Below are positions 1 to 64,000 of a DNA stretch of 64,000 nt, one piece after another; the first letter of the stretch is position 1, and each line of letters begins with the position of its first letter. Location of the stretch: contig NZ_LT629781.1 in NCBI RefSeq assembly GCF_900105685.1, positions 3,584,611-3,648,610 of the forward strand, read 5' to 3'. Source of the stretch: Verrucomicrobium sp. GAS474. GTDB taxonomy: Bacteria; Verrucomicrobiota; Verrucomicrobiia; Methylacidiphilales; GAS474. Under the pieces are notes generated by a model that was not told the DNA's origin, did no database searches, and was given only the letters and a program-made list of their open reading frames with translations. The position numbers and the translations under genes were made by a program.

Positions 1-1
1 G

Positions 2-6
2 GGAGA
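2..6. repeat. Target-site duplication, left copy
   Basis: GGAGA lies directly outside the left terminal TGTC of the transposon and is repeated directly outside the right terminus at 24547-24551. Five-bp duplications are what Tn7/Tn5053-like DDE elements make. Only six flanking bases are visible on this side. GGAGA also occurs inside the left end (12-16), so a chance match is possible. Confidence 0.75.
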
Positions 7-52
7 TGTCCGGAGAGCTGAAAGTCTCCCCTTTCGAGAGCTGAACATCCCC
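7..52 (+). repeat. Left transposon end with two repeat units
   Basis: Terminal unit L1 spans 7-31 and carries GGAGAGCTGAAAGTCTCCCC at 12-31. A second unit at 35-52 repeats CGAGAGCTGAA and a CCCC tail. The 11-mer GAGCTGAAAGT of L1 (15-25) recurs in inverted orientation at the right end (24449-24459). By analogy with Tn7 ends these are probably transposase-binding sites. Confidence 0.75.
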
Positions 53-56
53 TTCT

Positions 57-1367
57 TCAGGAGGCCAAAAGAGAGGATTTCAAACTTTCCACCCCACAAG
101 TTGGCTTATCCAACCATCCCCGAAGCGTCTTTGCGGGAGGGAATTGAGGCCGTGACTGCGGGTAGTGCGCAAACGTCCAATCGGTCCGGAGCTTCGATCT
201 CGCACGTACATGTCTCCAGCCAAAAAGGCAGGATCTTCCGAATACTCGCATTTTCATCTTTAGCGGCAGGGACTGCCATTCCTCTCCCTCGTCCGACCAC
301 AGGCCGTGCGAAGCATGCAGAATCAACTCGTCGAACCCTCTGAAGCAATCTCTGAAGCGAGGATTGCCTGCGATGTTGAATAGAAGAGCCGGTTCATAGG
401 CGTTCTCCCAAAACATCTTCCACGAAAAAAGCGCCGCGATCTTTGGAGCCATTTCGGGATGGGCCCATAACCGATATGGACCGTTTCTGTCATTGATCTC
501 ATCTCGGCGCGATAATCGAACGACCGTCTTTCGCTCCGCCCGGGTTAGAAACCGGCGCCAAAGATGGCGCGTGATCGATTTGTACACTGAAATGAGAGGG
601 TTCGTTCCAATAGAATCGCATTCCATCCCAGGCCGTCCTTTGAATCGACATGGCCATCTTGTCGACATTTGCAGTCGCGCGCTGAACGTTTCCTCCGTCC
701 GAATCCATTTCGGAATATCGTTCAGACAAGCAGCCTCGGCCCAAACCAACGGGAACCTGGACAATTGCTTTTGCGGATGCGTCGTTCGGCTGATCAGAGG
801 AGGATTCAGAATCGTCCGTCGCATCCAGTCCACGGCTTCGTCCAAATATCTCGTCGCGTGGGGATCGATGGAAATTTCAGCAATCCTGCCTGCCGTGAGC
901 GCATTCGGCAGCGCAGCGGACAAAGCATTCTTGGTTCGCAAGGGAAGCAAGTGAACCGGGCAACGCTCCACAAAACTGACCTGGAAGAGAGGGGTGTGAA
1001 ATTCGTCGGCGATACACTCGGGACAGAATCTCAATCTTCGATGGATCAGTAGCTTTTCCAAATCAGGCTTGAGAGTGCCGACATAATATTCCGCCCCCGC
1101 CTTCCGGCATTCTTCGTCGCTCACATCCAACACCCTGGCTAGCTTCCGAGGATTGACCTGCCGGAGCGTCCATAGATCGGTGACCCGGTCACACTGATCT
1201 TTTCGAAAGATCTCAGAGATCGTCCTTAAAGACGCACGATTGAAGAACATCAGTTTCCGACAGAGAGACCAAAGCGATTCGTAGGGCCGCCGAGCACTCG
1301 CCGGAAGACACAACGAACCGCCGAGGAATGCCTGCCTTTCCATATCGTTAAGGAGAGCGCTCATCAT
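57..1367 (-). CDS. tniQ: TniQ-family target-selection protein
   Basis: A 436-residue protein with the N-terminal TniQ layout and a zinc-binding motif: Cys115 and Cys118 (CPEC), then Cys136 and His139 (CPVH). TniQ/TnsD proteins choose the target site and recruit the AAA+ ATPase and transposase in Tn7- and Tn5053-like elements. Its length is close to Tn5053 TniQ. It is the last gene of the minus-strand transposition operon; its start overlaps the ATPase stop by 4 nt (ATGA type). The C-terminal half matches nothing I recognise and may read the attachment sequence. The stop codon is 5 bp from the subterminal repeat of the left end. Confidence 0.85.
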   Translation of the reverse strand: MMSALLNDMERQAFLGGSLCLPASARRPYESLWSLCRKLMFFNRASLRTISEIFRKDQCDRVTDLWTLRQVNPRKLARVLDVSDEECRKAGAEYYVGTLKPDLEKLLIHRRLRFCPECIADEFHTPLFQVSFVERCPVHLLPLRTKNALSAALPNALTAGRIAEISIDPHATRYLDEAVDWMRRTILNPPLISRTTHPQKQLSRFPLVWAEAACLNDIPKWIRTEETFSARLQMSTRWPCRFKGRPGMECDSIGTNPLISVYKSITRHLWRRFLTRAERKTVVRLSRRDEINDRNGPYRLWAHPEMAPKIAALFSWKMFWENAYEPALLFNIAGNPRFRDCFRGFDELILHASHGLWSDEGEEWQSLPLKMKMRVFGRSCLFGWRHVRARSKLRTDWTFAHYPQSRPQFPPAKTLRGWLDKPTCGVESLKSSLLAS

Positions 1368-2302
1368 TCAAACGCAAGAGCGTCGATAAGCCCCGACCTG
1401 TTCACGGCATCCTTCAACATCAAGTGAGTGATGTTCGGCTCTGCGGAAGACGGAGGTCCATGCCGTCGCAGAATGTTCTCGATGACGCGGCAAAAATACT
1501 GCATCGGAACCTCCTTAACTCTTTTGATCCCCCCTTCCCTCGCCGCTTCACCAATGGCCTCCCATAGCGGGTCGGAAAGACTGGAGAGACGCCAACCTTT
1601 TTTCCAAGCCGCAGGAAAATAGTGACACGGATACGAGCGGCCGCTTCCGGGAGGGTGTTCGGTCTCCTCATCGAAGCTTTTGAGGCAACGCTTCACATCC
1701 TTGGCAGAGCGAAGGCCATGGAAATCTATCACGTGAACCATGAACCGGCCGACGATCTGCTTCTGCTTGGATTTGGAGAACATGGTTCGCATCTCGAGCA
1801 AGTTCGGTTGTCCAACCAAGATCGTGATGAGTGAAACGTTCCGAAGTTGAAGTTCGTTCTGAATATCCATCAGCCACTCGTAGTGAGTGTCGGACAACCT
1901 CTGGGCGTCGTCCGCAAAGATCACGATTCGATCTTCGCCCGCAGAAAGGGCCTTATCCGCGAGAAATTCGGTCAACCGATCTCGCTTTTTTGCGATGTTG
2001 CCGCTGTCGAACAGAGAATGGCCCGCAGCCTTCAAGAGATCCGAAAAGAAGGCCGATTCAGAGCGCGTTTGGTACGATTTGCACGGAAAGTGAACGACAA
2101 ACAGTTTAGGCCACACCTTCCTAAGAGCCGCGCTCAGGAAACGGATAGCCCTCGACTTTCCCGTTCGTTGAGGCCCGTGAACGATGCCGCCAGGGCACCT
2201 GTTGCCAGCCCACTCAAGGACTGCATTTCCTACTTTTTCGATTTCCGTCGTGGTCACGACGTAGTTGGTTGTTTCGACTGGATGAGTCAGATCTGAAGAC
2301 AT
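1364..2302 (-). CDS. tnsC: TnsC/TniB-type AAA+ transposition ATPase
   Basis: A 312-residue AAA+ protein. The Walker A motif is GPQRTGKS at residues 43-50 and the Walker B segment is IVIFADDAQ around 126-134. In Tn7-like systems this ATPase links the TniQ/TnsD-marked target to the transposase and gives target immunity. The size matches TniB (about 300 residues) better than the longer TnsC of Tn7. It starts 5 nt after the stop of the transposase C-terminal gene and overlaps tniQ by 4 nt, so translation is probably coupled. Confidence 0.85.
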   Translation of the reverse strand: MSSDLTHPVETTNYVVTTTEIEKVGNAVLEWAGNRCPGGIVHGPQRTGKSRAIRFLSAALRKVWPKLFVVHFPCKSYQTRSESAFFSDLLKAAGHSLFDSGNIAKKRDRLTEFLADKALSAGEDRIVIFADDAQRLSDTHYEWLMDIQNELQLRNVSLITILVGQPNLLEMRTMFSKSKQKQIVGRFMVHVIDFHGLRSAKDVKRCLKSFDEETEHPPGSGRSYPCHYFPAAWKKGWRLSSLSDPLWEAIGEAAREGGIKRVKEVPMQYFCRVIENILRRHGPPSSAEPNITHLMLKDAVNRSGLIDALAFE

Positions 2303-2307
2303 AATGA

Positions 2308-2880
2308 TTAGAAGTTGAGGGCCTTGATTCCGAGAGATTGGAATAAGCCCTTGTCAAAGGGTTCGAACTGCTGAGGAGCGGAGACCGGAGCTGAGTCCGT
2401 GTTGGGTTCCTCTTCAGCCGTTTGGCTCTCGCGAGCCTTCTTTTGAATATGAGCCAACTTGGTTCGGGCTTTTTTCGATTCGCCGGCAGTCTCGTTGAGA
2501 TACTTCAGATAGATCTCAATAGGATCCTCCGTATCGACGAATTGGATGAGCTTTCGGTAGCGCAGTTGATTGATCGCCCTTCGCGTAGCCAGGTCGTGCG
2601 CCCTGATTGCCCATCCTCCTCGAGCCACCAGCGTTCCGAGCTCCTGCCCGTCGGGGAAAAACGCCTTCACCATGCGAAGGTCGTCGATATCGATGAATAT
2701 CGAGATCTGTTTGGTGACCAGACTAGGAGATTTCGAAAGGACTTCGTTTTGATAGCGAACGCCTTCGAACTCCACATACGGCCGGCGCCCCTTCTTAAGG
2801 CAGCCCCGAACCGTTCGTTCTACGCGCATATTCAAAAGGCCCAACCGGGCTCGAGTTTCAGGATCGAGAATTCGAATCAT
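2308..2880 (-). CDS. Separate Mu-type C-terminal domain of the split TnsB transposase
   Basis: A 190-residue protein beginning with a segment typical of the Mu/TnsB C-terminal beta-barrel that follows the DDE catalytic core (about residues 20-110, with YVEFEGVRY and GWAIRAHDLATRRAI). A charged Lys/Arg- and Glu-rich tail follows that could contact TnsC. In most Tn7-like elements this region is fused to the integrase core in one protein of 600-700 residues. Here it starts inside the catalytic gene's stop (ATGA overlap, 2877-2880). The two parts add to 651 residues, so together they probably make a complete transposase. Confidence 0.75.
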   Translation of the reverse strand: MIRILDPETRARLGLLNMRVERTVRGCLKKGRRPYVEFEGVRYQNEVLSKSPSLVTKQISIFIDIDDLRMVKAFFPDGQELGTLVARGGWAIRAHDLATRRAINQLRYRKLIQFVDTEDPIEIYLKYLNETAGESKKARTKLAHIQKKARESQTAEEEPNTDSAPVSAPQQFEPFDKGLFQSLGIKALNF

Positions 2881-4262
2881 TGGGTTTGCTCCTGTTGTTC
2901 GAGATAGAACTGGATCACTTCCAAGGGCGACCGCCAGTTCAGGCTCGAGTGTGATGTTCCGTTGTAGTTGCTGATGATGACATCGAGCACCTGCTCGAGT
3001 TCATGCGCCTTGATTTTGAACTTAACGGCGCTCTTCTCTGCGTTTTTTCGCCGTGTATCTTGAGGTCCGGATCCGGTGGTCGAGGGGAGGCGATGGAAGC
3101 CGGCCTCTTCAAGCGTCTGAAAGAGCCGCTCGAGAACCCCTCGCCTTTCGGGAGTTTTGACGGGACCTGCGTTAACGGCACATCCGATCTCCTTCACCAG
3201 CTTATCTCGCACCCGATCCGCAAGGTTGGCTTTAGCGTTGTCGTACCACAGTTCATCCCACGCCGCGTAATGCAGCTGCGGGAATCGCCCGCTCGGCATT
3301 CCTCCGGCTTCGGACCTTTTCAAGCCGGGGATGGTTAGAGGGATAGGCTTCCACGGCTCAATCGTGCGTTTGGTGCATCGAAGAATATCGTCAGCGGAGT
3401 ACTCGGCTTTCAGGCACATGATGTACCCAAGAATAGCCCTGGACCAGACGTCCATGATGATCAGAAGCCAAGGCCGTTCCGCAATGGCTTCTATCCACTC
3501 CCCGTGCGGAGTTTGATACGAGATCGAGAAGACGCTATCAATACGATGACCATCGAAAAACACCCGTTGATAGGGTGACATCGTGACCAAATCATTTTGT
3601 CCGTGCCCACCATAGCCTCCCGCCCTTGCGGCATCGCTACCGTATTGGGATCCCGTAAATGCATTCGTTTCCGTGTCTGCGAGAGAACGAAGGTGCTTAG
3701 CCAGAGCTCTCCTCCCCAACTCCTTGGTCGGAAAGGGATACTCGTCTCCGCTAATTCCGGCCTCCCGGCATAGGCGAATGAAGAGCTTGTGGGTCGTTTT
3801 GACCTTGGCCCGGCTTTCCTTTGCAAGGCCCCTTGGATGCTTCGACAGGAAATGAGCTTCAACGTCCTGCTGGATCCTCGGATAACGATAGAAGAGCAGG
3901 GCCAACGCGCCGGCGTATTGCCGACTCGGACAAGTCAACCTCACCTTTTTATAGGCTCCCGTCCGAATTCCGGGAATCAACGCCCGAAATCCCCAAACGC
4001 GTCCGTCTGGATGATCTTTGATGCAGCCTCGGAAAAAGCGCCTGATTTCGCTGGATTCGATTCCCCATTTCTTGGAAATCGTTTTGAGTCTCACCCCTGC
4101 GACATATTCTCGCATCGCATTGACCCTTTGATCGTAGCGCTCCCTAACATTCGCAGGGAGAGCCTCTCGATCGACCGTGGCCCAATTCTCAAGCTTCAGG
4201 TAGCCTGCGTCGACAGTCGACCTCGTCCGCCCTCGCTCGCGAGTTTTAGCTACGCGCTCCAT
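2877..4262 (-). CDS. tnsB: TnsB/TniA-type DDE transposase, catalytic subunit
   Basis: A 461-residue protein with an N-terminal helical DNA-binding part and an rve-type RNase-H fold. Catalytic residues read as Asp237 (FFDGHR), Asp341 (WYDNAKAN) and Glu378 (RRGVLERLF), with the usual 36-37-residue D-E spacing. It would make the 3'-end cuts and strand transfer at the TGT/ACA termini. It ends just after the catalytic fold; the usual C-terminal beta-barrel is encoded by the next, overlapping gene. Its start overlaps the end of the upstream small gene by 13 bp, so all five genes look like one transcription unit. Confidence 0.85.
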   Translation of the reverse strand: MERVAKTRERGRTRSTVDAGYLKLENWATVDREALPANVRERYDQRVNAMREYVAGVRLKTISKKWGIESSEIRRFFRGCIKDHPDGRVWGFRALIPGIRTGAYKKVRLTCPSRQYAGALALLFYRYPRIQQDVEAHFLSKHPRGLAKESRAKVKTTHKLFIRLCREAGISGDEYPFPTKELGRRALAKHLRSLADTETNAFTGSQYGSDAARAGGYGGHGQNDLVTMSPYQRVFFDGHRIDSVFSISYQTPHGEWIEAIAERPWLLIIMDVWSRAILGYIMCLKAEYSADDILRCTKRTIEPWKPIPLTIPGLKRSEAGGMPSGRFPQLHYAAWDELWYDNAKANLADRVRDKLVKEIGCAVNAGPVKTPERRGVLERLFQTLEEAGFHRLPSTTGSGPQDTRRKNAEKSAVKFKIKAHELEQVLDVIISNYNGTSHSSLNWRSPLEVIQFYLEQQEQTQ

Positions 4263-4636
4263 ACAAGAGTCCCTCCCGACAAAGGTTTACAGTCCATGTC
4301 CGAGCAGGCCGCTCCCACCCGAAGTAACTCGAAGACCTCTCGGCGAACATGCGCCGCATCGAAGCCCCTCATTTCCCTTTCGAGTTGCCGTAGAGGAAGG
4401 CGCTTCTGAGAGGCAACAGCGCTCCAAAGCAATGTTCGCAAGCGATCTGCGTCTTTCGACGGGGGCAGCCTCAAGTATCCCAAGGCCGTCTGCCAGTTGG
4501 CTATCCGAGTATGACTGCTTTCTAATTGGACCCTTCGGCCCAGCTTTGGACTGTGTCCTTCCCAATAATTTCCCCAGTGGCGATTGCCCACGGTTGCTCT
4601 GACCGGAGTGAACCTCCGGGAGTCTTCTTGAATCAT
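4250..4636 (-). CDS. Short first gene of the transposition operon, possibly TnsA-derived
   Basis: A protein of about 128 residues from the ATG at 4636; the frame stays open to 4732 but has no better start. The N-terminal part (RRFTPVRATVG, then GHSPKLGRRVQLES) resembles the start of TnsA nucleases, where a similar basic stretch leads to an acidic catalytic residue. The later Asp and Q-x-K catalytic motifs are not seen. The second half is a small helical segment that could be a winged-helix remnant. Position, 5' of tnsB with a 13-bp overlap, is where tnsA sits in Tn7. The TnsA assignment is an inference from weak similarity; it could be an unrelated accessory protein. Confidence 0.45.
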   Translation of the reverse strand: MIQEDSRRFTPVRATVGNRHWGNYWEGHSPKLGRRVQLESSHTRIANWQTALGYLRLPPSKDADRLRTLLWSAVASQKRLPLRQLEREMRGFDAAHVRREVFELLRVGAACSDMDCKPLSGGTLVWSA

Positions 4637-4719
4637 GTTTTCGCTTGATTGCACGAGGCAACAGAGGCATGATCCGAACAGACCCGCCTCCAAAGCGATC
4701 TGTCCGGCCTGCCGGACTC

Positions 4720-4760
4720 GAAGGGCTCCCATGCTGCCAGGCTGGGAGCCCTTCTTTTTT
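4720..4760 (+). terminator. Rho-independent terminator, plus strand
   Basis: A perfect 12-bp inverted repeat (4720-4731 and 4743-4754, arms GAAGGGCTCCCA / TGGGAGCCCTTC) with an 11-nt loop, followed by six T. The T run is only on the plus-strand side. No plus-strand gene lies just upstream, so it probably blocks transcription running antisense to the transposition operon, or ends an unidentified RNA. Confidence 0.75.
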
Positions 4761-4774
4761 GCCTGCGTTGATTT

Positions 4775-5011
4775 TTAGAGTTTGGTTTCTTTTCTCTTTC
4801 TCCGTTCTTCTACTTCCGACGGCAACAGCGGAGGATGTTCTCCGTTAGCAACCCGCTCTAGCGCAGCCATGAGACTGGTTTCGCTGAATAGCGTGGCCTT
4901 TCGGGGACCGCCCTTTCTGTTGACGATGAGCCATCCGGCCGCTTCAAAGCGCTGAAATAGCCTGGGCGATTTAGCCAAGGCAAAGCCCTCTTTACGGGTT
5001 AAGGATCGCAT
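4775..5011 (-). CDS. Small putative helix-turn-helix protein
   Basis: A 78-residue protein. The segment KSPRLFQRFEAAGWL, then RKATLFSETSLMAALERV with a LLPSE tail, has the shape of small excisionase-like helix-turn-helix proteins. It lies between the transposition operon and the cargo and is divergent from the next gene, fitting a transposon-borne regulator. No partner or target can be named from the sequence. Confidence 0.5.
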   Translation of the reverse strand: MRSLTRKEGFALAKSPRLFQRFEAAGWLIVNRKGGPRKATLFSETSLMAALERVANGEHPPLLPSEVEERRKRKETKL

Positions 5012-5074
5012 CGTATCGGTACGGGATTACTTGCGTAAAACCCCTAAAATTGGCAACAACAAGAGTTCCAGGGA

Positions 5075-5837
5075 ATGCCGTCATTCCTTCAAAAATTGTT
5101 GGAAGCCGTTGAAAATCAAAAAGACAAAACCGCCAACAAAGAGCGTCAGGAGAAAATCCAAGCGACTGGAGATAAGAATCCCAGAGGATCTCCAACCACT
5201 ACTTGAAGTTCACGCGAATCGACTGGGGTGGAGTCAGGCGCGCTTTGTCGGATATGCGCTGAAGAATGCTTTTGACACAGTATGGCTCATTGAAAAAAAG
5301 CAGATGCAGCTTTTTTCAAGGCACTTTGTCGCCACCAGAATTGGCGCTTGGGGAGATTGGAATAACGGCGAACGCTTCCGAAAACGTGTGGCCAGAGTCA
5401 CTTTCAACGACTCCGTGTTTCAATTGTATCTAAGACGTCGCGATTACGATCCATTGGAAAGCCTGCCCAGGGCGAAGGGATTTTCAGAGGACCTCCCGTT
5501 AGAAGAACATGATTCGAGCACCAGCAAAAAGATGGTGTTTCAACCGACCTTCGCCGATCTGATTTCAGCATCTATAAAGGTCTGTACGAGGATAGATCAC
5601 GCGATTCAAACAACCGATGTAAGTGCCGAAGAAACGCGAGCAAAACACCTTCTGGAAAAATACGTCGAAGAAGCAAAAATCGAGTTCATTGCGGCTCAGA
5701 AACGGTTCGTCGAGTATCGAGCTAAGAAGTGGATTATCTTGCCTCAATACGAACAACGCATGTCCCGTCCCTTGGAGATGCTCGAAATAATCAATGAGAC
5801 TACCAAACACCGAGCCCTTCAGGAAAAAACGGGGTAG
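5075..5837 (+). CDS. Ribbon-helix-helix-like protein, apparent +1 frameshift
   Basis: The long frame (to 5837) contains a probable ribbon-helix-helix segment, RLEIRIPEDLQPLLEVHANR then LGWSQARFVGYAL, followed by about 190 charged, mostly helical residues. In that frame only TTG starts exist (5031, 5109). Another frame has an ATG at 5075 after an AGGG ribosome site and reads MPSFLQKLLEAVENQKDK onward. Joining the two near the AAAA run at 5153-5156 gives one natural-looking N-terminus that runs straight into the RHH strand. So either a 1-nt deletion (real or sequencing), or a frameshift. Function unknown; a DNA-binding or mobilisation-type role is possible. Confidence 0.55.
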
Positions 5838-5932
5838 CAGAGACTTGGTGGGATCGTCCCCTCGGCAGGCCAGAGCTGGGTAGCATTGTATCTGACGAAC
5901 CAGTCGCCATCAGCCGCCCCAAACCTGCTGAA

Positions 5933-6160
5933 TCAAAACCCATCGAACAGATCTTGAGCACTACAAGACAGTGCAACGTAAAGGCGCTTCACAGCAAAAA
6001 GCGTCGGACACTTCTGACCTGCTTCAAGCATCTGGACGTACCGCTTGGTCAAGTCTGCCTTGACCGCTAGCTGGTCCTGGCTCAACCCGGCCTCACGACG
6101 GAGCCGGCTGAGATTCTCTCCAAGAACCTTTAGCGATTTGAGGGCCGCCTTGTCTTTCAC
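5933..6160 (-). CDS. XRE-family helix-turn-helix regulator
   Basis: A protein of about 75 residues from the GTG at 6160; the frame also allows a GTG at 6232 that would add 24 residues not typical of the family. The HTH_3 core reads LGENLSRLRREAGLSQDQLA then KADLTKRYVQMLEAGQKCPTLF. The shorter start leaves three CGAACCA elements directly upstream as its probable operators, implying autoregulation. The XRE call is firm; its target genes are unknown. Confidence 0.75.
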   Translation of the reverse strand: MKDKAALKSLKVLGENLSRLRREAGLSQDQLAVKADLTKRYVQMLEAGQKCPTLFAVKRLYVALSCSAQDLFDGF

Positions 6161-6174
6161 CGGCCCTAGACTGC

Positions 6175-6239
6175 CGAACCAGGGGTTCGTTAGTCGGCGA
6201 ACCAGCAGTTCTTTTCGCTTGCGGCGAACCACTGGTTCG
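6175..6239. promoter_or_regulatory. Operator array of the XRE regulator
   Basis: Three CGAACCA half-sites at 6175, 6198 and 6225. The first and third are completed to inverted repeats: CGAACCAGGGGTTCG (6175-6189) and GCGAACCACTGGTTCGC (6224-6240, a perfect 17-bp palindrome). They lie just 5' of the GTG at 6160, where a self-acting repressor would bind. Confidence 0.65.
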
Positions 6240-6313
6240 CTGTAGCAAGTTCTTCAGCCCGATTCCGGGAACCTCGGATCTCGGGTGATTGCCCCTCACC
6301 GCACGCCAAAACT

Positions 6314-6766
6314 ATGAAACAGACCTGGATCATCTTGGGCGCCTGCGCGCTACTAGGCGTCGGCCTAGGCCTGTTCGCCGCGAAAGATAGCCCAGCATCG
6401 CCCCATAGCCGTCAGGAGAAGGAGGCAGAGCCGCTCTTCGACTTTCACCTAGGGGGAGCATCCAAATTAACCATCGAGGGTCTTTTGCGAAAAGGCCTAA
6501 CTCAAAACCTGGAGGCCAATGGCAATCGGTTTTCGATCGATTCGATCAAGGTGATTCAGCTAGGAGCTCCTGAGGAGGATCGTTGGACCAAGACCACTTA
6601 CTATCCGTTCCGTTACTCGGTACGTCTCACGCGAACCGGTGGCGGCAAGAATGCGGAAGGAAACTTTGAAGGAAGAGCTTACAAGAACAGCTACAGCGAA
6701 TGGGTGCTAGACGACTTCACCATTCATGTCCTTTTTGACTGGTCGATTCGTTCTGCCGTTCTCTAG
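6314..6766 (+). CDS. Hypothetical membrane-anchored or exported protein
   Basis: A 150-residue protein with one hydrophobic N-terminal segment (about residues 5-23, IILGACALLGVGLGLFA) preceded by Lys2, then a polar domain. The hydrophobic stretch could be a signal peptide or an anchor; no lipobox cysteine is placed for processing. The polar part has a beta-rich pattern of aromatic and charged residues and resembles nothing I can name. It stands alone, convergent with the metallophosphoesterase. Confidence 0.5.
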   Translation: MKQTWIILGACALLGVGLGLFAAKDSPASPHSRQEKEAEPLFDFHLGGASKLTIEGLLRKGLTQNLEANGNRFSIDSIKVIQLGAPEEDRWTKTTYYPFRYSVRLTRTGGGKNAEGNFEGRAYKNSYSEWVLDDFTIHVLFDWSIRSAVL

Positions 6767-6797
6767 GCCGTGTGCCTTCGGCAGGACCTCAGAAACG

Positions 6798-7544
6798 TTA
6801 CAGGGCCGAAAGCGCCAAGAGAGCGTTCATCTTTTCTCTTCTGGCAATTTTGGTTTCGTCACCCGGCGTCGCAATAAAGGTCGCCTCTCTGGAGTCGTCT
6901 AAAAAGACAGCGCAGGTCAACTGATCCGTTTCGTGCGCGGCGGTGTCGATATTGATCGCGTTTTGAGTCACCAAAGGCTTACGAAGAACGTAATTGTGCC
7001 CATGGACGACCAGTCGCCCATCCACGTCCTGAACTCTCCCCCGAAAACGAAGAAGCTCCTTTTCAGGGATCGCCTCGATTTTTGCGTCGTTCGGCGGCCC
7101 GGCGTGGGTAAAGAGACGGACTCCATCACTATGGTAAAGAGGAAGCCCGTTCAGGAACCGCAGGTGATCATCAGGAAACTGATCTCTTTCCTCAGGGGCA
7201 AGGCCGTAGCTTTTCAGGGTAGCAACGCCCCCGTTTCGATAGAGCCACGACTCGGCCTCTTTCCCATTGCGAAGAATTTCCCACAGAATCCATTCGTGGT
7301 TCCCTTTAAGAATGATCACTTCGTCGAAGTCGGTGGCAAGCTTCCCGGAGCGCATAAGATCCACGACGCCTTTTGAATCGGCTCCCCTATCGATGTAGTC
7401 GCCTAGAAAGATAAGCTTGGAGGCGCCCTTGATCGTATGCCGATGGCTGACGATCACTCCTAAAAGAGCCGTAAGAAGATCCAGCCGCCCATGAATATCT
7501 CCCACGGCGTAAGTAACGGCGGGAATTGACCGAGAGTCTTTCAC
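6798..7544 (-). CDS. PP1-like bacterial metallophosphoesterase
   Basis: A 248-residue calcineurin-like phosphoesterase. The dinuclear-metal motifs are clear: GDIHGR (residues 17-22), GDYIDRG (around 48-54) and KGNHEW (around 79-84), with later GH and HGHN histidines. This arrangement is that of bacterial serine/threonine or diadenosine-tetraphosphate phosphatases of the ApaH/PrpA type. The substrate cannot be told from sequence. It is the last gene of the first cargo block, just left of the internal copy of right-end sequence at 7.63 kb. Confidence 0.8.
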   Translation of the reverse strand: MKDSRSIPAVTYAVGDIHGRLDLLTALLGVIVSHRHTIKGASKLIFLGDYIDRGADSKGVVDLMRSGKLATDFDEVIILKGNHEWILWEILRNGKEAESWLYRNGGVATLKSYGLAPEERDQFPDDHLRFLNGLPLYHSDGVRLFTHAGPPNDAKIEAIPEKELLRFRGRVQDVDGRLVVHGHNYVLRKPLVTQNAINIDTAAHETDQLTCAVFLDDSREATFIATPGDETKIARREKMNALLALSAL

Positions 7545-7625
7545 GGCAAGATTCTGTCAGGCTCACTCGTTCTTGAAAACAGCATTGGGAATGAAAATTG
7601 AATTCTCGCCCGGAAGAAGCGTGGC

Positions 7626-7665
7626 TTTACCCGCACTGCTCGGGAGAAGGGGAGATTCGATCGTC
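7626..7665 (+). repeat. Internal copy of right-end subterminal sequence
   Basis: Positions 7626-7648 match 24422-24444 at 21 of 23 bases (starting TTTACCCGCACTG, ending GGGAGAA) in the same orientation. The following AGGGGAGATTCGATCG (7649-7664) resembles the repeat units of the ends. No terminal GACA follows at the expected distance, so it is a partial, probably fossil, right end. Confidence 0.7.
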
Positions 7666-7677
7666 TTCCTGATCGAA

Positions 7678-7986
7678 TTAGAGTTGATCAGGCGGAGCTA
7701 AATCAGTGATACGAGAGTTGTGTCTGTTTTTTTGTTTCCAATGGTTGCTGGTCGCTTTCGTTGCCCTCGATAACCAATCCCGATCTTTTTTAAGCGTCTC
7801 CAGCTCGCATTCCGCAAAGTATTTTGGGCTGTTCGGCGCCGGAGTGCCGAGCGGCTTCATCAGCCGCGCAGCCACAAGAATCGGAATGTCATGCAGATTG
7901 AATCCCAAAAACCATGCAGCCTCCAAGGCACCTAAGCGAGCAGGCTTCGCTCTTAAATTCAAAAAGATCTGTTTATCGGGGTTCAT
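7678..7986 (-). CDS. Conserved small putative DNA-binding protein
   Basis: A 102-residue protein of a kind I associate with Verrucomicrobiota accessory regions. It opens NPDKQIFLNLRAKPARL, then EEAAWFLGF-like residues (EAAWFLGFNLHDIPILV), which suggests a MerR/excisionase-type helix-turn-helix, and ends in a basic helix. It sits at the junction between the internal end-like repeat and the efflux cassette. A role in excision or regulation is conceivable but not shown. Confidence 0.5.
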   Translation of the reverse strand: MNPDKQIFLNLRAKPARLGALEAAWFLGFNLHDIPILVAARLMKPLGTPAPNSPKYFAECELETLKKDRDWLSRATKATSNHWKQKNRHNSRITDLAPPDQL

Positions 7987-8005
7987 TTATCCTCTCTTTT
8001 CGTGC

Positions 8006-11000
8006 TCATCGGGTTCTACGTATCTGCTTCTCGATCGTCCGTAAAAGAACATAGAAGACGGGCGTCAGCAGTAGGCCGAAGAGGGTGACACCAAGCATCC
8101 CGGCGAAAACGGTAATACCCATCGCCTGACGCATCTCGGCACCGGCTCCCGTCGACGTCACCAGCGGCATGACGCCCATGATGAATGCCAACGACGTCAT
8201 CAGGATCGGGCGCAGCCGCAGACGGGCTGCCTCGACGGCGGCATCGACGGTTTCCCTGCCATGCATTTCCAGTTCCCTAGCAAACTCAACGATCAGGATC
8301 GCGTTTTTGCATGCCAGAGCGGCCAATACGAAGAGACCGATCTGGGTAAAGATGTTGTTGTCCCCCCGCGTTAGCCAGACTCCGGTGATCGCCGAGAGAA
8401 GGCAGAGCGGGATGATGAGGATCACCGAGAGCGGGACGAAGAGGCTCTCGTACTGCGCCGCCAGGACGAGGTAGACGAGGAGGACGCAGATCGGGAAGAC
8501 GAAGATCGCCGTGTTTCCCGCGATCTCCTGCTGGAACGTCAGGTCGGTCCACTCGAAATCCATGCCTTGCGGCAGCGTCTCCTTCAGGATCTTCGTGATC
8601 GCCGCCTGGGCTTGGCCGCTGGAGTAGCCCGGTGCGGCACCGCCGTTCAGGTCGGCAGAGCGGAAGGCGTTGTAGCGCATGGCGCTCTCGGGGCCGGTCG
8701 TATCGGAGACGCGAACCATCGCCCCGAGAGGAACCATCCGGCCCTCGTCGTTCCGGGTCTTCAGCCCGAGGATGTCGCCCGCCTGCGCCCGGAACGACTT
8801 GTCGGCCTGGGCGATGACCTGGTAGGTCCGCCCGAAACGGCTGAAATCGTTGATGTAATAGGAGCCGAGGTAGACCTGAAGCGTGTCGAAAACTTCCTTC
8901 ACGGGGACGCCAAGTTGTTCGGCCTTCGTCCGGTCGACATCGATCTGGAGTTGGGGCGTATTCGTCTGGTAGCTGGTGAAAGTCGCCCCCAGTTCGGGGG
9001 TCTGCGCCGCCTTCGCGACGACTGCTTTCATTGCGGAATCGAGAGCGTCGTAACCCAGATCGGTGCGATCTTCGACCTGAAGCTTGAAGCCACCGATGGT
9101 GCCGAGGCCCTGAACGGGAGGCGGCGGGAAGATCGCGATGAAGGCTTTCGAGAGGCCATTGTACTTATGCTGGAGCTTGCGGGAGATCGCCTCGCCTGAG
9201 AGATCGGCGCTCGTCCGCTCTTCGAAAGGCTTGAGAACGACGAAGACAATGCCCGCGCTCGAACTGTTCATGAAGCCGTTGATCGAGAGTCCCGGGAACG
9301 AAACGGCGTGTTCGACGCCGGGTTCCCGCATCGCGATCTCGGCCATTTCGCGGCAGACCTCCTCGGTCCGGTCTAGCGTCGCCCCGTTCGGAAGCTGGGC
9401 GAAGCTGACGAGGTACTGCTTGTCCTGCGTTGGGACAAAGCCGGGAGGAACGGCCTTGAAGGCGAAAAAGGTTCCCGCAAGGAGGAGCGCGTAGAGCCCC
9501 ATCGCCGCCGTTTTCCGGCGAACAACACCACCCAGTCCCACGCCGTAGCGTTCCGATCCCCGGACAAAAGCCCGGTTGAAGAGGCGAAAGAACGGTCCGA
9601 AGACGGCATCGATCACCCGCGTCAGGCGATCCTTCGGCGCATCGGGAGAGCGAAGAAGAATCGCCGCCAGGGCCGGGCTCAGCGTGAGCGAATTGAACGC
9701 CGAGATGATCGTCGAGAAGGCAATCGTCAATGCAAACTGACGATAGAATTGGCCGGTAAGGCCGCTGATGAAGGCGATCGGAATGAAGACGGCGCAGAGG
9801 ACGAGGGTGATCGCGATGATCGGACTCGTCACCTCACCCATCGCCTTCAATGCCGCCTCGCGAGGCGAAAGGCCCTCGTGGATGTTCCGTTCGACGTTCT
9901 CCACGACCACGATTGCGTCATCGACGACGATGCCAATAGCCAGCACCAGACCGAAGAGGGAGAGCGCGTTGATCGAGCCGCCGAAGAAGTGCATCACGGC
10001 AAAGGTGCCGATGATCGAGACCGGAACCGCCAGCAGCGGGATCACCGAGGCCCGCCAATTCTGGAGGAAGAGGATGACGACGATGACCACCATGATGAGG
10101 GCTTCGACCAGGGTATGGAGGACGGCCTTGATCGAGGCGCGGACGAAATTCGTCGGGTCGTAGACGATCGAGTAGTCAACGTCGTCGGGAAAGTTCTTCT
10201 TCAGCTCGGCCATTTTCGCCCGGACCTGATTCGAAATATCGAGGGCGTTGGCCCCGGGCAGGGCGAAAATGACGAGGGCGATGCTCTCCTTCCCGTCGAG
10301 TTGCGACCGGAGACCGTATTCCGCCGCGTCGATTTCGACGCGGGCGACGTCGCGGAGGCGGGTGATCGAGCCTCCGCCGCGTCGGACGATCATCTGCCCG
10401 AATTCCTCCGGGGTCTGAAGGCGTCCCTGGACGTTGGCGGGGAGTTGAATCTCGACCCCCTTGTCATAGGGCGGGCCACCGACGATCCCCGCCGAGGCAT
10501 CGACGTTCTGGCTCCGGATCGCAGCGACGACCTCGTTGGCCGTCAGCCCCCGCTCGGCGATCTTCTCGGGATCGAGCCAGACGCGCATGGCGTACTCGCC
10601 CCCGCCGAGCATCTGGATTCGGCCGATGCCCTGGATCTTCGCAAGCTGGTCCTTCACGTTGAGGACGGCGTAGTTCCGCAGGTAGAGGATGTCGTAGCGG
10701 CCCTTAGGCGATACCATGTTGACGCCCATGGTGAGGTCGGGGGAACTCTTCGCCGTGACGACGCCGAGGCGCTGGGTCGTTTCGGGGAGGCGGGGCAGGG
10801 CCTGATTGACGCGGCTCTGGACGCGCTGCTGGGCGAGGTCGGGATCGGTGCCGAGCTTGAAGGTGACGGTGATCGAGACGGTCCCGTCGCTCGCCGCCTG
10901 GGAATACATGTAGAGCATTCCCTCGACGCCGTTGACCTGCTCCTCGATCGGCGTCGAGACGGTTTCGGCGATGGTTTTCGGATTCGCGCCCGGGAACTGG

Positions 11001-11146
11001 GCCGTAATGACAACCGTGGCCGGGACGACTTCGGGGTATTCCGAAATCGGAAGTTGGAAGGCCGAGATGAGTCCTCCGAGGAAGATCAGGAAGGAAACGA
11101 CACCAGCAAAGATGGGCCGGTCGATGAAGAAACGGGAAAAGTTCAT
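8006..11146 (-). CDS. RND multidrug efflux transporter, HAE1 (AcrB/MexB-like)
   Basis: About 1046 residues from the ATG at 11146 (MNFSRFFIDRPIFAGV, the standard HAE1 start). The proton-relay aspartates are present in GIVVDDAIVVVENVER (TM4), and the TM10 lysine in ACKNAILIVEFA. Two large periplasmic loops follow TM1 and TM7, as in AcrB. The protein should be the inner-membrane pump of a tripartite efflux system. No membrane-fusion adaptor or outer-membrane channel is encoded in this window, which is unusual because the adaptor normally precedes the pump. It is last in a minus-strand unit with two reductase genes, divergent from an HxlR regulator, so induction by a small toxic compound is likely. 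Confidence 0.93.
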   Translation of the reverse strand: MNFSRFFIDRPIFAGVVSFLIFLGGLISAFQLPISEYPEVVPATVVITAQFPGANPKTIAETVSTPIEEQVNGVEGMLYMYSQAASDGTVSITVTFKLGTDPDLAQQRVQSRVNQALPRLPETTQRLGVVTAKSSPDLTMGVNMVSPKGRYDILYLRNYAVLNVKDQLAKIQGIGRIQMLGGGEYAMRVWLDPEKIAERGLTANEVVAAIRSQNVDASAGIVGGPPYDKGVEIQLPANVQGRLQTPEEFGQMIVRRGGGSITRLRDVARVEIDAAEYGLRSQLDGKESIALVIFALPGANALDISNQVRAKMAELKKNFPDDVDYSIVYDPTNFVRASIKAVLHTLVEALIMVVIVVILFLQNWRASVIPLLAVPVSIIGTFAVMHFFGGSINALSLFGLVLAIGIVVDDAIVVVENVERNIHEGLSPREAALKAMGEVTSPIIAITLVLCAVFIPIAFISGLTGQFYRQFALTIAFSTIISAFNSLTLSPALAAILLRSPDAPKDRLTRVIDAVFGPFFRLFNRAFVRGSERYGVGLGGVVRRKTAAMGLYALLLAGTFFAFKAVPPGFVPTQDKQYLVSFAQLPNGATLDRTEEVCREMAEIAMREPGVEHAVSFPGLSINGFMNSSSAGIVFVVLKPFEERTSADLSGEAISRKLQHKYNGLSKAFIAIFPPPPVQGLGTIGGFKLQVEDRTDLGYDALDSAMKAVVAKAAQTPELGATFTSYQTNTPQLQIDVDRTKAEQLGVPVKEVFDTLQVYLGSYYINDFSRFGRTYQVIAQADKSFRAQAGDILGLKTRNDEGRMVPLGAMVRVSDTTGPESAMRYNAFRSADLNGGAAPGYSSGQAQAAITKILKETLPQGMDFEWTDLTFQQEIAGNTAIFVFPICVLLVYLVLAAQYESLFVPLSVILIIPLCLLSAITGVWLTRGDNNIFTQIGLFVLAALACKNAILIVEFARELEMHGRETVDAAVEAARLRLRPILMTSLAFIMGVMPLVTSTGAGAEMRQAMGITVFAGMLGVTLFGLLLTPVFYVLLRTIEKQIRRTR

Positions 11147-11256
11147 AAGCGCAGGGGGTGCCTGCACCGGATTTTCGGGTCCGGTTTGGGCGGGGTTTTG
11201 GGAAGTGAGCCCCGGAGGAAATCAGCCGCTAGGCCGACTCCCTCCAAGGCCGGGAC

Positions 11257-12048
11257 TCAGAAGAGCGTCGGCAGGATGCCGCCTTCGGCTCGGAGGACGG
11301 CGCCGTTCGTCGCGGCGGCCAGCGGGCTGGCGAGGTAGGCGACGAGGCTCGCGACCTCGCGGTTCTCCGCCATCCGCTGAAGCAGCGAACCCGGGAAGCG
11401 CTTTTCAAAGAAGATCTTCTCGACCTCTTCAGAAGTAGCATCCGGCTTGCCGACCCATTCCTTCATATAGGTATCGACCGTCTCGGAGCGGGTCGGCCCG
11501 GGGAGGACCGAGTTCACCGTGACCTTCGTTCCCTTCGTCAGTTCGGCCAGGCCTCGGGAGAGGGCAAGCTGCGAAGTCTTCGTGACGCCGTAGTGGATCA
11601 TGTCGGGATGGATCTCGGCACCGGCCTCGCTCGAGATGAAGACGATCCGGCCTTCGTTCCGCTTCAGCATGCCCGGGAAGTAGTGCCGGGAGAGGCGGAC
11701 GCCGCTCATGACGTTCGTCTCGAAGTAACGGAACCAGGTCTCGTCGTCGATAGCGCCGAACTCCTTCGAATCGTAGATGCCGAGGTTGTTCACGAGGATG
11801 TCGGTCTCGGGAACCGCCGCCGCGAGCGTCTTCACCCCCTCGGCGTTCGTGAGGTCGGCCTCGACGGCGCTGATCGAGGAGAGGATTTCGGCAGGGAGCT
11901 TGGCGAGGATTTCGTCGATCTTCTTCGCGCTGCGGCCGGGGATGGTCACCTCGACGCCCTCCTCGGCGAGGAGTTGGGCGATGGCGAGGCCGATACCGGC
12001 GGAGCCGCCGGTGACAATTGCTTTCTTACCTTTGAGATGGAGGTTCAT
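11257..12048 (-). CDS. Short-chain dehydrogenase/reductase
   Basis: A 263-residue classical SDR from the ATG at 12048. The cofactor motif TGGSAGIG is near residues 14-21, with NNLG in place of the usual NNAG. The catalytic Ser and Tyr-x3-Lys are in FISSEAG and HYGVTKTS, and a C-terminal substrate loop follows. Substrate unknown. It lies between the PRISE-type reductase and the efflux pump in one orientation (gaps of 55 and 110 bp), so it probably shares the HxlR-controlled promoter and acts in detoxification. Confidence 0.88.
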   Translation of the reverse strand: MNLHLKGKKAIVTGGSAGIGLAIAQLLAEEGVEVTIPGRSAKKIDEILAKLPAEILSSISAVEADLTNAEGVKTLAAAVPETDILVNNLGIYDSKEFGAIDDETWFRYFETNVMSGVRLSRHYFPGMLKRNEGRIVFISSEAGAEIHPDMIHYGVTKTSQLALSRGLAELTKGTKVTVNSVLPGPTRSETVDTYMKEWVGKPDATSEEVEKIFFEKRFPGSLLQRMAENREVASLVAYLASPLAAATNGAVLRAEGGILPTLF

Positions 12049-12103
12049 AACGGTTTGTTTCTTGGTTTGGTTGATTGGAATGTTTGGACTATGGGGGTGG
12101 AGA

Positions 12104-13195
12104 TCAGGGGATGAGCCGATCCGTGTGCATCCGGGCGAAGAGGTCGAGGAACGACTGTTCCGAGGTCTGGTAGTCGGCAAAGCCGAGACGACGGCTCTTC
12201 GACATGTCGGTGATACACTCGAAGGGCCGGTTCAGATCGCCGTCGGTGTGCCAGAACGAGGCGAGGCGAGCGAGATCCGGTTCGACGAGGCCATGGCGGC
12301 GAGCGATCTGGTTCCACGTCGCCTCGGCTCCCTTCATCTGGTCGGCGAGGCGGTTGACCTGACCGGTGAAGGGAACGGATTCGAGACCGAACCATTCGGC
12401 CAGCCGACCCCATAGCGCGCTCCAGCGGAAGACATCGCCGTTCACGATATGGAGGGCCTGATTCTTCGCCTCCGGACTCGTTGCGGCCCATTCAAGGTGG
12501 CTGGCCAGGAGCCGGGCATCCGTCACGTCGGTGAGGCCATTCCACTGCTGGGCGTTTCCGGGGAAGGCAAAGGGACGACCGGTCTCGCGACAGAAGGCGG
12601 CGTAGGCCCCGAGCGTCATCCCCATGTTCATCACGTTGCTCCGGGAATACCCGATGAGCGTATGAGGGCGATGGACGCTCCAGGTGAAGCCCTCGGCGGC
12701 AGCCGCCGCGAAGACTTCGTCTTCCAACGTGTAATAGAAGTTCGGAATATCGAGGCGAGGGATCGTCTCAAGGAACGGGGTCGGAGGAGGAGGGACCTGG
12801 GCATACATCTCAAACGGCCCGATGTAATGTTTCAGGCCGGTGACGAGGGCGAAGTGCTCGAGGGACTTCTTCGGGCGGAGGACGTTCAGGAGGTTCCGCA
12901 TCATCGCGCCGTTGACCCGGATGTTTTCCGCCTCGGTGTCGTGGCGGGCCCACGTAGCGAAGAAGACGTGGGTGGGGCGGACGGCGGCGAGGGCCTGGCG
13001 GAGGGCGCCGGGATCGAGGAGATCGGCGGTGATGGGAATGAGGCCCTCGATTTCGACCGACGGACGGCGGGCGAGGCCGAAGGTTCTCCATCCCTGGGCG
13101 ATCAAATGTTCGGCGAGACTATGGCCGACGATGCCCGTGGCACCGACGATGAGGGCCGTTTTGTCGTAGGCGGCCCGGTTTACTTTAGGTTTCAT
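12104..13195 (-). CDS. PRISE-type reductase (progesterone 5-beta-reductase/iridoid synthase-like SDR)
   Basis: About 363 residues from the ATG at 13195. N-terminal Rossmann motif VGATGIVGHSL. The family signatures of PRISE enzymes are visible: TGLKHYIGPFE, and NFYYTLED that supplies the catalytic Tyr, with Lys in the KHY motif. PRISE enzymes reduce activated C=C bonds of enones with NADPH. In bacteria such genes are often next to HxlR/TetR regulators and act on electrophilic compounds. First gene of the unit divergent from the HxlR regulator; its start is about 130 bp from the regulator's start. Confidence 0.85.
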   Translation of the reverse strand: MKPKVNRAAYDKTALIVGATGIVGHSLAEHLIAQGWRTFGLARRPSVEIEGLIPITADLLDPGALRQALAAVRPTHVFFATWARHDTEAENIRVNGAMMRNLLNVLRPKKSLEHFALVTGLKHYIGPFEMYAQVPPPPTPFLETIPRLDIPNFYYTLEDEVFAAAAAEGFTWSVHRPHTLIGYSRSNVMNMGMTLGAYAAFCRETGRPFAFPGNAQQWNGLTDVTDARLLASHLEWAATSPEAKNQALHIVNGDVFRWSALWGRLAEWFGLESVPFTGQVNRLADQMKGAEATWNQIARRHGLVEPDLARLASFWHTDGDLNRPFECITDMSKSRRLGFADYQTSEQSFLDLFARMHTDRLIP

Positions 13196-13269
13196 AAGGC
13201 GATAGTGAGTGGTTGGTTTCAGCGTTATGGAAGGTTTCGATTGCTTCCTTGCATCATCATATCGCACTT

Positions 13270-13323
13270 GGTATCGTTTTGTAAGATGGCACTATATAGT
13301 GCCGTAGTTACCAAAAGGATACC
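13270..13323. promoter_or_regulatory. HxlR operator region in the divergent promoter
   Basis: Two nested symmetric elements. A perfect 16-bp palindrome GGCACTATATAGTGCC lies at 13288-13303. Outside it are arms GGTATCGTTTT (13270-13280) and AAAAGGATACC (13313-13323), an 11-bp inverted repeat with one mismatched pair. The right arm contains the regulator's AAAGGA ribosome-binding sequence and abuts its ATG, so binding there would block expression of both divergent units. Confidence 0.7.
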
Positions 13324-13707
13324 ATGACCAATCAAATCGCCGCTGCGAAGAGCAAATGTCCCCTCACCGACCTGGTTGATATCATCGGAGGACGCTGGAA
13401 GGTGTTGGCGCTGTGGCGCCTGATCGATGGCTGCAAGCGTTTCACCGAACTGCGCCGAGCGATGCCCGGCGTGACGCAGAAGATGCTCACGCAGCAGCTC
13501 CGGCAGCTTGAGGAGGACGGCTTGGTGACTCGGAAGATCTATCCGCAGGTTCCGCCGAAGGTCGAATACCGCCTCACCAAGACGGGGGAGGAGCTATGTA
13601 CGCTACTGGTGACGCTCGCCGATTGGGCAACACTCCATATGCCCGCTCTGGAGGCCGGAAAGGTCACTAAGAAGCGGATGACCGAAACCCAAGAAGTCAT
13701 TGTCTAA
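13324..13707 (+). CDS. HxlR-family transcriptional regulator
   Basis: A 127-residue winged-helix protein with the HxlR signature: a single N-terminal cysteine (KCPLTDLVDIIGGRWKVL), FTELRRAMPGVTQKMLTQQL for the recognition helix, and a wing ending VEYRLTKTGEEL. HxlR proteins commonly sense electrophiles or oxidants through that cysteine. It is divergent from the PRISE-SDR-RND unit and its ribosome site lies in an operator arm, so it probably regulates both itself and that unit. Confidence 0.92.
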   Translation: MTNQIAAAKSKCPLTDLVDIIGGRWKVLALWRLIDGCKRFTELRRAMPGVTQKMLTQQLRQLEEDGLVTRKIYPQVPPKVEYRLTKTGEELCTLLVTLADWATLHMPALEAGKVTKKRMTETQEVIV

Positions 13708-13763
13708 AATGAGTGGGGTTAGTCGGAAGACTCCCCAGTGGCCAAGCTCGTCTAGAAATCCGT

Positions 13764-14624
13764 ATGAACAAAGAGACCCCCTCCAAATCGCCAACCTTGG
13801 CAGAGAGCATCGCAGAAGGGCTGAACATGCATGGCTATCTCCTGCAGCAGGCTGTTCGACGCGAGATCCAAAAATATGAGGCGGATCAGAGGCGAACCTG
13901 GGGAGTCGATGCCTCGGAATTTCCTGTCACGGCCGCGGATGGCACCGAAACCAGAATTGATCTCGTTATTCAGTGGGAACCCCTCTCGTACATCAATCTA
14001 TCCGTAGAATGCAAACGAGCATATCAGAAGCCATGGGTCTTCTGGGGCATGGAAAATCCAGCAAAAAGAGTGCCGATCAAGCGATTCTACATTGAACAAG
14101 TCACGCCGATCGCGGGAACTGCATACGATCACATGATTTGTTCCCTGCCGTCCCCTCGGGCTGCATACAATTTCTACCTTGAGATGAATCCTCCTCCTCG
14201 GGAAAAGTCGGAAAAAGCTTCAAACGCCGATTCAATCGAAAAAGCCTTTTCCCAATGCATCAGAGGACAAAGCGGGCTTTTCACACACGCCACTGAGAGA
14301 ATGAAGTTGACTCGTTATTGCGTTCTTCCCGTCGTCCTAACGACAGCGAAGCTTTATTCGCTGAATCTCTCCTCCGACGATATCAGCCTTCATAACGGTT
14401 ACGTCGATCATGCAAAGGTCGTTCCGGTGGAGGAGAAATTCGTAACCGTCAACTATCACGCCAGTAACTCGCTTAAGGCATTAGGGGCTCCAAAACCTAG
14501 CGACCTCACCCACTCAATCAGCCAGGCCATGCTTCGGAGCATCTTCGTAGCGAACGTCGAACATCTACCAGAGTTCCTCGACTTCCTCGCCGACAATGTA
14601 GTTCACCATATCGCAAGAACCTGA
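13764..14624 (+). CDS. Putative PD-(D/E)XK nuclease-like protein
   Basis: 286 residues from the ATG at 13764. A nuclease-type core is seen as Asp66 (TRIDLVIQW) followed by Glu82-Cys-Lys84 (SVECKRAY), the D...ExK arrangement of restriction-endonuclease-like folds. No methylase or specificity subunit is adjacent. The next gene, 33 bp downstream on the same strand, encodes a membrane-anchored coiled-coil protein, suggesting a two-gene unit. GC is lower than in the preceding efflux cassette. It is the first gene of the defence island; the anti-phage role is inferred from fold and neighbours. Confidence 0.6.
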   Translation: MNKETPSKSPTLAESIAEGLNMHGYLLQQAVRREIQKYEADQRRTWGVDASEFPVTAADGTETRIDLVIQWEPLSYINLSVECKRAYQKPWVFWGMENPAKRVPIKRFYIEQVTPIAGTAYDHMICSLPSPRAAYNFYLEMNPPPREKSEKASNADSIEKAFSQCIRGQSGLFTHATERMKLTRYCVLPVVLTTAKLYSLNLSSDDISLHNGYVDHAKVVPVEEKFVTVNYHASNSLKALGAPKPSDLTHSISQAMLRSIFVANVEHLPEFLDFLADNVVHHIART

Positions 14625-14657
14625 TTGCTCTAGGAGAGGAAAAACCAGCCCCATAGA

Positions 14658-15488
14658 ATGAGCGACAACAAAAGAAGCCCCAGCCGATTTCGCGAAGATC
14701 TTCTACTAGCTCTTCTGCCAAGCTTACTTCAAATCCTTTTAGCGGGCTTTTTGGTAACGGGTGCCGTGGAACTCTTTAAGCAAGAGTCGTCGTTTCGGCT
14801 AGAGGTAATGGAAAAATTTTACATGCCGTTCATGGACGATTTCCAGGCCGCTATAAAAGCCAACAACGACTACTGTACCGCTATCGGCGAAGAAGCAGCA
14901 GGCATGAGGCTTCTATTGACTCAAATGGATCGAATTCAGACAGATCCCGATGCCCCGACAACGCTTACAGACAGAACCATGATCCTCTCCTTTGGGAATC
15001 AATTCCACGAAGCCCAAGAGCACGTTAAAAGGGCCAAAATCGCCAAATCCGATGCCTATGCCATCCTATATCTTAAAGCCCGCGAACTTTCTATCGTCAC
15101 CGGAAACCTAAAGAGCTTCGTATCCATTACGAAAGAACTCGAAGCAGCGGAAAAGGACGTTATCGCGAAAGCAACCACCGCGTCCGATAGCTTTCTCGCC
15201 AAGGAAGGGATCAGTAGCGACCCGCTGGAACTGCTAAAGCAATACCAAAGCAAAATGAACAACTTCGATGGTAGAGCTAGCCAAGAAGATCGCGACCAAA
15301 CTATAGCTTGGAGTGCGAAGCTCGGAAGAAATAGCGCTCAGCTGTTTGAGATGCAATTCAACGCAGAAGCGGCTCAAATGAAGGTGACCGTCGATGGGTA
15401 CCAAAAACTGCAAGAGATGTTTGAACAGGATTTGGACGGACGTTTTCGGAAAGGTCTTATAAGCAGGGCATGGAGTCATCTATTTTAG
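14658..15488 (+). CDS. Membrane-anchored helical protein, partner of the preceding nuclease-like gene
   Basis: 276 residues with one strong transmembrane helix at about residues 17-40 (LLALLPSLLQILLAGFLVTGAV). A long, mostly helical domain rich in Glu, Lys and Ala follows, likely coiled coil. Topology probably puts the helical domain on one side of the inner membrane as a sensor or scaffold. No catalytic motif is seen and I do not recognise the family. It follows the PD-(D/E)XK gene by 33 bp. Confidence 0.55.
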   Translation: MSDNKRSPSRFREDLLLALLPSLLQILLAGFLVTGAVELFKQESSFRLEVMEKFYMPFMDDFQAAIKANNDYCTAIGEEAAGMRLLLTQMDRIQTDPDAPTTLTDRTMILSFGNQFHEAQEHVKRAKIAKSDAYAILYLKARELSIVTGNLKSFVSITKELEAAEKDVIAKATTASDSFLAKEGISSDPLELLKQYQSKMNNFDGRASQEDRDQTIAWSAKLGRNSAQLFEMQFNAEAAQMKVTVDGYQKLQEMFEQDLDGRFRKGLISRAWSHLF

Positions 15489-15960
15489 CTGCGACAATCG
15501 GCAAAACGATGGGGGGGCAGAAAAGTCGATTACCCTCACCAATAGAACTTTTACCAGTGATGAAACCAGGAAAGAGGACCCCGTTTTCTGGAATCCATTC
15601 GATGCCGTCGACTTGGGGGACCGCAGCGCGGAGGACCCTTGCTGGGACATTATCCGCCAAGATGCAGTAGGAGACCCACGCCGAAGAGCGAGAGAAGACA
15701 CGGGATCTGGTCCACTCTTTGGAGCGGTTCGGCATCGTTTATGATACTCCGATCTGGTTTCCGTTGAAGGCGCATTCGCCTCGGGAAGCAGGCACAGAAA
15801 GAGGCCGAACAAATGGCTGCATTTGCGCAAAACAAAATATAAACGGCAATCCACACGGCATGACGGATTTAGCGTTATACGCGATAATGGGGAGCAAGCC
15901 CACAAAATGATCCAAACGCCGCTTGTCTGCCCCCTAATTGTCAACTATTGAAGAGGGGAG
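15489..15960. other. Gap of 472 bp with an open but start-less reading frame
   Basis: No complete gene is supported. One plus-strand frame stays open from about 15462 to 15742 and has protein-like composition (for example KEDPVFWNPFDAVDLGD), but it has no usable start and stops at TGA 15740-15742. It may be a gene remnant or chance. Positions 15950-15960 supply a GGGGAG ribosome site for the next gene. Confidence 0.35.
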
Positions 15961-17967
15961 ATGATCCACTTCCCTATTTTTGAAAGACTCGAGGTCAAGA
16001 ATTACGGGCTGTATCCGGGAACCAAAAAGCAGCCAGGCATCGACATCCACTTCAAATCAGGTCTAACGCTGATCCTTGGCGCAAACGGCCTCGGGAAGAC
16101 AACCCTAATAACGATCATCTATCGAATGCTTGCTGGGGCATATGATCTGCCGCAGACAACGCTTGACGGAACCGAACTGGGAGGATCTTCCTTAGAAATC
16201 AAACCTCTAAGCGCCCAGGATAAAGCACAGTTCGCAAGCCGAGTGCAAGATGTCGCAGCCAATGCCACTGCAACGCTAACATTTTCAATTGGAAAAAAGC
16301 AGCTCACGATTCAGCGTCAACTAAACAATCTGAATCTTATTTCATTCCAAGGCCAGGGCGTTGGGCCGATTAAAGAAGAAGCGACATACCAACAATTACT
16401 ACCCAACTTCTCCGGCCTGCCCAACTTTGGCGATTGGCTACTGCTGCTGCGGTTGATGGTTTTTTATTTCGAAGATAGAAGAGAGTTGGTTTGGGATAAA
16501 TCCGCCCAACGACATATTTTCAGAACGCTCTTTCTCCCCGCCGAAGAGGCTGACACCTGGTACAAACAAGAACGCGCTCTGTTGACCCTAGACAGCCGAT
16601 ATCGAAATGATACAGCAGCCCTGAATCGCCTAAAAAAAAGGGTGAACGATGGAGAAAAGGCCGTGGGCGACGTAACATCTCTGCGCGCTGAACTCGACAC
16701 ATTATTGAGTCTTCAAGAAAATGATGATCGAAAGCATGGTGAGTTAGCGACCCAGGCGGACGACCTGGATAGCAGGCGCCATGGCCTAAGACGAGATTTG
16801 CTTCAGGCTGAACTAGAGGTCGACAAGAGCGCTCGGATTCTAGAGCACGAAAAACTGGAGCTACTCAAAAATCACTTCCCCTCGGAGAAGAATACATCTT
16901 TGTATCTTTACTCCGTACTCATTGCTCAAAATCATTGCGCCGTTTGCGGTCACGAAGCCAAATCAACAGCCGACGAGCTCTCGGAACGAATCACCAATCT
17001 TAAATGCGTTGTTTGCAAACACGACCTTGATCCAACCCCTTCAGATAAAAACATTGTTTCTTTTTCCAAAGAGAAAGTGAAATTGCTTCGCGAGAAACTA
17101 GAACAGGATAAGCAACGAGTATCCGCATTAAGGGATCAACTCAAAGACACCTCCGATCAATACGACCGGACCGCAGATCAGCTAATTCAAATTCGCGCAG
17201 AAATCGCAGAGCGCGGGAAGCAGATAAATCGAATCGAAAATGCCCTACCAAAGGATAATAAAGCAGTAGCTAAAGATAAATCACAGCTTTCAGAACTAAC
17301 CAAAGCATTAAACGCGGACAAAGCAGAATTGAGCAAACGCGCCGGCGACTTGAAAACCTTGATCGTTCAAGCCAACTCACGGATAAGCAGCTACTCAACT
17401 GCAATCAAAGAAGCCTTTGCCAATTATGCTGAAGGCTTTCTCACCGAGAAAGTGCATCTGAAATGGTCTCCAGTAAGCGAAAAATTAGGACAAACTGGTA
17501 TCACCAAGATCAACTTCCCCGCATTCGATTTAGAAATGAGCGGCTCCAATTTCACCATGCCGGTGCCTCGGAGCGGGCCTAGCGCAGTATCGGAGAGCCA
17601 ACGAGAATTCATCGATCTGGCATTCCGAATGGCTTTGGTAAAGGTGGCCGGCGGAAACCTTGGCGGCTCTTTAATAATTGATGCGCCAGAATCCTCCTTA
17701 GACGCGTTCTTCGTGAAGAAGGCAGCCAAAGTCCTTTGTCGGTTTGGATCGCCTGACTCCAAAAATCGACTGATAGTAGCCTCCAACTTGATCGATGGGC
17801 AACTTTTACCCGAAATGATCAAGGGCGGAATACCTTTGACTGAACAAACCGAACGGCTTGTCGATCTCTTGAAAATTGCGGTACCTACAGCCGCTCTACG
17901 GGAAAATCGGGCCGAGTATGAAGGTGATCTCAAGAAGATATTGCGAGCGGGAGGCCTTCGTGAATAG
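15961..17967 (+). CDS. SMC/Rad50-like ATPase of an ABC-three-component (Lamassu-like) defence operon
   Basis: 668 residues. N-terminal Walker A GANGLGKTT at 40-48. Two long coiled-coil arms enclose four cysteines: Cys326/Cys329 (CAVC) and Cys349/Cys352 (CVVC), a zinc-ribbon or zinc-hook apex. The ABC-type signature region is SESQREFIDLAF and Walker B is LIIDAPESSLD at about 571-581. ATPases of this shape are the sensing subunits of ABC-3C and Lamassu systems, which are thought to detect unusual DNA structures. A GGGGAG ribosome site precedes the ATG. The next gene overlaps by 8 nt. Confidence 0.85.
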   Translation: MIHFPIFERLEVKNYGLYPGTKKQPGIDIHFKSGLTLILGANGLGKTTLITIIYRMLAGAYDLPQTTLDGTELGGSSLEIKPLSAQDKAQFASRVQDVAANATATLTFSIGKKQLTIQRQLNNLNLISFQGQGVGPIKEEATYQQLLPNFSGLPNFGDWLLLLRLMVFYFEDRRELVWDKSAQRHIFRTLFLPAEEADTWYKQERALLTLDSRYRNDTAALNRLKKRVNDGEKAVGDVTSLRAELDTLLSLQENDDRKHGELATQADDLDSRRHGLRRDLLQAELEVDKSARILEHEKLELLKNHFPSEKNTSLYLYSVLIAQNHCAVCGHEAKSTADELSERITNLKCVVCKHDLDPTPSDKNIVSFSKEKVKLLREKLEQDKQRVSALRDQLKDTSDQYDRTADQLIQIRAEIAERGKQINRIENALPKDNKAVAKDKSQLSELTKALNADKAELSKRAGDLKTLIVQANSRISSYSTAIKEAFANYAEGFLTEKVHLKWSPVSEKLGQTGITKINFPAFDLEMSGSNFTMPVPRSGPSAVSESQREFIDLAFRMALVKVAGGNLGGSLIIDAPESSLDAFFVKKAAKVLCRFGSPDSKNRLIVASNLIDGQLLPEMIKGGIPLTEQTERLVDLLKIAVPTAALRENRAEYEGDLKKILRAGGLRE

Positions 17968-18643
17968 AGACCATACCCCTAGTCTTCTTGCGCCGGCCGC
18001 GCCTAAAAGACGATGGCTTCGAATATTGGCTATTTTGGACGCTTGCCACGCCGTGGGTCTGACGCCTATTACGACCCGGTCGTTGCATGTGATCGCCTAC
18101 CTTTCCGAAGCTCTGGCTCCCATATGGGGTCTGGAGCCAATGGAGGGAAGAGTCTTGAAACAATCAACGGCCCCCTACTACCCCATGCTACAACAAGATG
18201 TTGATCATCTGATCGGGATGGGATTGATTCAGGTCGATGATTTGCAGATCCTGCGCATTGACCACAATGGTGATGAATCGCTCGTTTTGGTTCCGAAAAT
18301 TAGATTAGATCTGCAACGCACCGAAGAAATCCTGGAGGCACTCCGAGATCTACCCGGAGAAAAGCGAACTTTGAACTTCTTCCACGAAGTTGTGCAAGCC
18401 TTCTCGAGGCTATCTGATGAGCAAGCCCCCGATTCAATGAGCGAGGATGCTACTTATGGAAATCCAGCCGTAGACGCAGGGCAAGTTATCGATCTTGGAG
18501 AGTGGCTCAACGCCGAAGAGACACCAACATCACATACCGCCGATCGGATCCGTAGGTTGTCCAGCGAGGAATCCAATCCCGCTGAAATTATTGACATGTA
18601 CGTTAACCACATTGCTTATCGGATGGGCCATGGACGAGCTTAA
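17960..18643 (+). CDS. Middle component of the three-gene ABC-3C-like operon
   Basis: 227 residues from a GTG at 17960, chosen because GGGAGG lies 5 nt upstream; it overlaps the ATPase stop by 8 nt. The N-terminal half reads like a small winged-helix or helical adaptor (RRWLRILAILDACHAVGL, then LHVIAYLSEALAPIW). The rest is acidic and helical with a low-complexity linker. In ABC-3C systems a small 'middle component' couples the SMC-like ATPase to the effector; position and size fit. No enzymatic motif is visible. The stop overlaps the effector start by 14 nt. Confidence 0.7.
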   Translation: MNRDHTPSLLAPAAPKRRWLRILAILDACHAVGLTPITTRSLHVIAYLSEALAPIWGLEPMEGRVLKQSTAPYYPMLQQDVDHLIGMGLIQVDDLQILRIDHNGDESLVLVPKIRLDLQRTEEILEALRDLPGEKRTLNFFHEVVQAFSRLSDEQAPDSMSEDATYGNPAVDAGQVIDLGEWLNAEETPTSHTADRIRRLSSEESNPAEIIDMYVNHIAYRMGHGRA

Positions 18644-19706
18644 ATTTGGACTCTGGAATAACGCTGATTCAGAGACAGCGAACCGCCAATATAGCGGGAG
18701 TGGCTATTACGCTTCGTTACCCAATGAAGCACGCTTCATCCACAGCGTCGCAAAGATTCTCGCGCATAGGAACGCTAAGGATAAAGCCTCGCTTTGCTCT
18801 GCACACTCTTTATATATTTTAGCGCCTGTTCCTGAAGGCAAAGGCATTGCGACCAAACGCCAAGCGACCTTCAGCCAAGGCGGCGTAAACGTCGCAGGAA
18901 ATATCTGGTTCGGAGCTGAAGCCATGAACTCGAGTAATGGCATTCCCATTCCTGAGGGGGCTGATTCTGATGAGTTATTTAAGTATGTCTCGCAGACCTT
19001 GGCTTCTGGAGATCGGCCTGCCATTTACTTTGACGGATCAGCTAATAACGCCGTTCTGCGTTTCTATCCCAAAGGGGTGGATGATCCAGATACCTGCGAA
19101 GATATATCTTTTGATGGAGCATCCATCAATGACACAACTCTAAAAGATATTCTGGATAAAATTCATGAGCGGTCGTTGTTGACGCCAACCGCCTCCTTGG
19201 TCTCTAGCAGACTTTGGAAAGACAACAAAAAATGCCATCCCTCTGACGAAGCTGAAAATGTTGTTCAGAGCATTGTGGAAATCGGACTCGCCCATGCGCT
19301 TGGAAATGTGCGAGTAAGGCGCGAAGAAACGAGCGAATTCGGTCGTTATGATTTGGCCCTAATTGAGCAAGACCCACTGAATCCAGCGCAGATAACCAGC
19401 CATGCCATTCTTGAACTGAAAATCGTTAAGGACTTCACTAGTTCCGGAAAGAAAGTCGCCGAAATCTCAAACCGTCGAGCTGTCGTAAAAGGGCTAAAAC
19501 AGGCCTTCGCCTATCGTAACGTGCACGGCTCACGCATTTCGATCCTTTGTTGCTATGAGATGCGTCCTAAGCACACCCTAGGGAAAAAGCCTGCTTGTAA
19601 TGTTGCGAAGAAACTAGAAGTTCATTTTTGGGCGTGGCCCTTATTTTCAACAACAGAAGCGGCTCGAGATGCGCTTGTGGCAAGCAAGTTGAAAAAGACC
19701 AAATAA
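18630..19706 (+). CDS. PD-(D/E)XK-type effector of the three-gene ABC-3C-like operon
   Basis: 358 residues from the ATG at 18630, overlapping the middle component by 14 nt. The C-terminal half carries a nuclease core: Asp241 (EFGRYDLALIEQD), then Glu262-Leu-Lys264 (HAILELKIVKD), and a following helix with QAFAYRN, a common arrangement in restriction-like folds. The N-terminal half has no recognised domain. In related systems the ATPase releases or activates such a nuclease upon invasion. It is convergent with the methyltransferase gene, 16 bp apart, so a functional link to that gene cannot be excluded. Confidence 0.7.
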   Translation: MDELKFGLWNNADSETANRQYSGSGYYASLPNEARFIHSVAKILAHRNAKDKASLCSAHSLYILAPVPEGKGIATKRQATFSQGGVNVAGNIWFGAEAMNSSNGIPIPEGADSDELFKYVSQTLASGDRPAIYFDGSANNAVLRFYPKGVDDPDTCEDISFDGASINDTTLKDILDKIHERSLLTPTASLVSSRLWKDNKKCHPSDEAENVVQSIVEIGLAHALGNVRVRREETSEFGRYDLALIEQDPLNPAQITSHAILELKIVKDFTSSGKKVAEISNRRAVVKGLKQAFAYRNVHGSRISILCCYEMRPKHTLGKKPACNVAKKLEVHFWAWPLFSTTEAARDALVASKLKKTK

Positions 19707-19722
19707 ATCAGGCCCCGAGGAA

Positions 19723-21045
19723 TCACCGCTTGCGTGGTCCCTGCTTTCTGAGGACGATCAACGATTCGTCCAATTCTTTCTGCCCTCCCTGCTGCGCTGA
19801 AACCCGCATTGATCGGAAAGGCTCAACCGTGATGACTCTGTATCCCATTGAAGGTGCGAGCTCTTCAAGAATCATTCCTGTAAGCACGGGAATATCGGCG
19901 TATTGACTATCACCGATCACAGCCCACGTTTCCCCTTCTGCAGAAAGTCGTGCGTGAAGACCATCCAGAATCACCTTCATGTCGTGGAAATAGCCACCAA
20001 CCATCTCAGGAATCCAGGGGCTCCAAAGATCTTTGCGCACTTTTTCCAATTTCTTGAGCGTCTTGTTCAGGAGCTCAGATTCATTTGGCGCGATCGGATA
20101 CGTTCGCTTGATTTGGACGTGCGAACATAAAGTCGATTCACGCAGCGTTCGATTGCCCTCGGCGTGAGACAAATAGCCGAGCATCCACAACTCAACGTTA
20201 TAGACATCAGTGTAATCAAACGAATTGGGATATGGGGGAGAAAAAACAGCACCATCAATAGGGCCAAATTCGTTCACGGTTTTTCTGCTATCACCACGAA
20301 TCAGCGTGTAGTTCCGTTCTTTTCGAAACCGATATTCGTGAGCTTCGACGATCGCTTTCCGAGAACGATCAGAAAAAAGAGCATCGAACTCGTCGACCGA
20401 AACAAAGCGAGAATCCCAGCCTTGACGATAACGACGCCCTTTTCCATTGATAACAACATTGCTAACTTGAATGAGCATTCCACCCAGCTGAACGCGAAAA
20501 AAGCGACGATGGGTCGGATCAGGTAGGGTGTCGATTGCATTCAGATAAGCCGCAATCCTTTGAGCAATCGGTTTGTCAAATATCCAACGATTCTTGTTCC
20601 TCGCCTCAATGAAAGTGGGGGGGAGTGATGAGAACTGTTTCAATGAGGATTCGCCCCTTTGCGCGACGCGAACAATTCGCGATAAGCTCCGAACCAATCT
20701 GTCAGCGTCATAGGAACAGAGCTTTGCTTCAATCAGGTCTGCGAGATAAGGATTAATCTCCGATGTGACAGGCTCGATGCCAAGAAATTGGCAAGCGAGA
20801 GCAGTTGTCCCCGAGCCTCCAAAGGGATCCGCACAGCGGAGAATATCTCGTTTAGAGTCCTTAGCGGCACGAGCAACGATTTCAGGTGCGAAAGCTTCCT
20901 TGAAGTGGTGCCAACCCTGGAACGGCAACTTTTCTGAACCTGCATTAGTGCCCAGCGACGATACAACTCTATTTCGAGTCCAGGACTCCAACGGCACATG
21001 GAGAACGTCAGCGCTTTCCAGAGGCTTAATTCCAATATCTTCCAT
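19723..21045 (-). CDS. DNA methyltransferase (N4-cytosine or N6-adenine type)
   Basis: 440 residues. The SAM-binding motif DPFGGSGTT begins at Asp73 and the catalytic motif SPPY is near residues 267-270. This is the reverse of the order in beta-class enzymes, where the DPPY-type motif precedes DPFxGSGTT, so the architecture is permuted. SPPY favours N4-cytosine but does not settle it. A ribosome site AAGGAG precedes the ATG, and a 62-codon gene lies 38 bp upstream on the same strand. No restriction subunit is in the same operon; the nearest nuclease is the convergent effector of the three-gene system. Confidence 0.88.
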   Translation of the reverse strand: MEDIGIKPLESADVLHVPLESWTRNRVVSSLGTNAGSEKLPFQGWHHFKEAFAPEIVARAAKDSKRDILRCADPFGGSGTTALACQFLGIEPVTSEINPYLADLIEAKLCSYDADRLVRSLSRIVRVAQRGESSLKQFSSLPPTFIEARNKNRWIFDKPIAQRIAAYLNAIDTLPDPTHRRFFRVQLGGMLIQVSNVVINGKGRRYRQGWDSRFVSVDEFDALFSDRSRKAIVEAHEYRFRKERNYTLIRGDSRKTVNEFGPIDGAVFSPPYPNSFDYTDVYNVELWMLGYLSHAEGNRTLRESTLCSHVQIKRTYPIAPNESELLNKTLKKLEKVRKDLWSPWIPEMVGGYFHDMKVILDGLHARLSAEGETWAVIGDSQYADIPVLTGMILEELAPSMGYRVITVEPFRSMRVSAQQGGQKELDESLIVLRKQGPRKR

Positions 21046-21083
21046 AAGGCTCCTTTAGCTAAAGAGATTTCATCGCAGGCGGA

Positions 21084-21272
21084 TTAAGAGGCACTTTCTT
21101 GGACCAGATCCTGCAACCTTCGTCCAAATAGCTTTCCGTCTCCTTCATCTTTCACGAGATGAAGGAGCGCTAGCCGAATGATTTGCGCAAGAGATCGGCT
21201 GAAGAGAGGCCCCCTATAATCTGAGGAAGGGAGAAGCGGTGCTACCTGAGGCTCGGAGAAAAGATTGATCAT
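21084..21272 (-). CDS. Small protein upstream of the methyltransferase
   Basis: 62 residues from the ATG at 21272 (MINLFSEPQVAPLLPSSDYR), ending in a helical stretch (AQIIRLALLHLVKDEGDG). It is 38 bp ahead of the methyltransferase on the same strand and divergent from an XRE-type regulator. No domain recognised. Plausible as a short accessory or controller protein of the methylase unit. Confidence 0.5.
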   Translation of the reverse strand: MINLFSEPQVAPLLPSSDYRGPLFSRSLAQIIRLALLHLVKDEGDGKLFGRRLQDLVQESAS

Positions 21273-21315
21273 GTTTGGATTGTCCCGCGAATGTGCTTTG
21301 ACCAATGCCGAAAAA

Positions 21316-21340
21316 TATGCAAATATGCAACATAAAATGC
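21316..21340. promoter_or_regulatory. Repeated ATGCA operator-like element
   Basis: TATGCAAATATGCAA (21316-21330) followed by ATGCAT (21336-21341) puts several ATGCA/TGCAT half-sites in the short space between the divergent small gene and the regulator. The same 15-mer recurs at 21509-21523 inside the regulator gene. Confidence 0.45.
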
Positions 21341-21660
21341 ATTTTTCCTTCAAAAGCCCCACCGAAATTCATAAGGAGCTCTGCGCTAGCGGTGTCTTTA
21401 CCGAGGAAAAGCAGAAGGATCTTGCAGAGAAGATAGGTGTGGATCAGGGAACTATTTCTAGAATTGCATCAGGCCGCTTCAAAAGAGTGAACAAGTCGGT
21501 CCTGGAATTATGCAAATATGCAAAAGTAGAAGCTTCCAGAGGATACCCGCTAAGTGACCTTCGTTCCCTTCTAGACCACCAATCTGATACTAGTGATCCT
21601 TCAAAGAAAAAGATCATTAATATTATTGGTTTAGCGGTTGAATTGTTGGAACGCCCTTAA
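21337..21660 (+). CDS. Helix-turn-helix regulator of the methylase unit
   Basis: About 107 residues if translation begins at the ATG at 21337. An ATG at 21271 would overlap the divergent gene's start codon, so it is unlikely. The HTH reads QKDLAEKIGVDQGTISRIASGRF, an XRE-type fold. It lies back to back with the small gene and methyltransferase, with ATGCA-type repeats at its own start, and probably represses that operon and itself, as C-proteins do in restriction-modification loci. Confidence 0.65.
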   Translation: MHFSFKSPTEIHKELCASGVFTEEKQKDLAEKIGVDQGTISRIASGRFKRVNKSVLELCKYAKVEASRGYPLSDLRSLLDHQSDTSDPSKKKIINIIGLAVELLERP

Positions 21661-21707
21661 TGCAACCGCGCTAGGCGAATTTCATATCTCGCAGAAATGC
21701 CTGCACA

Positions 21708-23945
21708 TCAGACGGCTACCGGCGTCACGACTCTTTCTTGATAAGCGTCTCCCATCATCATTTTGTAATGGGCCTCGTGCTTTGATTTTTCAAAAACTGA
21801 TCGGAACACCTCTAGATAGGGCTCCACCATCGAGCTATCGATAGACACGTAAACGTCATCATGGGCGAAATGCGATCCATCGTTCACCCAAGAGAACAGG
21901 GATTTGCAGATGTGCTTTTCCTTGCCCTCAAACATCGCGCATATCTTGTCGGGATCGACTCCTCCCAGAATCTTGAAGTAGTTCTCCAAGATTCTGCGGA
22001 GCGTATTCTGAATCGTTAGATTTGAACGGTCTGCCCTTCGCACTTCGCCCCATAGCAGCTCATAAGACGTCTTGATCGGATTGGAAGCGTGCTTTTCCAC
22101 CTTCGAGAGCAAATCGGGTTTCCGAACAATCCAGAAGGTTTCCTCGCTATGCATGGCGGCATTGTTGGAGCGCCTCGGATTGAAGGTGACCTCTTTGTGG
22201 AAGTACACGTTATGCGTCAGGACAAAAACTTGTTTGATATGCCCTATCCCATCCCTCACCTCCTCGAATATCCCTTTGATGAGGCTGCTCACGATAAACA
22301 AGATATCACTATCAAGGCTGGAAACCGGATCGTCGAAAACCACTATCCGATCCGCTGTCATTCCGCTGTCCGAGGCGCTTCCTTTAAGGAGGTGATAGAA
22401 ATAGAGGAACGTCACAAAGGTTTTCTCACCCTCGCTTAGGGTCGCCTTTGCGTCGGTATTGTCCGCTCGGACAAGCTTGTACGAGATGCCGTTGGCGGCT
22501 TCGGCCAATGAAAAGCCTCGGAAACCGAAGGATTTGAGTAGGTCGTTTATCGCGACTATGGTCGGCCGAATGCTGGTCGCTTGTTTTTCAAACTCTCTGA
22601 TCTCGGCCTCTTTCTTTGCTTTATCCGCAGTGGCAGCTTGAATCTTTTCCGTCATAGAAGCGACGGCCCTATCCAAGCTTTCTCGGGAGGATTTGTATGC
22701 ATCGAGGTCGGCTTTCAACTCTTCCAAAACGAATCTCCACACTTGGGTCTTCAGCGTAAGCCGCTCTTGGCCAAGATTCGCCACCATTTGGTTGTGCTGG
22801 AGAACAAGACCATTTGCCCGGCTAAGGATAGCTTCAATCTCTGCCAGCACATTGGAGAGAGATTCCAGTTCTACTACCTGGCTCGCTTCCTTCTTTTTCC
22901 CGGCAAGCCGCTGAATGTTGAGGGACACCTTCGCATCGAACAGTTCCTTTTCGGACTTCAGCTTTTCGATGTCGAGAAACCGAGGCGCCGCCGTGAGAAG
23001 TGAATCCAACTGTTGCTGTAAACGAGCGGAATCGGTCTGATAATTGGTGGCGAGATCGTCGATGGCCTTGCTGTCAGCTACGAAAGTTTCATCGAAGTAT
23101 TCGTTCAGACTCGAGGCAAAGGACTCCTCGGTCTTTTGCTGGCAAAACGGACATACTTTTTCGGTTTCGTCATAAAATGTGCGCCCTTCTTTGACCCAGT
23201 CGCTATTGCCGAGCTTCTTAATTATGGCAGCTATGTCGACATCGGCCTTGCCTATAACCCGCTTCGCTAAGATTGGATTGCTCTCGTGACCTAAGAGGAT
23301 TGCGCTCTCAATGGCCGCGACATCGGGCACAACGGAAGGAGTATCTCCAAAAACGGTAGAAGCCTTCCTTTCCAGCTCATCCAAAGGAACCAAGGGAACC
23401 GTGTTGGTAGCCCATTCTTGGAGAACTTTGGCTTTGAACTTATCCGAACTTGCCCGCACCCCTTCAAAAGCCCCTTGCAGTTTGGCATCATGTTTGGTCT
23501 TCGTCGCCCAACACTTGTCTTTCAGCACTACTTCAAGAGCCGCTATCTCCCCCTTTTTTCCTGAATTGCCGTCTTCTCCCTCTAATCCTTTTGTCAGGAC
23601 TTCGATCTTACCTGTAAATGCATCCACCTCAGCCTTAGCAGCGGCAATCTTCGATAAGGTGTCGGCTTGCTTTTCTCCCAAGGTGAAGACGCCTTTGAGC
23701 TCCGTCGACTGATTGAAGTTCTTATCGACGAAATCGTGATTGTAGACCATCGGCTGCAGGCGCGTTCCACCTTTCCAAGTGATTTGACAGGAAGGAAAAT
23801 CTGCCTCTTCGGCGATCACTCGACTGACAGTCGTCTTGCCGGTCCCGTTAGATCCAAAAACGAAATTGAACTTGGACAACTCATGCAACGACTCCGGTGC
23901 TCCGCGATATGTCGCAACATCAGCAATTTTGATGGATTCGATCAT
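21708..23945 (-). CDS. AAA_13-type (PrrC/RloC-like) ATPase with zinc-hook motif
   Basis: 745 residues. Walker A GSNGTGKTT at 31-39, preceded by a FNFVF strand. A segment PMVYNHDFVDKNF is typical of this family, and a VCPFCQQ zinc-hook cysteine pair lies near residue 266, between coiled-coil arms. The signature LSEGEKTFVTFLYF is followed by Walker B IVVFDDPVSSLD near 535 and the LTHN switch histidine. RloC and PrrC carry a tRNA anticodon nuclease at the C-terminus. Here the last 150 residues (RRILENYFKILGG, then WVNDGSHFAHDD) are a conserved tail, but I cannot confirm the anticodon-nuclease catalytic set. Probably a stand-alone abortive-infection or DNA-damage-sensing protein. Confidence 0.75.
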   Translation of the reverse strand: MIESIKIADVATYRGAPESLHELSKFNFVFGSNGTGKTTVSRVIAEEADFPSCQITWKGGTRLQPMVYNHDFVDKNFNQSTELKGVFTLGEKQADTLSKIAAAKAEVDAFTGKIEVLTKGLEGEDGNSGKKGEIAALEVVLKDKCWATKTKHDAKLQGAFEGVRASSDKFKAKVLQEWATNTVPLVPLDELERKASTVFGDTPSVVPDVAAIESAILLGHESNPILAKRVIGKADVDIAAIIKKLGNSDWVKEGRTFYDETEKVCPFCQQKTEESFASSLNEYFDETFVADSKAIDDLATNYQTDSARLQQQLDSLLTAAPRFLDIEKLKSEKELFDAKVSLNIQRLAGKKKEASQVVELESLSNVLAEIEAILSRANGLVLQHNQMVANLGQERLTLKTQVWRFVLEELKADLDAYKSSRESLDRAVASMTEKIQAATADKAKKEAEIREFEKQATSIRPTIVAINDLLKSFGFRGFSLAEAANGISYKLVRADNTDAKATLSEGEKTFVTFLYFYHLLKGSASDSGMTADRIVVFDDPVSSLDSDILFIVSSLIKGIFEEVRDGIGHIKQVFVLTHNVYFHKEVTFNPRRSNNAAMHSEETFWIVRKPDLLSKVEKHASNPIKTSYELLWGEVRRADRSNLTIQNTLRRILENYFKILGGVDPDKICAMFEGKEKHICKSLFSWVNDGSHFAHDDVYVSIDSSMVEPYLEVFRSVFEKSKHEAHYKMMMGDAYQERVVTPVAV

Positions 23946-24191
23946 GGGGGGCGTGTGCTTATGGACTGGAGGGTTTGCCTATCAGGTCAGAGCGGCATGA
24001 AATGCGAAATCGTCGCTTGATTTCGTGCCACATAAGAACCCTATCAACGCATTTGACGCCTTTGCAACAATCTTCAGGCAGTTGCACGAATCTCACCAAA
24101 AATATTGGGTTTAGGTCACCACCCCGCCTCCGTATGGGTTATATAAGCCCTGGTCGTCCCTCCTGGGCAGAAACCTTACAGGAGAAATATC
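23946..24191. other. Divergent intergenic region between the AAA_13 gene and the right-end peptide gene
   Basis: 246 bp without a gene. It must hold promoters for both neighbours. A TATATAA-like element is at 24139-24145 and the ribosome site GGAGAA lies at 24181-24186, upstream of the GTG at 24192. No strong inverted repeat noted. Confidence 0.4.
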
Positions 24192-24365
24192 GTGAAACAG
24201 TTAGTCTTCGCCATCGCACTGATCCTAAGCCTCGCGCTTGCCGCCTGGCGGGCCTACATCCGCCCAACCCCACCGACCATTATCAACAATTACAATGTCA
24301 GCATCCAGGGCAGCCAAATCGGTACGTTCGCAACACCGCATGCAAACGCCGGAAATCGCGAATGA
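24192..24365 (+). CDS. 57-residue membrane or exported peptide at the right end of the transposon
   Basis: GTG start with GGAGAA 5 nt upstream. The product begins (M)KQLVFAIALILSLALAAWR, a hydrophobic segment with one Lys in front, then RPTPPTIINNYNVSIQGSQI and a short polar tail. It has a signal-anchor layout and its own apparent promoter region. It lies within 160 bp of the transposon terminus and divergent from the AAA_13 ATPase. The function is unknown; a small membrane-active effector or antitoxin-type partner of the ATPase is possible but unproven. Confidence 0.55.
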   Translation: MKQLVFAIALILSLALAAWRAYIRPTPPTIINNYNVSIQGSQIGTFATPHANAGNRE

Positions 24366-24412
24366 GTCGAGAAGCTCTCAAAACGATAGATAAGAGATGT
24401 GCCCATCAAGAG

Positions 24413-24546
24413 AGGGACTTTTACCCGCACTGTTTGGGAGAAAGGCACTTTCAGCTCCAACCGAGTGCCAGTAAATCTCTCCTTCTTTTCGACTCTATGC
24501 CCTTTCTTGCTCTAGTAGGACAGGGGGAGTTTCAAGTCGCCCGACA
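24413..24546 (-). repeat. Right transposon end with subterminal repeats
   Basis: Terminal unit at 24523-24546, ending AAGTCGCCCGACA. A second unit lies around 24444-24464 and contains ACTTTCAGCTC, the exact inverse of 11 bases of the left end. A weaker third unit starts at 24413. Units are in inverted orientation relative to those at 7-52. Confidence 0.75.
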
Positions 24547-24551
24547 GGAGA
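24547..24551. repeat. Target-site duplication, right copy
   Basis: GGAGA directly after the terminal GACA, identical to 2-6. Confidence 0.75.
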
Positions 24552-24566
24552 GGTGAAACTCCTCCC
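24547..24566 (+). repeat. Left-end-like sequence just outside the right terminus
   Basis: GGAGAGGTGAAACTCCTCCC matches the left-end unit at 12-31 at 16 of 20 positions and forms an inverted repeat with the adjacent right end (GGAGTTTCA / TGAAACTCC). It may be the relic of an older related element, or a chance symmetric sequence. The remaining bases to 24731 show no gene. Confidence 0.45.
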
Positions 24567-24731
24567 ACCGGGAAGAAAAGAGGGTCTGAATCCGAATCCG
24601 GCACGCTTTGCGGACTCAATCGCGCAGGAGAACGCCAAAGGGACGTCAGCTCCGCCTCGAAACCGGCGGCGGAAGGGGCGGCGGAGAAACGCGCCGAGCC
24701 CCTCGCCCTCCCTCTCTGGGCCCTCCCACTC

Positions 24732-26687
24732 CTATCCCTTTTCGTCGAGATTATGGTGGTTCTTCACGGTGCCGTCGTCCAAGTGATCGACCCGCTCGCT
24801 CCGCAGATGGGCAAAGAACCGGGCGATGCCCCTCAACCCGCCCCATGTAAACCAGATCCCGGTCGCCAGCGCGAAGAAGATCGGAAACCCGATCGCGATG
24901 ACGTGCCAGAAAGAGGGCCAGAACGAATCGGGCCAGGGCGCGTAGTAATTCCACATGGTCCCCACGATGAACATCGTCGTAAACAGCATGCTCCATCCGA
25001 AGAGGCCGCCCGCGATCCACTTGTCCCCGGTCGAGAAATCCTTGTCGATCCCGATCAGGCGGGCCAGCAAGGGAGGCCGCTTCGCCGCCGCCGCGCCGAT
25101 CGTCTTCGGCTCTTCGGAGAGGGCGTAGGCACCGCGATGGAGCATCCGGTCCATATTGAAATCCTCCCTATTCGTCAGCAGCGAGACCACGACGAAGAGC
25201 GTGATCGAGATGAGCGAGGCCCCGAAGGAAATCTCGATGCCGTTGAGCGGGAAATGGGGATCGAGCTGCCGGGCGATGATTCCCCCCACCGAGAGAGACG
25301 ACCCGGTGAGGAGCGCCGCCCACGCCCCCGCCGTCGTCGCCTTTTTCCAATAGAGCCCCCCGATGATCACCGCCCCGATTCCGCCGACGTAGATCGCCGC
25401 CGTCACTGACCACCACATCACCACGTAATCGACCTGCCGGTAGAATGTCCCGAAGAGAAACGCGAACAGGGCCACCCCGATGATCGAGCAGCGGAGCGCG
25501 AAGATGTGCTGCTTCGGACCGAACGGCTTCTTCCGCAACGGGACGAGGATGTCCTGCACGAAGATGCTCCCCCACGAATGGAGGTGGGTCGCATCGCCGC
25601 CGAAGACTCCCATGAGGAAGATCGCGCACAGGACCCCCTTGATGCCAATGGGCAAAAGATGGGCGACGGCGACCGGCATCCGCATCTGGTTCTGGATATG
25701 GGGATCGGAAATCCTCCCGATCTCGGCGGTCACCGAGGCCGCCTGGGATGCGAAATCGGGATGGGCGAGGAACGTCATCGCGCAGACGCCGAGAAGGGTG
25801 ACGACCGCCGTCTTTCCCATTTCCCGCCACCGGCTCAGGATGTTTCCCATCCGCGCCTCGTGCGGCGTGCGGGCCGCCCCCAGGTACCCCGCCGCGTTCT
25901 GCCATGCCATCGTCCCATAGATGCCCACAAAGAGCCCCATCAAGACGTACCAGATATTGAAGTCCTTCACCTTCATCGAATCGAAGGGATTGAGGAGGGA
26001 GTGCCCGGCGGGACGGTCCTGCAATACCGTGACGATCTCCGACCAGTTGAACATCAGGAGCAGCGCGCCGATGATCAGCAGGTAGAACAGCTGGGCGATG
26101 ATTCCCTCCAGGCAATTGATGACCATCACGGTGATCAGCCCTCCCGTCAGGCTCACGAACAGCGAGAGCGAGAGGAACGCCCCCATCAGGAGGACATAGG
26201 TGGGGCAGGCCATCCCGAGAAAGGAAACGTGCTCCGGGAAACCCCAGAAATAGGCCAGGCAGCGCGCCCCGACGGCGGGGATGATCCCGAAGTTCAGGAT
26301 GCCGGCGAAGAAGCCGAGGAACCCCGTGAAGAGGCGCAGGCGCTTGCTGTAGCGAAGCTCGAAATACTGCGCCAACGTCATCGCCCGGGTCTCCCGAAAG
26401 CGGTAGATGACAAACCCCGAGATCCCGATGATCAGGCCGACCGGACCCGTCAGCCATCCCCACCAGGAGAGCGCGAACCCCGAGCGGGAGATGACCTCGA
26501 ACATCGCCACGAAGACGACGGCTCCCGCCTGGAGTTCCCCTCCCGCGATGGAGAGGAGATAACGGTCGGCCGACCGCCCCCCCACCATGAAGTCGGAGAC
26601 CCCCCGGATGTACTTCCGGCAATAAAGCCCCACGACCAGGACGACGAGGACCGGGGCGAAGGCGATGAACCAATCGAGCAACGTCAT
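24732..26687 (-). CDS. Sodium:solute symporter (SSS family)
   Basis: About 651 residues from the ATG at 26687 (MTLLDWFIAFAPVLVVLV). SSS hallmarks: an early YxxRKYIRGVSDFMVGGRS segment after TM1, about 13 predicted membrane helices, and a conserved GILNFGIIPAVGARC region. It should import a sugar, sugar acid or similar solute with Na+ through the inner membrane. A regulon site lies 67 bp upstream, and the divergent neighbour is a serine hydrolase, so glycan-breakdown products are the likely substrates. First chromosomal gene beyond the transposon. Confidence 0.9.
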   Translation of the reverse strand: MTLLDWFIAFAPVLVVLVVGLYCRKYIRGVSDFMVGGRSADRYLLSIAGGELQAGAVVFVAMFEVISRSGFALSWWGWLTGPVGLIIGISGFVIYRFRETRAMTLAQYFELRYSKRLRLFTGFLGFFAGILNFGIIPAVGARCLAYFWGFPEHVSFLGMACPTYVLLMGAFLSLSLFVSLTGGLITVMVINCLEGIIAQLFYLLIIGALLLMFNWSEIVTVLQDRPAGHSLLNPFDSMKVKDFNIWYVLMGLFVGIYGTMAWQNAAGYLGAARTPHEARMGNILSRWREMGKTAVVTLLGVCAMTFLAHPDFASQAASVTAEIGRISDPHIQNQMRMPVAVAHLLPIGIKGVLCAIFLMGVFGGDATHLHSWGSIFVQDILVPLRKKPFGPKQHIFALRCSIIGVALFAFLFGTFYRQVDYVVMWWSVTAAIYVGGIGAVIIGGLYWKKATTAGAWAALLTGSSLSVGGIIARQLDPHFPLNGIEISFGASLISITLFVVVSLLTNREDFNMDRMLHRGAYALSEEPKTIGAAAAKRPPLLARLIGIDKDFSTGDKWIAGGLFGWSMLFTTMFIVGTMWNYYAPWPDSFWPSFWHVIAIGFPIFFALATGIWFTWGGLRGIARFFAHLRSERVDHLDDGTVKNHHNLDEKG

Positions 26688-26753
26688 GATTCGAGCTTGC
26701 GAGCCACCCACCCGAACGTCCGCAATGACAAAAGTTCCAGCATGACCAGTAAA

Positions 26754-26769
26754 TCAAATCCGGTTTAGA
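26754..26769. promoter_or_regulatory. LacI-type regulon site 1 (SSS transporter)
   Basis: TCAAATCCGGTTTAGA, one departure from the consensus TCNNATYCGRATNNGA shared by nine sites in this window. Upstream of the SSS gene. Confidence 0.65.
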
Positions 26770-26832
26770 TAAAAACATTCCACCGAAAACAAAGCAAGCG
26801 CGGTTTCCAGTAGGAAGGCCGACGGCCACGAT

Positions 26833-26848
26833 TCTAATTCGGATTAGA
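26833..26848. promoter_or_regulatory. LacI-type regulon site 2 (serine hydrolase)
   Basis: TCTAATTCGGATTAGA, almost fully symmetric and a full consensus match, 47 bp before the ATG at 26896. Confidence 0.75.
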
Positions 26849-26895
26849 AAATAGGGTGCATTACGAAACGTCGCCGGATATATTTCCGCCACCCT

Positions 26896-28047
26896 ATGGC
26901 ATCGACCCCCACCCCGTTCCATTCCGAAGCTTCCCTCCCGGAACGTCTCCAATCGTGGCTTGGGAGTCGTCTCTTCGCGGGTACGGTGACACTGGTCGCC
27001 GGTCGGGAGGGGGTGCTTGACGTTCAGGCGGTGGGTTATGCCGACCTGGCTGCCGGGAAGCCGATCTCCCGGAACAGCCTCTTCTGGATCGCCTCCGTCA
27101 GCAAACCGATCACGGCGACCGCCCTCATGATCCTCGTCGACGAGGGAAAGATCGGGCTCGACGATCCCGTCGAATCCCATCTGCCCGAGTTCGCCGGGCA
27201 GCAGGTGGTCGAGCCCGACGGCTCGTTCCGGAAGCCCGGCCACCCGATTCGGATCCTTGAAATCCTCAGCCACACCAGCGGTCTCCCCTTCTCGCTAAAA
27301 AGCGAGGAGCCGACATTCGACCTCCTCCCCCTGCGGGAGGCCGTCCGGGGCTATGCGGCGGCGGCGCTTCAATTCGAGCCGGGAAGCGATTACCGCTACT
27401 CCAACGCGGGCATCAACACGGCGGGGCGAATCATCGAGGTCGTCAGTGGGATGCCTTACGAAGCCTTCCTGGAAGAGCGCCTCTTCGCCCCCCTGGGGAT
27501 GCCGGACACCACCTTCACTCCCAACTCCGAACAGGCCGCACGGCTCGCCAAGACCTACCGTCCCTCCGCGAGCGGCGGCTTGGAGGAAATTCCGATCAGC
27601 CAGGTCAAGTATCCCGTCGACGGTCCCGGCCGCTATCCCTTCCCGGGCGGCGGCCTCTTTTCCACGGCGAATGACCTGGGCCGTTTCGGCACGATGCTGC
27701 TCAATGGGGGCACGCTGGACGGGCACCGGTATCTCTCCGAGGCCGCCCTCGCCGAAATGACGAGACGGCAGACCCCTCCCTCCCTGTCCCAATCCTACGG
27801 CCTGGGGTGGAGTGTCGGCGAAGGGGTATTCCATCATGGGGGAGCGTACCAAAACGATTTGTGGATCGACCGGAAACGAGGCTTCGCCGCCGTGTTCCTG
27901 GTCCAGCACGCGGGGGACTGGGGAAATGGGGAAGGCCGGGATATTCTTCCCGCTTTCCGTACCGAGGCCGCCCGGCTGGCGACGGGAAACGAGGCGGCCG
28001 ACGGGTCCCAGACCTCGGTCGTCTCCGAAGGCTCGACCTACCGGTAA
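26896..28047 (+). CDS. Class C beta-lactamase-like serine hydrolase
   Basis: 383 residues of the beta-lactamase/transpeptidase fold. Nucleophile motif Ser-x-x-Lys in WIASVSKPITATAL (about residue 59), the Tyr-x-Asn motif in YRYSNAGINTAG, and a C-terminal HHGGAY in place of KTG, as in esterase-type members (EstB, Pab87-like). No signal peptide, so probably cytoplasmic. It has a regulon site in front and is divergent from the SSS transporter; an esterase or deacylase acting on glycan-derived substrates is more likely than antibiotic resistance. Confidence 0.85.
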   Translation: MASTPTPFHSEASLPERLQSWLGSRLFAGTVTLVAGREGVLDVQAVGYADLAAGKPISRNSLFWIASVSKPITATALMILVDEGKIGLDDPVESHLPEFAGQQVVEPDGSFRKPGHPIRILEILSHTSGLPFSLKSEEPTFDLLPLREAVRGYAAAALQFEPGSDYRYSNAGINTAGRIIEVVSGMPYEAFLEERLFAPLGMPDTTFTPNSEQAARLAKTYRPSASGGLEEIPISQVKYPVDGPGRYPFPGGGLFSTANDLGRFGTMLLNGGTLDGHRYLSEAALAEMTRRQTPPSLSQSYGLGWSVGEGVFHHGGAYQNDLWIDRKRGFAAVFLVQHAGDWGNGEGRDILPAFRTEAARLATGNEAADGSQTSVVSEGSTYR

Positions 28048-28076
28048 GGACGAAACGGGCCGCCCGGAGTCGATCC

Positions 28077-29399
28077 TTACGGAGACCCCGGAGGGACGGA
28101 CTCCTTCTGCGAGTCTTTTTGCTTCAGGATGCGCCGCCGCATCTCCTCGAGAACCGACGCCTCGATCTTGTGAGGCGAGGAGACGGAGGTAAGCATCTCC
28201 TTTTTGCCAGGGAGGGCGTCGTAGGCGACGTAGCCGCTCGTCGGGGGGGCCACCTGGTCGATGAAGGCCACCGCGAAGCAGGCGGGAACGCGGACGCGCG
28301 AGGCGAAGTTGACGGAGTCGAAATAACGGGCCGCCTCCAGCACGGCGGCATCGGGCTTCCCGTCGGCCCCCACGGGGACGAGCCGGGGCCAGCCCGGCAC
28401 GCGCCCCACGACCATCCCCGAATGATCGCACATGGCCGGAACGGAGGCCGAGAGGTAGGTGACGCGCCGGTCCTCGGCGGCGACGAAGATTGCCTGCGCC
28501 CCTCCCTGGCTTCCTCCGTTTGCGACGAGCACCTTGCCGTTCCACTCCGGCTGCGAGGCGAGGAAATCGACGCCGCGGAGATCGCGCAGGAACATGTTCA
28601 GGAAGTAGACGGTCTCGCGGGAAGTTCTCCCGAAGAAGGGATAATCCTTCAGATCCCCCTGTTCCAGGCCGACGTAATAGGCGGCGTCCTTCCCGTTCGG
28701 GAGGCCGTGGGCGTTGACCTCCAGGGAGAGGAAGCCCTCCTTCGCCATGCGAAGGAGCCACGGCTCCGTGCGGGTGTTATAGACGCCCGCCCCCTCGAGG
28801 GTGATGATGGCGGGCAGGGACTTCGGGGCGGCGTGGGCGGGCCGGGCATAATAGCCTCGCATCGGCATGTTCCCCACGGCGGGGGCCTCGACGTCGAAGA
28901 GCTCGATGCCGGGCTGCGGCGGCGGCAGGGGCGTCATCGTCGCATTGAGCGGGACGGCGGCCAGTTCCCTTTTCTTTCCTTCCCAAAAGGCGTCGAAATC
29001 GTCAGGCACCGGAAGGCTGGGCCGAAGGAGGAGCGGATCGACGGCGGCGGCACCGATGCCCGCGGCCTTCCCCCCCTCGGCCGCGAAGACCGCCTTGCAC
29101 TGGAGAAAGCCCGGCTCGTCGAGCTGGCCCGTCACCGTCGCCTTCCCCTCCTTCACGGCGGCGACGCCCTGGCGGACGGGAGGGACGCCGTCCTTCGTCA
29201 GGGACCAGGTCACCTCCCCCTCCGGCACGGGGAGCCCGCCGCGCAGGACGGAAATGGAGAACGTCACCGTCTCCCCGACATGATACATCGCGTCGGGCCG
29301 GTCGGCGGCGATCGTCAGGGAGAAGGGAGCGGGCTCGGCCCAAGCCGCCGCGACCCACGCAAAGGCCGCGCCGAGAAGGATGAAGGAAAATCGGATCAT
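28077..29399 (-). CDS. Secreted acetyl xylan esterase-like protein (AXE1/CE7-like)
   Basis: 440 residues with a signal peptide (about 1-21, ending AWA). An N-terminal Ig-like domain (about 22-130) is followed by an alpha/beta-hydrolase of the AXE1 family: DDFDAFWEGKKREL at its start, then the nucleophile elbow GGSQGG near residue 295. Family members remove acetyl groups from oligosaccharides or cephalosporins. It follows the sialate O-acetylesterase gene by 15 bp, so one deacetylating operon is likely, driven from regulon site 3. Confidence 0.88.
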   Translation of the reverse strand: MIRFSFILLGAAFAWVAAAWAEPAPFSLTIAADRPDAMYHVGETVTFSISVLRGGLPVPEGEVTWSLTKDGVPPVRQGVAAVKEGKATVTGQLDEPGFLQCKAVFAAEGGKAAGIGAAAVDPLLLRPSLPVPDDFDAFWEGKKRELAAVPLNATMTPLPPPQPGIELFDVEAPAVGNMPMRGYYARPAHAAPKSLPAIITLEGAGVYNTRTEPWLLRMAKEGFLSLEVNAHGLPNGKDAAYYVGLEQGDLKDYPFFGRTSRETVYFLNMFLRDLRGVDFLASQPEWNGKVLVANGGSQGGAQAIFVAAEDRRVTYLSASVPAMCDHSGMVVGRVPGWPRLVPVGADGKPDAAVLEAARYFDSVNFASRVRVPACFAVAFIDQVAPPTSGYVAYDALPGKKEMLTSVSSPHKIEASVLEEMRRRILKQKDSQKESVPPGSP

Positions 29400-29414
29400 G
29401 GCGGGTGAGAAGCG

Positions 29415-31466
29415 TCAGGGAGAGGCCGTGGGAAGGGTGAACTGGAAGGGCGAGGCGGGCAGCCCCGAGGCGCCGTAGAGATTGCCCGTGGGGTTGTCGG
29501 CCCAGGCGTAGCGGACGGCGACGGGCTTCGCGACGGCGGGCGAGGAGACGACGACGGTCTCCCCCTCGATGCGCGCGTCGGCCCAGGCCCATTTCCGGTC
29601 GGCGCCGCAGAGCGCGAAGCCTTCCAGGTCCCCGTTCGGGCTGTGCCGGACGAGCGGCTTCCGCTCGGGGGCGAGGTAGGTGGGCTGATAATCGGCGGGG
29701 AGAGGCCGGGCGGCGAGCCCGCCTTCGGCAAAGCGGAAGCCGAGGATCACGTTCCCGCCGTCGGCCGTCGCCGATTGGCAGACCGGGCCGGAGAACGGGA
29801 GGTTCTTCCCGTAGAATCCGCCGAGCGCGGCGAGGGCGACGCGCTCCCCCACCGGCCTCTTGTCGGGCGGATGGACATCCTTTTCGCCGAGGTCGACCAG
29901 GACGACGCCGGCCGTCTTGGGCAGGGCGAGGGCCTCCAGCTGCGCCTGCCGGATCTCGGCCCAGCGGCTCTCGGCGGGGGTCTCCCCCTTCGGCCCGTAA
30001 TTGGGGAGCTGGCAGAGGACGAACGGGAGCTCCCTCCCCCAATGGCGGCGCCAGTCGCCGATGAGGACCTGGAGCATCTTCAGGTATTGGGCGCGCGGGC
30101 GGCCCGTGTCCTGCTCCCCCTGGTACCAGACGACGCCGGCGAGCGTCTCCTGCGCGAGGGGGGCGATCATCCCGTTGTAAAGCCGCCCCGCCACGTTCCG
30201 CGCGTCGGGCGCGCCGGGCACCTGCGGGCATTCCTGCCGCGCTGTGTCGGTCAGCGGCGGCAGCTCGAACTCGGCCTTGGCCTGCCACCCGTCGGCCAGC
30301 AGGGTGCGGGCCGTGCCGATGTCGAGGAAGGGAGCCGTCGAGAAGCCGCCCTTGTCGGTCGGCGTAAAGAGCCGGATCGCGAGGACGTTCGCCCCCTCGC
30401 GGGCGAGTTCCTTGGGAACGAGGTAGCGCCGCGTGTCGGACTTGCCGCCCGCCGTCGCCTCCGTCATGCCGCCGATCTTCTGGCCGTTCCAGTAGATCGC
30501 GTCGAAGTCGTGGGGCCCGCCGACGTCGAGCGAGAGGAGGCCCCCCGCCCCCGCGGCCGAGAGCGTCACCGTCCTCCGGAACCAGACCGCGCCCGCATCG
30601 GGCAGCCCGAGGTCCCGCTGGTTCCCCGGCAGGGAGACTTTCTTCCATCCCTGCTCCGAAGCGGCGTCGTCGAGGAACGGCGCGGGATCGGCCGCCTGGT
30701 CCTGGCGGCCCTGGGCCGCCTCCCAGAGGGGGAAGCGGGCGACGTAATCGGCCTTCTTCTGCGGATACTCGGCCTCCTGCTGGAGGCCGTGGTCGAGGAT
30801 CCCCTTCAGCTCGGGATCGGCCTGGAGCGACTCCTCGCTCGTCCACGCGGTCGCGACGGTCCCGGCCCAGGCCGAAAGGACGATGCCGACCGGGGCATCG
30901 AGCGTCTTCTGGAGATCCTTCGCGAAATAATAGCCGACGGCGCTGAACGCCGCCGCCGTCGCCGGGCTCGCGGCGACCCACGCGCCCCGGCACTCCTCGG
31001 CAGGCTCGCCCGCGCTCTTCGCGTCGACGCGGAACTGGCGGAGACGGGGATTGGCCGAATGGGCGATCTCCTCGGCTCCGCCCAGGGCGCGATTCAGCGT
31101 GTAGGCCATGTTCGACTGGCCCGAGCAGAGCCAGACCTCGCCCACCAGGACGTCGGAGACCGTCACCCGGTTCGCCCCCTCCACCGTCAGGTCGAAGGGG
31201 CCTTCCTTGCTGGAGGAGAGGTCGAGCGCGACCTTCCATCTGCCGTCGGCCCCGGTCGTCGCCTCGCCCCGGATTTCCCCCAAGGAGACTTTCACCTTCT
31301 CCCCCGGCTCCGCCTTCCCCCAGACGGCGGTGGACGCCGAACGTTGGAGGACGAGGTGGTCCGAGAGGACCGGGGGAAGGGTCACCGCGGCGCCCAGAGG
31401 CCCGGCGGAGAAGGCAAGGGCCCATGCCAGGAGGAACACTCCGGGCCTCGGTGGAAGGATCGGCAT
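29415..31466 (-). CDS. Secreted sialate O-acetylesterase-family protein (SASA)
   Basis: About 683 residues from the ATG at 31466, with a signal peptide (MPILPPRPGVFLLAWALAFS). A SASA/SGNH-type esterase: VWLCSGQSNMAYTL holds the catalytic GQSNM serine, and GVVWYQGEQD is the second block. An inserted jelly-roll-like segment lies in the middle (about 270-390). It removes O-acetyl groups from sugars in the periplasm or outside. First gene of a two-gene deacetylase operon; regulon site 3 starts 9 bp upstream of the ATG. Confidence 0.88.
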   Translation of the reverse strand: MPILPPRPGVFLLAWALAFSAGPLGAAVTLPPVLSDHLVLQRSASTAVWGKAEPGEKVKVSLGEIRGEATTGADGRWKVALDLSSSKEGPFDLTVEGANRVTVSDVLVGEVWLCSGQSNMAYTLNRALGGAEEIAHSANPRLRQFRVDAKSAGEPAEECRGAWVAASPATAAAFSAVGYYFAKDLQKTLDAPVGIVLSAWAGTVATAWTSEESLQADPELKGILDHGLQQEAEYPQKKADYVARFPLWEAAQGRQDQAADPAPFLDDAASEQGWKKVSLPGNQRDLGLPDAGAVWFRRTVTLSAAGAGGLLSLDVGGPHDFDAIYWNGQKIGGMTEATAGGKSDTRRYLVPKELAREGANVLAIRLFTPTDKGGFSTAPFLDIGTARTLLADGWQAKAEFELPPLTDTARQECPQVPGAPDARNVAGRLYNGMIAPLAQETLAGVVWYQGEQDTGRPRAQYLKMLQVLIGDWRRHWGRELPFVLCQLPNYGPKGETPAESRWAEIRQAQLEALALPKTAGVVLVDLGEKDVHPPDKRPVGERVALAALGGFYGKNLPFSGPVCQSATADGGNVILGFRFAEGGLAARPLPADYQPTYLAPERKPLVRHSPNGDLEGFALCGADRKWAWADARIEGETVVVSSPAVAKPVAVRYAWADNPTGNLYGASGLPASPFQFTLPTASP

Positions 31467-31474
31467 GGGAAAAT

Positions 31475-31490
31475 TCAAATTCGGATGTGA
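31475..31490. promoter_or_regulatory. LacI-type regulon site 3 (SASA operon / lacI divergent region)
   Basis: TCAAATTCGGATGTGA, a full consensus match between the SASA gene and the divergent LacI gene (ATG 31602). It can control both, including autoregulation. Confidence 0.75.
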
Positions 31491-31601
31491 TTTTGACCGA
31501 TCCTCCCTGCCGAGTCAAGCTTCCCCTTCCCCATCCGCATGGGAGCGCAGTTGACGTCCCCGCGACTCCCCTCCATTCTCGAGGCTGGCTTTTTCCGAAC
31601 C

Positions 31602-32684
31602 ATGCCCGCCCCCAAGCCCAAGTCCAAAACCCGGCCGCAGCCCAAGCGCCGGGCCGCTCCCGCCCGCATCGCGTCGACCGCCGACCTCGCCGCCCACCTC
31701 GGCCTCTCCGAGTGGACCGTCTCCCGCGCGATCAACGGCCACCCCGAGGTGAAGGAGGCGACCAAGGAGCGGATCCGCAAGGCGATGGAGGAGACCGGCT
31801 TCCGCCCGAACCCCGTGGCCCGCAGCCTCAACGGGAAGAAACTGGGCATCATCGGCGTCTGCTTCCGCCGCTCCCTCAGCCCGATGATCGCGGGGAAAGT
31901 GACCCTCCTCGACGAACACCTCCGCCGGCACGGCTTCCAGGCCCTTCTCTCGATCAATCGCCAGGACGAGGAGAACGAAATCCGGATCCTGGCCGGATTC
32001 CACCACCTCCGGGTCGATGGCGTCATCCTCGTCGAGACCTACCTGAATCCCGCCCAGATCGAGGGCGCGTTGCGCGCCACGCCCCGGGCCTACGTCGACC
32101 CCTCCCATCCGGAACTGTTCCCGAAAGTCTTCCTCGACCGGGCGCGGGCCATGCAGATGATCGTCGATCACCTCGTCGCCTCCGGACGGCCCTCCCTCGG
32201 CCTCCTCGGCTTTTCGAGCGGCCAGCATCGGCGCTGGGAAGGGCTGGCCAAAGCGTTCCGCGCCCACGGCCTCAACCTCAAGGAGCTCCCGATCTTCGAG
32301 CTCGGACAACCGGGCGGCGAATCCTACGCGGAGGGCATCGCCCTCGCCGAGGCGGCTCTGGCAGCCAGGGCAAACCGGCGGCTCCCTGCCGCCTTCATCG
32401 CGTTGAACGACCAGATCGCGACCGGCGCGATCCAGCGCTTCCAGGAGGCGGGACTCCGCGTGCCGGAAGACGTGGCCGTCGTCGGCTTCGACAACCTCGA
32501 CTCGGGCCGCTTCCTCAAGCCGACGCTGACCACGATCGACCAGCAGGCCGAGACGCTCATGAAACACGCCGTCTCGCTCCTCCTCGACCAGCTCGCGCGC
32601 CCCGGCGACGCCAAGCTCCGCGGACGCTCCGTCACCGTCGAGCCGGAGTTGATCGTCCGCATGTCGACCGGCGGCGCGGCCTGA
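31602..32684 (+). CDS. LacI-family transcriptional regulator 1
   Basis: 360 residues from the ATG at 31602. An N-terminal HTH (STADLAAHLGLSEWTVSRAI) follows a basic Pro/Lys-rich leader of about 20 residues, and a PBP1-type ligand-binding domain fills the rest (IIGVCFRR, then FIALNDQIATGAI and VVGFDNLDSGRFLKPTLTT). The recognition helix SEWTVSRAINGHPEVK is shared with the second LacI protein of this window. Probably senses a sugar released by the surrounding hydrolases. Confidence 0.93.
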   Translation: MPAPKPKSKTRPQPKRRAAPARIASTADLAAHLGLSEWTVSRAINGHPEVKEATKERIRKAMEETGFRPNPVARSLNGKKLGIIGVCFRRSLSPMIAGKVTLLDEHLRRHGFQALLSINRQDEENEIRILAGFHHLRVDGVILVETYLNPAQIEGALRATPRAYVDPSHPELFPKVFLDRARAMQMIVDHLVASGRPSLGLLGFSSGQHRRWEGLAKAFRAHGLNLKELPIFELGQPGGESYAEGIALAEAALAARANRRLPAAFIALNDQIATGAIQRFQEAGLRVPEDVAVVGFDNLDSGRFLKPTLTTIDQQAETLMKHAVSLLLDQLARPGDAKLRGRSVTVEPELIVRMSTGGAA

Positions 32685-32781
32685 GGCGTCCCCGCCCCGC
32701 AACTTCTCGGCGCCTCGCGACCTCCGGCACCCCCAAAGCGGCAAATGTCGCGCTTGACATTTCCACGGCTCGGATTAAAAA

Positions 32782-32797
32782 TCACATCCGAATTTGA
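32782..32797. promoter_or_regulatory. LacI-type regulon site 4 (LamG/SASA operon)
   Basis: TCACATCCGAATTTGA, 32 bp before the ATG of the LamG protein. Confidence 0.75.
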
Positions 32798-32829
32798 TTT
32801 TGCTTTTTTGGCAACAAAATCCCCTCCCC

Positions 32830-33648
32830 ATGAATCCCCCTTTTCCGGCCCGCCTCGGTCTCGGCCTTCTCCTCTTCCTGCCGCTCGGGGCGCGGGCGGA
32901 GCCTCCGGCCGACCCGATCCTGCGCTATGAGTTCAACGGCGGCTCCCAGCCCAAGGCCACCGAGGCCATCGGTTCGGGCGGAAGCCTCGCCGAAGCCTGG
33001 ATGAAGGGTGCCGACGGCCATCCCGCCCCCCTCTGGAGCCTCGACGGGGAGGGCGTCACCGGGCAACCCGGGGACTATGCCCTCGATCTGCGCGGCGCGA
33101 CGAGCATGGGGAACGAGGGTGCCGGCGGCTGTGCCGTCGTCCGCCACCCTCCCCTCGAAGGGATGAAGTCCTTCACCCTGACGGCCTGGATCAAAACGAC
33201 TTCGATGCCCAATCACGGTGCCCGGGTCTTCGACTATTCGGGGCCGAAAGCGGGATTCATCGCGAGCTTCGATGGGGGAAAACTCGCCCTCCAGGTCAAC
33301 GACCAGGGCCTCCGCTCCGAGAAGATCGTCTTCCCCGCCGCGAACGGCTGGGTCTTCCTCGCCATCACCTACGATTCGACCCGCGAGACCGACAACGTCG
33401 TCTTCTACCGGGGGGCCGACGGCGCCCTCGCCTCCGAGACGAAGACCCTCGCCCACCCCGAGGCCCCGGCCGAAAACACCGTGGGTTTCCTCTGCCTGGG
33501 GAACTGGGGAGCCGCCACCCGTCCGCTCCAAGGCCTCCTCGACAAGATAGCCGTCTACGGATCGCGCGCCGATGGATCGGGAGCCCTGAAGACCGACGAG
33601 ATCGAGGCCCTCTTCTCCTCCGTCACCCCCGCCCCGGTCGCCCCCTGA
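32830..33648 (+). CDS. Secreted LamG/concanavalin-like domain protein
   Basis: 272 residues from the ATG at 32830, with a signal peptide (MNPPFPARLGLGLLLFLPLG, cleaved near ARA). The mature part is one LamG-like jelly roll: FTLTAWIKTTSMPNHGARVF is the usual strand pair, and LQGLLDKIAVYGSRAD the last strands. These domains bind or act on polysaccharides. It is followed 65 bp later by a second SASA-type esterase on the same strand. Confidence 0.8.
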   Translation: MNPPFPARLGLGLLLFLPLGARAEPPADPILRYEFNGGSQPKATEAIGSGGSLAEAWMKGADGHPAPLWSLDGEGVTGQPGDYALDLRGATSMGNEGAGGCAVVRHPPLEGMKSFTLTAWIKTTSMPNHGARVFDYSGPKAGFIASFDGGKLALQVNDQGLRSEKIVFPAANGWVFLAITYDSTRETDNVVFYRGADGALASETKTLAHPEAPAENTVGFLCLGNWGAATRPLQGLLDKIAVYGSRADGSGALKTDEIEALFSSVTPAPVAP

Positions 33649-33713
33649 TAGTCCATGCCCCGCCCGCCCTCCCCTGCCCTCGCCAAGGCCGCCGCCCGCC
33701 CCGGCTCGAATCG

Positions 33714-35309
33714 ATGAAATCCCGTCCTCCTTTCCCCATCCCGAAGACGGCGCAGGCCGCCCTCTTCGCCTGCGCCCTGGCGTTCCCTCCCTCGCTCTCG
33801 GAGGCCGTCACCCTCGCCGACATCTTCTCCGACCACGCCGTCGTCCAGCGGGGGGAAAAGACCCCCGTTTGGGGCACGGCCGCCCCGGGAGAAAAGGTCT
33901 CCGTCCATCTCGGCACGGCCTCGGCCGAGGCGACCGCCGGACCCGACGGCCTCTGGCGGACCGCCCTCGATCTCCGCAAGGAAGAGGACGGCCCCTTCGA
34001 CCTCGTCGCCGACGGGGCGGACGGGAAGACAGTCCGTTCCGACATCCTCGTCGGCGAGGTCTGGATCTGCGCCGGGCAGTCGAACATGCACTACCACCTC
34101 TCCGACTCGACGGGCGGAGCCGAGGAGGCGGCCCAGGCCTCCGATCCGAAGCTCCGCTTCCTGAACCTCGGCATGAAAGTCGCCGAAGCCCCCACGACCG
34201 CGATCCGGGACAAGTGGGCCGCCTGCGACGCCAAGAGCGCCGGTGCCTTCTCCGGCGTCGGGTACCACATGGGGAAGGTCCTGCGGGAACAGTTGAACAC
34301 GCCGGTCGGCCTCGTCGGGATCTCCTGGGCGGGGACGTGCATCGAGGCCTGGATGTCGCCGGAAGCCCTCTCCTCCGACGTCGATTTCAAGCCGATCCTC
34401 GACCGCTGGGAGAGGAAGCTGGCCGATTATCCGGCGAAGAAGGCCGAGTACGACCGGAACCGGGACGCCCTCCTCGCCGCCTGGCAGCAGGAGGCCGACA
34501 AGGCGAAGGCCGAGGGGAAGCCCGCCCCGTCGCGGGATTCGCTGGAGCCGCCCCACGGCGCGGGCTCGCTCGAAGAGCCTTCCGGACTCTTCCACGGGGA
34601 GGTCACCCCCGTCGCCCCCTACGGGATCGGCGGCATTCTCTGGTACCAGGGGGAACAGAACGTCGGCCGCGCCTTCCAGTACCGGAAGCTCCTTCCCGCC
34701 CTCATCGCCGATTGGCGGAAGCTCTGGGGCCGGGGCGATTTTCCCTTCGTCCTCGTCCAGCTCCCGAACTACGGGAAGCCCGAGACCCAACCCCGGTCGA
34801 ATAACTTCGCCGAGCTGCGCGAGGGTCAGGCCCAGGCGGCGGCCCGGCTCCCCAACGCCGCCCTCGTCGTCACGATCGACGTCGGCGAGGAAGGCAACAT
34901 CCATCCCAAGGACAAGAAGACCGTCGGCATCCGCGCCGGGCGGCTGATCGCGAAGGAGTTCTACGCCGCCCCCCTGCCCGGAGAGGTCCGGGGGCCGACG
35001 TTTCGGGACCTCGCCGTCGAGGGGGAAAGCCTCCGGGTCCGCTTCGACCACGCCGCCGGCCTCGCGACGAGCGACGGGCAGCCTCCGAGCGACTTCGCCG
35101 TCGCCGGGGCCGACGGCCGCTACGTCTGGGCCCAGGCCTCCATCGAGGGGGACGCCGTCGTCCTCCGGGCCCCGGGAATCCCCTCCCCGGCCACCGTCCG
35201 CTACGATTGGGCCGCCTCCCCCCGCGGGAACCTGCGCAACGGCGACGGCCTCCCCGCCGCCCCCTTCCGGACCGACTCCATGAAAGTCTCCACCGAAGGG
35301 ATCAACTAG
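33714..35309 (+). CDS. Secreted sialate O-acetylesterase-family protein 2
   Basis: 531 residues, with a signal peptide (about 1-28). SASA-type esterase: VWICAGQSNMHYHL carries the GQSNM serine, with ILWYQGEQNVGRAF and NYGKPETQPRSNNFAELREG in the conserved core. It is shorter than the 683-residue paralogue at 29415-31466 because it lacks the inserted middle domain. Same strand and operon as the LamG protein. Confidence 0.88.
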   Translation: MKSRPPFPIPKTAQAALFACALAFPPSLSEAVTLADIFSDHAVVQRGEKTPVWGTAAPGEKVSVHLGTASAEATAGPDGLWRTALDLRKEEDGPFDLVADGADGKTVRSDILVGEVWICAGQSNMHYHLSDSTGGAEEAAQASDPKLRFLNLGMKVAEAPTTAIRDKWAACDAKSAGAFSGVGYHMGKVLREQLNTPVGLVGISWAGTCIEAWMSPEALSSDVDFKPILDRWERKLADYPAKKAEYDRNRDALLAAWQQEADKAKAEGKPAPSRDSLEPPHGAGSLEEPSGLFHGEVTPVAPYGIGGILWYQGEQNVGRAFQYRKLLPALIADWRKLWGRGDFPFVLVQLPNYGKPETQPRSNNFAELREGQAQAAARLPNAALVVTIDVGEEGNIHPKDKKTVGIRAGRLIAKEFYAAPLPGEVRGPTFRDLAVEGESLRVRFDHAAGLATSDGQPPSDFAVAGADGRYVWAQASIEGDAVVLRAPGIPSPATVRYDWAASPRGNLRNGDGLPAAPFRTDSMKVSTEGIN

Positions 35310-35417
35310 CCCTCCTCCTAAGCAAAGACCCTCATAACAATCGGACCGTTTTTCGGATAGGATCAGGTCGCCCCAACCCGAGAGTTGCACTTGACTCTTC
35401 GCTTCATCCCGTCAAAA

Positions 35418-35433
35418 TCTAATCCGAATTTGA
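35418..35433. promoter_or_regulatory. LacI-type regulon site 5 (Verru_Chthon cassette)
   Basis: TCTAATCCGAATTTGA, 35 bp before the ATG of the first cassette gene. Confidence 0.75.
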
Positions 35434-35468
35434 TTTTGGCTTCCCGAAGGTCTCGATCAACACTTTCT

Positions 35469-38400
35469 ATGCCTTCAGCCACGGTTTTCTTCCACGGACG
35501 GCACGCCTCTTCCCGCCCTGTCCGCAGCTTCGCCCTGGTCCTCGTCCTCGGCTGCCTCGTCTTCCTCTCCGCCCTCGTCCTCGCCTTCCTCTCCGGGGTG
35601 ACGACGGAGCTCCAGTCCTCCCAATTCTACGCGAACGGCACGCAGGTGAAGCTCCTCGCCGACTCGGCCTCGAGCCTCGCCATGGGGCAGATCAGGGACG
35701 CCACCCACGGCGTCGATTCCTCCGGGACGACCCTCGCCTGGGCCTCCCAGCCCGGCATGATCCGCACCTACGGTACCAACGGCCAGCCGGCGGGCTACTA
35801 CAAGCTCTACTCCTGGGACAAGATGGTCGGCAGCGGGGCCTTCGACGCCTCCCAGTCCTCCGAGACGCCCCCCTCGGACTGGACGGGCAGCCCCGCCGTC
35901 TACGTCGACCTGAACGAGCCCGTCTACAAGAGCGCCCTCTCCGCCTACGTCTATCCCATCGTCGATCCGGCGGCGACAAACACCGTCCAGGGCTTCTCCA
36001 TCTCGAACGCGCCCGTGACGAAACTCGACGCCGCGCCGATGCCGGTGAAATGGCTCTACGTCCTCCAGAACGGGGCGCTCGCCTCCCCCACCGGGCACGG
36101 CTCGACGGTCGCCGTCGCCGGGGCCTCGAAGGACAACCCCATCGTCGGCCGCATCGCCTTCTGGACCGACGACGACACCTGCAAGGTGAACATCAACACC
36201 GCCGCCGGCGACGTCTGGTTCGACTCGGCCAATCCCCCCGCCGCAGGCTCCCCGGGAAACCCCGGCTCCTACTGGGACATCCCCCGTTTCAACTCGACCT
36301 ACGAGAAAACCTGCCTCGCCAGCAACCAGCCCGCCCAGGACGAATACCAACGCTATCCCGGCCACCCGGCCACCACCTACCTCAGCGCGGTCTTCACCAA
36401 CCTCACCGCGACGAACCTCTACCAGATCGCGCCGCGCGTGACCTACGGCGGCTCCAAGGGCGGCAGCGTCGTCGCCACCACCAACGTCACGATCGACAAC
36501 GACCGCCTCTACGCCTCGGTCGACGAGCTCCTCTTCGCCACGAACCGCGGGACGAACCCGACCCTGACGGCGAAGTCGGTCGAGCAGGCGAAGTTCTTCC
36601 TCACCGCCCACAGCCGCGCCCCCGAGGTGAACCTCTACAACCAGCCCCGCGTCCTCATCTGGCCCGTCAGCGCCCGCTCCGGTGCCGCCAACCGCAGCGC
36701 CTTCGACAGCCTCGTCGCCTACTGCGGCACGCTCAACAACAGCATCTACTACTTCCAGCGCGCCAACTCGAACTCCCCCGCCGCCGACCTCCCCATCACT
36801 CCCACCCCCACCGGCGTCGGCCGGAACCGCGCCCTCATCTCCTACCTGCGCGGCCTCACGGACAAGCCCGTCCCCGGCTTCGGCGACGCCTTCGTCAGAA
36901 AGTACCCGAACGACCGGGACCAGATCCTCACCGAGATCTTCGACTACATCCGCTCCGCCAACGCCCAGGACATGTCGACGACTCCCTTCTCCGGCACGAA
37001 CAAAGCCGTCGGAGGGCAGGGCCAGATCGTCCCCATCCTGGACACCGTCCATTCGGACCAGAACAGCAACACGCTGCGCGGCTTCGGCCGTTTCCCGACC
37101 ATCCGCGAGGCGGGCCTCCTCTTCGTCGGCGTCGGGCAGACGAAGACCGTCTCCGGCACCACCTACTACAGCTACCCCCCCTACAGCACCAACGGCGTCC
37201 CGGCCCTCAACAACGCCATCTACCCCACGCAATCCCCGGCCTTCACCTCCTCCGGCGTCGCCATCCCCGGCGGCACCCCCATCGCCGACGGGTTCACCCG
37301 CGTCCAGACCGTCTTCTTCGCGAACTTCTTCGACCCCAGCCAGGGTTGGTCGAGCACCACGCCCGACTTCCAGGTCCAGATCACCGGCCTCGACGGCCTC
37401 AAGTGGGGCATCCTCGCCCCCACCTCCGGCATGGGCTTCCTGTCGACCGCCACCCTCGCCGTCAAGAAGACGGCGAATCAGGCCGCCCCCGTCGGCATCT
37501 ACGGCGGCTACAAGGGGGCGGCCCTCTTCGTCACCTCGCAGGGGATCAACACCGCGATCAGCGGGTGGATCGATCTGCCCACGAGCGGCACCTTCCATTT
37601 CGGCGGGGCGAGCCTGCAGGTGAAGATCCTCGATTCGGCCGGGACGACGGTCCTGCAGACCATCAATCTCACCTTCCCCTCCTCGATCTTCCCCGTTCCC
37701 GGCCTCGCCCCCTCCCTCGCCGACGCCGGCATCCCCGCCTCCGGCATTCCCGCCCTGACGATGGATTTCCGGAACTTCGGCGGACCGACGGTCACGACCA
37801 CGACGCCCCGGACGGGCTCCCGCTTCTTTGGCGTGACGAACTCGACCTATTCGGTCTACTCCCGGACGTGGCTCACGCGGACCGACGTCGTCCGGACCCT
37901 CGAGGCGAACACCGATCCCCGCCTGATCGCCGCCAGCGCCAGCGTCCCCTCCAGCGCCTTCAGCCCGATCGAGCCCCAGTACGACGACGCGACGGTCCCC
38001 GCGGCCCACGGGCTCTTCGAGGCCCTGAACTCCGGCGGCGGCTACACCTTCTCCGGAACCATGGTCGGCAAGCTGGTCCCGAACGTCGTCTACACCTCCG
38101 TCCTTCCCACCACCTTCCCCATCACCAACGACGGCTACGCCGTCAGCGGCACGACGACCGACCATCTCCAGCCCATCTTCACGGGCAACTCCACCTCGGG
38201 CGGGAACGATCCCGTCGCCTTCGGGGTGAGCGGCGGCCAATGCGTCCCCGCCAACGGCGTCTACGCCGGAACGAACCAAACCGGCACCGGCCTTTCCGCC
38301 CCGCCCGGCGACTGGGACAACGGCTTCAGCATCGTCCCCGACGGCGCCTTCATCAACAAGGCCGACGAGGGCGTGACCACCGTCGGAACCCCCTATTTCT

Positions 38401-39272
38401 CCAACCTCAACGCCTACATCGGCACCGGCACCACCCTCTTCTCCCCCAACCGGCAGATCCCCTCGCCCGTGATGTTCGGCTCCCTGCCGACGGGGGTGAA
38501 CGCGAACCGCCCCTGGCAGACGCTCCTCTTCCAGCCCGACCCGGGCGGGAACCCCCAGCACATCGGCGCGCAGAGCCCCGCCGACCACCTCCTCCTCGAC
38601 CTCTTCACGATGCCCATCGTCGAGCCCTATCCGATCAGCGACCCCCTCTCGATCGCGGGCCGCGTCAACATGAACTACCAGATCGTCCCCTTCACCTACA
38701 TCACCCGGAGCACGGGCGTCCGCGCCGTCCTGAAGCCGGAACAGATCGTCGCCCTCTCGAACAGCGATTCGACCGCCTACAAGAACTCGAACCTGAACCT
38801 CACCGGCCGCCGCCTCTTCCTCGACCTCGACAAGACCCTGACCGGATTCCAGACCCGCTTCGCCTCGGGGGACATCTTCCGCTCGGCGAGCGAGATCTGC
38901 GGCCTGTGGCTCGTCCCGCAGGGCCAGACCTACGCCGGCATGCCGACCTTCTGGGCCTCGCGCCGCCTCACCGGGGACAACAGCCGGGAGCGCCCCTACG
39001 CCGACATCTATCCGCGCCTGACGACGAAATCGAACACCTACACCATCCACGTCCGCGTCCAGACCCTGAAGAAGAGCGTCGCCACCGACCCCGCCTCGTG
39101 GACCGAGAACAGCGACACCGTCACCGGGGAATACCGCGGCTCGACGACCGTCGAGCGCTACATCGACACCGCCAACACCAGCCTCCCCGACTACGCCACC
39201 GCCGCCAATCCCGCCCCCCTCGACACGTTCTACAAGTTCCGCGTCGTCGAGACGAAGCAGTTCACCCCATGA
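35469..39272 (+). CDS. Verru_Chthon cassette protein A
   Basis: 1267 residues from the ATG at 35469. One N-terminal hydrophobic helix (about residues 21-43, FALVLVLGCLVFLSALVLAF), then a very long Ser/Thr/Gly/Ala-rich, Trp- and Tyr-containing extracytoplasmic region. Size, start pattern and the three pseudopilin-like genes that follow identify protein A of the four-gene Verru_Chthon cassette of Verrucomicrobiota. It resembles a giant PilX/GspK-type minor pseudopilin. Function unproven; a secretion or surface-assembly role is inferred. Stop overlaps gene B by 4 nt (ATGA). Confidence 0.85.
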   Translation: MPSATVFFHGRHASSRPVRSFALVLVLGCLVFLSALVLAFLSGVTTELQSSQFYANGTQVKLLADSASSLAMGQIRDATHGVDSSGTTLAWASQPGMIRTYGTNGQPAGYYKLYSWDKMVGSGAFDASQSSETPPSDWTGSPAVYVDLNEPVYKSALSAYVYPIVDPAATNTVQGFSISNAPVTKLDAAPMPVKWLYVLQNGALASPTGHGSTVAVAGASKDNPIVGRIAFWTDDDTCKVNINTAAGDVWFDSANPPAAGSPGNPGSYWDIPRFNSTYEKTCLASNQPAQDEYQRYPGHPATTYLSAVFTNLTATNLYQIAPRVTYGGSKGGSVVATTNVTIDNDRLYASVDELLFATNRGTNPTLTAKSVEQAKFFLTAHSRAPEVNLYNQPRVLIWPVSARSGAANRSAFDSLVAYCGTLNNSIYYFQRANSNSPAADLPITPTPTGVGRNRALISYLRGLTDKPVPGFGDAFVRKYPNDRDQILTEIFDYIRSANAQDMSTTPFSGTNKAVGGQGQIVPILDTVHSDQNSNTLRGFGRFPTIREAGLLFVGVGQTKTVSGTTYYSYPPYSTNGVPALNNAIYPTQSPAFTSSGVAIPGGTPIADGFTRVQTVFFANFFDPSQGWSSTTPDFQVQITGLDGLKWGILAPTSGMGFLSTATLAVKKTANQAAPVGIYGGYKGAALFVTSQGINTAISGWIDLPTSGTFHFGGASLQVKILDSAGTTVLQTINLTFPSSIFPVPGLAPSLADAGIPASGIPALTMDFRNFGGPTVTTTTPRTGSRFFGVTNSTYSVYSRTWLTRTDVVRTLEANTDPRLIAASASVPSSAFSPIEPQYDDATVPAAHGLFEALNSGGGYTFSGTMVGKLVPNVVYTSVLPTTFPITNDGYAVSGTTTDHLQPIFTGNSTSGGNDPVAFGVSGGQCVPANGVYAGTNQTGTGLSAPPGDWDNGFSIVPDGAFINKADEGVTTVGTPYFSNLNAYIGTGTTLFSPNRQIPSPVMFGSLPTGVNANRPWQTLLFQPDPGGNPQHIGAQSPADHLLLDLFTMPIVEPYPISDPLSIAGRVNMNYQIVPFTYITRSTGVRAVLKPEQIVALSNSDSTAYKNSNLNLTGRRLFLDLDKTLTGFQTRFASGDIFRSASEICGLWLVPQGQTYAGMPTFWASRRLTGDNSRERPYADIYPRLTTKSNTYTIHVRVQTLKKSVATDPASWTENSDTVTGEYRGSTTVERYIDTANTSLPDYATAANPAPLDTFYKFRVVETKQFTP

Positions 39273-39781
39273 GCGCCTCCCTCCGGCATCCCCGCTCGTC
39301 GGCCCTGCCCCCCGGGCCAAGCCAATCGGCTTCCGCCGGTTCCAGTGTCGCTTGCGCGACGGCTTTCTCCCTCGTCGAGGTCCTCCTCGCCCTCGGCATC
39401 GTCAGCTTCGCCCTCATCGGCCTGATGAGCCTCCTCCCCGTCGGCCTGAAGACCTTCCACCAGGCCGACATGACGACCACCGAGACCCAGATCGCCCAGA
39501 CCCTCGTCAACCGCCTCCAGCTCTCCGGCTTCACGAACGCCCTCGGCGGGGGCAACGCCTCCTACTACTTCACCTCGGAAGGGCAGCCCACTGCCGACCG
39601 CGGCGGCCAGAACACCCTCTACACCGTCACCGTGACCGCCGCGACCAACGTCGCCCTCCCCGGCGCGGCCGGCGGCAGCCACTCCGCGAACATCCTCTCC
39701 CTCCTTTTTTCCATCACCTGCAAGACCGCACCCCAGACGACCAATGTCATCCCGGCCTACATCTCCAACAACGGTTCGTGA
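39269..39781 (+). CDS. Verru_Chthon cassette protein B (pseudopilin-like)
   Basis: 170 residues. After a 30-residue leader comes a type IV prepilin N-terminal motif, AFSLVEVLLALGIVSFALIG, with the Glu at +5 after the expected cleavage site. The globular part is small. Translationally coupled to gene A (ATGA overlap) and overlapping gene C by 38 bp. Confidence 0.85.
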   Translation: MSASLRHPRSSALPPGPSQSASAGSSVACATAFSLVEVLLALGIVSFALIGLMSLLPVGLKTFHQADMTTTETQIAQTLVNRLQLSGFTNALGGGNASYYFTSEGQPTADRGGQNTLYTVTVTAATNVALPGAAGGSHSANILSLLFSITCKTAPQTTNVIPAYISNNGS

Positions 39782-40838
39782 CCCGCTGACGGCCCGGGCC
39801 CGCGCCCGGGGGAGCCGGGCCTTCAGCCTGGTCGAGATCCTCGTCGCCTCCGTCGTCCTCCTCATCATCATGGCGATGCTCACGATCCTCGTCGGCCAGA
39901 CGGGGAAGGTCTGGAAGAAGACGACCGCGAAGATCGAGGCCTTCCAGAACGCCCGCGCCGCCTACCAGACGATGACGGCCCGCCTGAGCGGGGCGACGCT
40001 CAACACCTACCTCGACTACTACGACGCCTCCTACGCCCGCCGCACCCCGGCGAACAGCGCCACCTTCGCCCCCGTCTACTACGCCCGCGCCTCCGACCTC
40101 CACTTCGTCGCCGACCGCGGCTCCGTCCTCCTGCCCGACGGCGACGGGAGCGCCCATCCCGGGAGCGCCGTCTTCTTCCAGGCCCCGCTCGGCTACGCCT
40201 CCAGCTCCGCCTACGCGGGCATGCCGAACGCCCTCAACGCCTGCGGCTACTACGTCGCCTTCGAGGCCGAGCAGACGCTTCCCTCCTTCCTCCAGAACCT
40301 GACGAAGGTCCGCTACCGCTACCGCCTCCTGGAGTTCCTCCAGCCGACCGACTCCTTCGCCCTCTACACGACGCCCTCCTCCGGGAGCAATCCCTCGGCC
40401 TACGAGGCCTGGTTCCGTTCGTTCCTCCCCCCCGCCGTCTCCCGCACGAAGGCCCCGCTGCGCGTCCTGGCGGAAAACATCGTCGCCCTCGTCGTCCTGC
40501 CCCAGCTTTCCCCCCTCGACTCCGGGACCGAGCTCTCCCCGGCCTACTCCTACGATTCCCGTGCGGGCAACATCCAGACGGCGACCTACAACCAGCTTCC
40601 GCCCCTGCTGCGCGTCGTCATGATCGCCCTCGACGAGCCCTCGGCCCAGCGGCTCTCCCCCGACGGCGAATCGACGCAACCCGGCGTCGTCACCGCCGCC
40701 CTGAACGGACGGTTCCAGTCTTCGTCCCAGCTGAACGCCGACATCGCCTCCGTCACCCGCGCCTTCGACGAAAACCACCTCTCCTACCGGGTCTTCGACA
40801 GCGTCATCGCCATCCGGGGCGCGAAATGGAGCCAATAA
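39744..40838 (+). CDS. Verru_Chthon cassette protein C (pseudopilin-like)
   Basis: 364 residues. Prepilin motif AFSLVEILVASVVLLIIMAM after about 25 residues, then a GspJ-like minor-pseudopilin body. Overlaps the end of gene B by 38 bp. As in other cassettes it is the longest of the three pilin-like members. Confidence 0.85.
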   Translation: MSSRPTSPTTVRDPLTARARARGSRAFSLVEILVASVVLLIIMAMLTILVGQTGKVWKKTTAKIEAFQNARAAYQTMTARLSGATLNTYLDYYDASYARRTPANSATFAPVYYARASDLHFVADRGSVLLPDGDGSAHPGSAVFFQAPLGYASSSAYAGMPNALNACGYYVAFEAEQTLPSFLQNLTKVRYRYRLLEFLQPTDSFALYTTPSSGSNPSAYEAWFRSFLPPAVSRTKAPLRVLAENIVALVVLPQLSPLDSGTELSPAYSYDSRAGNIQTATYNQLPPLLRVVMIALDEPSAQRLSPDGESTQPGVVTAALNGRFQSSSQLNADIASVTRAFDENHLSYRVFDSVIAIRGAKWSQ

Positions 40839-40844
40839 AGAGCC

Positions 40845-41507
40845 ATGCATCCACTCCCCACGATCCCCTCCCGCCGCTCCGCAGGGGCCTTCAGCCTGAT
40901 CGAGCTCCTCATCGTCATGGCCATCATGGGGACGCTCGCCCTGATGGCCCTGCCCGCGTTCAACCGGGTCGTCACCGCCTCGAACCTCTCGTCGGGCGGC
41001 CGCGCCCTCGTCGACCAGATCAATCTCGCCCGCCAGACCGCGATGGCGCGGAGCAGCCAGGTCGAGTTTCGCCTCTACAGGTTGCCGGACGCCTCCCTTC
41101 CCGGGAGCCAGTCCCCCGCCCAATACCGGGCTTTCCAGGCGTTCGTCATCACCCAGGGAGGAACGGCAACCAACGCCGTGGCGCGGCCCATCTTCCTGCC
41201 CAAGTCGATCATCTTCCTCGCCTCGCCCTCCGTCTCATCGCTCCTCCCGGAAGCTCCGGGAACCGCTCCGGCCCTCGTCTCGGGCGAGCGGGCGGGGACG
41301 CGCTTCAACGGATACCAGCCGTCGGCATACGATTACATGGTCTTCCACTTCAACCCCGACGGGAGCACCGACCTCGATCCGACGGCGAGCTGGTACATCA
41401 GCCTCGCCTTCGAGAAGGCCCCGCTGGGGGCGAACGGCGTCCCCTCCGATTTCATCACGATCCAGATCGATCCGCTCAGCGGGCGGGCCCGGTCGTTCCG
41501 GCCCTGA
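40845..41507 (+). CDS. Verru_Chthon cassette protein D (pseudopilin-like)
   Basis: 220 residues. Prepilin motif AFSLIELLIVMAIMGTLALM at about residues 16-35, then a GspH/FimT-like body. Starts 6 bp after gene C. Its 3' end overlaps the convergent nucleoside hydrolase gene by 32 bp. No prepilin peptidase, ATPase or secretin is encoded nearby, so the cassette must use machinery from elsewhere. Confidence 0.85.
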   Translation: MHPLPTIPSRRSAGAFSLIELLIVMAIMGTLALMALPAFNRVVTASNLSSGGRALVDQINLARQTAMARSSQVEFRLYRLPDASLPGSQSPAQYRAFQAFVITQGGTATNAVARPIFLPKSIIFLASPSVSSLLPEAPGTAPALVSGERAGTRFNGYQPSAYDYMVFHFNPDGSTDLDPTASWYISLAFEKAPLGANGVPSDFITIQIDPLSGRARSFRP

Positions 41508-42450
41508 GGCGGGGCGGCCTGCACATCAGCTCCTCGATCTCCCGGCAAAGGGATTCGGAAGCCATTTTGGGAACGAGATGGGCATGGGGTCCGTCCGGAG
41601 CATCGCCCCACTGAGTCCGCCCCCCGGCGTCGACCCGGCAGCGCCCCCGCCGCAGGGACCAGTATTCCCCTGCCCCCCGGACAGCACAGAGGATCGCCGT
41701 CTGATCCCAACTCGAACGCCCCGTTTCGAGCGCGTTCTCCCACAGGCGATAACTTTCCCGGACCGGATTCCCCGGAGGCGTTTCCCGAAGACCCGGGCCA
41801 GTCCGCAAAGGCAAGCCGATCTCGTAGCCCGAAAAGACAATCGGCGTCGGCCATCCCTCCACGAGGGAGGCTGAGTAGGCGGCCGCGCCGTTCCTGCCGA
41901 AATTCCATCCCGCCTTCTCCTCGACGGGAAAGGAACCCCCCATCGCCACCCAGACGTCGACCTTCCGCCGAATCAACTCATGCCCCGAAAGCGGGCTCTC
42001 CCCGTCCGGACCCGAGAAGAGCAGATCGTGCAGGCCCCGCGTATGTCCGATGGAGACGATCCGGGCGCTCCCGTCCGGAAGCGCCGCCAGCACCCGGCGA
42101 TAGACGGTGAGCAACGAAGGGAACTCCCCCCGCTCCGAAGCCCCATGCCCGTAGAGGGCGCGGTTCGTCGCGATCGGTTCGAGAAAATCGTTCCGGGGAT
42201 CGCCAAGGTCGCTTTCAGCCGCCGTGCCGATCGGCACATCCGGCCGTCCGTAATAGGCATTGATCGCCGCGAGGCACCCCGGCCCGTAACGATTCCGGCC
42301 CGAGCTGTAGAGGCAGGCCGCGATTTCGGCTTCGCCCGCATCGGCCAAGGCATGCAGCACCGCCAACGCCCCGGCATCGTCGCAATCGGAACCGAGGTCG
42401 GTGTCGACGAGGATCGGAACCGGGACGCGGCGCGTTTCCAGGAAGGACAT
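41476..42450 (-). CDS. Inosine/uridine-preferring nucleoside hydrolase-like protein
   Basis: 324 residues. Calcium-binding motif near the N-terminus is DTDLGSDCDDAGALAVLHAL, with the DxDxxxDD arrangement of the family, and a later WDQTAILCAV segment supplies the distal acidic residue. It cleaves N-glycosidic bonds of nucleosides or a related compound. It follows the PEP-CTERM protein by 10 bp in a shared unit, unusual for a salvage enzyme; a role on another ribosyl or N-linked sugar substrate is possible. Confidence 0.8.
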   Translation of the reverse strand: MSFLETRRVPVPILVDTDLGSDCDDAGALAVLHALADAGEAEIAACLYSSGRNRYGPGCLAAINAYYGRPDVPIGTAAESDLGDPRNDFLEPIATNRALYGHGASERGEFPSLLTVYRRVLAALPDGSARIVSIGHTRGLHDLLFSGPDGESPLSGHELIRRKVDVWVAMGGSFPVEEKAGWNFGRNGAAAYSASLVEGWPTPIVFSGYEIGLPLRTGPGLRETPPGNPVRESYRLWENALETGRSSWDQTAILCAVRGAGEYWSLRRGRCRVDAGGRTQWGDAPDGPHAHLVPKMASESLCREIEELMCRPPRLRAGTTGPAR

Positions 42451-42460
42451 CGAACGGAGC

Positions 42461-44599
42461 CTAGACCGCCCGCGCGGCCCGCCGACGCCATGCGATCCAG
42501 GCGAGGCAGCCCGCCCCGGCGAAGAGCAGGGCCGTCGTCGAGGGCTCCGGAACCGCGCTGAAAGTCAGCACACCGGTCGAGCTCAGCGAGAGCGATTCGG
42601 CGGCGCCGAGGTTGCTCGTCAGGCTGCTCAGGGAGCCGGTGATCGCGCTGCCGCTCGCGAGCGAGATGAGCTGGATCGAGCCGTTGTAGGTCCCCGTGCC
42701 GAAGTCGATGACGAACGCGCCGCCCGTGAGGTCGAGCGTCGTGTTGCTCAGGCTCAGGGAGTCGAACGTCCCCGCTCCGAGTCCGGCGCTGGTGATGTCG
42801 AAGACGGAGGTCGAATTCGCCAGGGAGATGGTGATCGCCTTGGTCGGGGCCGTGAAAGTCAGCGTCGCCGCCACGCCCGCACCGCCGGGAGAAAGGCCGC
42901 CCGTCGCCCCGGAGGCAAAACTCACCGTGGAGGCCACCGTCGTCGAGCTGTTCGTGATCGTCCCCGCGCCGGTGAGGCTGGCCGAACCGGTGAGGGCCAG
43001 ACCGAAGCCGCCGAGGTCGAGCGTCGCCCCGGCGCTCGGCGTGACGTTGCCCGCCGCCGTGATCGCCGAGGCCAGCTTCAGCGTCGAGGCCGAGGAACCG
43101 GTCCCGACGATCAGGCCGCCGATGGTCCGGTTGTTCGTCGACTTGAGGGTCGCCGTCGTTCCCGTGCCGGTGTAGTAGAAGGTGCTGGTGGAATCGATCG
43201 TCGTCGGTGACGTGGCATCCTTGTTGCCGAGGTCGTTCGAGCTGCCGCCCGCCGAGGCCTGGAGGATCACATTGCTCCCCACGCTGACGTCGGCTCCGCC
43301 GAGATTGATCGCTGCGGCCTTGAAGATGCCCTGGTTGCTGCTGATCGAACCGCTCCCCGAATTGACGATGGCGATGTACTGGCTGCTCCCCGCGCTCGAT
43401 CCCGACGCCGAGAAGCCGACGGTACTCGTCCCCGCCGTGGCGTCATAGGTGAAGCCGTTCAGGTCGATCGTCGCGGTCAACGACGACCCTTGAAGACTGA
43501 AGACGAAGGGAAGGGTGTAGCTTCCGCCCGCGAAGTTCAGGTTACTCGCCAGCTGAAGGGTCATGTTGTCCCCCGCGATTGACGTCGTCTGGAACAGGAT
43601 CGTGTCGATCGCATTGCTGACGGAGTTGCTCACCGCCGTGCTCGAGATCTTTTCGATGATCGTCGCGGCCGAGCCCGCGGCGTTCCGGATCGTGAATCCG
43701 GTCACCGCACCGAGGGAGATGGTCTGGGTCCCCGCAGCGGTCTGGTAGAAGACGACGCCGGGAGTCGTCCCCCCCGTCCCGTCGGCGAAGCCGCTGAACG
43801 TCGTTCCGGCACCGATGTTGATCGTCGATCCCATGAGATAGAGATTGCCCAGCGTCGACGCCGCGCTGCTGAGCGAGCTGGAGGCCGAGATTGTGTTGGC
43901 GCTCGCCGAGGTGGTGAAGTTCCCCGCGATAATCGTGCGGGTGCCGTACGTCGCGGATTCCGTGTCGACGTTCAAGGTTCCGCCCGCGCCGATGACCACG
44001 GGAGCGTTCACGTAGAGCTGCGCCGAAGTCGAAGACCCCGAGGCCGCAGTGATGAAATCGAGCGTCCCGTTGACGACGACCCCCGACCCCGAATAGCCGG
44101 ACGCCGTGTTCAAATAGGCGGTCGTCGTGCTTGTGCTGATCGAGGAGCTACTAATCAGGGAACTGCTTCCCGTTCCGACCGTGAAGGTCGCCCCCGAGGC
44201 GATCGTCAACGCCGCCGTTCCCGAGAGCGTGAGCGTCTCATAGGTCGAGGCCTTCGTCGAATAGATCGAACCCCCGACGGTCAAGGTCAAGGGAGTGCTC
44301 ACCAGAAGCTTCGTCGTGCCCGAGCCGGTCGCCGTCGTCATGTTCAGCGTCCCCAGGGTCCCCGAAGCGCCCGCGTCATAGGTGATCGTCGAACCGGTCG
44401 TGTTCAAGATATTCGCCGTATCCCCCGCGCCGGGAACCCCGGCGCCGCCCCAGTTGGCCGACGTACTCCAATTGGTGCTGGCAGTGGAACTCCAGGTATA
44501 GGTCGTCTGGGCCGAAGCCGGCGGCACAGCCAATACGCCGAGGAGCAAAGCCGCCGCCAGGAGCCCGAATGGGGAGAAGGAAAAATGGTTGCCTTTCAT
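42461..44599 (-). CDS. PEP-CTERM exported beta-repeat protein
   Basis: 712 residues. Signal peptide (MKGNHFSFSPFGLLAAALLL, cleaved after about residue 30). A long Ser/Thr/Gly/Ala-rich passenger follows that resembles autotransporter-type beta-strand repeats. The C-terminus is AVPEPSTTALLFAGAGCLAW then RRRA, the PEP-CTERM sorting signal for EpsH/exosortase. Two regulon sites are in front, one (44602-44617) ending 3 bp from the ATG. Likely surface or matrix protein. No catalytic domain recognised. Confidence 0.85.
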   Translation of the reverse strand: MKGNHFSFSPFGLLAAALLLGVLAVPPASAQTTYTWSSTASTNWSTSANWGGAGVPGAGDTANILNTTGSTITYDAGASGTLGTLNMTTATGSGTTKLLVSTPLTLTVGGSIYSTKASTYETLTLSGTAALTIASGATFTVGTGSSSLISSSSISTSTTTAYLNTASGYSGSGVVVNGTLDFITAASGSSTSAQLYVNAPVVIGAGGTLNVDTESATYGTRTIIAGNFTTSASANTISASSSLSSAASTLGNLYLMGSTINIGAGTTFSGFADGTGGTTPGVVFYQTAAGTQTISLGAVTGFTIRNAAGSAATIIEKISSTAVSNSVSNAIDTILFQTTSIAGDNMTLQLASNLNFAGGSYTLPFVFSLQGSSLTATIDLNGFTYDATAGTSTVGFSASGSSAGSSQYIAIVNSGSGSISSNQGIFKAAAINLGGADVSVGSNVILQASAGGSSNDLGNKDATSPTTIDSTSTFYYTGTGTTATLKSTNNRTIGGLIVGTGSSASTLKLASAITAAGNVTPSAGATLDLGGFGLALTGSASLTGAGTITNSSTTVASTVSFASGATGGLSPGGAGVAATLTFTAPTKAITISLANSTSVFDITSAGLGAGTFDSLSLSNTTLDLTGGAFVIDFGTGTYNGSIQLISLASGSAITGSLSSLTSNLGAAESLSLSSTGVLTFSAVPEPSTTALLFAGAGCLAWIAWRRRAARAV

Positions 44600-44601
44600 A
44601 A

Positions 44602-44617
44602 TCTAATTCGGATGTGA
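44602..44617. promoter_or_regulatory. LacI-type regulon site 6 (PEP-CTERM unit)
   Basis: TCTAATTCGGATGTGA, separated by only 2 bp from the ATG at 44599. Confidence 0.75.
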
Positions 44618-44660
44618 TTTTTATTCAAATGAGAGAACGCGGAGACGGCGGGAGGGGAAA

Positions 44661-44676
44661 TCTAACTCGAATGTGA
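44661..44676. promoter_or_regulatory. LacI-type regulon site 7 (PEP-CTERM unit)
   Basis: TCTAACTCGAATGTGA, 59 bp from site 6 start to start (about 5.6 helical turns). Two sites in tandem may allow looping or graded control. Confidence 0.7.
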
Positions 44677-44728
44677 TTATACAAAAACCAAGGCGGAGTG
44701 TCAATGGTCGTATTTCCACTCAGGCGAA

Positions 44729-45793
44729 CTAGGATCGAGACGCGGGACCGGTCGATTCCCTCACCATCAGCCTGGGCTCAACGTGCAGGCGCTTCCGGGA
44801 AGACCCGGCCGGCTTGCCGAGGACGCCGAGAAGGAGCTCTCCCACCCGTTGCATCAGCATCTCGGGCTGCTGGTTGATCGTCGTGAGCGTCGGCAGGAGG
44901 TGGCTTCCGATGTCGAGGTCGTCGAATCCGACGACGGAGAGATCCCGGGGAACGGCGATGCCGCCGCGAACCAGGGTCTGGATGGCTCCGATGGCGATGC
45001 GGTCGTTGAGGGCGATTACCGCCGTGGGGCGCTTCGCCGCCTTCTTTCCCTTCGCCTTCAGTCGCCGGGCGAGGCGTCCCGCCAACTCGACGCCTTCGAC
45101 GAAGGATTCATGCCCCGCCTGTTCGAGCTCGAACGTCTCCAGGCTCCGATCGGGATCGAGCCCGTGGGCGGCCAGGGCGGAGCGCACGCCGTTCCAGCGG
45201 ACCGCGCTCGTCGGTCCGAAGCCGAGCAGGGCGAAGGACCGGTGGCCGAGCCCGACGAGATGATCGACGATCAGGCGCATCGCCGCGCCCCGGTCCATGG
45301 TCACGGAAGGAAACAGCTCCGGCTCGGCGGGATCGACGTGGACGCAACGCATCCCGTCGCTCAGGCGGGAGAGAGCCTTGGCCCCCAGGAAGGACTGGAT
45401 GAGGACGACGCCGTCGACCCTCATGTGACGGAAATCGGAGAGGATCCTCCCCTCGCTCGCCTCGTCCCGGTGGCTGATGGAAAGGACACCCCGCAGTTGG
45501 TACGCATGAAGGAAGCGGTCGAGCGAGGCGATCTTTTCGATCATCACCGCGTTCCGGGGGTCGCCGAAGCAGACGCCGACCACCCCCATCGCCTTCCCGT
45601 TCAGCCCGCGCGCCACCGGATTCGGACGGAAGCCGACCTCCTCCATCGCCTGGAGGATCCGCTCCCGCGTCGCGGCCTTCACCTCCGGATGGCCGTTGAT
45701 CGCCCGCGAGACCGTCCACTCGGAGATCCCGAGGTAACGGGCCAGATCGACCGTCGAGGCGATCCGGGGCGGGGCGGGAGGGAGCGGGGGCAT
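44729..45793 (-). CDS. LacI-family transcriptional regulator 2
   Basis: 354 residues. The HTH STVDLARYLGISEWTVSRAI is nearly the same as in regulator 1, and the hinge NPVARGLNGKAMGVVGVCF is closely related. Ligand domain FIALND-like motif (VIALNDRIAIGAIQ) and VVGFDDLDIGSHLLPTLTT. It sits between the GH4 gene (24 bp upstream) and sites 6 and 7. The two regulators should read the same operator but may sense different sugars. Confidence 0.93.
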   Translation of the reverse strand: MPPLPPAPPRIASTVDLARYLGISEWTVSRAINGHPEVKAATRERILQAMEEVGFRPNPVARGLNGKAMGVVGVCFGDPRNAVMIEKIASLDRFLHAYQLRGVLSISHRDEASEGRILSDFRHMRVDGVVLIQSFLGAKALSRLSDGMRCVHVDPAEPELFPSVTMDRGAAMRLIVDHLVGLGHRSFALLGFGPTSAVRWNGVRSALAAHGLDPDRSLETFELEQAGHESFVEGVELAGRLARRLKAKGKKAAKRPTAVIALNDRIAIGAIQTLVRGGIAVPRDLSVVGFDDLDIGSHLLPTLTTINQQPEMLMQRVGELLLGVLGKPAGSSRKRLHVEPRLMVRESTGPASRS

Positions 45794-45817
45794 GATCCTG
45801 GGAGGCTCCAGAGCCTG

Positions 45818-47209
45818 TTATGCGGGAAGCAGCGCCTCGGTCTTCGCGCCGTGCCGCACCGGCTGGGAGAAGAACTGGGGCAGGAGCCCCGCATTCGCCT
45901 CCAGCAGCTCGTCGAGCATCGTGGCGATCTCCCGGATGTCGTTGTTGTTGTTCAGTGGATCGGCGAGCATCGCCTGGAGGGCCTTCTCCCGGCTCCCCTC
46001 GATGGCCGCATCGACGGTGAGATCCTGGATCAGGCAATGCTTGTGGACGAGGGCGAGGATCGGGGCGGGCAGGGAGCCGCTGGCGTGGGGGACGAGGCTC
46101 CCGCCCACGACGGTCGCCAAGGTCTCCACCGACGAGCCGAGGGGGAGGTTCGCCACCTGCCCCTGATTCGGCAGCGTCACCGGCTGGACCGTCGCCGGCC
46201 CGTCCGAAAGGAGGGAGGCCAGGATCGGAGCGAGGGACTCGCTCGACGGCTTGAGCGGCACCGAGGCCGGATCGTCGTTCGTCCATTCGGCGATCCGCTC
46301 CTTGAAGTAGCCGATCCACTTGTGGCGGCGGTCGTCGATCGAGGTGAGCTCGACGCCGAAGGCCGCGCCGTACTCGGTCTTCTTCGAGAGGAAGTAGGGG
46401 AAGAATTCGGCGAGATGGCGGTCCCCCGGGTAGGGGACGAGGCCATAGGTCTCGAAGAGGTGGAACTTGAGCTTGTTGCTGTGGACCGAGTCGCTCAGGT
46501 TCACCGCGTTTCCGCCGCCCCCCGCCGAGGAGGGATCGGCCAGGCGCTCGCGGAGCAACCGGAGGCCGTCCCGGCCGTTGACCTTGAGTTCGGTGACCCA
46601 GGCGAAGTGATTGATCCCGGCGATCGTCGCCGAGACCTCCTTCTCCCAGTCGCCGAGGCCGAGGAGCGCCTCGACGGAGGACATGAAGCTCTTGAACTCG
46701 TGGCAGAGGCCGACGACCTTGATCGAGCTCGTCCGGTGGACGGCCCGGACGATCTGGTCCATCGGGTTCGTGAGGTTCAGGAGCCAGGCCTCGGGGCAGA
46801 GGCGCTCCATCTTCCGGGCCAGCGAGACGACCACGGGGACGTTCCGCAGCGTCCGGGAGATGCCGCCGGGCCCCGTCGAATCGCCGACGGGCTGATAGAT
46901 GCCGTACTTCTTCGGAATCTCGATGTCGTGCTCCATGGCGTCGAGGCCGCCCGTCGAGATGCAGAGGATGACGGCATCGGCCCCCTCGAGGGCGCGGTCG
47001 AGGCTCGCCTCGACCTCGACGGCGACGCCCGACTTCACCTTCCGCCCGATCGTCCGGCAGACGCCCGCCAGCTCGGCATTGCGCCCCGCGTCGATGTCGT
47101 GGAGGACGAAGCGGGAAGCCTGGAGATGGGAATTGACGGCGATGTCCCGGAAAAGGACCGGGACCCATTGGTAGCTGCCGCCGCCGATGAAGGTGATTTT
47201 TTTGCTCAT
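45818..47209 (-). CDS. Glycoside hydrolase family 4 (alpha-galactosidase/glucuronidase type)
   Basis: 463 residues from the ATG at 47209. N-terminal NAD-binding GGGSYQWVP, then NPMDQIVR and the metal-site GLCHEF (Cys-His), with NHFAWV after it; these define GH4, which uses NAD+ and a divalent metal in an oxidation-elimination mechanism. Substrate group (alpha-galactosides, alpha-glucuronides or 6-phosphosugars) cannot be fixed from sequence; no PTS genes are near, so non-phosphorylated substrates are likelier. Upstream region carries site 8; the LacI gene follows by 24 bp. Confidence 0.9.
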   Translation of the reverse strand: MSKKITFIGGGSYQWVPVLFRDIAVNSHLQASRFVLHDIDAGRNAELAGVCRTIGRKVKSGVAVEVEASLDRALEGADAVILCISTGGLDAMEHDIEIPKKYGIYQPVGDSTGPGGISRTLRNVPVVVSLARKMERLCPEAWLLNLTNPMDQIVRAVHRTSSIKVVGLCHEFKSFMSSVEALLGLGDWEKEVSATIAGINHFAWVTELKVNGRDGLRLLRERLADPSSAGGGGNAVNLSDSVHSNKLKFHLFETYGLVPYPGDRHLAEFFPYFLSKKTEYGAAFGVELTSIDDRRHKWIGYFKERIAEWTNDDPASVPLKPSSESLAPILASLLSDGPATVQPVTLPNQGQVANLPLGSSVETLATVVGGSLVPHASGSLPAPILALVHKHCLIQDLTVDAAIEGSREKALQAMLADPLNNNNDIREIATMLDELLEANAGLLPQFFSQPVRHGAKTEALLPA

Positions 47210-47311
47210 GGGAAAACGGCCCAAAAAAAGGGCCAGGGAATGACGCATCGTTTGTTTTTCGGGGCCGTCCTTGAAAACCGCTCTTGCGGAATCGCCCCGT
47301 CCCCCCAATAA

Positions 47312-47327
47312 TCACATTCGGATTAGA
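47312..47327. promoter_or_regulatory. LacI-type regulon site 8 (GH4 / beta-helix divergent region)
   Basis: TCACATTCGGATTAGA, between the GH4-lacI unit and the divergent beta-helix gene (ATG 47365). Confidence 0.75.
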
Positions 47328-47364
47328 TTTTTTCAATCAAATAATCGTCCCCTTTCGCAATTCC

Positions 47365-48561
47365 ATGAAACCCCTTCTCCTCCTTCTCTCCGTCGCCCTC
47401 CCCTGCCTCGCCCTTCCGGGCCTCCGCGCCGAGACCTATTGCGTCGACCCGGCGAAGGGGAACGACTCGAATCCGGGCACGGCCGAGCTCCCCTTCCGCA
47501 CCACGGCGAAGGGCATCGCCAAAGCCAGGGCCGGGGACACGGTCATCATCGCCAAGGTCGACCGGCCCATCCGGGAATCGCTCCTCATCCGGGAGAAATC
47601 GGGCGAGGAGGGGAAACCGATCACGATCGACGGGCAGGGCAATCTCTTCACCGGCAGCGATCCCCTGAAGCCGGAGGAGTGGAGCGCCGTCGCCGGACAG
47701 CCCGGCGTCTACCGGAACGACCACCTGGTCCCCGGCCTCAAGCCGGCCGACAAGAACAACGCCTTCATCCTCCAGCGGTACATCATGATCTGGGACGACA
47801 AGCCGAACCGCATGGGCCGGACCTCGAAGGGACGCCACGAGCCCTTCGTCCCCGTCGAGAAGCTCCAGCCCGGGCAGTGGACCTACGTCGACGCCGAGGC
47901 CGCCTTCTACGTCGCGATCGATCCCGCCAAGAGCCTGGCCGACTACGCCATTGAATCGCCGACCCGGCTGAACGGCGTCGGCATCTCCGGCACCTGCGAG
48001 CATTGGGTGGTGAAGAACGTCCGGGTGAGCCGCGTGATCAACGACGGCTTCAACCTCCACGGCCACACGCGCGATTTCGTCTTCGAGAACATCGAGGCGA
48101 CCGAGTGCGGCGACGACGGGATCAGCGAGCACGAGGACTCCGAGCTGACCATCCACGGCCTCGTCTCCCGCCGGAACTCGACCGGCATCTGCCACGGGGA
48201 CCAGACCTCGTCGTGGTCCGACCACGTCGTCCTCGAGGACAACTACGCGGCGAATCTCTTCCTGCGGAACGGCACCCACGTCATCACGGACAGCGTCGTC
48301 TCCGCCGCGGCCCCGCCCGACGGCAACAACGGAATCATCCTCAACAACGTCCCCGTCCCCATCAACCCGAACCCCCTCTCGATGACGTTCACCCGTTGCC
48401 GCTTCCCCTTCCCCTCCGGAGCGAACCCGACGGGCAAGGCGCCGTTCTATGTCGACGACGGCGTGCTGCTGACGATCTCCGACGACTCGAAGGTCGAGGG
48501 ACCGGTCTATCACGTCCCGGGCAGAAAGGGAGCGCCTTCCGCTCCCGCCCCGGCCCCTTAA
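47365..48561 (+). CDS. Secreted right-handed parallel beta-helix protein
   Basis: 398 residues from the ATG at 47365, with a signal peptide (MKPLLLLLSVALPCLALPGL, cleaved near RAE). The opening CVDPAKGNDSNPGTAELPFR is typical of secreted polysaccharide-lyase-like beta-helix proteins, with PbH1 repeats over about 190-330 (VKNVRVSRVINDGFNLHGHT, FENIEATECGDDGISEHEDS). It probably binds or cleaves an acidic polysaccharide. The exact enzyme class is not decided. Divergent from GH4 across site 8. Confidence 0.85.
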   Translation: MKPLLLLLSVALPCLALPGLRAETYCVDPAKGNDSNPGTAELPFRTTAKGIAKARAGDTVIIAKVDRPIRESLLIREKSGEEGKPITIDGQGNLFTGSDPLKPEEWSAVAGQPGVYRNDHLVPGLKPADKNNAFILQRYIMIWDDKPNRMGRTSKGRHEPFVPVEKLQPGQWTYVDAEAAFYVAIDPAKSLADYAIESPTRLNGVGISGTCEHWVVKNVRVSRVINDGFNLHGHTRDFVFENIEATECGDDGISEHEDSELTIHGLVSRRNSTGICHGDQTSSWSDHVVLEDNYAANLFLRNGTHVITDSVVSAAAPPDGNNGIILNNVPVPINPNPLSMTFTRCRFPFPSGANPTGKAPFYVDDGVLLTISDDSKVEGPVYHVPGRKGAPSAPAPAP

Positions 48562-48596
48562 GGTCGGGGCCAGAGCCGGGGCCGGGGCCGCGTCCG

Positions 48597-49589
48597 CTAG
48601 CGCCGCCCCAGGACCCAATCGACGAGGTCGCCCTTCGCCACCGTCGCCATCGCGACATGGGTGTCGGAGGCGCCGTAGTAGATCTTCAGCTCGCCGTCGT
48701 CCTCTTCGATGATGCCGCAGGGGAAGACGACGTTCGGGCGGTAATAGGGGTCGATCTCGTACGGCGCGACCGGGCAGAGCAGCGGCTCCCGACGACGGGC
48801 GATGATCTTCGAGGGGTCCTCCAGGTCGAGGAGCATGGCCCCCGCGCGGTAGACCTTGCCAGGATAGGAACCGTGCGGGGCGACCCACGGGAGCCAGCCC
48901 TCGCCGCCCGGATCGCACTCGGCGCCATGGAACAGGGTGAGCCAGCCCTCGGGCGTCCAGACGGGCGGGGCCGAGGGGCCGATCTTGTGATGGCCCCACT
49001 CGACGTCGTAATGGGAGAGGACCAGCCTGTGCCGCCCCCAGAATTCCATGTCGGGCGAATAGGAGATCCAGAGATCGTGGCCATGCTCCGCGCGGTAGCC
49101 GCGCCGGAAGGGGCGATCGAGCCGGGCATAGAGGCCGCCGATCTTCCGGGGGAAGATCACCGCGTTCCGGTTGTCGGGCTGCGACTTGTAGATCCGTTCC
49201 CACCGGCGCAGATCGCGGGAGCGGGCGATGCAGATGTGGATGCCCTCCTCGCGGAGGCCGGGGCCGGAGGGATCGTTGCAGTAGACGAGGTAGTACCAGC
49301 CCTCGACAAAGGTGACGCGCGGATCGTTGAGGTTTCCGAATTCGTCGGGCGCGGGGACGAGGATCGGCTCCTTCTCGACCGTGAAATGGATGCCGTCCCT
49401 GCTCCGGGCCAATCCGAGGCATTGGCGCGGCTCGTCGGCGCGATCGGTCCTCACGATGAGGACGATCTCGTCCCCCAGGCGGCAGGCGGCGGGATTGTAG
49501 ACCTTGTCGCAGCCGTAGGGAATATCGCGCGGGGAGAGGATCGGATTCGTCGCGCAGCGCTTCAGGAGGCCGGGTTCGGCGTGGAGCAT
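48597..49589 (-). CDS. Glycoside hydrolase family 130 (mannoside phosphorylase type)
   Basis: 330 residues of five-bladed beta-propeller fold with GH130 motifs: NPILSPRD at the start, YNPAA, NLNDPRV, and WGHHKIGPSAPP, followed by DPYYRPNVVFPCG. Members release mannose-1-phosphate from beta-mannosides by phosphorolysis. Cytoplasmic (no signal peptide). It follows the beta-helix glycosidase gene at 49624 by 34 bp, so import of mannose-containing oligosaccharides is implied. Confidence 0.9.
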   Translation of the reverse strand: MLHAEPGLLKRCATNPILSPRDIPYGCDKVYNPAACRLGDEIVLIVRTDRADEPRQCLGLARSRDGIHFTVEKEPILVPAPDEFGNLNDPRVTFVEGWYYLVYCNDPSGPGLREEGIHICIARSRDLRRWERIYKSQPDNRNAVIFPRKIGGLYARLDRPFRRGYRAEHGHDLWISYSPDMEFWGRHRLVLSHYDVEWGHHKIGPSAPPVWTPEGWLTLFHGAECDPGGEGWLPWVAPHGSYPGKVYRAGAMLLDLEDPSKIIARRREPLLCPVAPYEIDPYYRPNVVFPCGIIEEDDGELKIYYGASDTHVAMATVAKGDLVDWVLGRR

Positions 49590-49623
49590 AAGGGAGGGAA
49601 AGCCGGGAGGCGGGACTCCGGCG

Positions 49624-52065
49624 TCAGCGGGCGCCGGAGTCGGTTCCGGGATCGAGCTGGGAGACCGTCCCCGGATCGTAGACGAGGCCTCCGCCCGAGA
49701 GCGCCCCGAGCGCGTCGGCCCATTTGTTGCCCCCCAGCAGGACGGAGGAAGCCCGGTTCAGCAGGATCGCCCCCGTGCGGCGCATCGGGTTCGGAAACGG
49801 ATCGGCCACCTCGACCTGGTTCGCACGGACGATCAGGTTGGAGACGTTGCATAGGGAGACGACGGGGCCGGGGCTGTTCACGAAACGGTTCCGCTCGATC
49901 GTGATGCCGTCGTAGAGCGTCGCCGTCGTCGGGCCCCAGGGAATCCGGGTGTTGGAGTAGATGGTCGCGCCGCCGTAACGCTCCTGCTGGTTGCTGTTCT
50001 CGAAGACGTTGCCTTCGATCCGGATGTTCGAAGCCCCCCTCCCCTCGGTCCAAAGAGGCTGGATAATCTCGGACTCGAGGTCGATCGGCGTGCTGTAGAC
50101 GCTCAGGAAGCGGCAGTCGGAGATCGTGGCCCCCTGGGCCGAGAGAAGGATGCCGCGCCCGTTCGAATACTCGATCGTGCAGCCGGAGATGCCGACGTTC
50201 CGGGTGCCGAACCGCCCGTTTCGCACGATGCTCAACGGGGTGAGCCCCTCCGGCAGCGGTGCCGTGAACTGGACGACCGTCGGCTGGTCAACGGCCTTGT
50301 TGTCCGACGAAACCTTGGCCACCTGACGGCTGACGGGAGCCGTGCCGCCGCCGAGCTGCGAGAAATCGGCGTTGAAGAAATCGACCGGATCCCCTTCCTT
50401 CAGGCGAAGCTGGTACGAGGGGCAGTGGAGCAGCGTCAGCTTCGTCGGGTCGGCGGGATCGAGGACCATCTCCCCCTGGTAGGCCTCGTCATGGATGTTC
50501 ATCGCGTCGTCGCCCGTCCCGGTGATGCTGCAGTTCTCCACCAGGAAGTCGCCGACCGACTGGTCGACGTGGATGCCGTCGGCCGCCGTGGTCAGGGGAG
50601 TCCGGGAGCCGGGCTTCCTCGCGATCCGGCACTTCAAGAGAGTGAAACGGTGCATGTCCCCCGCGAAGAACCAGCCCATCCCCGGGATCGAGAAGATATC
50701 GACAGAGTTGAACATCAGGTCATGGCAATCGGAGACCTTGAACCCGGCCATCTCGTAGTAAAGGTGCCGGATGCAGTAGGTCGCCCCCTCCGTGAGCGCC
50801 GCCGGGGAGGGGAAGACGGCATGGAGGACGTTGTCGGCGCTCCCCGGCGTGACGACGGCGGCCTTCGCCATGTGGATGATGTTCGGATCGTTCCGCATCA
50901 GGTGGACGGGATCCATCGGCATGATGCTCCGCCAGGGAGTGGCCATCGCGAGCTTCGTGGCCGCCGCATCGAGATCGGGGAAGGTGAAGTCGCACTGCAG
51001 CTTATCCGCCGAGAGATTGGAGACGACGCCGAGGCTCGCGATCGGCGTCGTCGCCCAATCCCAGTCGATGGCGAAATTCCTCATCTCAACCCGGTTGCAC
51101 CGGCTGAGCTGGAAGGCCGGCCCGTCCTTCGACAGCCTTTCGACGATGAACGTCGAGCCCTGACCGTCGACGACGACGTCGTTCAACGAGTCGAAGGAGA
51201 TGCTCGCCACCGAGGAGAGCCGGTAGATGCCGGTGGGAATGAGAAGCTTGGTCCCGGCCTGGGCGCGGCAATCCTTGGCGGCCTTCTGCAATGCCGCGGC
51301 ATTGGTGACGGCCACGGAGGGATCGGCCCCCGGCGCATCGGCGACGAACGCGTAGGCGGGAGGCGCCACGGTGATCACCTTCCCCGTCAACGCGGGAGGG
51401 GCGAGCGTGAAGGGAGTGAAGCCGCTCGCCCCGCCGGGCGAGACCGACGGAGCCGGGGGCGGCGGCAACGCCGACACATAAGAGCTCTTGCCGTCCGAGG
51501 TGAGCCCGGCATAGACGACGAGACTCTCGATGTTGAGCGCCCCCCTCTTGGAGATGCCGACGTGGAGCCTCCAGGTCCCCGAGGCGATGTCCTTCAGGTC
51601 GAGGGGGACGGCGATGGTCCGCGTCGCCCCGGGCAGGCCGATCCACGTCTGCCAGATGTCGTACTGGTTCCCCGCCGAATTCCGGGCGAAGAGATAGAAC
51701 GAGAGGGGATAAGTCGTGGGTGTCTCGACGCTGAAGGTGAGAACCGCGGTGTACTGGTTGCCCCCCTTCAGGCCCGCTCCCGTCACCACGATATGATTAT
51801 AGGGATTCTGCTCGCTGTGGGGCGTCACCGCGATGCGGGCCCCGATCGTCCCGTCGGGATTGGTGATCGGGGCGGCGATGAATTGGGCGTGGTTGTACTT
51901 CTCCAGCCACGCGCTGGCGTCCCAACGGTAGACGACAGCCGGAGGTTCGGCCATCGCCCCTGACGCCAGGAGAAGAAGGATCAAACCCGCCGCCATGCCC
52001 CCGGGCAAACCGCCGAAACGAGACACGCCACGGCATCCCGAAAAAAAGACCTCGCAAAATCTCAT
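49624..52065 (-). CDS. Secreted beta-helix glycosidase, GH110-like
   Basis: About 813 residues from the ATG at 52065, or about 800 from a GTG at 52026; the latter gives a cleaner signal peptide (SRFGGLPGGMAAGLILLLLA, cleaved after AMA). An N-terminal carbohydrate-binding-like beta domain (to about residue 190) is followed by a right-handed beta-helix with TTAADGIHVDQSVGDFLVEN then GDDAMNIHDE, resembling GH110 alpha-1,3-galactosidases and GH28 enzymes. Its upstream operator overlaps the first start. First gene of a unit with GH130. Substrate inferred, not shown. Confidence 0.75.
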   Translation of the reverse strand: MRFCEVFFSGCRGVSRFGGLPGGMAAGLILLLLASGAMAEPPAVVYRWDASAWLEKYNHAQFIAAPITNPDGTIGARIAVTPHSEQNPYNHIVVTGAGLKGGNQYTAVLTFSVETPTTYPLSFYLFARNSAGNQYDIWQTWIGLPGATRTIAVPLDLKDIASGTWRLHVGISKRGALNIESLVVYAGLTSDGKSSYVSALPPPPAPSVSPGGASGFTPFTLAPPALTGKVITVAPPAYAFVADAPGADPSVAVTNAAALQKAAKDCRAQAGTKLLIPTGIYRLSSVASISFDSLNDVVVDGQGSTFIVERLSKDGPAFQLSRCNRVEMRNFAIDWDWATTPIASLGVVSNLSADKLQCDFTFPDLDAAATKLAMATPWRSIMPMDPVHLMRNDPNIIHMAKAAVVTPGSADNVLHAVFPSPAALTEGATYCIRHLYYEMAGFKVSDCHDLMFNSVDIFSIPGMGWFFAGDMHRFTLLKCRIARKPGSRTPLTTAADGIHVDQSVGDFLVENCSITGTGDDAMNIHDEAYQGEMVLDPADPTKLTLLHCPSYQLRLKEGDPVDFFNADFSQLGGGTAPVSRQVAKVSSDNKAVDQPTVVQFTAPLPEGLTPLSIVRNGRFGTRNVGISGCTIEYSNGRGILLSAQGATISDCRFLSVYSTPIDLESEIIQPLWTEGRGASNIRIEGNVFENSNQQERYGGATIYSNTRIPWGPTTATLYDGITIERNRFVNSPGPVVSLCNVSNLIVRANQVEVADPFPNPMRRTGAILLNRASSVLLGGNKWADALGALSGGGLVYDPGTVSQLDPGTDSGAR

Positions 52066-52075
52066 CCGGATGTGA
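52060..52075. promoter_or_regulatory. LacI-type regulon site 9 (beta-helix/GH130 unit and GH106-like gene)
   Basis: TCTCATCCGGATGTGA. The site overlaps the ATG at 52065 of the minus-strand gene and is 74 bp from the plus-strand ATG at 52150, so it may serve both. Confidence 0.75.
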
Positions 52076-52149
52076 AACTGACTTAATACGGCGAATATGT
52101 CAATGACATCGATTGAAATGATCCACCTCATCAGATAACGACTTTCCCC

Positions 52150-53991
52150 ATGAGCACCCCCGCATCACAGCCCGCCTTCGATTGGAAAGGATGGGAACAT
52201 CCTCCGGCCGATTTCTCCCTCTGTCCATTCTGGTTTTGGAACGACGCCCTGGACGAGCAGGAAATCGTCCGCCAGATCGCCGACTTCCAGGCCCACGGCG
52301 TCGAGGCGTTCCTCATCCATCCCCGCATCGGCCTGCCCCGCGAGGTCGGCTGGCTCGGCGAACGGATGTTCTCCTTCATGCGCGTCGCGCTGGAGGAGGC
52401 GAAACGACGGGGAATGTGGGTCATGCTCTACGACGAGGGGATGTATCCGAGCGGCTCGGCCAGCGGCCAGGTCGTGGCGCGGAATCCGGCATTCCGGACG
52501 CGCGGCCTGCTCTGCTCGGCGGCCGGGGGCGGCGAGAGGGAAGGCCGCGCGGTCGCCGTGGCGGCCCGCCGCTCGGGCGAGAAGGTCGTGATCCGGGAGG
52601 CTTATCTCGACGCCGTGGTGCGGGGCCTCCACTACGTGGGCGACGAAGACGCGCCCGCCCCCGGCGAGGAGGAGCCGCCCGCCGCCGACCTCCTCAATCC
52701 CGACGCGGTCCGCTGCTTCATCGAGGTCGTCTACGACCGCTTCCATGCCGAACTGGGGGAATACTTCGGCAACACGATCAAGGCGATCTTCACCGACGAA
52801 CCCCATCCGCTGAGCCGCTGCCGCACCCAGGATGCGAAGCCGGGAAGCGGGGAATTCCTCGAATGGCTCGGGAAGCGCCTCGGGCGGGACTTCACCCCCC
52901 ATCTGCCCGCGCTCTGGTTCAACGACGAGCCCGACGCCGCGCTCCACCGCCGGGAATATGCGGAGGCCGTCGCCGCCCGGATGGACGAGACCTATTACCT
53001 CCCCCTCTCCCGGTGGTGCGCCGCCCGCGGCATCGCCCTCACCGGTCATCCGGCCGAGCCGGACGACCTGGGACACCTGCGCCACCTCCACATCCCCGGC
53101 CAAGACATCGTCTGGCGCCACGTGGAACCCAATAAGCCGAGCGCCCTCGAAGGCGCCCCCTCGACCATGGCGAAGGCGGCGGCCTCGGCGGCGTTCCACG
53201 GGGAGCGTCCGCGCAATCTCAACGAATTCGCCGGCGCGTACGGGGAGAACCTGACTTTCACCGAGCTACGCTGGCTCGCCTCCTGGCTGCTCATCCGGGG
53301 CTGCGATCTGCTGGTGCCCCACGCCTTCTACTATTCGATGCGGGGGCCGCGCCGCCACGAACGCCCGCCCGACGTGGGCCCGAACAGCGCGTGGTGGGCC
53401 GATTACCGGCCCTGGGCCGATGCCATGCGGCGGCTCTGCTGGCTCAACGCCGTCTCGGAGCCCGTCTGCCACGTCGCCATCCTGGGCCGGGCGACGGAAC
53501 TGCCCTGGCGCGCCGCGCGGGCCTGCTTCGAGCGGCAGATCGATTTCCACTACGTCGAACCGGGCGATCTCGCGTCGGCCCGAGTCGAAAACGGGGAGCT
53601 TTGCGTCGGCCCCGGCCGCTACCGGGCGCTCCTCGTCGAGGAAGGCTACCAAGACATCCCCCTCTCCGCCGGAACCCCGAAGCTCGCCTGGCCGGGCGCG
53701 GACGGGGATGAGATACTGAAGGGACTTTCCCCGGTGATCGCACTCGATTCCCCCGCCCCCTCCCTTCGGGCGCGGCATATCCGCATCGGCGACCTCCACT
53801 GCTTCCTCCTTTTCAACGAGGGTGAGGAAGAAATCGCCCGAAGGACGACGTTCCCGATCGGCGGAGGCGTGATCCGGCTCGATCCCCTGACCGGCAAGAG
53901 AGAGCCCTGGAACCCCCAAGGGACCCTGCGCCTGCCGCCCCATGGCTGGGCGATCTTCGTCGTCGATCCCCAAACGGAGCCGTCGTCCTGA
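52150..53991 (+). CDS. GH106-like glycoside hydrolase
   Basis: 613 residues. The opening PFWFWNDALDEQEIVRQIAD, then GVEAFLIHPRIGLP and WVMLYDEGMYPSGSASG, is the (beta/alpha)8 start typical of GH106 alpha-L-rhamnosidase-like enzymes, with the acidic AIFTDEPHP motif near residue 217 as a catalytic candidate. It is shorter than classical GH106 enzymes (about 1000 residues) because the N- and C-terminal beta domains are missing or reduced. No signal peptide, so intracellular. It may cleave rhamnosides released by the surface enzymes. Confidence 0.75.
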   Translation: MSTPASQPAFDWKGWEHPPADFSLCPFWFWNDALDEQEIVRQIADFQAHGVEAFLIHPRIGLPREVGWLGERMFSFMRVALEEAKRRGMWVMLYDEGMYPSGSASGQVVARNPAFRTRGLLCSAAGGGEREGRAVAVAARRSGEKVVIREAYLDAVVRGLHYVGDEDAPAPGEEEPPAADLLNPDAVRCFIEVVYDRFHAELGEYFGNTIKAIFTDEPHPLSRCRTQDAKPGSGEFLEWLGKRLGRDFTPHLPALWFNDEPDAALHRREYAEAVAARMDETYYLPLSRWCAARGIALTGHPAEPDDLGHLRHLHIPGQDIVWRHVEPNKPSALEGAPSTMAKAAASAAFHGERPRNLNEFAGAYGENLTFTELRWLASWLLIRGCDLLVPHAFYYSMRGPRRHERPPDVGPNSAWWADYRPWADAMRRLCWLNAVSEPVCHVAILGRATELPWRAARACFERQIDFHYVEPGDLASARVENGELCVGPGRYRALLVEEGYQDIPLSAGTPKLAWPGADGDEILKGLSPVIALDSPAPSLRARHIRIGDLHCFLLFNEGEEEIARRTTFPIGGGVIRLDPLTGKREPWNPQGTLRLPPHGWAIFVVDPQTEPSS

Positions 53992-54070
53992 GGAGACCAG
54001 TTCCCGAAGACGAGAGGACTTCTCGCTTTTGCAGTTGCCGATCGTTTCTTTTGGCGATACACCGTATCCC

Positions 54071-54625
54071 ATGGATGAACACATGGTCGGGAAGAACATC
54101 CGCGCCCTCCGCCTCGCCTCGAAGGCGAGCCTGACCGAGGTGGCCGCCCGCGCCGGGATCACGAAGAGCACGCTTTCCAAGATCGAGACCGGCCAGACCT
54201 CCTCCCCCATCTCGACCCTCGTCTCGATCGCGACGGCGATGGGCGTCCGCCTCGCCGAGTTCTTCCGCGAGGCCGAGGAGCCGTCCCGGCACACCCTCAC
54301 CCGCAAGGGGAAAGGGAAGATCGCCGTCCGCGACGGCAGCCGCTTCGGCTACACCTACGAGGCGCTGGCGATCGGCTTCCCGAACAAGCCGGTCGAGCCC
54401 TTCCTCCTGACGATCTCCCCCGGCGACAAGGAGGGCAACTTCCGCCACGGCGGCCACGAATTCATCTACCTGCTCTCGGGCGACATCGAGATCACCCTCG
54501 ACGGGGAACCCTTCGAGCTCCACGCCGGGGACTCCCTCTACTTCGATCCGACCCAGGATCACGCCCTCCGGCTCCTCAACAAGAAGCCCGCCCGCTTCCT
54601 CTGCTTCTTCATTGAAACGCCCTGA
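54071..54625 (+). CDS. XRE-family regulator with cupin domain
   Basis: 184 residues from the ATG at 54071. N-terminal HTH (IRALRLASKASLTEVAARAG then ITKSTLSKIETG) and a C-terminal cupin_2 barrel (about 110-180, GHEFIYLLSGDIEITLDGEPF) that likely senses a small ligand. Starts 79 bp after the GH106-like gene and precedes the acetoacetyl-CoA synthetase by 15 bp, so it probably controls the ketone-body operon. Confidence 0.9.
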   Translation: MDEHMVGKNIRALRLASKASLTEVAARAGITKSTLSKIETGQTSSPISTLVSIATAMGVRLAEFFREAEEPSRHTLTRKGKGKIAVRDGSRFGYTYEALAIGFPNKPVEPFLLTISPGDKEGNFRHGGHEFIYLLSGDIEITLDGEPFELHAGDSLYFDPTQDHALRLLNKKPARFLCFFIETP

Positions 54626-54640
54626 CCGGGAAACCCCTCC

Positions 54641-56644
54641 ATGTCCGCCCCCCTCACCCTCTGGACGCCCCGTCCCGACACCGTCGCCCGCACCAACCTG
54701 ACCCGCTACCTCGCGTGGCTCGAGTCGAGGCACGGCCTCCGCTTCGCCGATTACGCCGCGCTGTGGCGATGGTCGACGGAGCAGCCCGACGCCTTCTGGA
54801 CGTCGATCGCCGCCTTCTTCGACGTCCGCTTCCACCAAGCCGCCCCCTGCGCCCTCGCCCCCGGGAGCGAGACGACGATGCCCGGTACCCCGTGGTTCCC
54901 CGGCGCGACACTGAATTACGCCGAACACGCCCTGCGGCAGGCCGGGACCGGGACCGGATTGGACGAGGCCCTCGTCTTCGAGGAGGAGGGGGGACGGCGG
55001 GAGACCGTCACGCGCGCCGCGTTGCGCCTCCGGGTCGCCCGGATGGCGGCGGCCCTCCGCCGCCGGGGCGTGCGGAAGGGCGATTGCGTCGCGGGCTATC
55101 TGGGGAACACCCCCGAAACCGTCGTCGCCTTCCTCGCCGCGGCGAGCCTCGGGGCCATCTGGTCGAACTGCCCGGCGGAGATGAGCAGCCGGGGCGTCCT
55201 GGAACGGCTGACGCAGATCGCGCCGCGCGTCCTCTTCGCCTCGCCCGGCTACCGCTACGGCGGGAAACGGCACGACCGGCGTGCCGTGGTCGAGGAGATC
55301 GCCGCCGGCCTGCCGACGCTCCGCCATCTCGTCGTCCTCTCCGACGAGGCCGGAGCGCCGCCGCTCCAAGTCCCCGCCCATGTCGCCGTCGGGCATTGGG
55401 AAACGGCGCTGGCCGCCGAGGCGGAGGCCGAGCCGTTCTTCGAGCCCGTGCCGTTCGATCACCCGCTCTGGATCCTCTACTCCTCGGGGACCACGGGGAA
55501 GCCGAAGGCGATCGTCCACGGCCACGGCGGCATCCTCCTCGAACACCTGAAGGCCCTCGCCCTCCACCTCGACCTCCGCGCCGGGGACCGCTTCTTCTGG
55601 TACACCACCTCGGGCTGGATGATGTGGAACTTCCTCGTCTCCGGCCTCCTCCTTCCCGGCGTCGCGATCGTCCTCTACGACGGGAGCCCGAAGTATCCCG
55701 ACTTCCACGCGCTCTGGGAACTCGTCGAGCGGCAGGGCGTCAGTTATTTCGGGGCCAGCGCCCCCTACTTCATGGCCTGCCTGAAGGAGGGCCTGGAGCC
55801 GGGCAAGAAGTTCGCCCTCGCCCCGTTGCGGGGAATCGGCTCGACCGGGGCGCCGTTGCCCCCGGAGGGCTTCGCCTGGATCTACGAGCACGTGAAGCGG
55901 GACATCGTCCTCGGCTCGGCCAGCGGCGGGACCGATGTCTGCTCCGCCTTCATCCTCTCGAACCCCCATCTCCCCGTCGTCGCCGGGAAGCTCCAATGCC
56001 TCGCCCTCGGGGCGAAGATCGAGGCGTGGACCGACGAGCGCCAATCCCTCTTCGGGAAGGTCGGCGAGCTGGTCCTCACCGCCCCCTATCCTTCCATGCC
56101 CGTCTGCTTCTGGGGCGACGCCGATGGGAGCCGCCTGCGCGGCAGCTACTTCGAGAAATTCCCCGGCGTCTGGAGCCACGGGGACTGGATCGAGATCGAC
56201 GCCGTCGGCGGCCCCTGCGTCATCCACGGCCGCTCCGACGCCACGCTGAACCGCGGGGGCGTCCGCATGGGGACCGCCGAGTTCTATTCCATCGTCGAGG
56301 ATTGCGAGGAGGTCGACGAGGCGCTCGCCGTCGACACGGGCGGCCTCGGCCGGGCCGACCTCCTCCTCCTCTTCGTCGTCCTCCGCCCCGGATGCGAGCT
56401 CGACGACGCGCTCCGCGACCGCCTCAACCGGCGCCTCCGCGCCGAGGTCTCCCCCCGGCACGTCCCCGACGCCATCCACCGCGTCGCGGCGATCCCCCAC
56501 ACCCTCAACGGCAAGAAACTCGAGGTCCCCGTGAAGCGGATCCTCACCGGGACGCCCCCAGACCAGGCCGTCAATCTCGGCACCGTGGCGAATCCCGAGG
56601 CCCTCCCGTTCTTCATCGATTTCGCCGCCACCCTCTCGCTCTAA
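54641..56644 (+). CDS. aacS: Acetoacetyl-CoA synthetase
   Basis: 667 residues, the usual length for acetoacetate:CoA ligases. ANL superfamily motifs: [20 protein letters not shown] (P-loop), [11 protein letters not shown] (A5-like) and the catalytic lysine region [14 protein letters not shown] at the C-terminus. It activates acetoacetate with ATP and CoA, bypassing succinyl-CoA transferase. The next gene, 13 bp downstream, is a thiolase that would split acetoacetyl-CoA. Confidence 0.92.
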
Positions 56645-56657
56645 AGATACCTCTCCC

Positions 56658-57836
56658 ATGCACGACATCGTCATCGCCTCCGCCGCCCGCACCCCCATCG
56701 GCCGCCTCGGGGGCGCGCTCGCCTCCCTGCCCGCCCACCGCCTCGGCCAGGCCGCCATCGCCGAGGCGCTGCGCCGCGCCGGGGTCGCGCCGGAGGAAGT
56801 CTCCGAGGTGATCCTCGGCCAGGTCCTCACGGCCGGCGCGGGCCAGAACCCCGCCCGCCAGGCCGCCGTCGCCGCCGGCATCCCGTTCGCGGCAACGGCC
56901 ATGGGCGTCAGCCAGGTCTGCGGCTCCGGCCTCCGCGCCGTCGCCCTCGGCTTCCAGGCCCTGCGGCTGGAGGAGGCCGAGATCGTCGTCGCGGGCGGCC
57001 AGGAAAGCATGAGTTTCGCCCCCCACTGCGCCCCCCTCCGCGCGGGCGTGAAGCTCGGCGACGTCCCCTTCGTCGACACCATGATCCGGGACGGCCTCTG
57101 GGACGCCTTCCACCACTACCACATGGGCCAGACGGCGGAAAACATCGCACAGCAATGGAAGATCGGACGCGAGGAACAGGACACCTTCGCCCTCGCCTCG
57201 CAGCGCAAAGCCACCGCAGCCCAGGCAGAAGGGCGCTTCGCCGCCGAGATCACTCCCGTCACTGTGCCGGGTCGAAAAGGAGAAACCGTCGTCACGCAAG
57301 ATGAAGAGATTCGCCCCGAGACCACTCCCGAGGCCCTGACCAAACTCCGCCCCGCCTTCCTGAAAGAGGGAGGAACCGTCACGGCAGGCAACGCCAGCAG
57401 CCTCAACGACGGCGCGGCCGCCCTCGTCCTGATGCGGGGCGACCTCGCCGCCCGCCGGGGCATCTCCCCCCTCGCCCGGATCGTCTCCTGGGCCACGGCG
57501 GGGGTCGATCCGGCGATCATGGGGATCGGGCCCGTCGAGGCCGTCCGCCGGGCCCTGGCCCGGGCCGGATGGAAGCTCGACGAGGTCGACCTCATCGAGG
57601 CGAACGAGGCCTTCGCCGTCCAGAGCTGCGCCGTCGGGCGCGAGCTCGGCTGGGACCCCGCGCGGGTCAACGTCAACGGAGGGGCCATCGCCCTCGGCCA
57701 TCCCATCGGGGCCTCGGGCGCGCGCGTCCTCGTCACCCTCCTCCACGAGATGGAGCGGAGGAACGCCCGGCGCGGCCTAGCGACCCTCTGCATCGGCGGC
57801 GGCATGGGCATCGCCCTCTGCGTCGAACGTCCCTGA
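56658..57836 (+). CDS. Acetyl-CoA acetyltransferase (thiolase)
   Basis: 392 residues. Catalytic cysteine in [14 protein letters not shown], the [19 protein letters not shown] histidine block and the C-terminal [12 protein letters not shown] cysteine motif are all intact. Converts acetoacetyl-CoA plus CoA into two acetyl-CoA (or the reverse). Between the synthetase and 3-hydroxybutyrate dehydrogenase in one strand-coupled unit. Confidence 0.95.
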
Positions 57837-57853
57837 TCCCTTTATATTTCTTT

Positions 57854-58633
57854 ATGGAACGCCCCCTGATCGGCAAGACCGCGCTGGTGACCGGATCGAC
57901 CAGCGGCCTGGGCCGCACCCTCGCCGAGGCCCTCGCGGCGGCGGGCTCCCACGTCATCCTCACCGGCTTCGGCGAGGCCTCCGAAATCGAGGCGCTGCGG
58001 GCCGGACTCGAAACAGCGCACGGCGTCCGCGCCCGCTATATCGCCGCCGACCTCACCGCCCCCGCCGACATCGTCCGCCTCATGGCCGAAGCGGGAGCGA
58101 TCGACATCCTCGTCAACAACGCGGGCATGCAGTTCGTCTCCCCCCTTGAATCGTTCCCCGGGGAGAAATGGGACGCCATCCTCGCCCTCAACCTCTCCGC
58201 CGCCTTCCACACGACCAAGGCCGCCCTCCCCGCCATGCGCGCCCGGAAGTGGGGCCGGATCGTCAACATCGCCTCGGCCCACGGCCTCGTCGCCTCCCCG
58301 TTCAAGGCGGCCTACGTCGCCTCGAAGCACGGCCTCGTCGGCCTGACGAAGACGACCGCCCTCGAGACCGCCCGCGACGGCGTCACCTGCAACGCCCTCT
58401 GCCCCGGCTTCATCCACACCGCCATCGTCGAGGGACAGATCGAGGAACAGTCCCGGGCCACCGGGATCCCGCGGGAACGGGTCGTCGAGGAGATCATCCT
58501 CGCGAAGCACGCGACGAAGGAATTCGTCCGGGCCGACCAGGTCGCCGCCTTCGTCCTCTTCCTCTGCTCCGAGGCCGGGGCCTCGACCACCGGCTCCGCC
58601 CTCCCGATCGACGGCGGCTGGACGGCGGCCTGA
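57854..58633 (+). CDS. bdhA: 3-Hydroxybutyrate dehydrogenase
   Basis: 259 residues from the ATG at 57854. SDR with TGSTSGLG, NNAGMQFVSPLESFP, and catalytic Tyr-x3-Lys in AAYVASKHGLVG. The C-terminal CPGFIHTAIVEGQIEEQSRA then GIPRERVVEEII and the TGSALPIDGGWTAA end are characteristic of bacterial D-3-hydroxybutyrate dehydrogenases. It oxidises 3-hydroxybutyrate to acetoacetate with NAD+, feeding the upstream synthetase. 17 bp after the thiolase. Confidence 0.92.
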   Translation: MERPLIGKTALVTGSTSGLGRTLAEALAAAGSHVILTGFGEASEIEALRAGLETAHGVRARYIAADLTAPADIVRLMAEAGAIDILVNNAGMQFVSPLESFPGEKWDAILALNLSAAFHTTKAALPAMRARKWGRIVNIASAHGLVASPFKAAYVASKHGLVGLTKTTALETARDGVTCNALCPGFIHTAIVEGQIEEQSRATGIPRERVVEEIILAKHATKEFVRADQVAAFVLFLCSEAGASTTGSALPIDGGWTAA

Positions 58634-58662
58634 TCCGCACGCCCATCGCATCCCCACCCTCC

Positions 58663-60066
58663 ATGAGCGTCCTCATCGTCCTTGCCGCGCTGGTGTTCCT
58701 CATGGTCGTCGCCTATCGCGGCTACAGCGTCATCCTCTTCGCCCCCGTCGCGGCGCTGGGGGCCGTCCTCCTCACCGATCCCGCCCTCGTCGCCCCGATG
58801 TTCACCGGCCTCTTCATGGAAAAGATGGTCGGGTTCGTGAAGCTCTACTTCCCCGTCTTCCTCCTCGGCGCGGTCTTCGGCAAGGTCATCGAATTGTCGG
58901 GATTCTCCAAGGCGATCGTCGCCTCGGTCATCCGGGTGATCGGGGCGCGGCGGGCAATGCTCTCCATCGTCCTGGTCTGCGCGATCCTGACCTACGGCGG
59001 CGTCTCCCTCTTCGTCGTCGTCTTCGCCGTCTACCCCTTCGCCGCCGAGATGTTCCGGCAGGGCGGCATCCCGAAGCGGCTGATCCCCGGCACCATCGCC
59101 CTGGGGGCCTTCACCTTCACGATGGACGCGCTCCCCGGCACGCCGCAGATCCAGAACCTCATCCCGACCGCCTTCTTCCGGACCACCATCTACGCCGCCC
59201 CCTGGCTCGGCCTGATCGGCGGCGGCGTCATCCTGGCCGCGGGGCTCGGATACCTCGAATGGCGCCGCCGCGCCGCCGCCGCCGCCGGGGAGGGATACGG
59301 CATCGAGGCCGACCTCCTCAACGAGCCCGAGCCCTTCGACCGCCGGGCCATCCCCCATCCCCTCCTCGCCCTCCTTCCGCTCCTCCTCGTCGGGATCATG
59401 AACAAGGCCTTCACCGTCGCCATTCCCCGCGTCTACGGCGCCTCCTACTCGTTCGACTCGACCGTCGTCGGCAAGGCCGTTCCCGTCGTCCAGGAGATCC
59501 CGAAGATCGCCGCCATCTGGGCCGTCGAGGGAGCCCTCCTGATCGGCATCGCGAGCGTCCTCGTCCTGGCCTGGAAGCCGGTGACCCGCCGCTTCGCCGA
59601 GGGGGCGAAGTCGGCCGTTTCCGGAGCCCTCCTCGCCTCGATGAACACCGCCTCCGAATACGGATTCGGGGCCGTCATCGCCGCCCTCCCCGGGTTCCTC
59701 GTCGTCGCCCAGGGCCTGAAGGCGATCCCCCATCCGCTGGTCAACGAGGCCGTCACCGTCACCACCCTCGCCGGGATGACCGGCTCAGCCTCCGGCGGCC
59801 TCGGCATCGCCCTCGCCGCCCTCTCCGAGACCCTGATCGCGAATGCCCAGTCGGCGGGCATCCCCCTCGAGGTCTTCCACCGCATCGCGGCGATGGCGAG
59901 CGGCGGCATGGACACCCTGCCGCACAACGGCGCCGTCATCACCCTCCTCGCCGTCACCGGCCTCACCCACCGCGTCGCCTACCGGGACATCTTCGCCCTC
60001 ACCCTGATCAAGACGACGGCCGTCTTCGTCGTCATCGCCGTCTACGTCGTGACCGGCCTCCATTGA
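58663..60066 (+). CDS. GntP-family permease, probably for 3-hydroxybutyrate/acetoacetate
   Basis: 467 residues, about 12 membrane helices. GntP features include GAVFGKVIELSGFSKAIVAS and a long cytoplasmic stretch rich in Glu and Arg after helix 7 (EWRRRAAAAAGEGYGIEADL). Family members carry gluconate-like acids; the operon position after bdhA makes 3-hydroxybutyrate or acetoacetate the likely substrate. Confidence 0.88.
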   Translation: MSVLIVLAALVFLMVVAYRGYSVILFAPVAALGAVLLTDPALVAPMFTGLFMEKMVGFVKLYFPVFLLGAVFGKVIELSGFSKAIVASVIRVIGARRAMLSIVLVCAILTYGGVSLFVVVFAVYPFAAEMFRQGGIPKRLIPGTIALGAFTFTMDALPGTPQIQNLIPTAFFRTTIYAAPWLGLIGGGVILAAGLGYLEWRRRAAAAAGEGYGIEADLLNEPEPFDRRAIPHPLLALLPLLLVGIMNKAFTVAIPRVYGASYSFDSTVVGKAVPVVQEIPKIAAIWAVEGALLIGIASVLVLAWKPVTRRFAEGAKSAVSGALLASMNTASEYGFGAVIAALPGFLVVAQGLKAIPHPLVNEAVTVTTLAGMTGSASGGLGIALAALSETLIANAQSAGIPLEVFHRIAAMASGGMDTLPHNGAVITLLAVTGLTHRVAYRDIFALTLIKTTAVFVVIAVYVVTGLH

Positions 60067-60079
60067 TCGGCGCGGGCGG

Positions 60080-60418
60080 CTATTTTTTCGCGGCCCGCCC
60101 CTTGGCGGCGGGCTTCCCCGCCTTCTTCCTCGGACGGGCCTTCCGCGCCGGGCGATGCTTCGCCTTCAGGTAGGCCGCCTTCCGTTCCGGCGTCCAGAAC
60201 TCCATGTCGGTCGTCTGCTCCAGCAGGGCGTCGATCTCGCCGAGGTCGATCAGCCACTTGCACGGCGTCGGCCTCTCGACGGTCTTCAGGAAATCGGCAA
60301 TGATGTAATTATGGATCGTCTGCACCGAGATTCCCTTCAGCTTCGCCGCATAGGAGATCGGCACCATCTTGCGCGGGCGCTTCGGCACCAGCTTGTACTC
60401 GCCGCCGCCGACCGGCAT
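60080..60418 (-). CDS. Small HTH protein with a basic tail
   Basis: 112 residues from the ATG at 60418; the frame extends upstream to 60589 but would overlap the divergent gene. Contains MVPISYAAKLKGISVQTIHNYI, a MerR/excisionase-type helix-turn-helix, and ends in a Lys/Arg/Ala-rich tail (HRPARKARPRKKAGKPAAKG) like histone-H1-type bacterial proteins. Probably DNA-binding; target unknown. Confidence 0.65.
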   Translation of the reverse strand: MPVGGGEYKLVPKRPRKMVPISYAAKLKGISVQTIHNYIIADFLKTVERPTPCKWLIDLGEIDALLEQTTDMEFWTPERKAAYLKAKHRPARKARPRKKAGKPAAKGRAAKK

Positions 60419-60508
60419 GCAGTCGTAGAAGGCGAAGTTGAACTTCCCGCCCGCCTCGCTCCCCGGCCTCGATCCCGGTCCCGAAGCCAACCCTTGAGCC
60501 CGGAGCCG

Positions 60509-60688
60509 ATGAAAGAGACCTTCCTCCTCAGCCCCGCCTCGTGGACGGCGCTCCTGAAATTCCTCGCCCGGGCCGACCTCAAGGGACACGAGGTCCCCGA
60601 GTTCTCCCGCTTGCTGCAGGAATTGGAGCGGGAGCGGAAGCGCGTCGCGGCTTACGCCGCGGCAGCTACAGAATCTCGCCCAGCGTGA
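60509..60688 (+). CDS. 59-residue hypothetical protein
   Basis: ATG at 60509, two helical segments (ASWTALLKFLARADLKGHEV, then SRLLQELERERKRVAAYA). Short and charged. Its 3' end overlaps hisA by 23 bp in convergent orientation. No family recognised. Confidence 0.45.
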   Translation: MKETFLLSPASWTALLKFLARADLKGHEVPEFSRLLQELERERKRVAAYAAAATESRPA

Positions 60689-61376
60689 CCTTGCCGTCGT
60701 AGAGCGCCTTGCCGACGATGGCGCCGTAGAGGCTCGGGATCTCGCGCAGCTTGCGGATGTGGTCGACGGTCCCGATGCCGCCCGAGGCGATGACGGGGAC
60801 CTTCACGGCGGCGAGGAGATCGTTGAGGGCGGGGTAATTCGGCCCGGTGAACATCCCGTCGGTCGAGATGTCGGTGTAGATGATGAGGCCGACCCCGGCG
60901 GCTTCGAGCTTCCGCGCGAGGGGAATCGCGTCGTGCTCCGATTTCTCAGTCCAGCCCTTCACGGCGACCTTGCCGTCCTTCGCGTCGATCCCGGCGGCGA
61001 TCTTCGCCCCGCCGAAACGGGCGACGACTTTCTCGACGAACGCGATCGACTCGCACGCCTTCGTGCCGAGAATCACGCGGGTCACCCCGGTGTCGAGGGC
61101 GGCGGCGATCGTCTCCTCGTCGCGGAGGCCCCCGCCGAGCTCGACGGGGACGTTCCCCATCGCGGCGACGATCTTGCGGACATGGTCGAGATTGGCGGGC
61201 CGCCCGGTGAACGCCCCGTCGAGGTCGACGACGTGGAGCGCCTCGGCACCCTGATCCTTCCACGACTTCGCGAAGGCGGCGGGATCGTCGCCGTAGACGG
61301 TGCGGGCTTCCTTGCGGCCCTGTTCGAGGCGGACGACTTGACCTTCGAGGAGGTCGATGGCGGGGAAGATGATCAT
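60666..61376 (-). CDS. hisA: HisA, phosphoribosylformimino-AICAR-P isomerase
   Basis: 236 residues. (beta/alpha)8 barrel with the two phosphate-binding halves: FPAIDLLEGQVVRLEQG at the N-terminus with Asp8 as catalytic base, and IIYTDISTDGMFTGPN with the catalytic Asp in the second half, then IASGGIGTVDHI. Catalyses the Amadori step of histidine biosynthesis. 28 bp after hisH. Confidence 0.97.
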   Translation of the reverse strand: MIIFPAIDLLEGQVVRLEQGRKEARTVYGDDPAAFAKSWKDQGAEALHVVDLDGAFTGRPANLDHVRKIVAAMGNVPVELGGGLRDEETIAAALDTGVTRVILGTKACESIAFVEKVVARFGGAKIAAGIDAKDGKVAVKGWTEKSEHDAIPLARKLEAAGVGLIIYTDISTDGMFTGPNYPALNDLLAAVKVPVIASGGIGTVDHIRKLREIPSLYGAIVGKALYDGKVTLGEIL

Positions 61377-61404
61377 GGCGGGAGGGAGTGGAAAAAGGAC
61401 GGGA

Positions 61405-62013
61405 TTACGAGGCGAGCTTGGCGAAGTTGGAGAGGAGCTTCAGTCCGACGCGCTGGCTCTTCTCCGGGTGGAACTGGGTGGCGAAGAGGTTCCCCTTGCC
61501 CACGGCGCTGGCGAAGGAGAGACCGTATTCGGTCGTCATCGCGACGATCCCGGGATCTTCGGGGGCAGGATAGAAACTGTGGACGAAATAGACGTGGTCC
61601 CCGGTGACGACCCCTTCGGTGAAGAGCGAGGGGCGGACGATGGTGACCTCGTTCCAGCCCATCTGGGGGACCTTCAGGTCGGTCTTCGGGAAGCGGACGA
61701 CTTTCCCCTTGAAGACGCCGAGGCCTTCGATGTCGGGGCCTTCCTCGCTTCCCTCGAAGAGCATCTGGTAGCCGAGGCAGATGCCGAAGAACGGCTTGTC
61801 CGCCGCGATCCATTCCTTGATCGGCTCCCAGAGGCCGGTCGCGCGGAGGTTCCCGACGCAGTCGGTGAAGGCCCCGACGCCGGGGAGGACGAGGCCGGTG
61901 AGGCCGTCGAGGCCCGAGGTGCCGGTGATGAAACGGGTCTTCGCCCCGACCGATTCGAGCGCCTTCTCGACGCTGCGCAGGTTCCCCATCCCGTAATCAA
62001 TAATGCCGATCAT
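61405..62013 (-). CDS. hisH: HisH, glutamine amidotransferase subunit of IGP synthase
   Basis: 202 residues. Class I glutaminase: MIGIIDYGMGNLRSV start, nucleophile Cys in FFGICLGYQMLFE, and the catalytic His-Glu in TQFHPEKSQRVG. Supplies ammonia to HisF, which is not in the window. It starts 24 bp after the acyltransferase gene stop. Confidence 0.97.
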   Translation of the reverse strand: MIGIIDYGMGNLRSVEKALESVGAKTRFITGTSGLDGLTGLVLPGVGAFTDCVGNLRATGLWEPIKEWIAADKPFFGICLGYQMLFEGSEEGPDIEGLGVFKGKVVRFPKTDLKVPQMGWNEVTIVRPSLFTEGVVTGDHVYFVHSFYPAPEDPGIVAMTTEYGLSFASAVGKGNLFATQFHPEKSQRVGLKLLSNFAKLAS

Positions 62014-62037
62014 CTTAGTCTCGATCCTCAGTCTGCT

Positions 62038-63318
62038 TCACGTTGTTTTACCAGATTGAACCCAACCACGCAGCAAGAGAGTGTCAACCTTTTCCCCCAC
62101 GTCCCGGCTGAGCCGGAGCGTCGGCTTCTCCACGTAAAGATAGCCCAACCAGGCTACCAGGAGCGCGGAGAGCAAAAAGAACGGGAAAACGGCCAGGGCC
62201 GTGACCGTCCCGCCCGGCAGGAGAGGGCGGAGCTCCAGGTAGCCTCCGGCCCCGACGAGGAAAAGAACCGGGGCATGGGTCAGATAGAGCGGGAAGGAGA
62301 TCTTCCCGAGGAAGCCGAAGCGATTCAATACGGCCTGCATCCGGGAGGAAGCCAATGCGACGCTGACCAAGAGAACCGCCCCGATTCCCCGCCAGAAGAG
62401 GGCCGCATCGATCGGAGGGAAGAAATGGGGGATGGAGAAGAACCGGCCCAGGTCGAAGAGGAGGAAGCGATAACCCGCGCCCGGATCGGCGGTCGAGGGG
62501 AAGGAGAGAAGATAAAGGGCGAGAACGAAGAGCGCGATCCGCCGCGCCGCATGGCCGAAGAGCGGGAGCGACGCAAAACGGCAGGAGCGGGAAGCAAGGC
62601 CGAGCCACGTCCCCACCAGCATGAAGAAGACGCTGTAGCCGAACCACGCCACCGTCAGGAGCCCCAGGAAAAGCATCCCCGCCCGGGCGGAGCGGCGGAA
62701 GAGGAGCATGACGGCGAGGATCATGACCGAGCCGAAGAACTCGGTCGGCATCGTCCAGAGGACGCCGCCGAGGTATTGGTGGGGATCGTCGCGCTTGAAG
62801 AAGGCGTTGAAGAAGGCCTCGCGCAGGAGTTCCCCGACGCCCAGGTGGGGGATGACCCGGTCGGTCCCTCCCTGGTAGGGCGAGTGCGATTGGGCGAGGA
62901 TCGTCCCGGCGAAGTCGAGATTCAGCGCGATCAGGAGCCAACCGAAGAGGCAGGCGCAGAAGACAACCCCGGCCAGCCGGACATAGCGCCGCGCCAACGC
63001 CCCGAGGAAGGTCGGCGCTCCGTAAAAGGCGGAGACTAGGACGTAGCCGCTGAGGACGAAGAAGACCTCGACCATCCCGCTCCCCTGATAGAGGAGATTG
63101 AACGGGGTGACGGCGATCCCCGGCTCGAACCCGAGCCGGGAGGTCGCCGCCGTCCCCTCGATCAACCCCCAATCGAAGAGGCAAAAAAAGTGGTGGAACA
63201 CCACCACGACGGCAGCGATGCCGCGCAGGGCATCGAGGTAGACCATGCGCCCCCCGGCTCCGGAGCCCGCTCCCTTTTCCTTCGGCAAGGGCGAAGGCAG
63301 GGGCTCGGGAACATTCAT
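62038..63318 (-). CDS. Acyltransferase 3 (OafA-type) membrane protein
   Basis: 426 residues from the ATG at 63318. Opens with LDALRGIAAVVVVFHHFFCL, the Acyl_transf_3 signature with the catalytic His, followed by about 10 membrane helices. Members O-acylate sugars of surface polysaccharides or LPS. It lies between hisB and hisH with gaps of 19 and 24 bp, so it is co-transcribed with histidine genes although functionally unrelated. Confidence 0.9.
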   Translation of the reverse strand: MNVPEPLPSPLPKEKGAGSGAGGRMVYLDALRGIAAVVVVFHHFFCLFDWGLIEGTAATSRLGFEPGIAVTPFNLLYQGSGMVEVFFVLSGYVLVSAFYGAPTFLGALARRYVRLAGVVFCACLFGWLLIALNLDFAGTILAQSHSPYQGGTDRVIPHLGVGELLREAFFNAFFKRDDPHQYLGGVLWTMPTEFFGSVMILAVMLLFRRSARAGMLFLGLLTVAWFGYSVFFMLVGTWLGLASRSCRFASLPLFGHAARRIALFVLALYLLSFPSTADPGAGYRFLLFDLGRFFSIPHFFPPIDAALFWRGIGAVLLVSVALASSRMQAVLNRFGFLGKISFPLYLTHAPVLFLVGAGGYLELRPLLPGGTVTALAVFPFFLLSALLVAWLGYLYVEKPTLRLSRDVGEKVDTLLLRGWVQSGKTT

Positions 63319-63337
63319 GGCCGTCCGGGAAACGGAA

Positions 63338-63970
63338 TCAGAGCGTACCCTTGGTGCTGGGGACACCCTTCACGCGGGGATCACGGGACATCGCGACGTC
63401 GAGGGCCTTGGCCAGCCCCTTGAAGACGCCCTCGATGAGGTGGTGGACTTCCGAGGTGTAGAGGACCTCGACATGGAGAGTGAGGCCCGCGTGCTGGGCG
63501 AGGCCGCGGAGGAATTCCTCGGTGAGCTGCGCGGGGAAATCGCCCGCCTTGAGGCGGATGAGGGGGGCGTTCTTCGGCACCTTGAAGACGACGAGGGGGC
63601 GGCCGCTGAAATCGAGGGCGACGCGGACGAGGGTCTCGTCCATCGGGAGGTAGAAGAAGCCGTAGCGGCGGATGCCGGAGCGATCGCCCAGCGCCTTGTT
63701 GATCGCCTGGCCGAGGGCGATGCCGGTGTCCTCGACAGTGTGATGGAAGTCGACCTCGATGTCGCCCTTCACGTGGAGGTCGAGGTCGATCACGGCATGC
63801 TTCGCCAGGAGCGTCAGCATGTGGTCGAAGAACGGGACGCCGGTGGAAATCTTCGATTTACCCGAGCCGTCGAGGTCGAGGGAGAGGCGGATGTCGGTCT
63901 CGGCTGTCTTCCGGGTGAGGGAAGCGCGGCGGGACGGCTTGGAAGGACGGGCGGGGGCTTTCTTGCTCAT
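63338..63970 (-). CDS. hisB: HisB, imidazoleglycerol-phosphate dehydratase
   Basis: 210 residues, the monofunctional size. A basic N-terminal extension of about 20 residues (KKAPARPSKPSRRASLTRK) precedes the core, with FFDHMLTLLAKH and DFHHTVEDTGIALGQA metal-binding motifs and the second-repeat HLIEGVFKGLAKAL. Dehydrates IGP to imidazoleacetol phosphate. First his gene of the block; the promoter is near the right edge (30 bp of flank). Confidence 0.97.
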   Translation of the reverse strand: MSKKAPARPSKPSRRASLTRKTAETDIRLSLDLDGSGKSKISTGVPFFDHMLTLLAKHAVIDLDLHVKGDIEVDFHHTVEDTGIALGQAINKALGDRSGIRRYGFFYLPMDETLVRVALDFSGRPLVVFKVPKNAPLIRLKAGDFPAQLTEEFLRGLAQHAGLTLHVEVLYTSEVHHLIEGVFKGLAKALDVAMSRDPRVKGVPSTKGTL

Positions 63971-64000
63971 GGACGGGAGGAGACTAAGCGCCCCTCAGAC

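Follow-up and report, generated by a model that had tools for sequence, protein, structure and literature searches.

A four-gene Verru_Chthon pseudopilin cassette in a LacI-type glycan regulon and its possible role as an alternative filament tip

Verrucomicrobiota are major polysaccharide degraders. What would a set of prepilin-type proteins do in the midst of a glycan regulon in one of them? The question is raised by four genes in a stretch of 64,000 nucleotides from Verrucomicrobium sp. GAS474 (hereafter, the window). They belong to the Verru_Chthon family, which has no assigned function and is not named in the literature that we searched. An earlier note on this DNA had proposed a four-gene pseudopilin cassette, controlled together with the surrounding secreted hydrolases and serving as a pseudopilus-like device for exporting or surface-mounting glycan-degrading proteins.

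The cassette and its operator

The cassette was confirmed by profile search. Genes A to D (35469-41507) are adjacent, and each exceeds the NCBIfam cut-off of its family, which is 332.3 bits for TIGR02600 (A), 51.4 for TIGR02598 (B), 256.5 for TIGR02599 (C) and 70 for TIGR02596 (D). In their scores, adjacency and multicopy occurrence they are typical of the family as known, from which they are set apart by a defined operator in front and by recurrence in sugar regulons. The start given previously, 35418, lies inside the operator and not in a gene.

Table 1. Coordinates of the cassette, the operators and the other genes of the regulon in the window
Feature	Position	Strand	Evidence or remark
-35 box TTGACT, cassette promoter	35391..35396	+	25 bp ahead of operator; geometry repeated at four other regulon sites
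LacI-type operator AATCTAATCCGAATTTGATT, ahead of A	35416..35435		pattern searches; spacing to -35 box
Protein A	35469..39272	+	1267 aa, giant, GspK-like, without Glu5; TIGR02600 946.9 bits; NF037980 GspK E=0.0013
Protein B	39269..39781	+	prepilin-type (AFSLVE), GspI/PilV-like N-terminus (alignment); TIGR02598 67.6 bits
Protein C	39744..40838	+	prepilin-type (AFSLVE), GspJ-like; TIGR02599 280.4 bits
Protein D	40845..41507	+	prepilin-type (AFSLIE), GspH-like; TIGR02596 130.9 bits; GspH E=2.8e-6
Weaker operator, SSF symporter/beta-lactamase-fold intergenic region	26752..26771		2 mismatches
Weaker operator, same intergenic region	26831..26850		palindrome comparison
Operator ahead of SASA esterase 29415-31478(-)	31473..31492		pattern search; -35 spacing
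Operator ahead of LamG-domain gene and SASA esterase	32780..32799		pattern search; -35 spacing
Operator touching PEP-CTERM gene start codon	44600..44619		pattern search
PEP-CTERM gene, second operator	44659..44678		TTGACA 26 bp upstream
Operator between GH4 gene and beta-helix (DUF1565) gene	47310..47329		pattern search
Weaker operator ahead of beta-helix gene 49624-52131(-)	52058..52077		TTGACA at 26 bp
SSF sodium:solute symporter	24732..26711	-	PF00474
AXE1 acetyl esterase	28077..29399	-	PF05448
SASA acetylesterase	29415..31478	-	PF03629
LacI-family regulator 1	31539..32684	+	PF00356, PF13377
Secreted LamG (Laminin_G_3) protein	32830..33648	+	PF13385
SASA acetylesterase, immediately upstream of cassette	33714..35309	+	PF03629
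PEP-CTERM Ser/Thr/Gly-rich surface protein, 712 aa	42461..44599	-	PF07589, TIGR02595
LacI-family regulator 2	44729..45793	-	PF00356
GH4 glycosidase	45818..47209	-	PF02056
GH130 phosphorylase/hydrolase	48597..49589	-	PF04041
Beta-helix protein, 835 aa	49624..52131	-	PF13229

The operator of the cassette is a full match to the pattern AATCNNATNCGNATNNGATT, which at up to two mismatches has nine matches in the window, compared to 0.25 expected. A three-mismatch search with AAATCAAATTCGAATTTGATTT gave 3 matches against 0.00 expected. With no more than one mismatch, six operator sites are found in the whole 3.76 Mb genome, all of them inside the window, and the reversed-pattern control gave zero sites genome-wide at the same tolerance. 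The motif TTGAC[A/T] stands 25-26 bp before five of the nine sites, at 31473(-), 32780(+), 35416(+), 44659(-) and 52058(-); the mean at random positions was 0.01, and none of 5000 draws reached five. The promoter at 35416 is oriented toward the cassette, and its geometry of -35 box and operator is that of the neighboring esterase, PEP-CTERM and beta-helix genes. The site matches and the -35 spacing thus bear out a common operator for the cassette and the secreted hydrolases around it. The regulon is wider than had been claimed, as it takes in the SSF symporter, a beta-lactamase-fold hydrolase, AXE1, the two SASA esterases, GH4 and GH130, together with beta-helix proteins and a PEP-CTERM protein. 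The generic LacI consensus TGNAANCGNTTNCA occurs twice in the genome and not in the window, and was therefore rejected as the site of this regulon. An adjacent LacI gene, a palindrome at several promoters and a fixed -35 spacing are all present, as in a LacI-type regulon; a LacI repressor would bind at the cassette operator, with induction by sugar. Neither the window genes scanned nor the top flank families include a susC/susD (TonB receptor/SusD) pair, the mark of a Sus-type polysaccharide utilization locus.

Resemblance to minor pseudopilins and the machinery at hand

Proteins B, C and D carry a class III prepilin signal with Glu5 (AFSLVE, AFSLVE and AFSLIE, respectively). The A proteins that we compared lack Glu5 and share the N-terminus G^[F/I/M/S/V]AL, the one in the window having Ser at -1 (VRS^FALV) instead of Gly/Ala. 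The N-terminus of A aligned to that of core GspK with an hhalign probability of 88%, the other core pseudopilins (G, H, I and J) reaching no more than 19%, and the GspK model detects the A-type giants with E down to 2e-10 (positions 2-83). The match is confined to the first ~60-95 residues, and homology to GspK over the whole of A was not found. The soluble part of A was modeled by AlphaFold with a pLDDT of 82. It has no significant fold match in the PDB, where GspK 3ci0 came at rank 26 (E=1.2); lectin and Ig-like folds for this body, at probabilities of 0.03-0.2 in the fold search, were set aside. For C, the best solved structures were TTHA1219, a GspJ-like protein (PMC5131608), and EpsJ, at probabilities of 0.87-0.96 but with E of 0.02-0.09. 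Profile searches of the PDB gave no match for A or C, and for D general type IV pilin N-termini only.

The proteins of each cassette resemble the minor pseudopilins: GspH would be the counterpart of D, GspI of B and GspJ of C, while A would correspond to a giant GspK. The GspH/I/J/K tip of the type II secretion system (T2SS) likewise has four prepilin-type members, of which three have Glu5 and one, which is larger, lacks it (PMC6211770; PDB 3CI0, 2RET). Yet A is about four times as large as GspK of the T2SS and its body is without a fold match, and the cassettes lie apart from the gspC-M genes, in some 15 sets that exist in addition to the complete core T2SS. The GspK-, GspJ- and GspH-type similarities support the "pseudopilus-like" part of the earlier proposal, and the cassette probably encodes a tip complex for a machine of the type IV filament class.

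The genome has one complete core T2SS (GspG, H, I, J, K, D, E and F), and since this has its own H-K set, the cassettes give the impression of interchangeable tip sets under sugar control. Genes for the platform, the ATPase, the secretin and the core tip lie at loci away from the cassettes, and the only two GspF/PilC genes in the genome are both outside them. Loci of the PilB/PilC and PilM/N/Q-like types are present as well. Family scans of A gave no PilC/PilY1 match. Of the two, the T2SS rather than the type IV pilus machine would be the one in use. A strong GspG was found in all seven genomes with full cassettes, but also in 166 of 241 overall, so the support from co-occurrence for strict dependence on the T2SS is weak. 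The Akkermansia-like genomes (genus g5) contain long A-like frames, though most of these genomes have no GspK match, and the T2SS is thus not strictly required. A parallel for exchangeable tips is given by the alternative PilY1/minor-pilin sets of Myxococcus, where paralogous tip parts reportedly serve one pilus machine and one set has a dedicated regulator; regulation there is by means other than sugar repressors, and the Verru_Chthon cassette has no PilY1.

Cassettes beside other sugar regulons

Cassette genes are found at 15 loci of the genome, with A above the cut-off at seven. Within 10 kb of a cassette lie 10 of 13 LacI genes (chance ~1.3; binomial P ~3e-8), or 8 of 11 when the window is left out (P 9e-7), and 17 of 29 PEP-CTERM motifs (chance 2.7-2.9; P 2e-10). 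A PEP-CTERM gene is within this distance of 14 of the 15 cassettes, and in the operon of the fifteenth (L027) the first gene encodes a PATR protein. The genome has one exosortase gene. We read the stretches around the matches and 20 control stretches. The 108 cassette flank genes included PEP-CTERM (10), LacI (7), sugar MFS (7), GH5 (5), PATR (5), GH2 (3) and GH28 (3), families that are absent from the 25 commonest among 111 control genes. Locus-specific palindromes are shared within the window and within L029, L033, L127, L128 and L137, and they exceed the 98% level obtained by comparing different loci with each other. When the 14 other home loci were searched blindly for 20-bp palindromes in common, the yield was low, since several of the operators fall short of that length; comparisons at 16-18 bp with the cross-locus control recovered some. 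Each cassette is in a different sugar-digestion cluster, often with that cluster's own switch, and this suggests a different tip for each polysaccharide.

In other Verrucomicrobiota, LacI, PATR, PEP-CTERM, GH130, MFS_2 and AXE1 lead the neighbors, the cassettes adjoin glycan enzymes and sugar transporters, and several cassettes share a local palindrome with these neighbors. The expected tie to carbohydrate genes or LacI sites is therefore kept in paralogues and other genomes, but it is not universal: a LacI-type regulator is absent within ~8 kb from 32 of 56 well-flanked loci. In Verrucomicrobium-type loci the cassette is paired instead with giant PATR proteins, of ~1000 to 2500 aa and preceding A in L070, L071, L150, L168 and L172. 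The gene order varies among cassettes (ABCD, BCAD, BCDA, DBCA). Pseudopilin genes in polysaccharide clusters are also known from Verruconatronum alginivorum, with a pulG-like gene (000050; 67 homologues in the genome) in an alginate-induced cluster and another pseudopilin over-expressed on alginate (PMC13274419). That case entails a single PulG-like (major-type) pseudopilin and another regulator, whereas here the set comprises four H-K-like genes.

A sugar-controlled tip set and its alternatives

We propose that the local LacI repressor would leave the operator upon the arrival of sugar, and that only then would the cassette be made. Proteins A to D would be an alternative set of minor pseudopilins, priming a pseudopilus on the shared T2SS machine, or possibly the type IV pilus machine, and the primed machine would be adapted to proteins of the same regulon. 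PEP-CTERM/PATR surface proteins and glycan-active enzymes would be the most likely cargo, moved across or onto the outer membrane, for which the passage of GlyGly-CTERM and MYXO-CTERM surface proteins through the T2SS is a precedent (PMC11980579). Each of the ~15 cassettes would then supply one polysaccharide regulon with its own tip. Taken in full, with the export of regulon proteins, this account is tentative, its chances being somewhat below even. The idea that operon neighbors are enriched in secreted cargo failed on comparison, in that signal peptides amount to 30% and 28% beside cassettes and 29% among other genes of the same loci. Of the device first envisaged, the pseudopilus-like nature is supported, and export or surface mounting may be its job.

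A pilus tip that binds glycan or draws it in would account for these observations nearly as well, although we consider it the less probable account. Here the giant A would cap a type IV pilus or pseudopilus and bind a specific polysaccharide, and extension, binding and retraction of the filament would bring the glycan up to the periplasm or inside it, much as DNA is drawn in by competence pili. Selfish glycan uptake occurs in Verrucomicrobiota, and the type IV-like pilus locus MUL2 has been implicated in Akkermansiaceae (PMC13174399). MUL2 is akin to the cassettes in being a Verrucomicrobiota type IV-filament machine tied to glycan attachment and uptake; it differs in consisting of assembly proteins (PilM and others) and not of many regulon-specific copies, whereas the cassette supplies the minor pilins A to D. 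The pilus-type loci of the genome, the sugar importers common among cassette neighbors, the room for a binding body in an A several times the size of GspK, and the retention of A-like proteins in the Akkermansia-like genomes all argue for capture. Against it stand the GspK-type N-terminus of A, the lack of a supported carbohydrate-binding fold in A (lectin matches at a probability of 0.03), and the strong PEP-CTERM/PATR association, which capture leaves unexplained. The bolder version, in which ~15 interchangeable, sugar-controlled tip sets on one shared filament machine capture polysaccharides as a glycan counterpart of DNA-uptake pili replacing SusC/D, is slightly more doubtful still.

Assembly or display of PATR/PEP-CTERM surface proteins as the sole task, with the cassette serving the adjoining large beta-solenoid protein and sugar regulation being secondary, is improbable. 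A large Gly/Ser/Thr/Asn-rich gene does lie immediately upstream and co-directional in 7 of 30 cases versus 13 of 339 (P=4e-4), and the PATR gene ahead of A in the Verrucomicrobium-type loci fits this account, but most cassettes have no such gene directly adjacent, and hydrolases and transporters are equally frequent neighbors. Finally, that cassettes merely travel with glycan loci, functionally unrelated to sugar use, agrees with their multiple copies and variable gene order, but is very unlikely because the window promoter bears the regulon operator at the conserved -35 spacing of the other promoters, other loci share different operators, and the association holds across genomes.

The proposed sugar-controlled tip set would give a known gene family a new and testable functional placement. 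If true, it would provide a function for a family without one and would explain in part the pseudopilin expansions in Verrucomicrobiota. It would also offer a substrate-to-tip key, in which the regulator and enzymes beside each cassette indicate its glycan, and it bears on how Verrucomicrobiota without SusC/D pairs export enzymes and import long glycans.

Similarity of the cassette proteins to pseudopilus tip proteins

The four cassette genes overlap or abut on the forward strand of the window, and their products exceed the curated cut-offs for Verru_Chthon cassette proteins A, B, C and D. Proteins B, C and D carry a prepilin signal with glutamate at +5; the N-terminus of A is R-S^FALVLVL and is without Glu5. 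The home genome has one type II secretion (T2SS) locus, with GspG, H, I, J, K, D, E and F, and a separate type IV pilus-type set; its GspF/PilC genes total only two genome-wide. Compared with the core T2SS proteins of this genome, the profile of A matched GspK (88% probability, E 3e-6), all others remaining at or below 19%. Among the home core proteins, C matched J best (91%), with G and H also matching, D matched H and G (96%), and B was ambiguous. The GspK model retrieved A-type proteins of 1000–1600 aa phylum-wide (E to 2e-10), over the first 83 positions only. A fold search of solved structures with the AlphaFold model of A from residue 69 onward (pLDDT 82, pTM 0.88) gave no significant match, GspK ranking 26th (E 1.2). 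Since the GspK similarity is N-terminal only and the fold search of the body was null, the giant protein A joins a GspK-type N-terminus to a body without a recognised fold. For the AlphaFold model of C (pLDDT 88), the only plausible solved relatives were EpsJ and TTHA1219, itself GspJ-like (PMC5131608), both at marginal E-values. The best correspondence of the four proteins is to the T2SS pseudopilus tip set H-I-J-K.

Operator, promoter and regulon in the window

Allowing at most one mismatch, the whole genome holds exactly six palindromes of the form AATCNNATNCGNATNNGATT, all six inside the window, and zero sites for the reversed control pattern; the window has three weaker copies besides. 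At five of these nine sites, that of the cassette among them, a TTGAC[A/T] hexamer lies 25–26 bp before the operator, oriented toward the downstream gene (0.01 expected). From this geometry the cassette is predicted to have its own promoter, with the operator in the -10/start region, an architecture predicted also for the SASA esterase, LamG, PEP-CTERM and one beta-helix gene promoters. We infer that a repressor binds the operator; two LacI genes lie in the window region. The regulon comprises a beta-lactamase-fold hydrolase, AXE1, two SASA esterases, GH4 and GH130, together with an SSF symporter, a LamG protein, two beta-helix proteins and a PEP-CTERM protein, a content which suggests an acetylated plant-type polysaccharide, at class level only, as the target. 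The placement of the four-gene cassette under the regional operator, proposed in the earlier note, is confirmed, and is strengthened by the family cut-offs, the operator at 35416 and recurrence in sugar regulons.

Coordinates of the cassette, its operators and related features
Feature	Position	Strand	Remark
Window	3584611-3648610		on a single 3.76 Mb contig
Cassette	35469-41507	+	
Gene A	35469-39272	+	
Gene B	39269-39781	+	
Gene C	39744-40838	+	
Gene D	40845-41507	+	
Nucleoside-hydrolase-like gene	41476-42450	-	likeness by eye; no Pfam match; tail-to-tail 32 bp overlap with end of D
LacI gene	31539-32684	+	
LacI gene	44729-45793	-	
AATCNNATNCGNATNNGATT-type sites	31473, 32780, 35416, 44600, 44659, 47310		
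Weaker copies	26752, 26831, 52058		
Split A gene, home cassette L031	G000:C1:1230900-1233994		two frames
GspK-like N-terminus	G000:C1:2000528-2000722		on 1099-aa open frame
Home stretch L121	G000:C1:1115000-1134900		secretin gene 8541-10724; two prepilin-type genes 2774-4020; large PEP-CTERM protein 14583-17342
Gene for ~220-250 aa protein, home cassette L032	5544-6266		no NCBIfam family matched
GAACATATGTTC, locus L172	457-476, 14365-14384		
Genus g5 frames (examples)	G033:C1:243541, G229:C1:846539		A-type N-terminus

Recurrence of the cassette

The A-model search of the home genome gave 17 matched stretches, which correspond to 15 cassette loci. Ten of its 13 LacI genes have a cassette within 10 kb (1.3 expected; binomial 3e-8, or 9e-7 with the window left out), as do 17 of its 29 PEP-CTERM motifs (2.7–2.9 expected). 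A PEP-CTERM gene is found no more than 10 kb from 14 of the 15 cassettes; in the fifteenth, L027, the first gene of the operon encodes a PATR protein. Pfam families in the 108 flank genes include PEP-CTERM (10), LacI (7), MFS sugar transporters (7), GH5 (5), PATR (5), GH2 (3), GH28 (3) and CBM9 (3), none of which is among the 25 commonest families of 111 control genes from 20 other home stretches. Home loci without LacI appear, judged only by reading their sequences, to have GntR-, ROK-, IclR- or AraC-like regulators (L036, L028, L030 and L026). The split A gene of L031 is either inactivated or read through by frameshifting; the 1099-aa frame may be a sixteenth A-type gene, located apart from the listed cassettes; and the secretin gene group of L121 is possibly another dedicated system.

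Scanning of GTDB genomes yielded 79 cassette loci, from Verrucomicrobia. A LacI-type regulator lies within about 8 kb in 24 of the 56 loci with good flanks, and the 108 nearest neighbours belong most often to the families LacI ligand domain (9), LacI (8), PATR (6) and PEP-CTERM (5), followed by GH130, MFS_2 and AXE1 (4 each). When 16-bp palindromes were compared between the cassette promoter and other promoters of the same locus, 10 of 94 loci exceeded the 98% level of the cross-locus control (about two expected). The regulator-bearing loci among them include the window, L137, L127, L128, L029 and L033; the palindrome precedes the LacI gene, B and the next gene in L137, and in L029 it separates LacI from B and also precedes two neighbouring genes. 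Verrucomicrobium-like genomes form an exception group, with a PATR protein of about 1000–2500 aa directly 5' of A (L070, L071, L150, L168 and L172). In L172 (Verrucomicrobium sp. BvORR106) the near-perfect palindrome GAACATATGTTC stands in front of the giant PATR-A-B-C-D operon; it recurs within the locus and is LexA-box-like rather than LacI-site-like.

Other arrangements were observed. Locus L183 holds tandem cassettes, ordered B-C-A-D and D-B-C-A, inside the same 20 kb. In other families of the phylum (L078, L079, L081, L085, L087 and L088) an A-like giant without B–D is followed by a protein of ~220–250 aa, probably secreted; home cassette L032 unites both forms. Small Akkermansia-like genomes of genus g5 keep frames of about 1350–1400 aa with an A-type N-terminus and mostly have no GspK match, which suggests that A-type giants are able to work with a pilus machine.

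Tip exchange as a reading of the cassettes

Considering that one machine is accompanied by about 15 extra tip sets, each paired with a sugar regulon of its own, tip exchange is the simplest reading; A–D would then form an H-I-J-K-type tip set for the type II secretion pseudopilus. Both assembly and secretion depend on tip pseudopilins (PMC6211770). The machine so modified would export the proteins of the regulon, with PEP-CTERM/PATR surface proteins as recurrent partners, a step that we propose tentatively. It fits these partners, because other C-terminally sorted surface proteins, MYXO-CTERM and GlyGly-CTERM, traverse the outer membrane via the T2SS (PMC11980579); an exosortase is present in the home genome. 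Several cassette neighbours, however, are inner-membrane sugar importers, which counts against export. The pseudopilus-like device for exporting or surface-mounting glycan-degrading proteins, envisaged earlier, stands in part: the H-I-J-K-like make-up and the PEP-CTERM/PATR partners favour it, but the direct operon neighbours of the cassettes show no signal-peptide enrichment. The cassette could instead be a glycan-capturing tip on a pilus, which work on MUL2 in Akkermansiaceae encourages (PMC13174399) and which we regard as somewhat less likely than export.

In the papers searched, the cassette is mentioned neither by name nor by accession. The nearest published lead is the proteome of Verruconatronum alginivorum, with one replicate per condition according to the paper itself, in which an alginate-induced gene cluster includes a pulG-like pseudopilin for which that genome holds 67 homologues (PMC13274419). 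PEP-CTERM first came to notice in Verrucomicrobium spinosum (PMC1569441). The gene family itself was already known; what is new is that it is consistently placed under sugar regulons and that its make-up is H-I-J-K-like.
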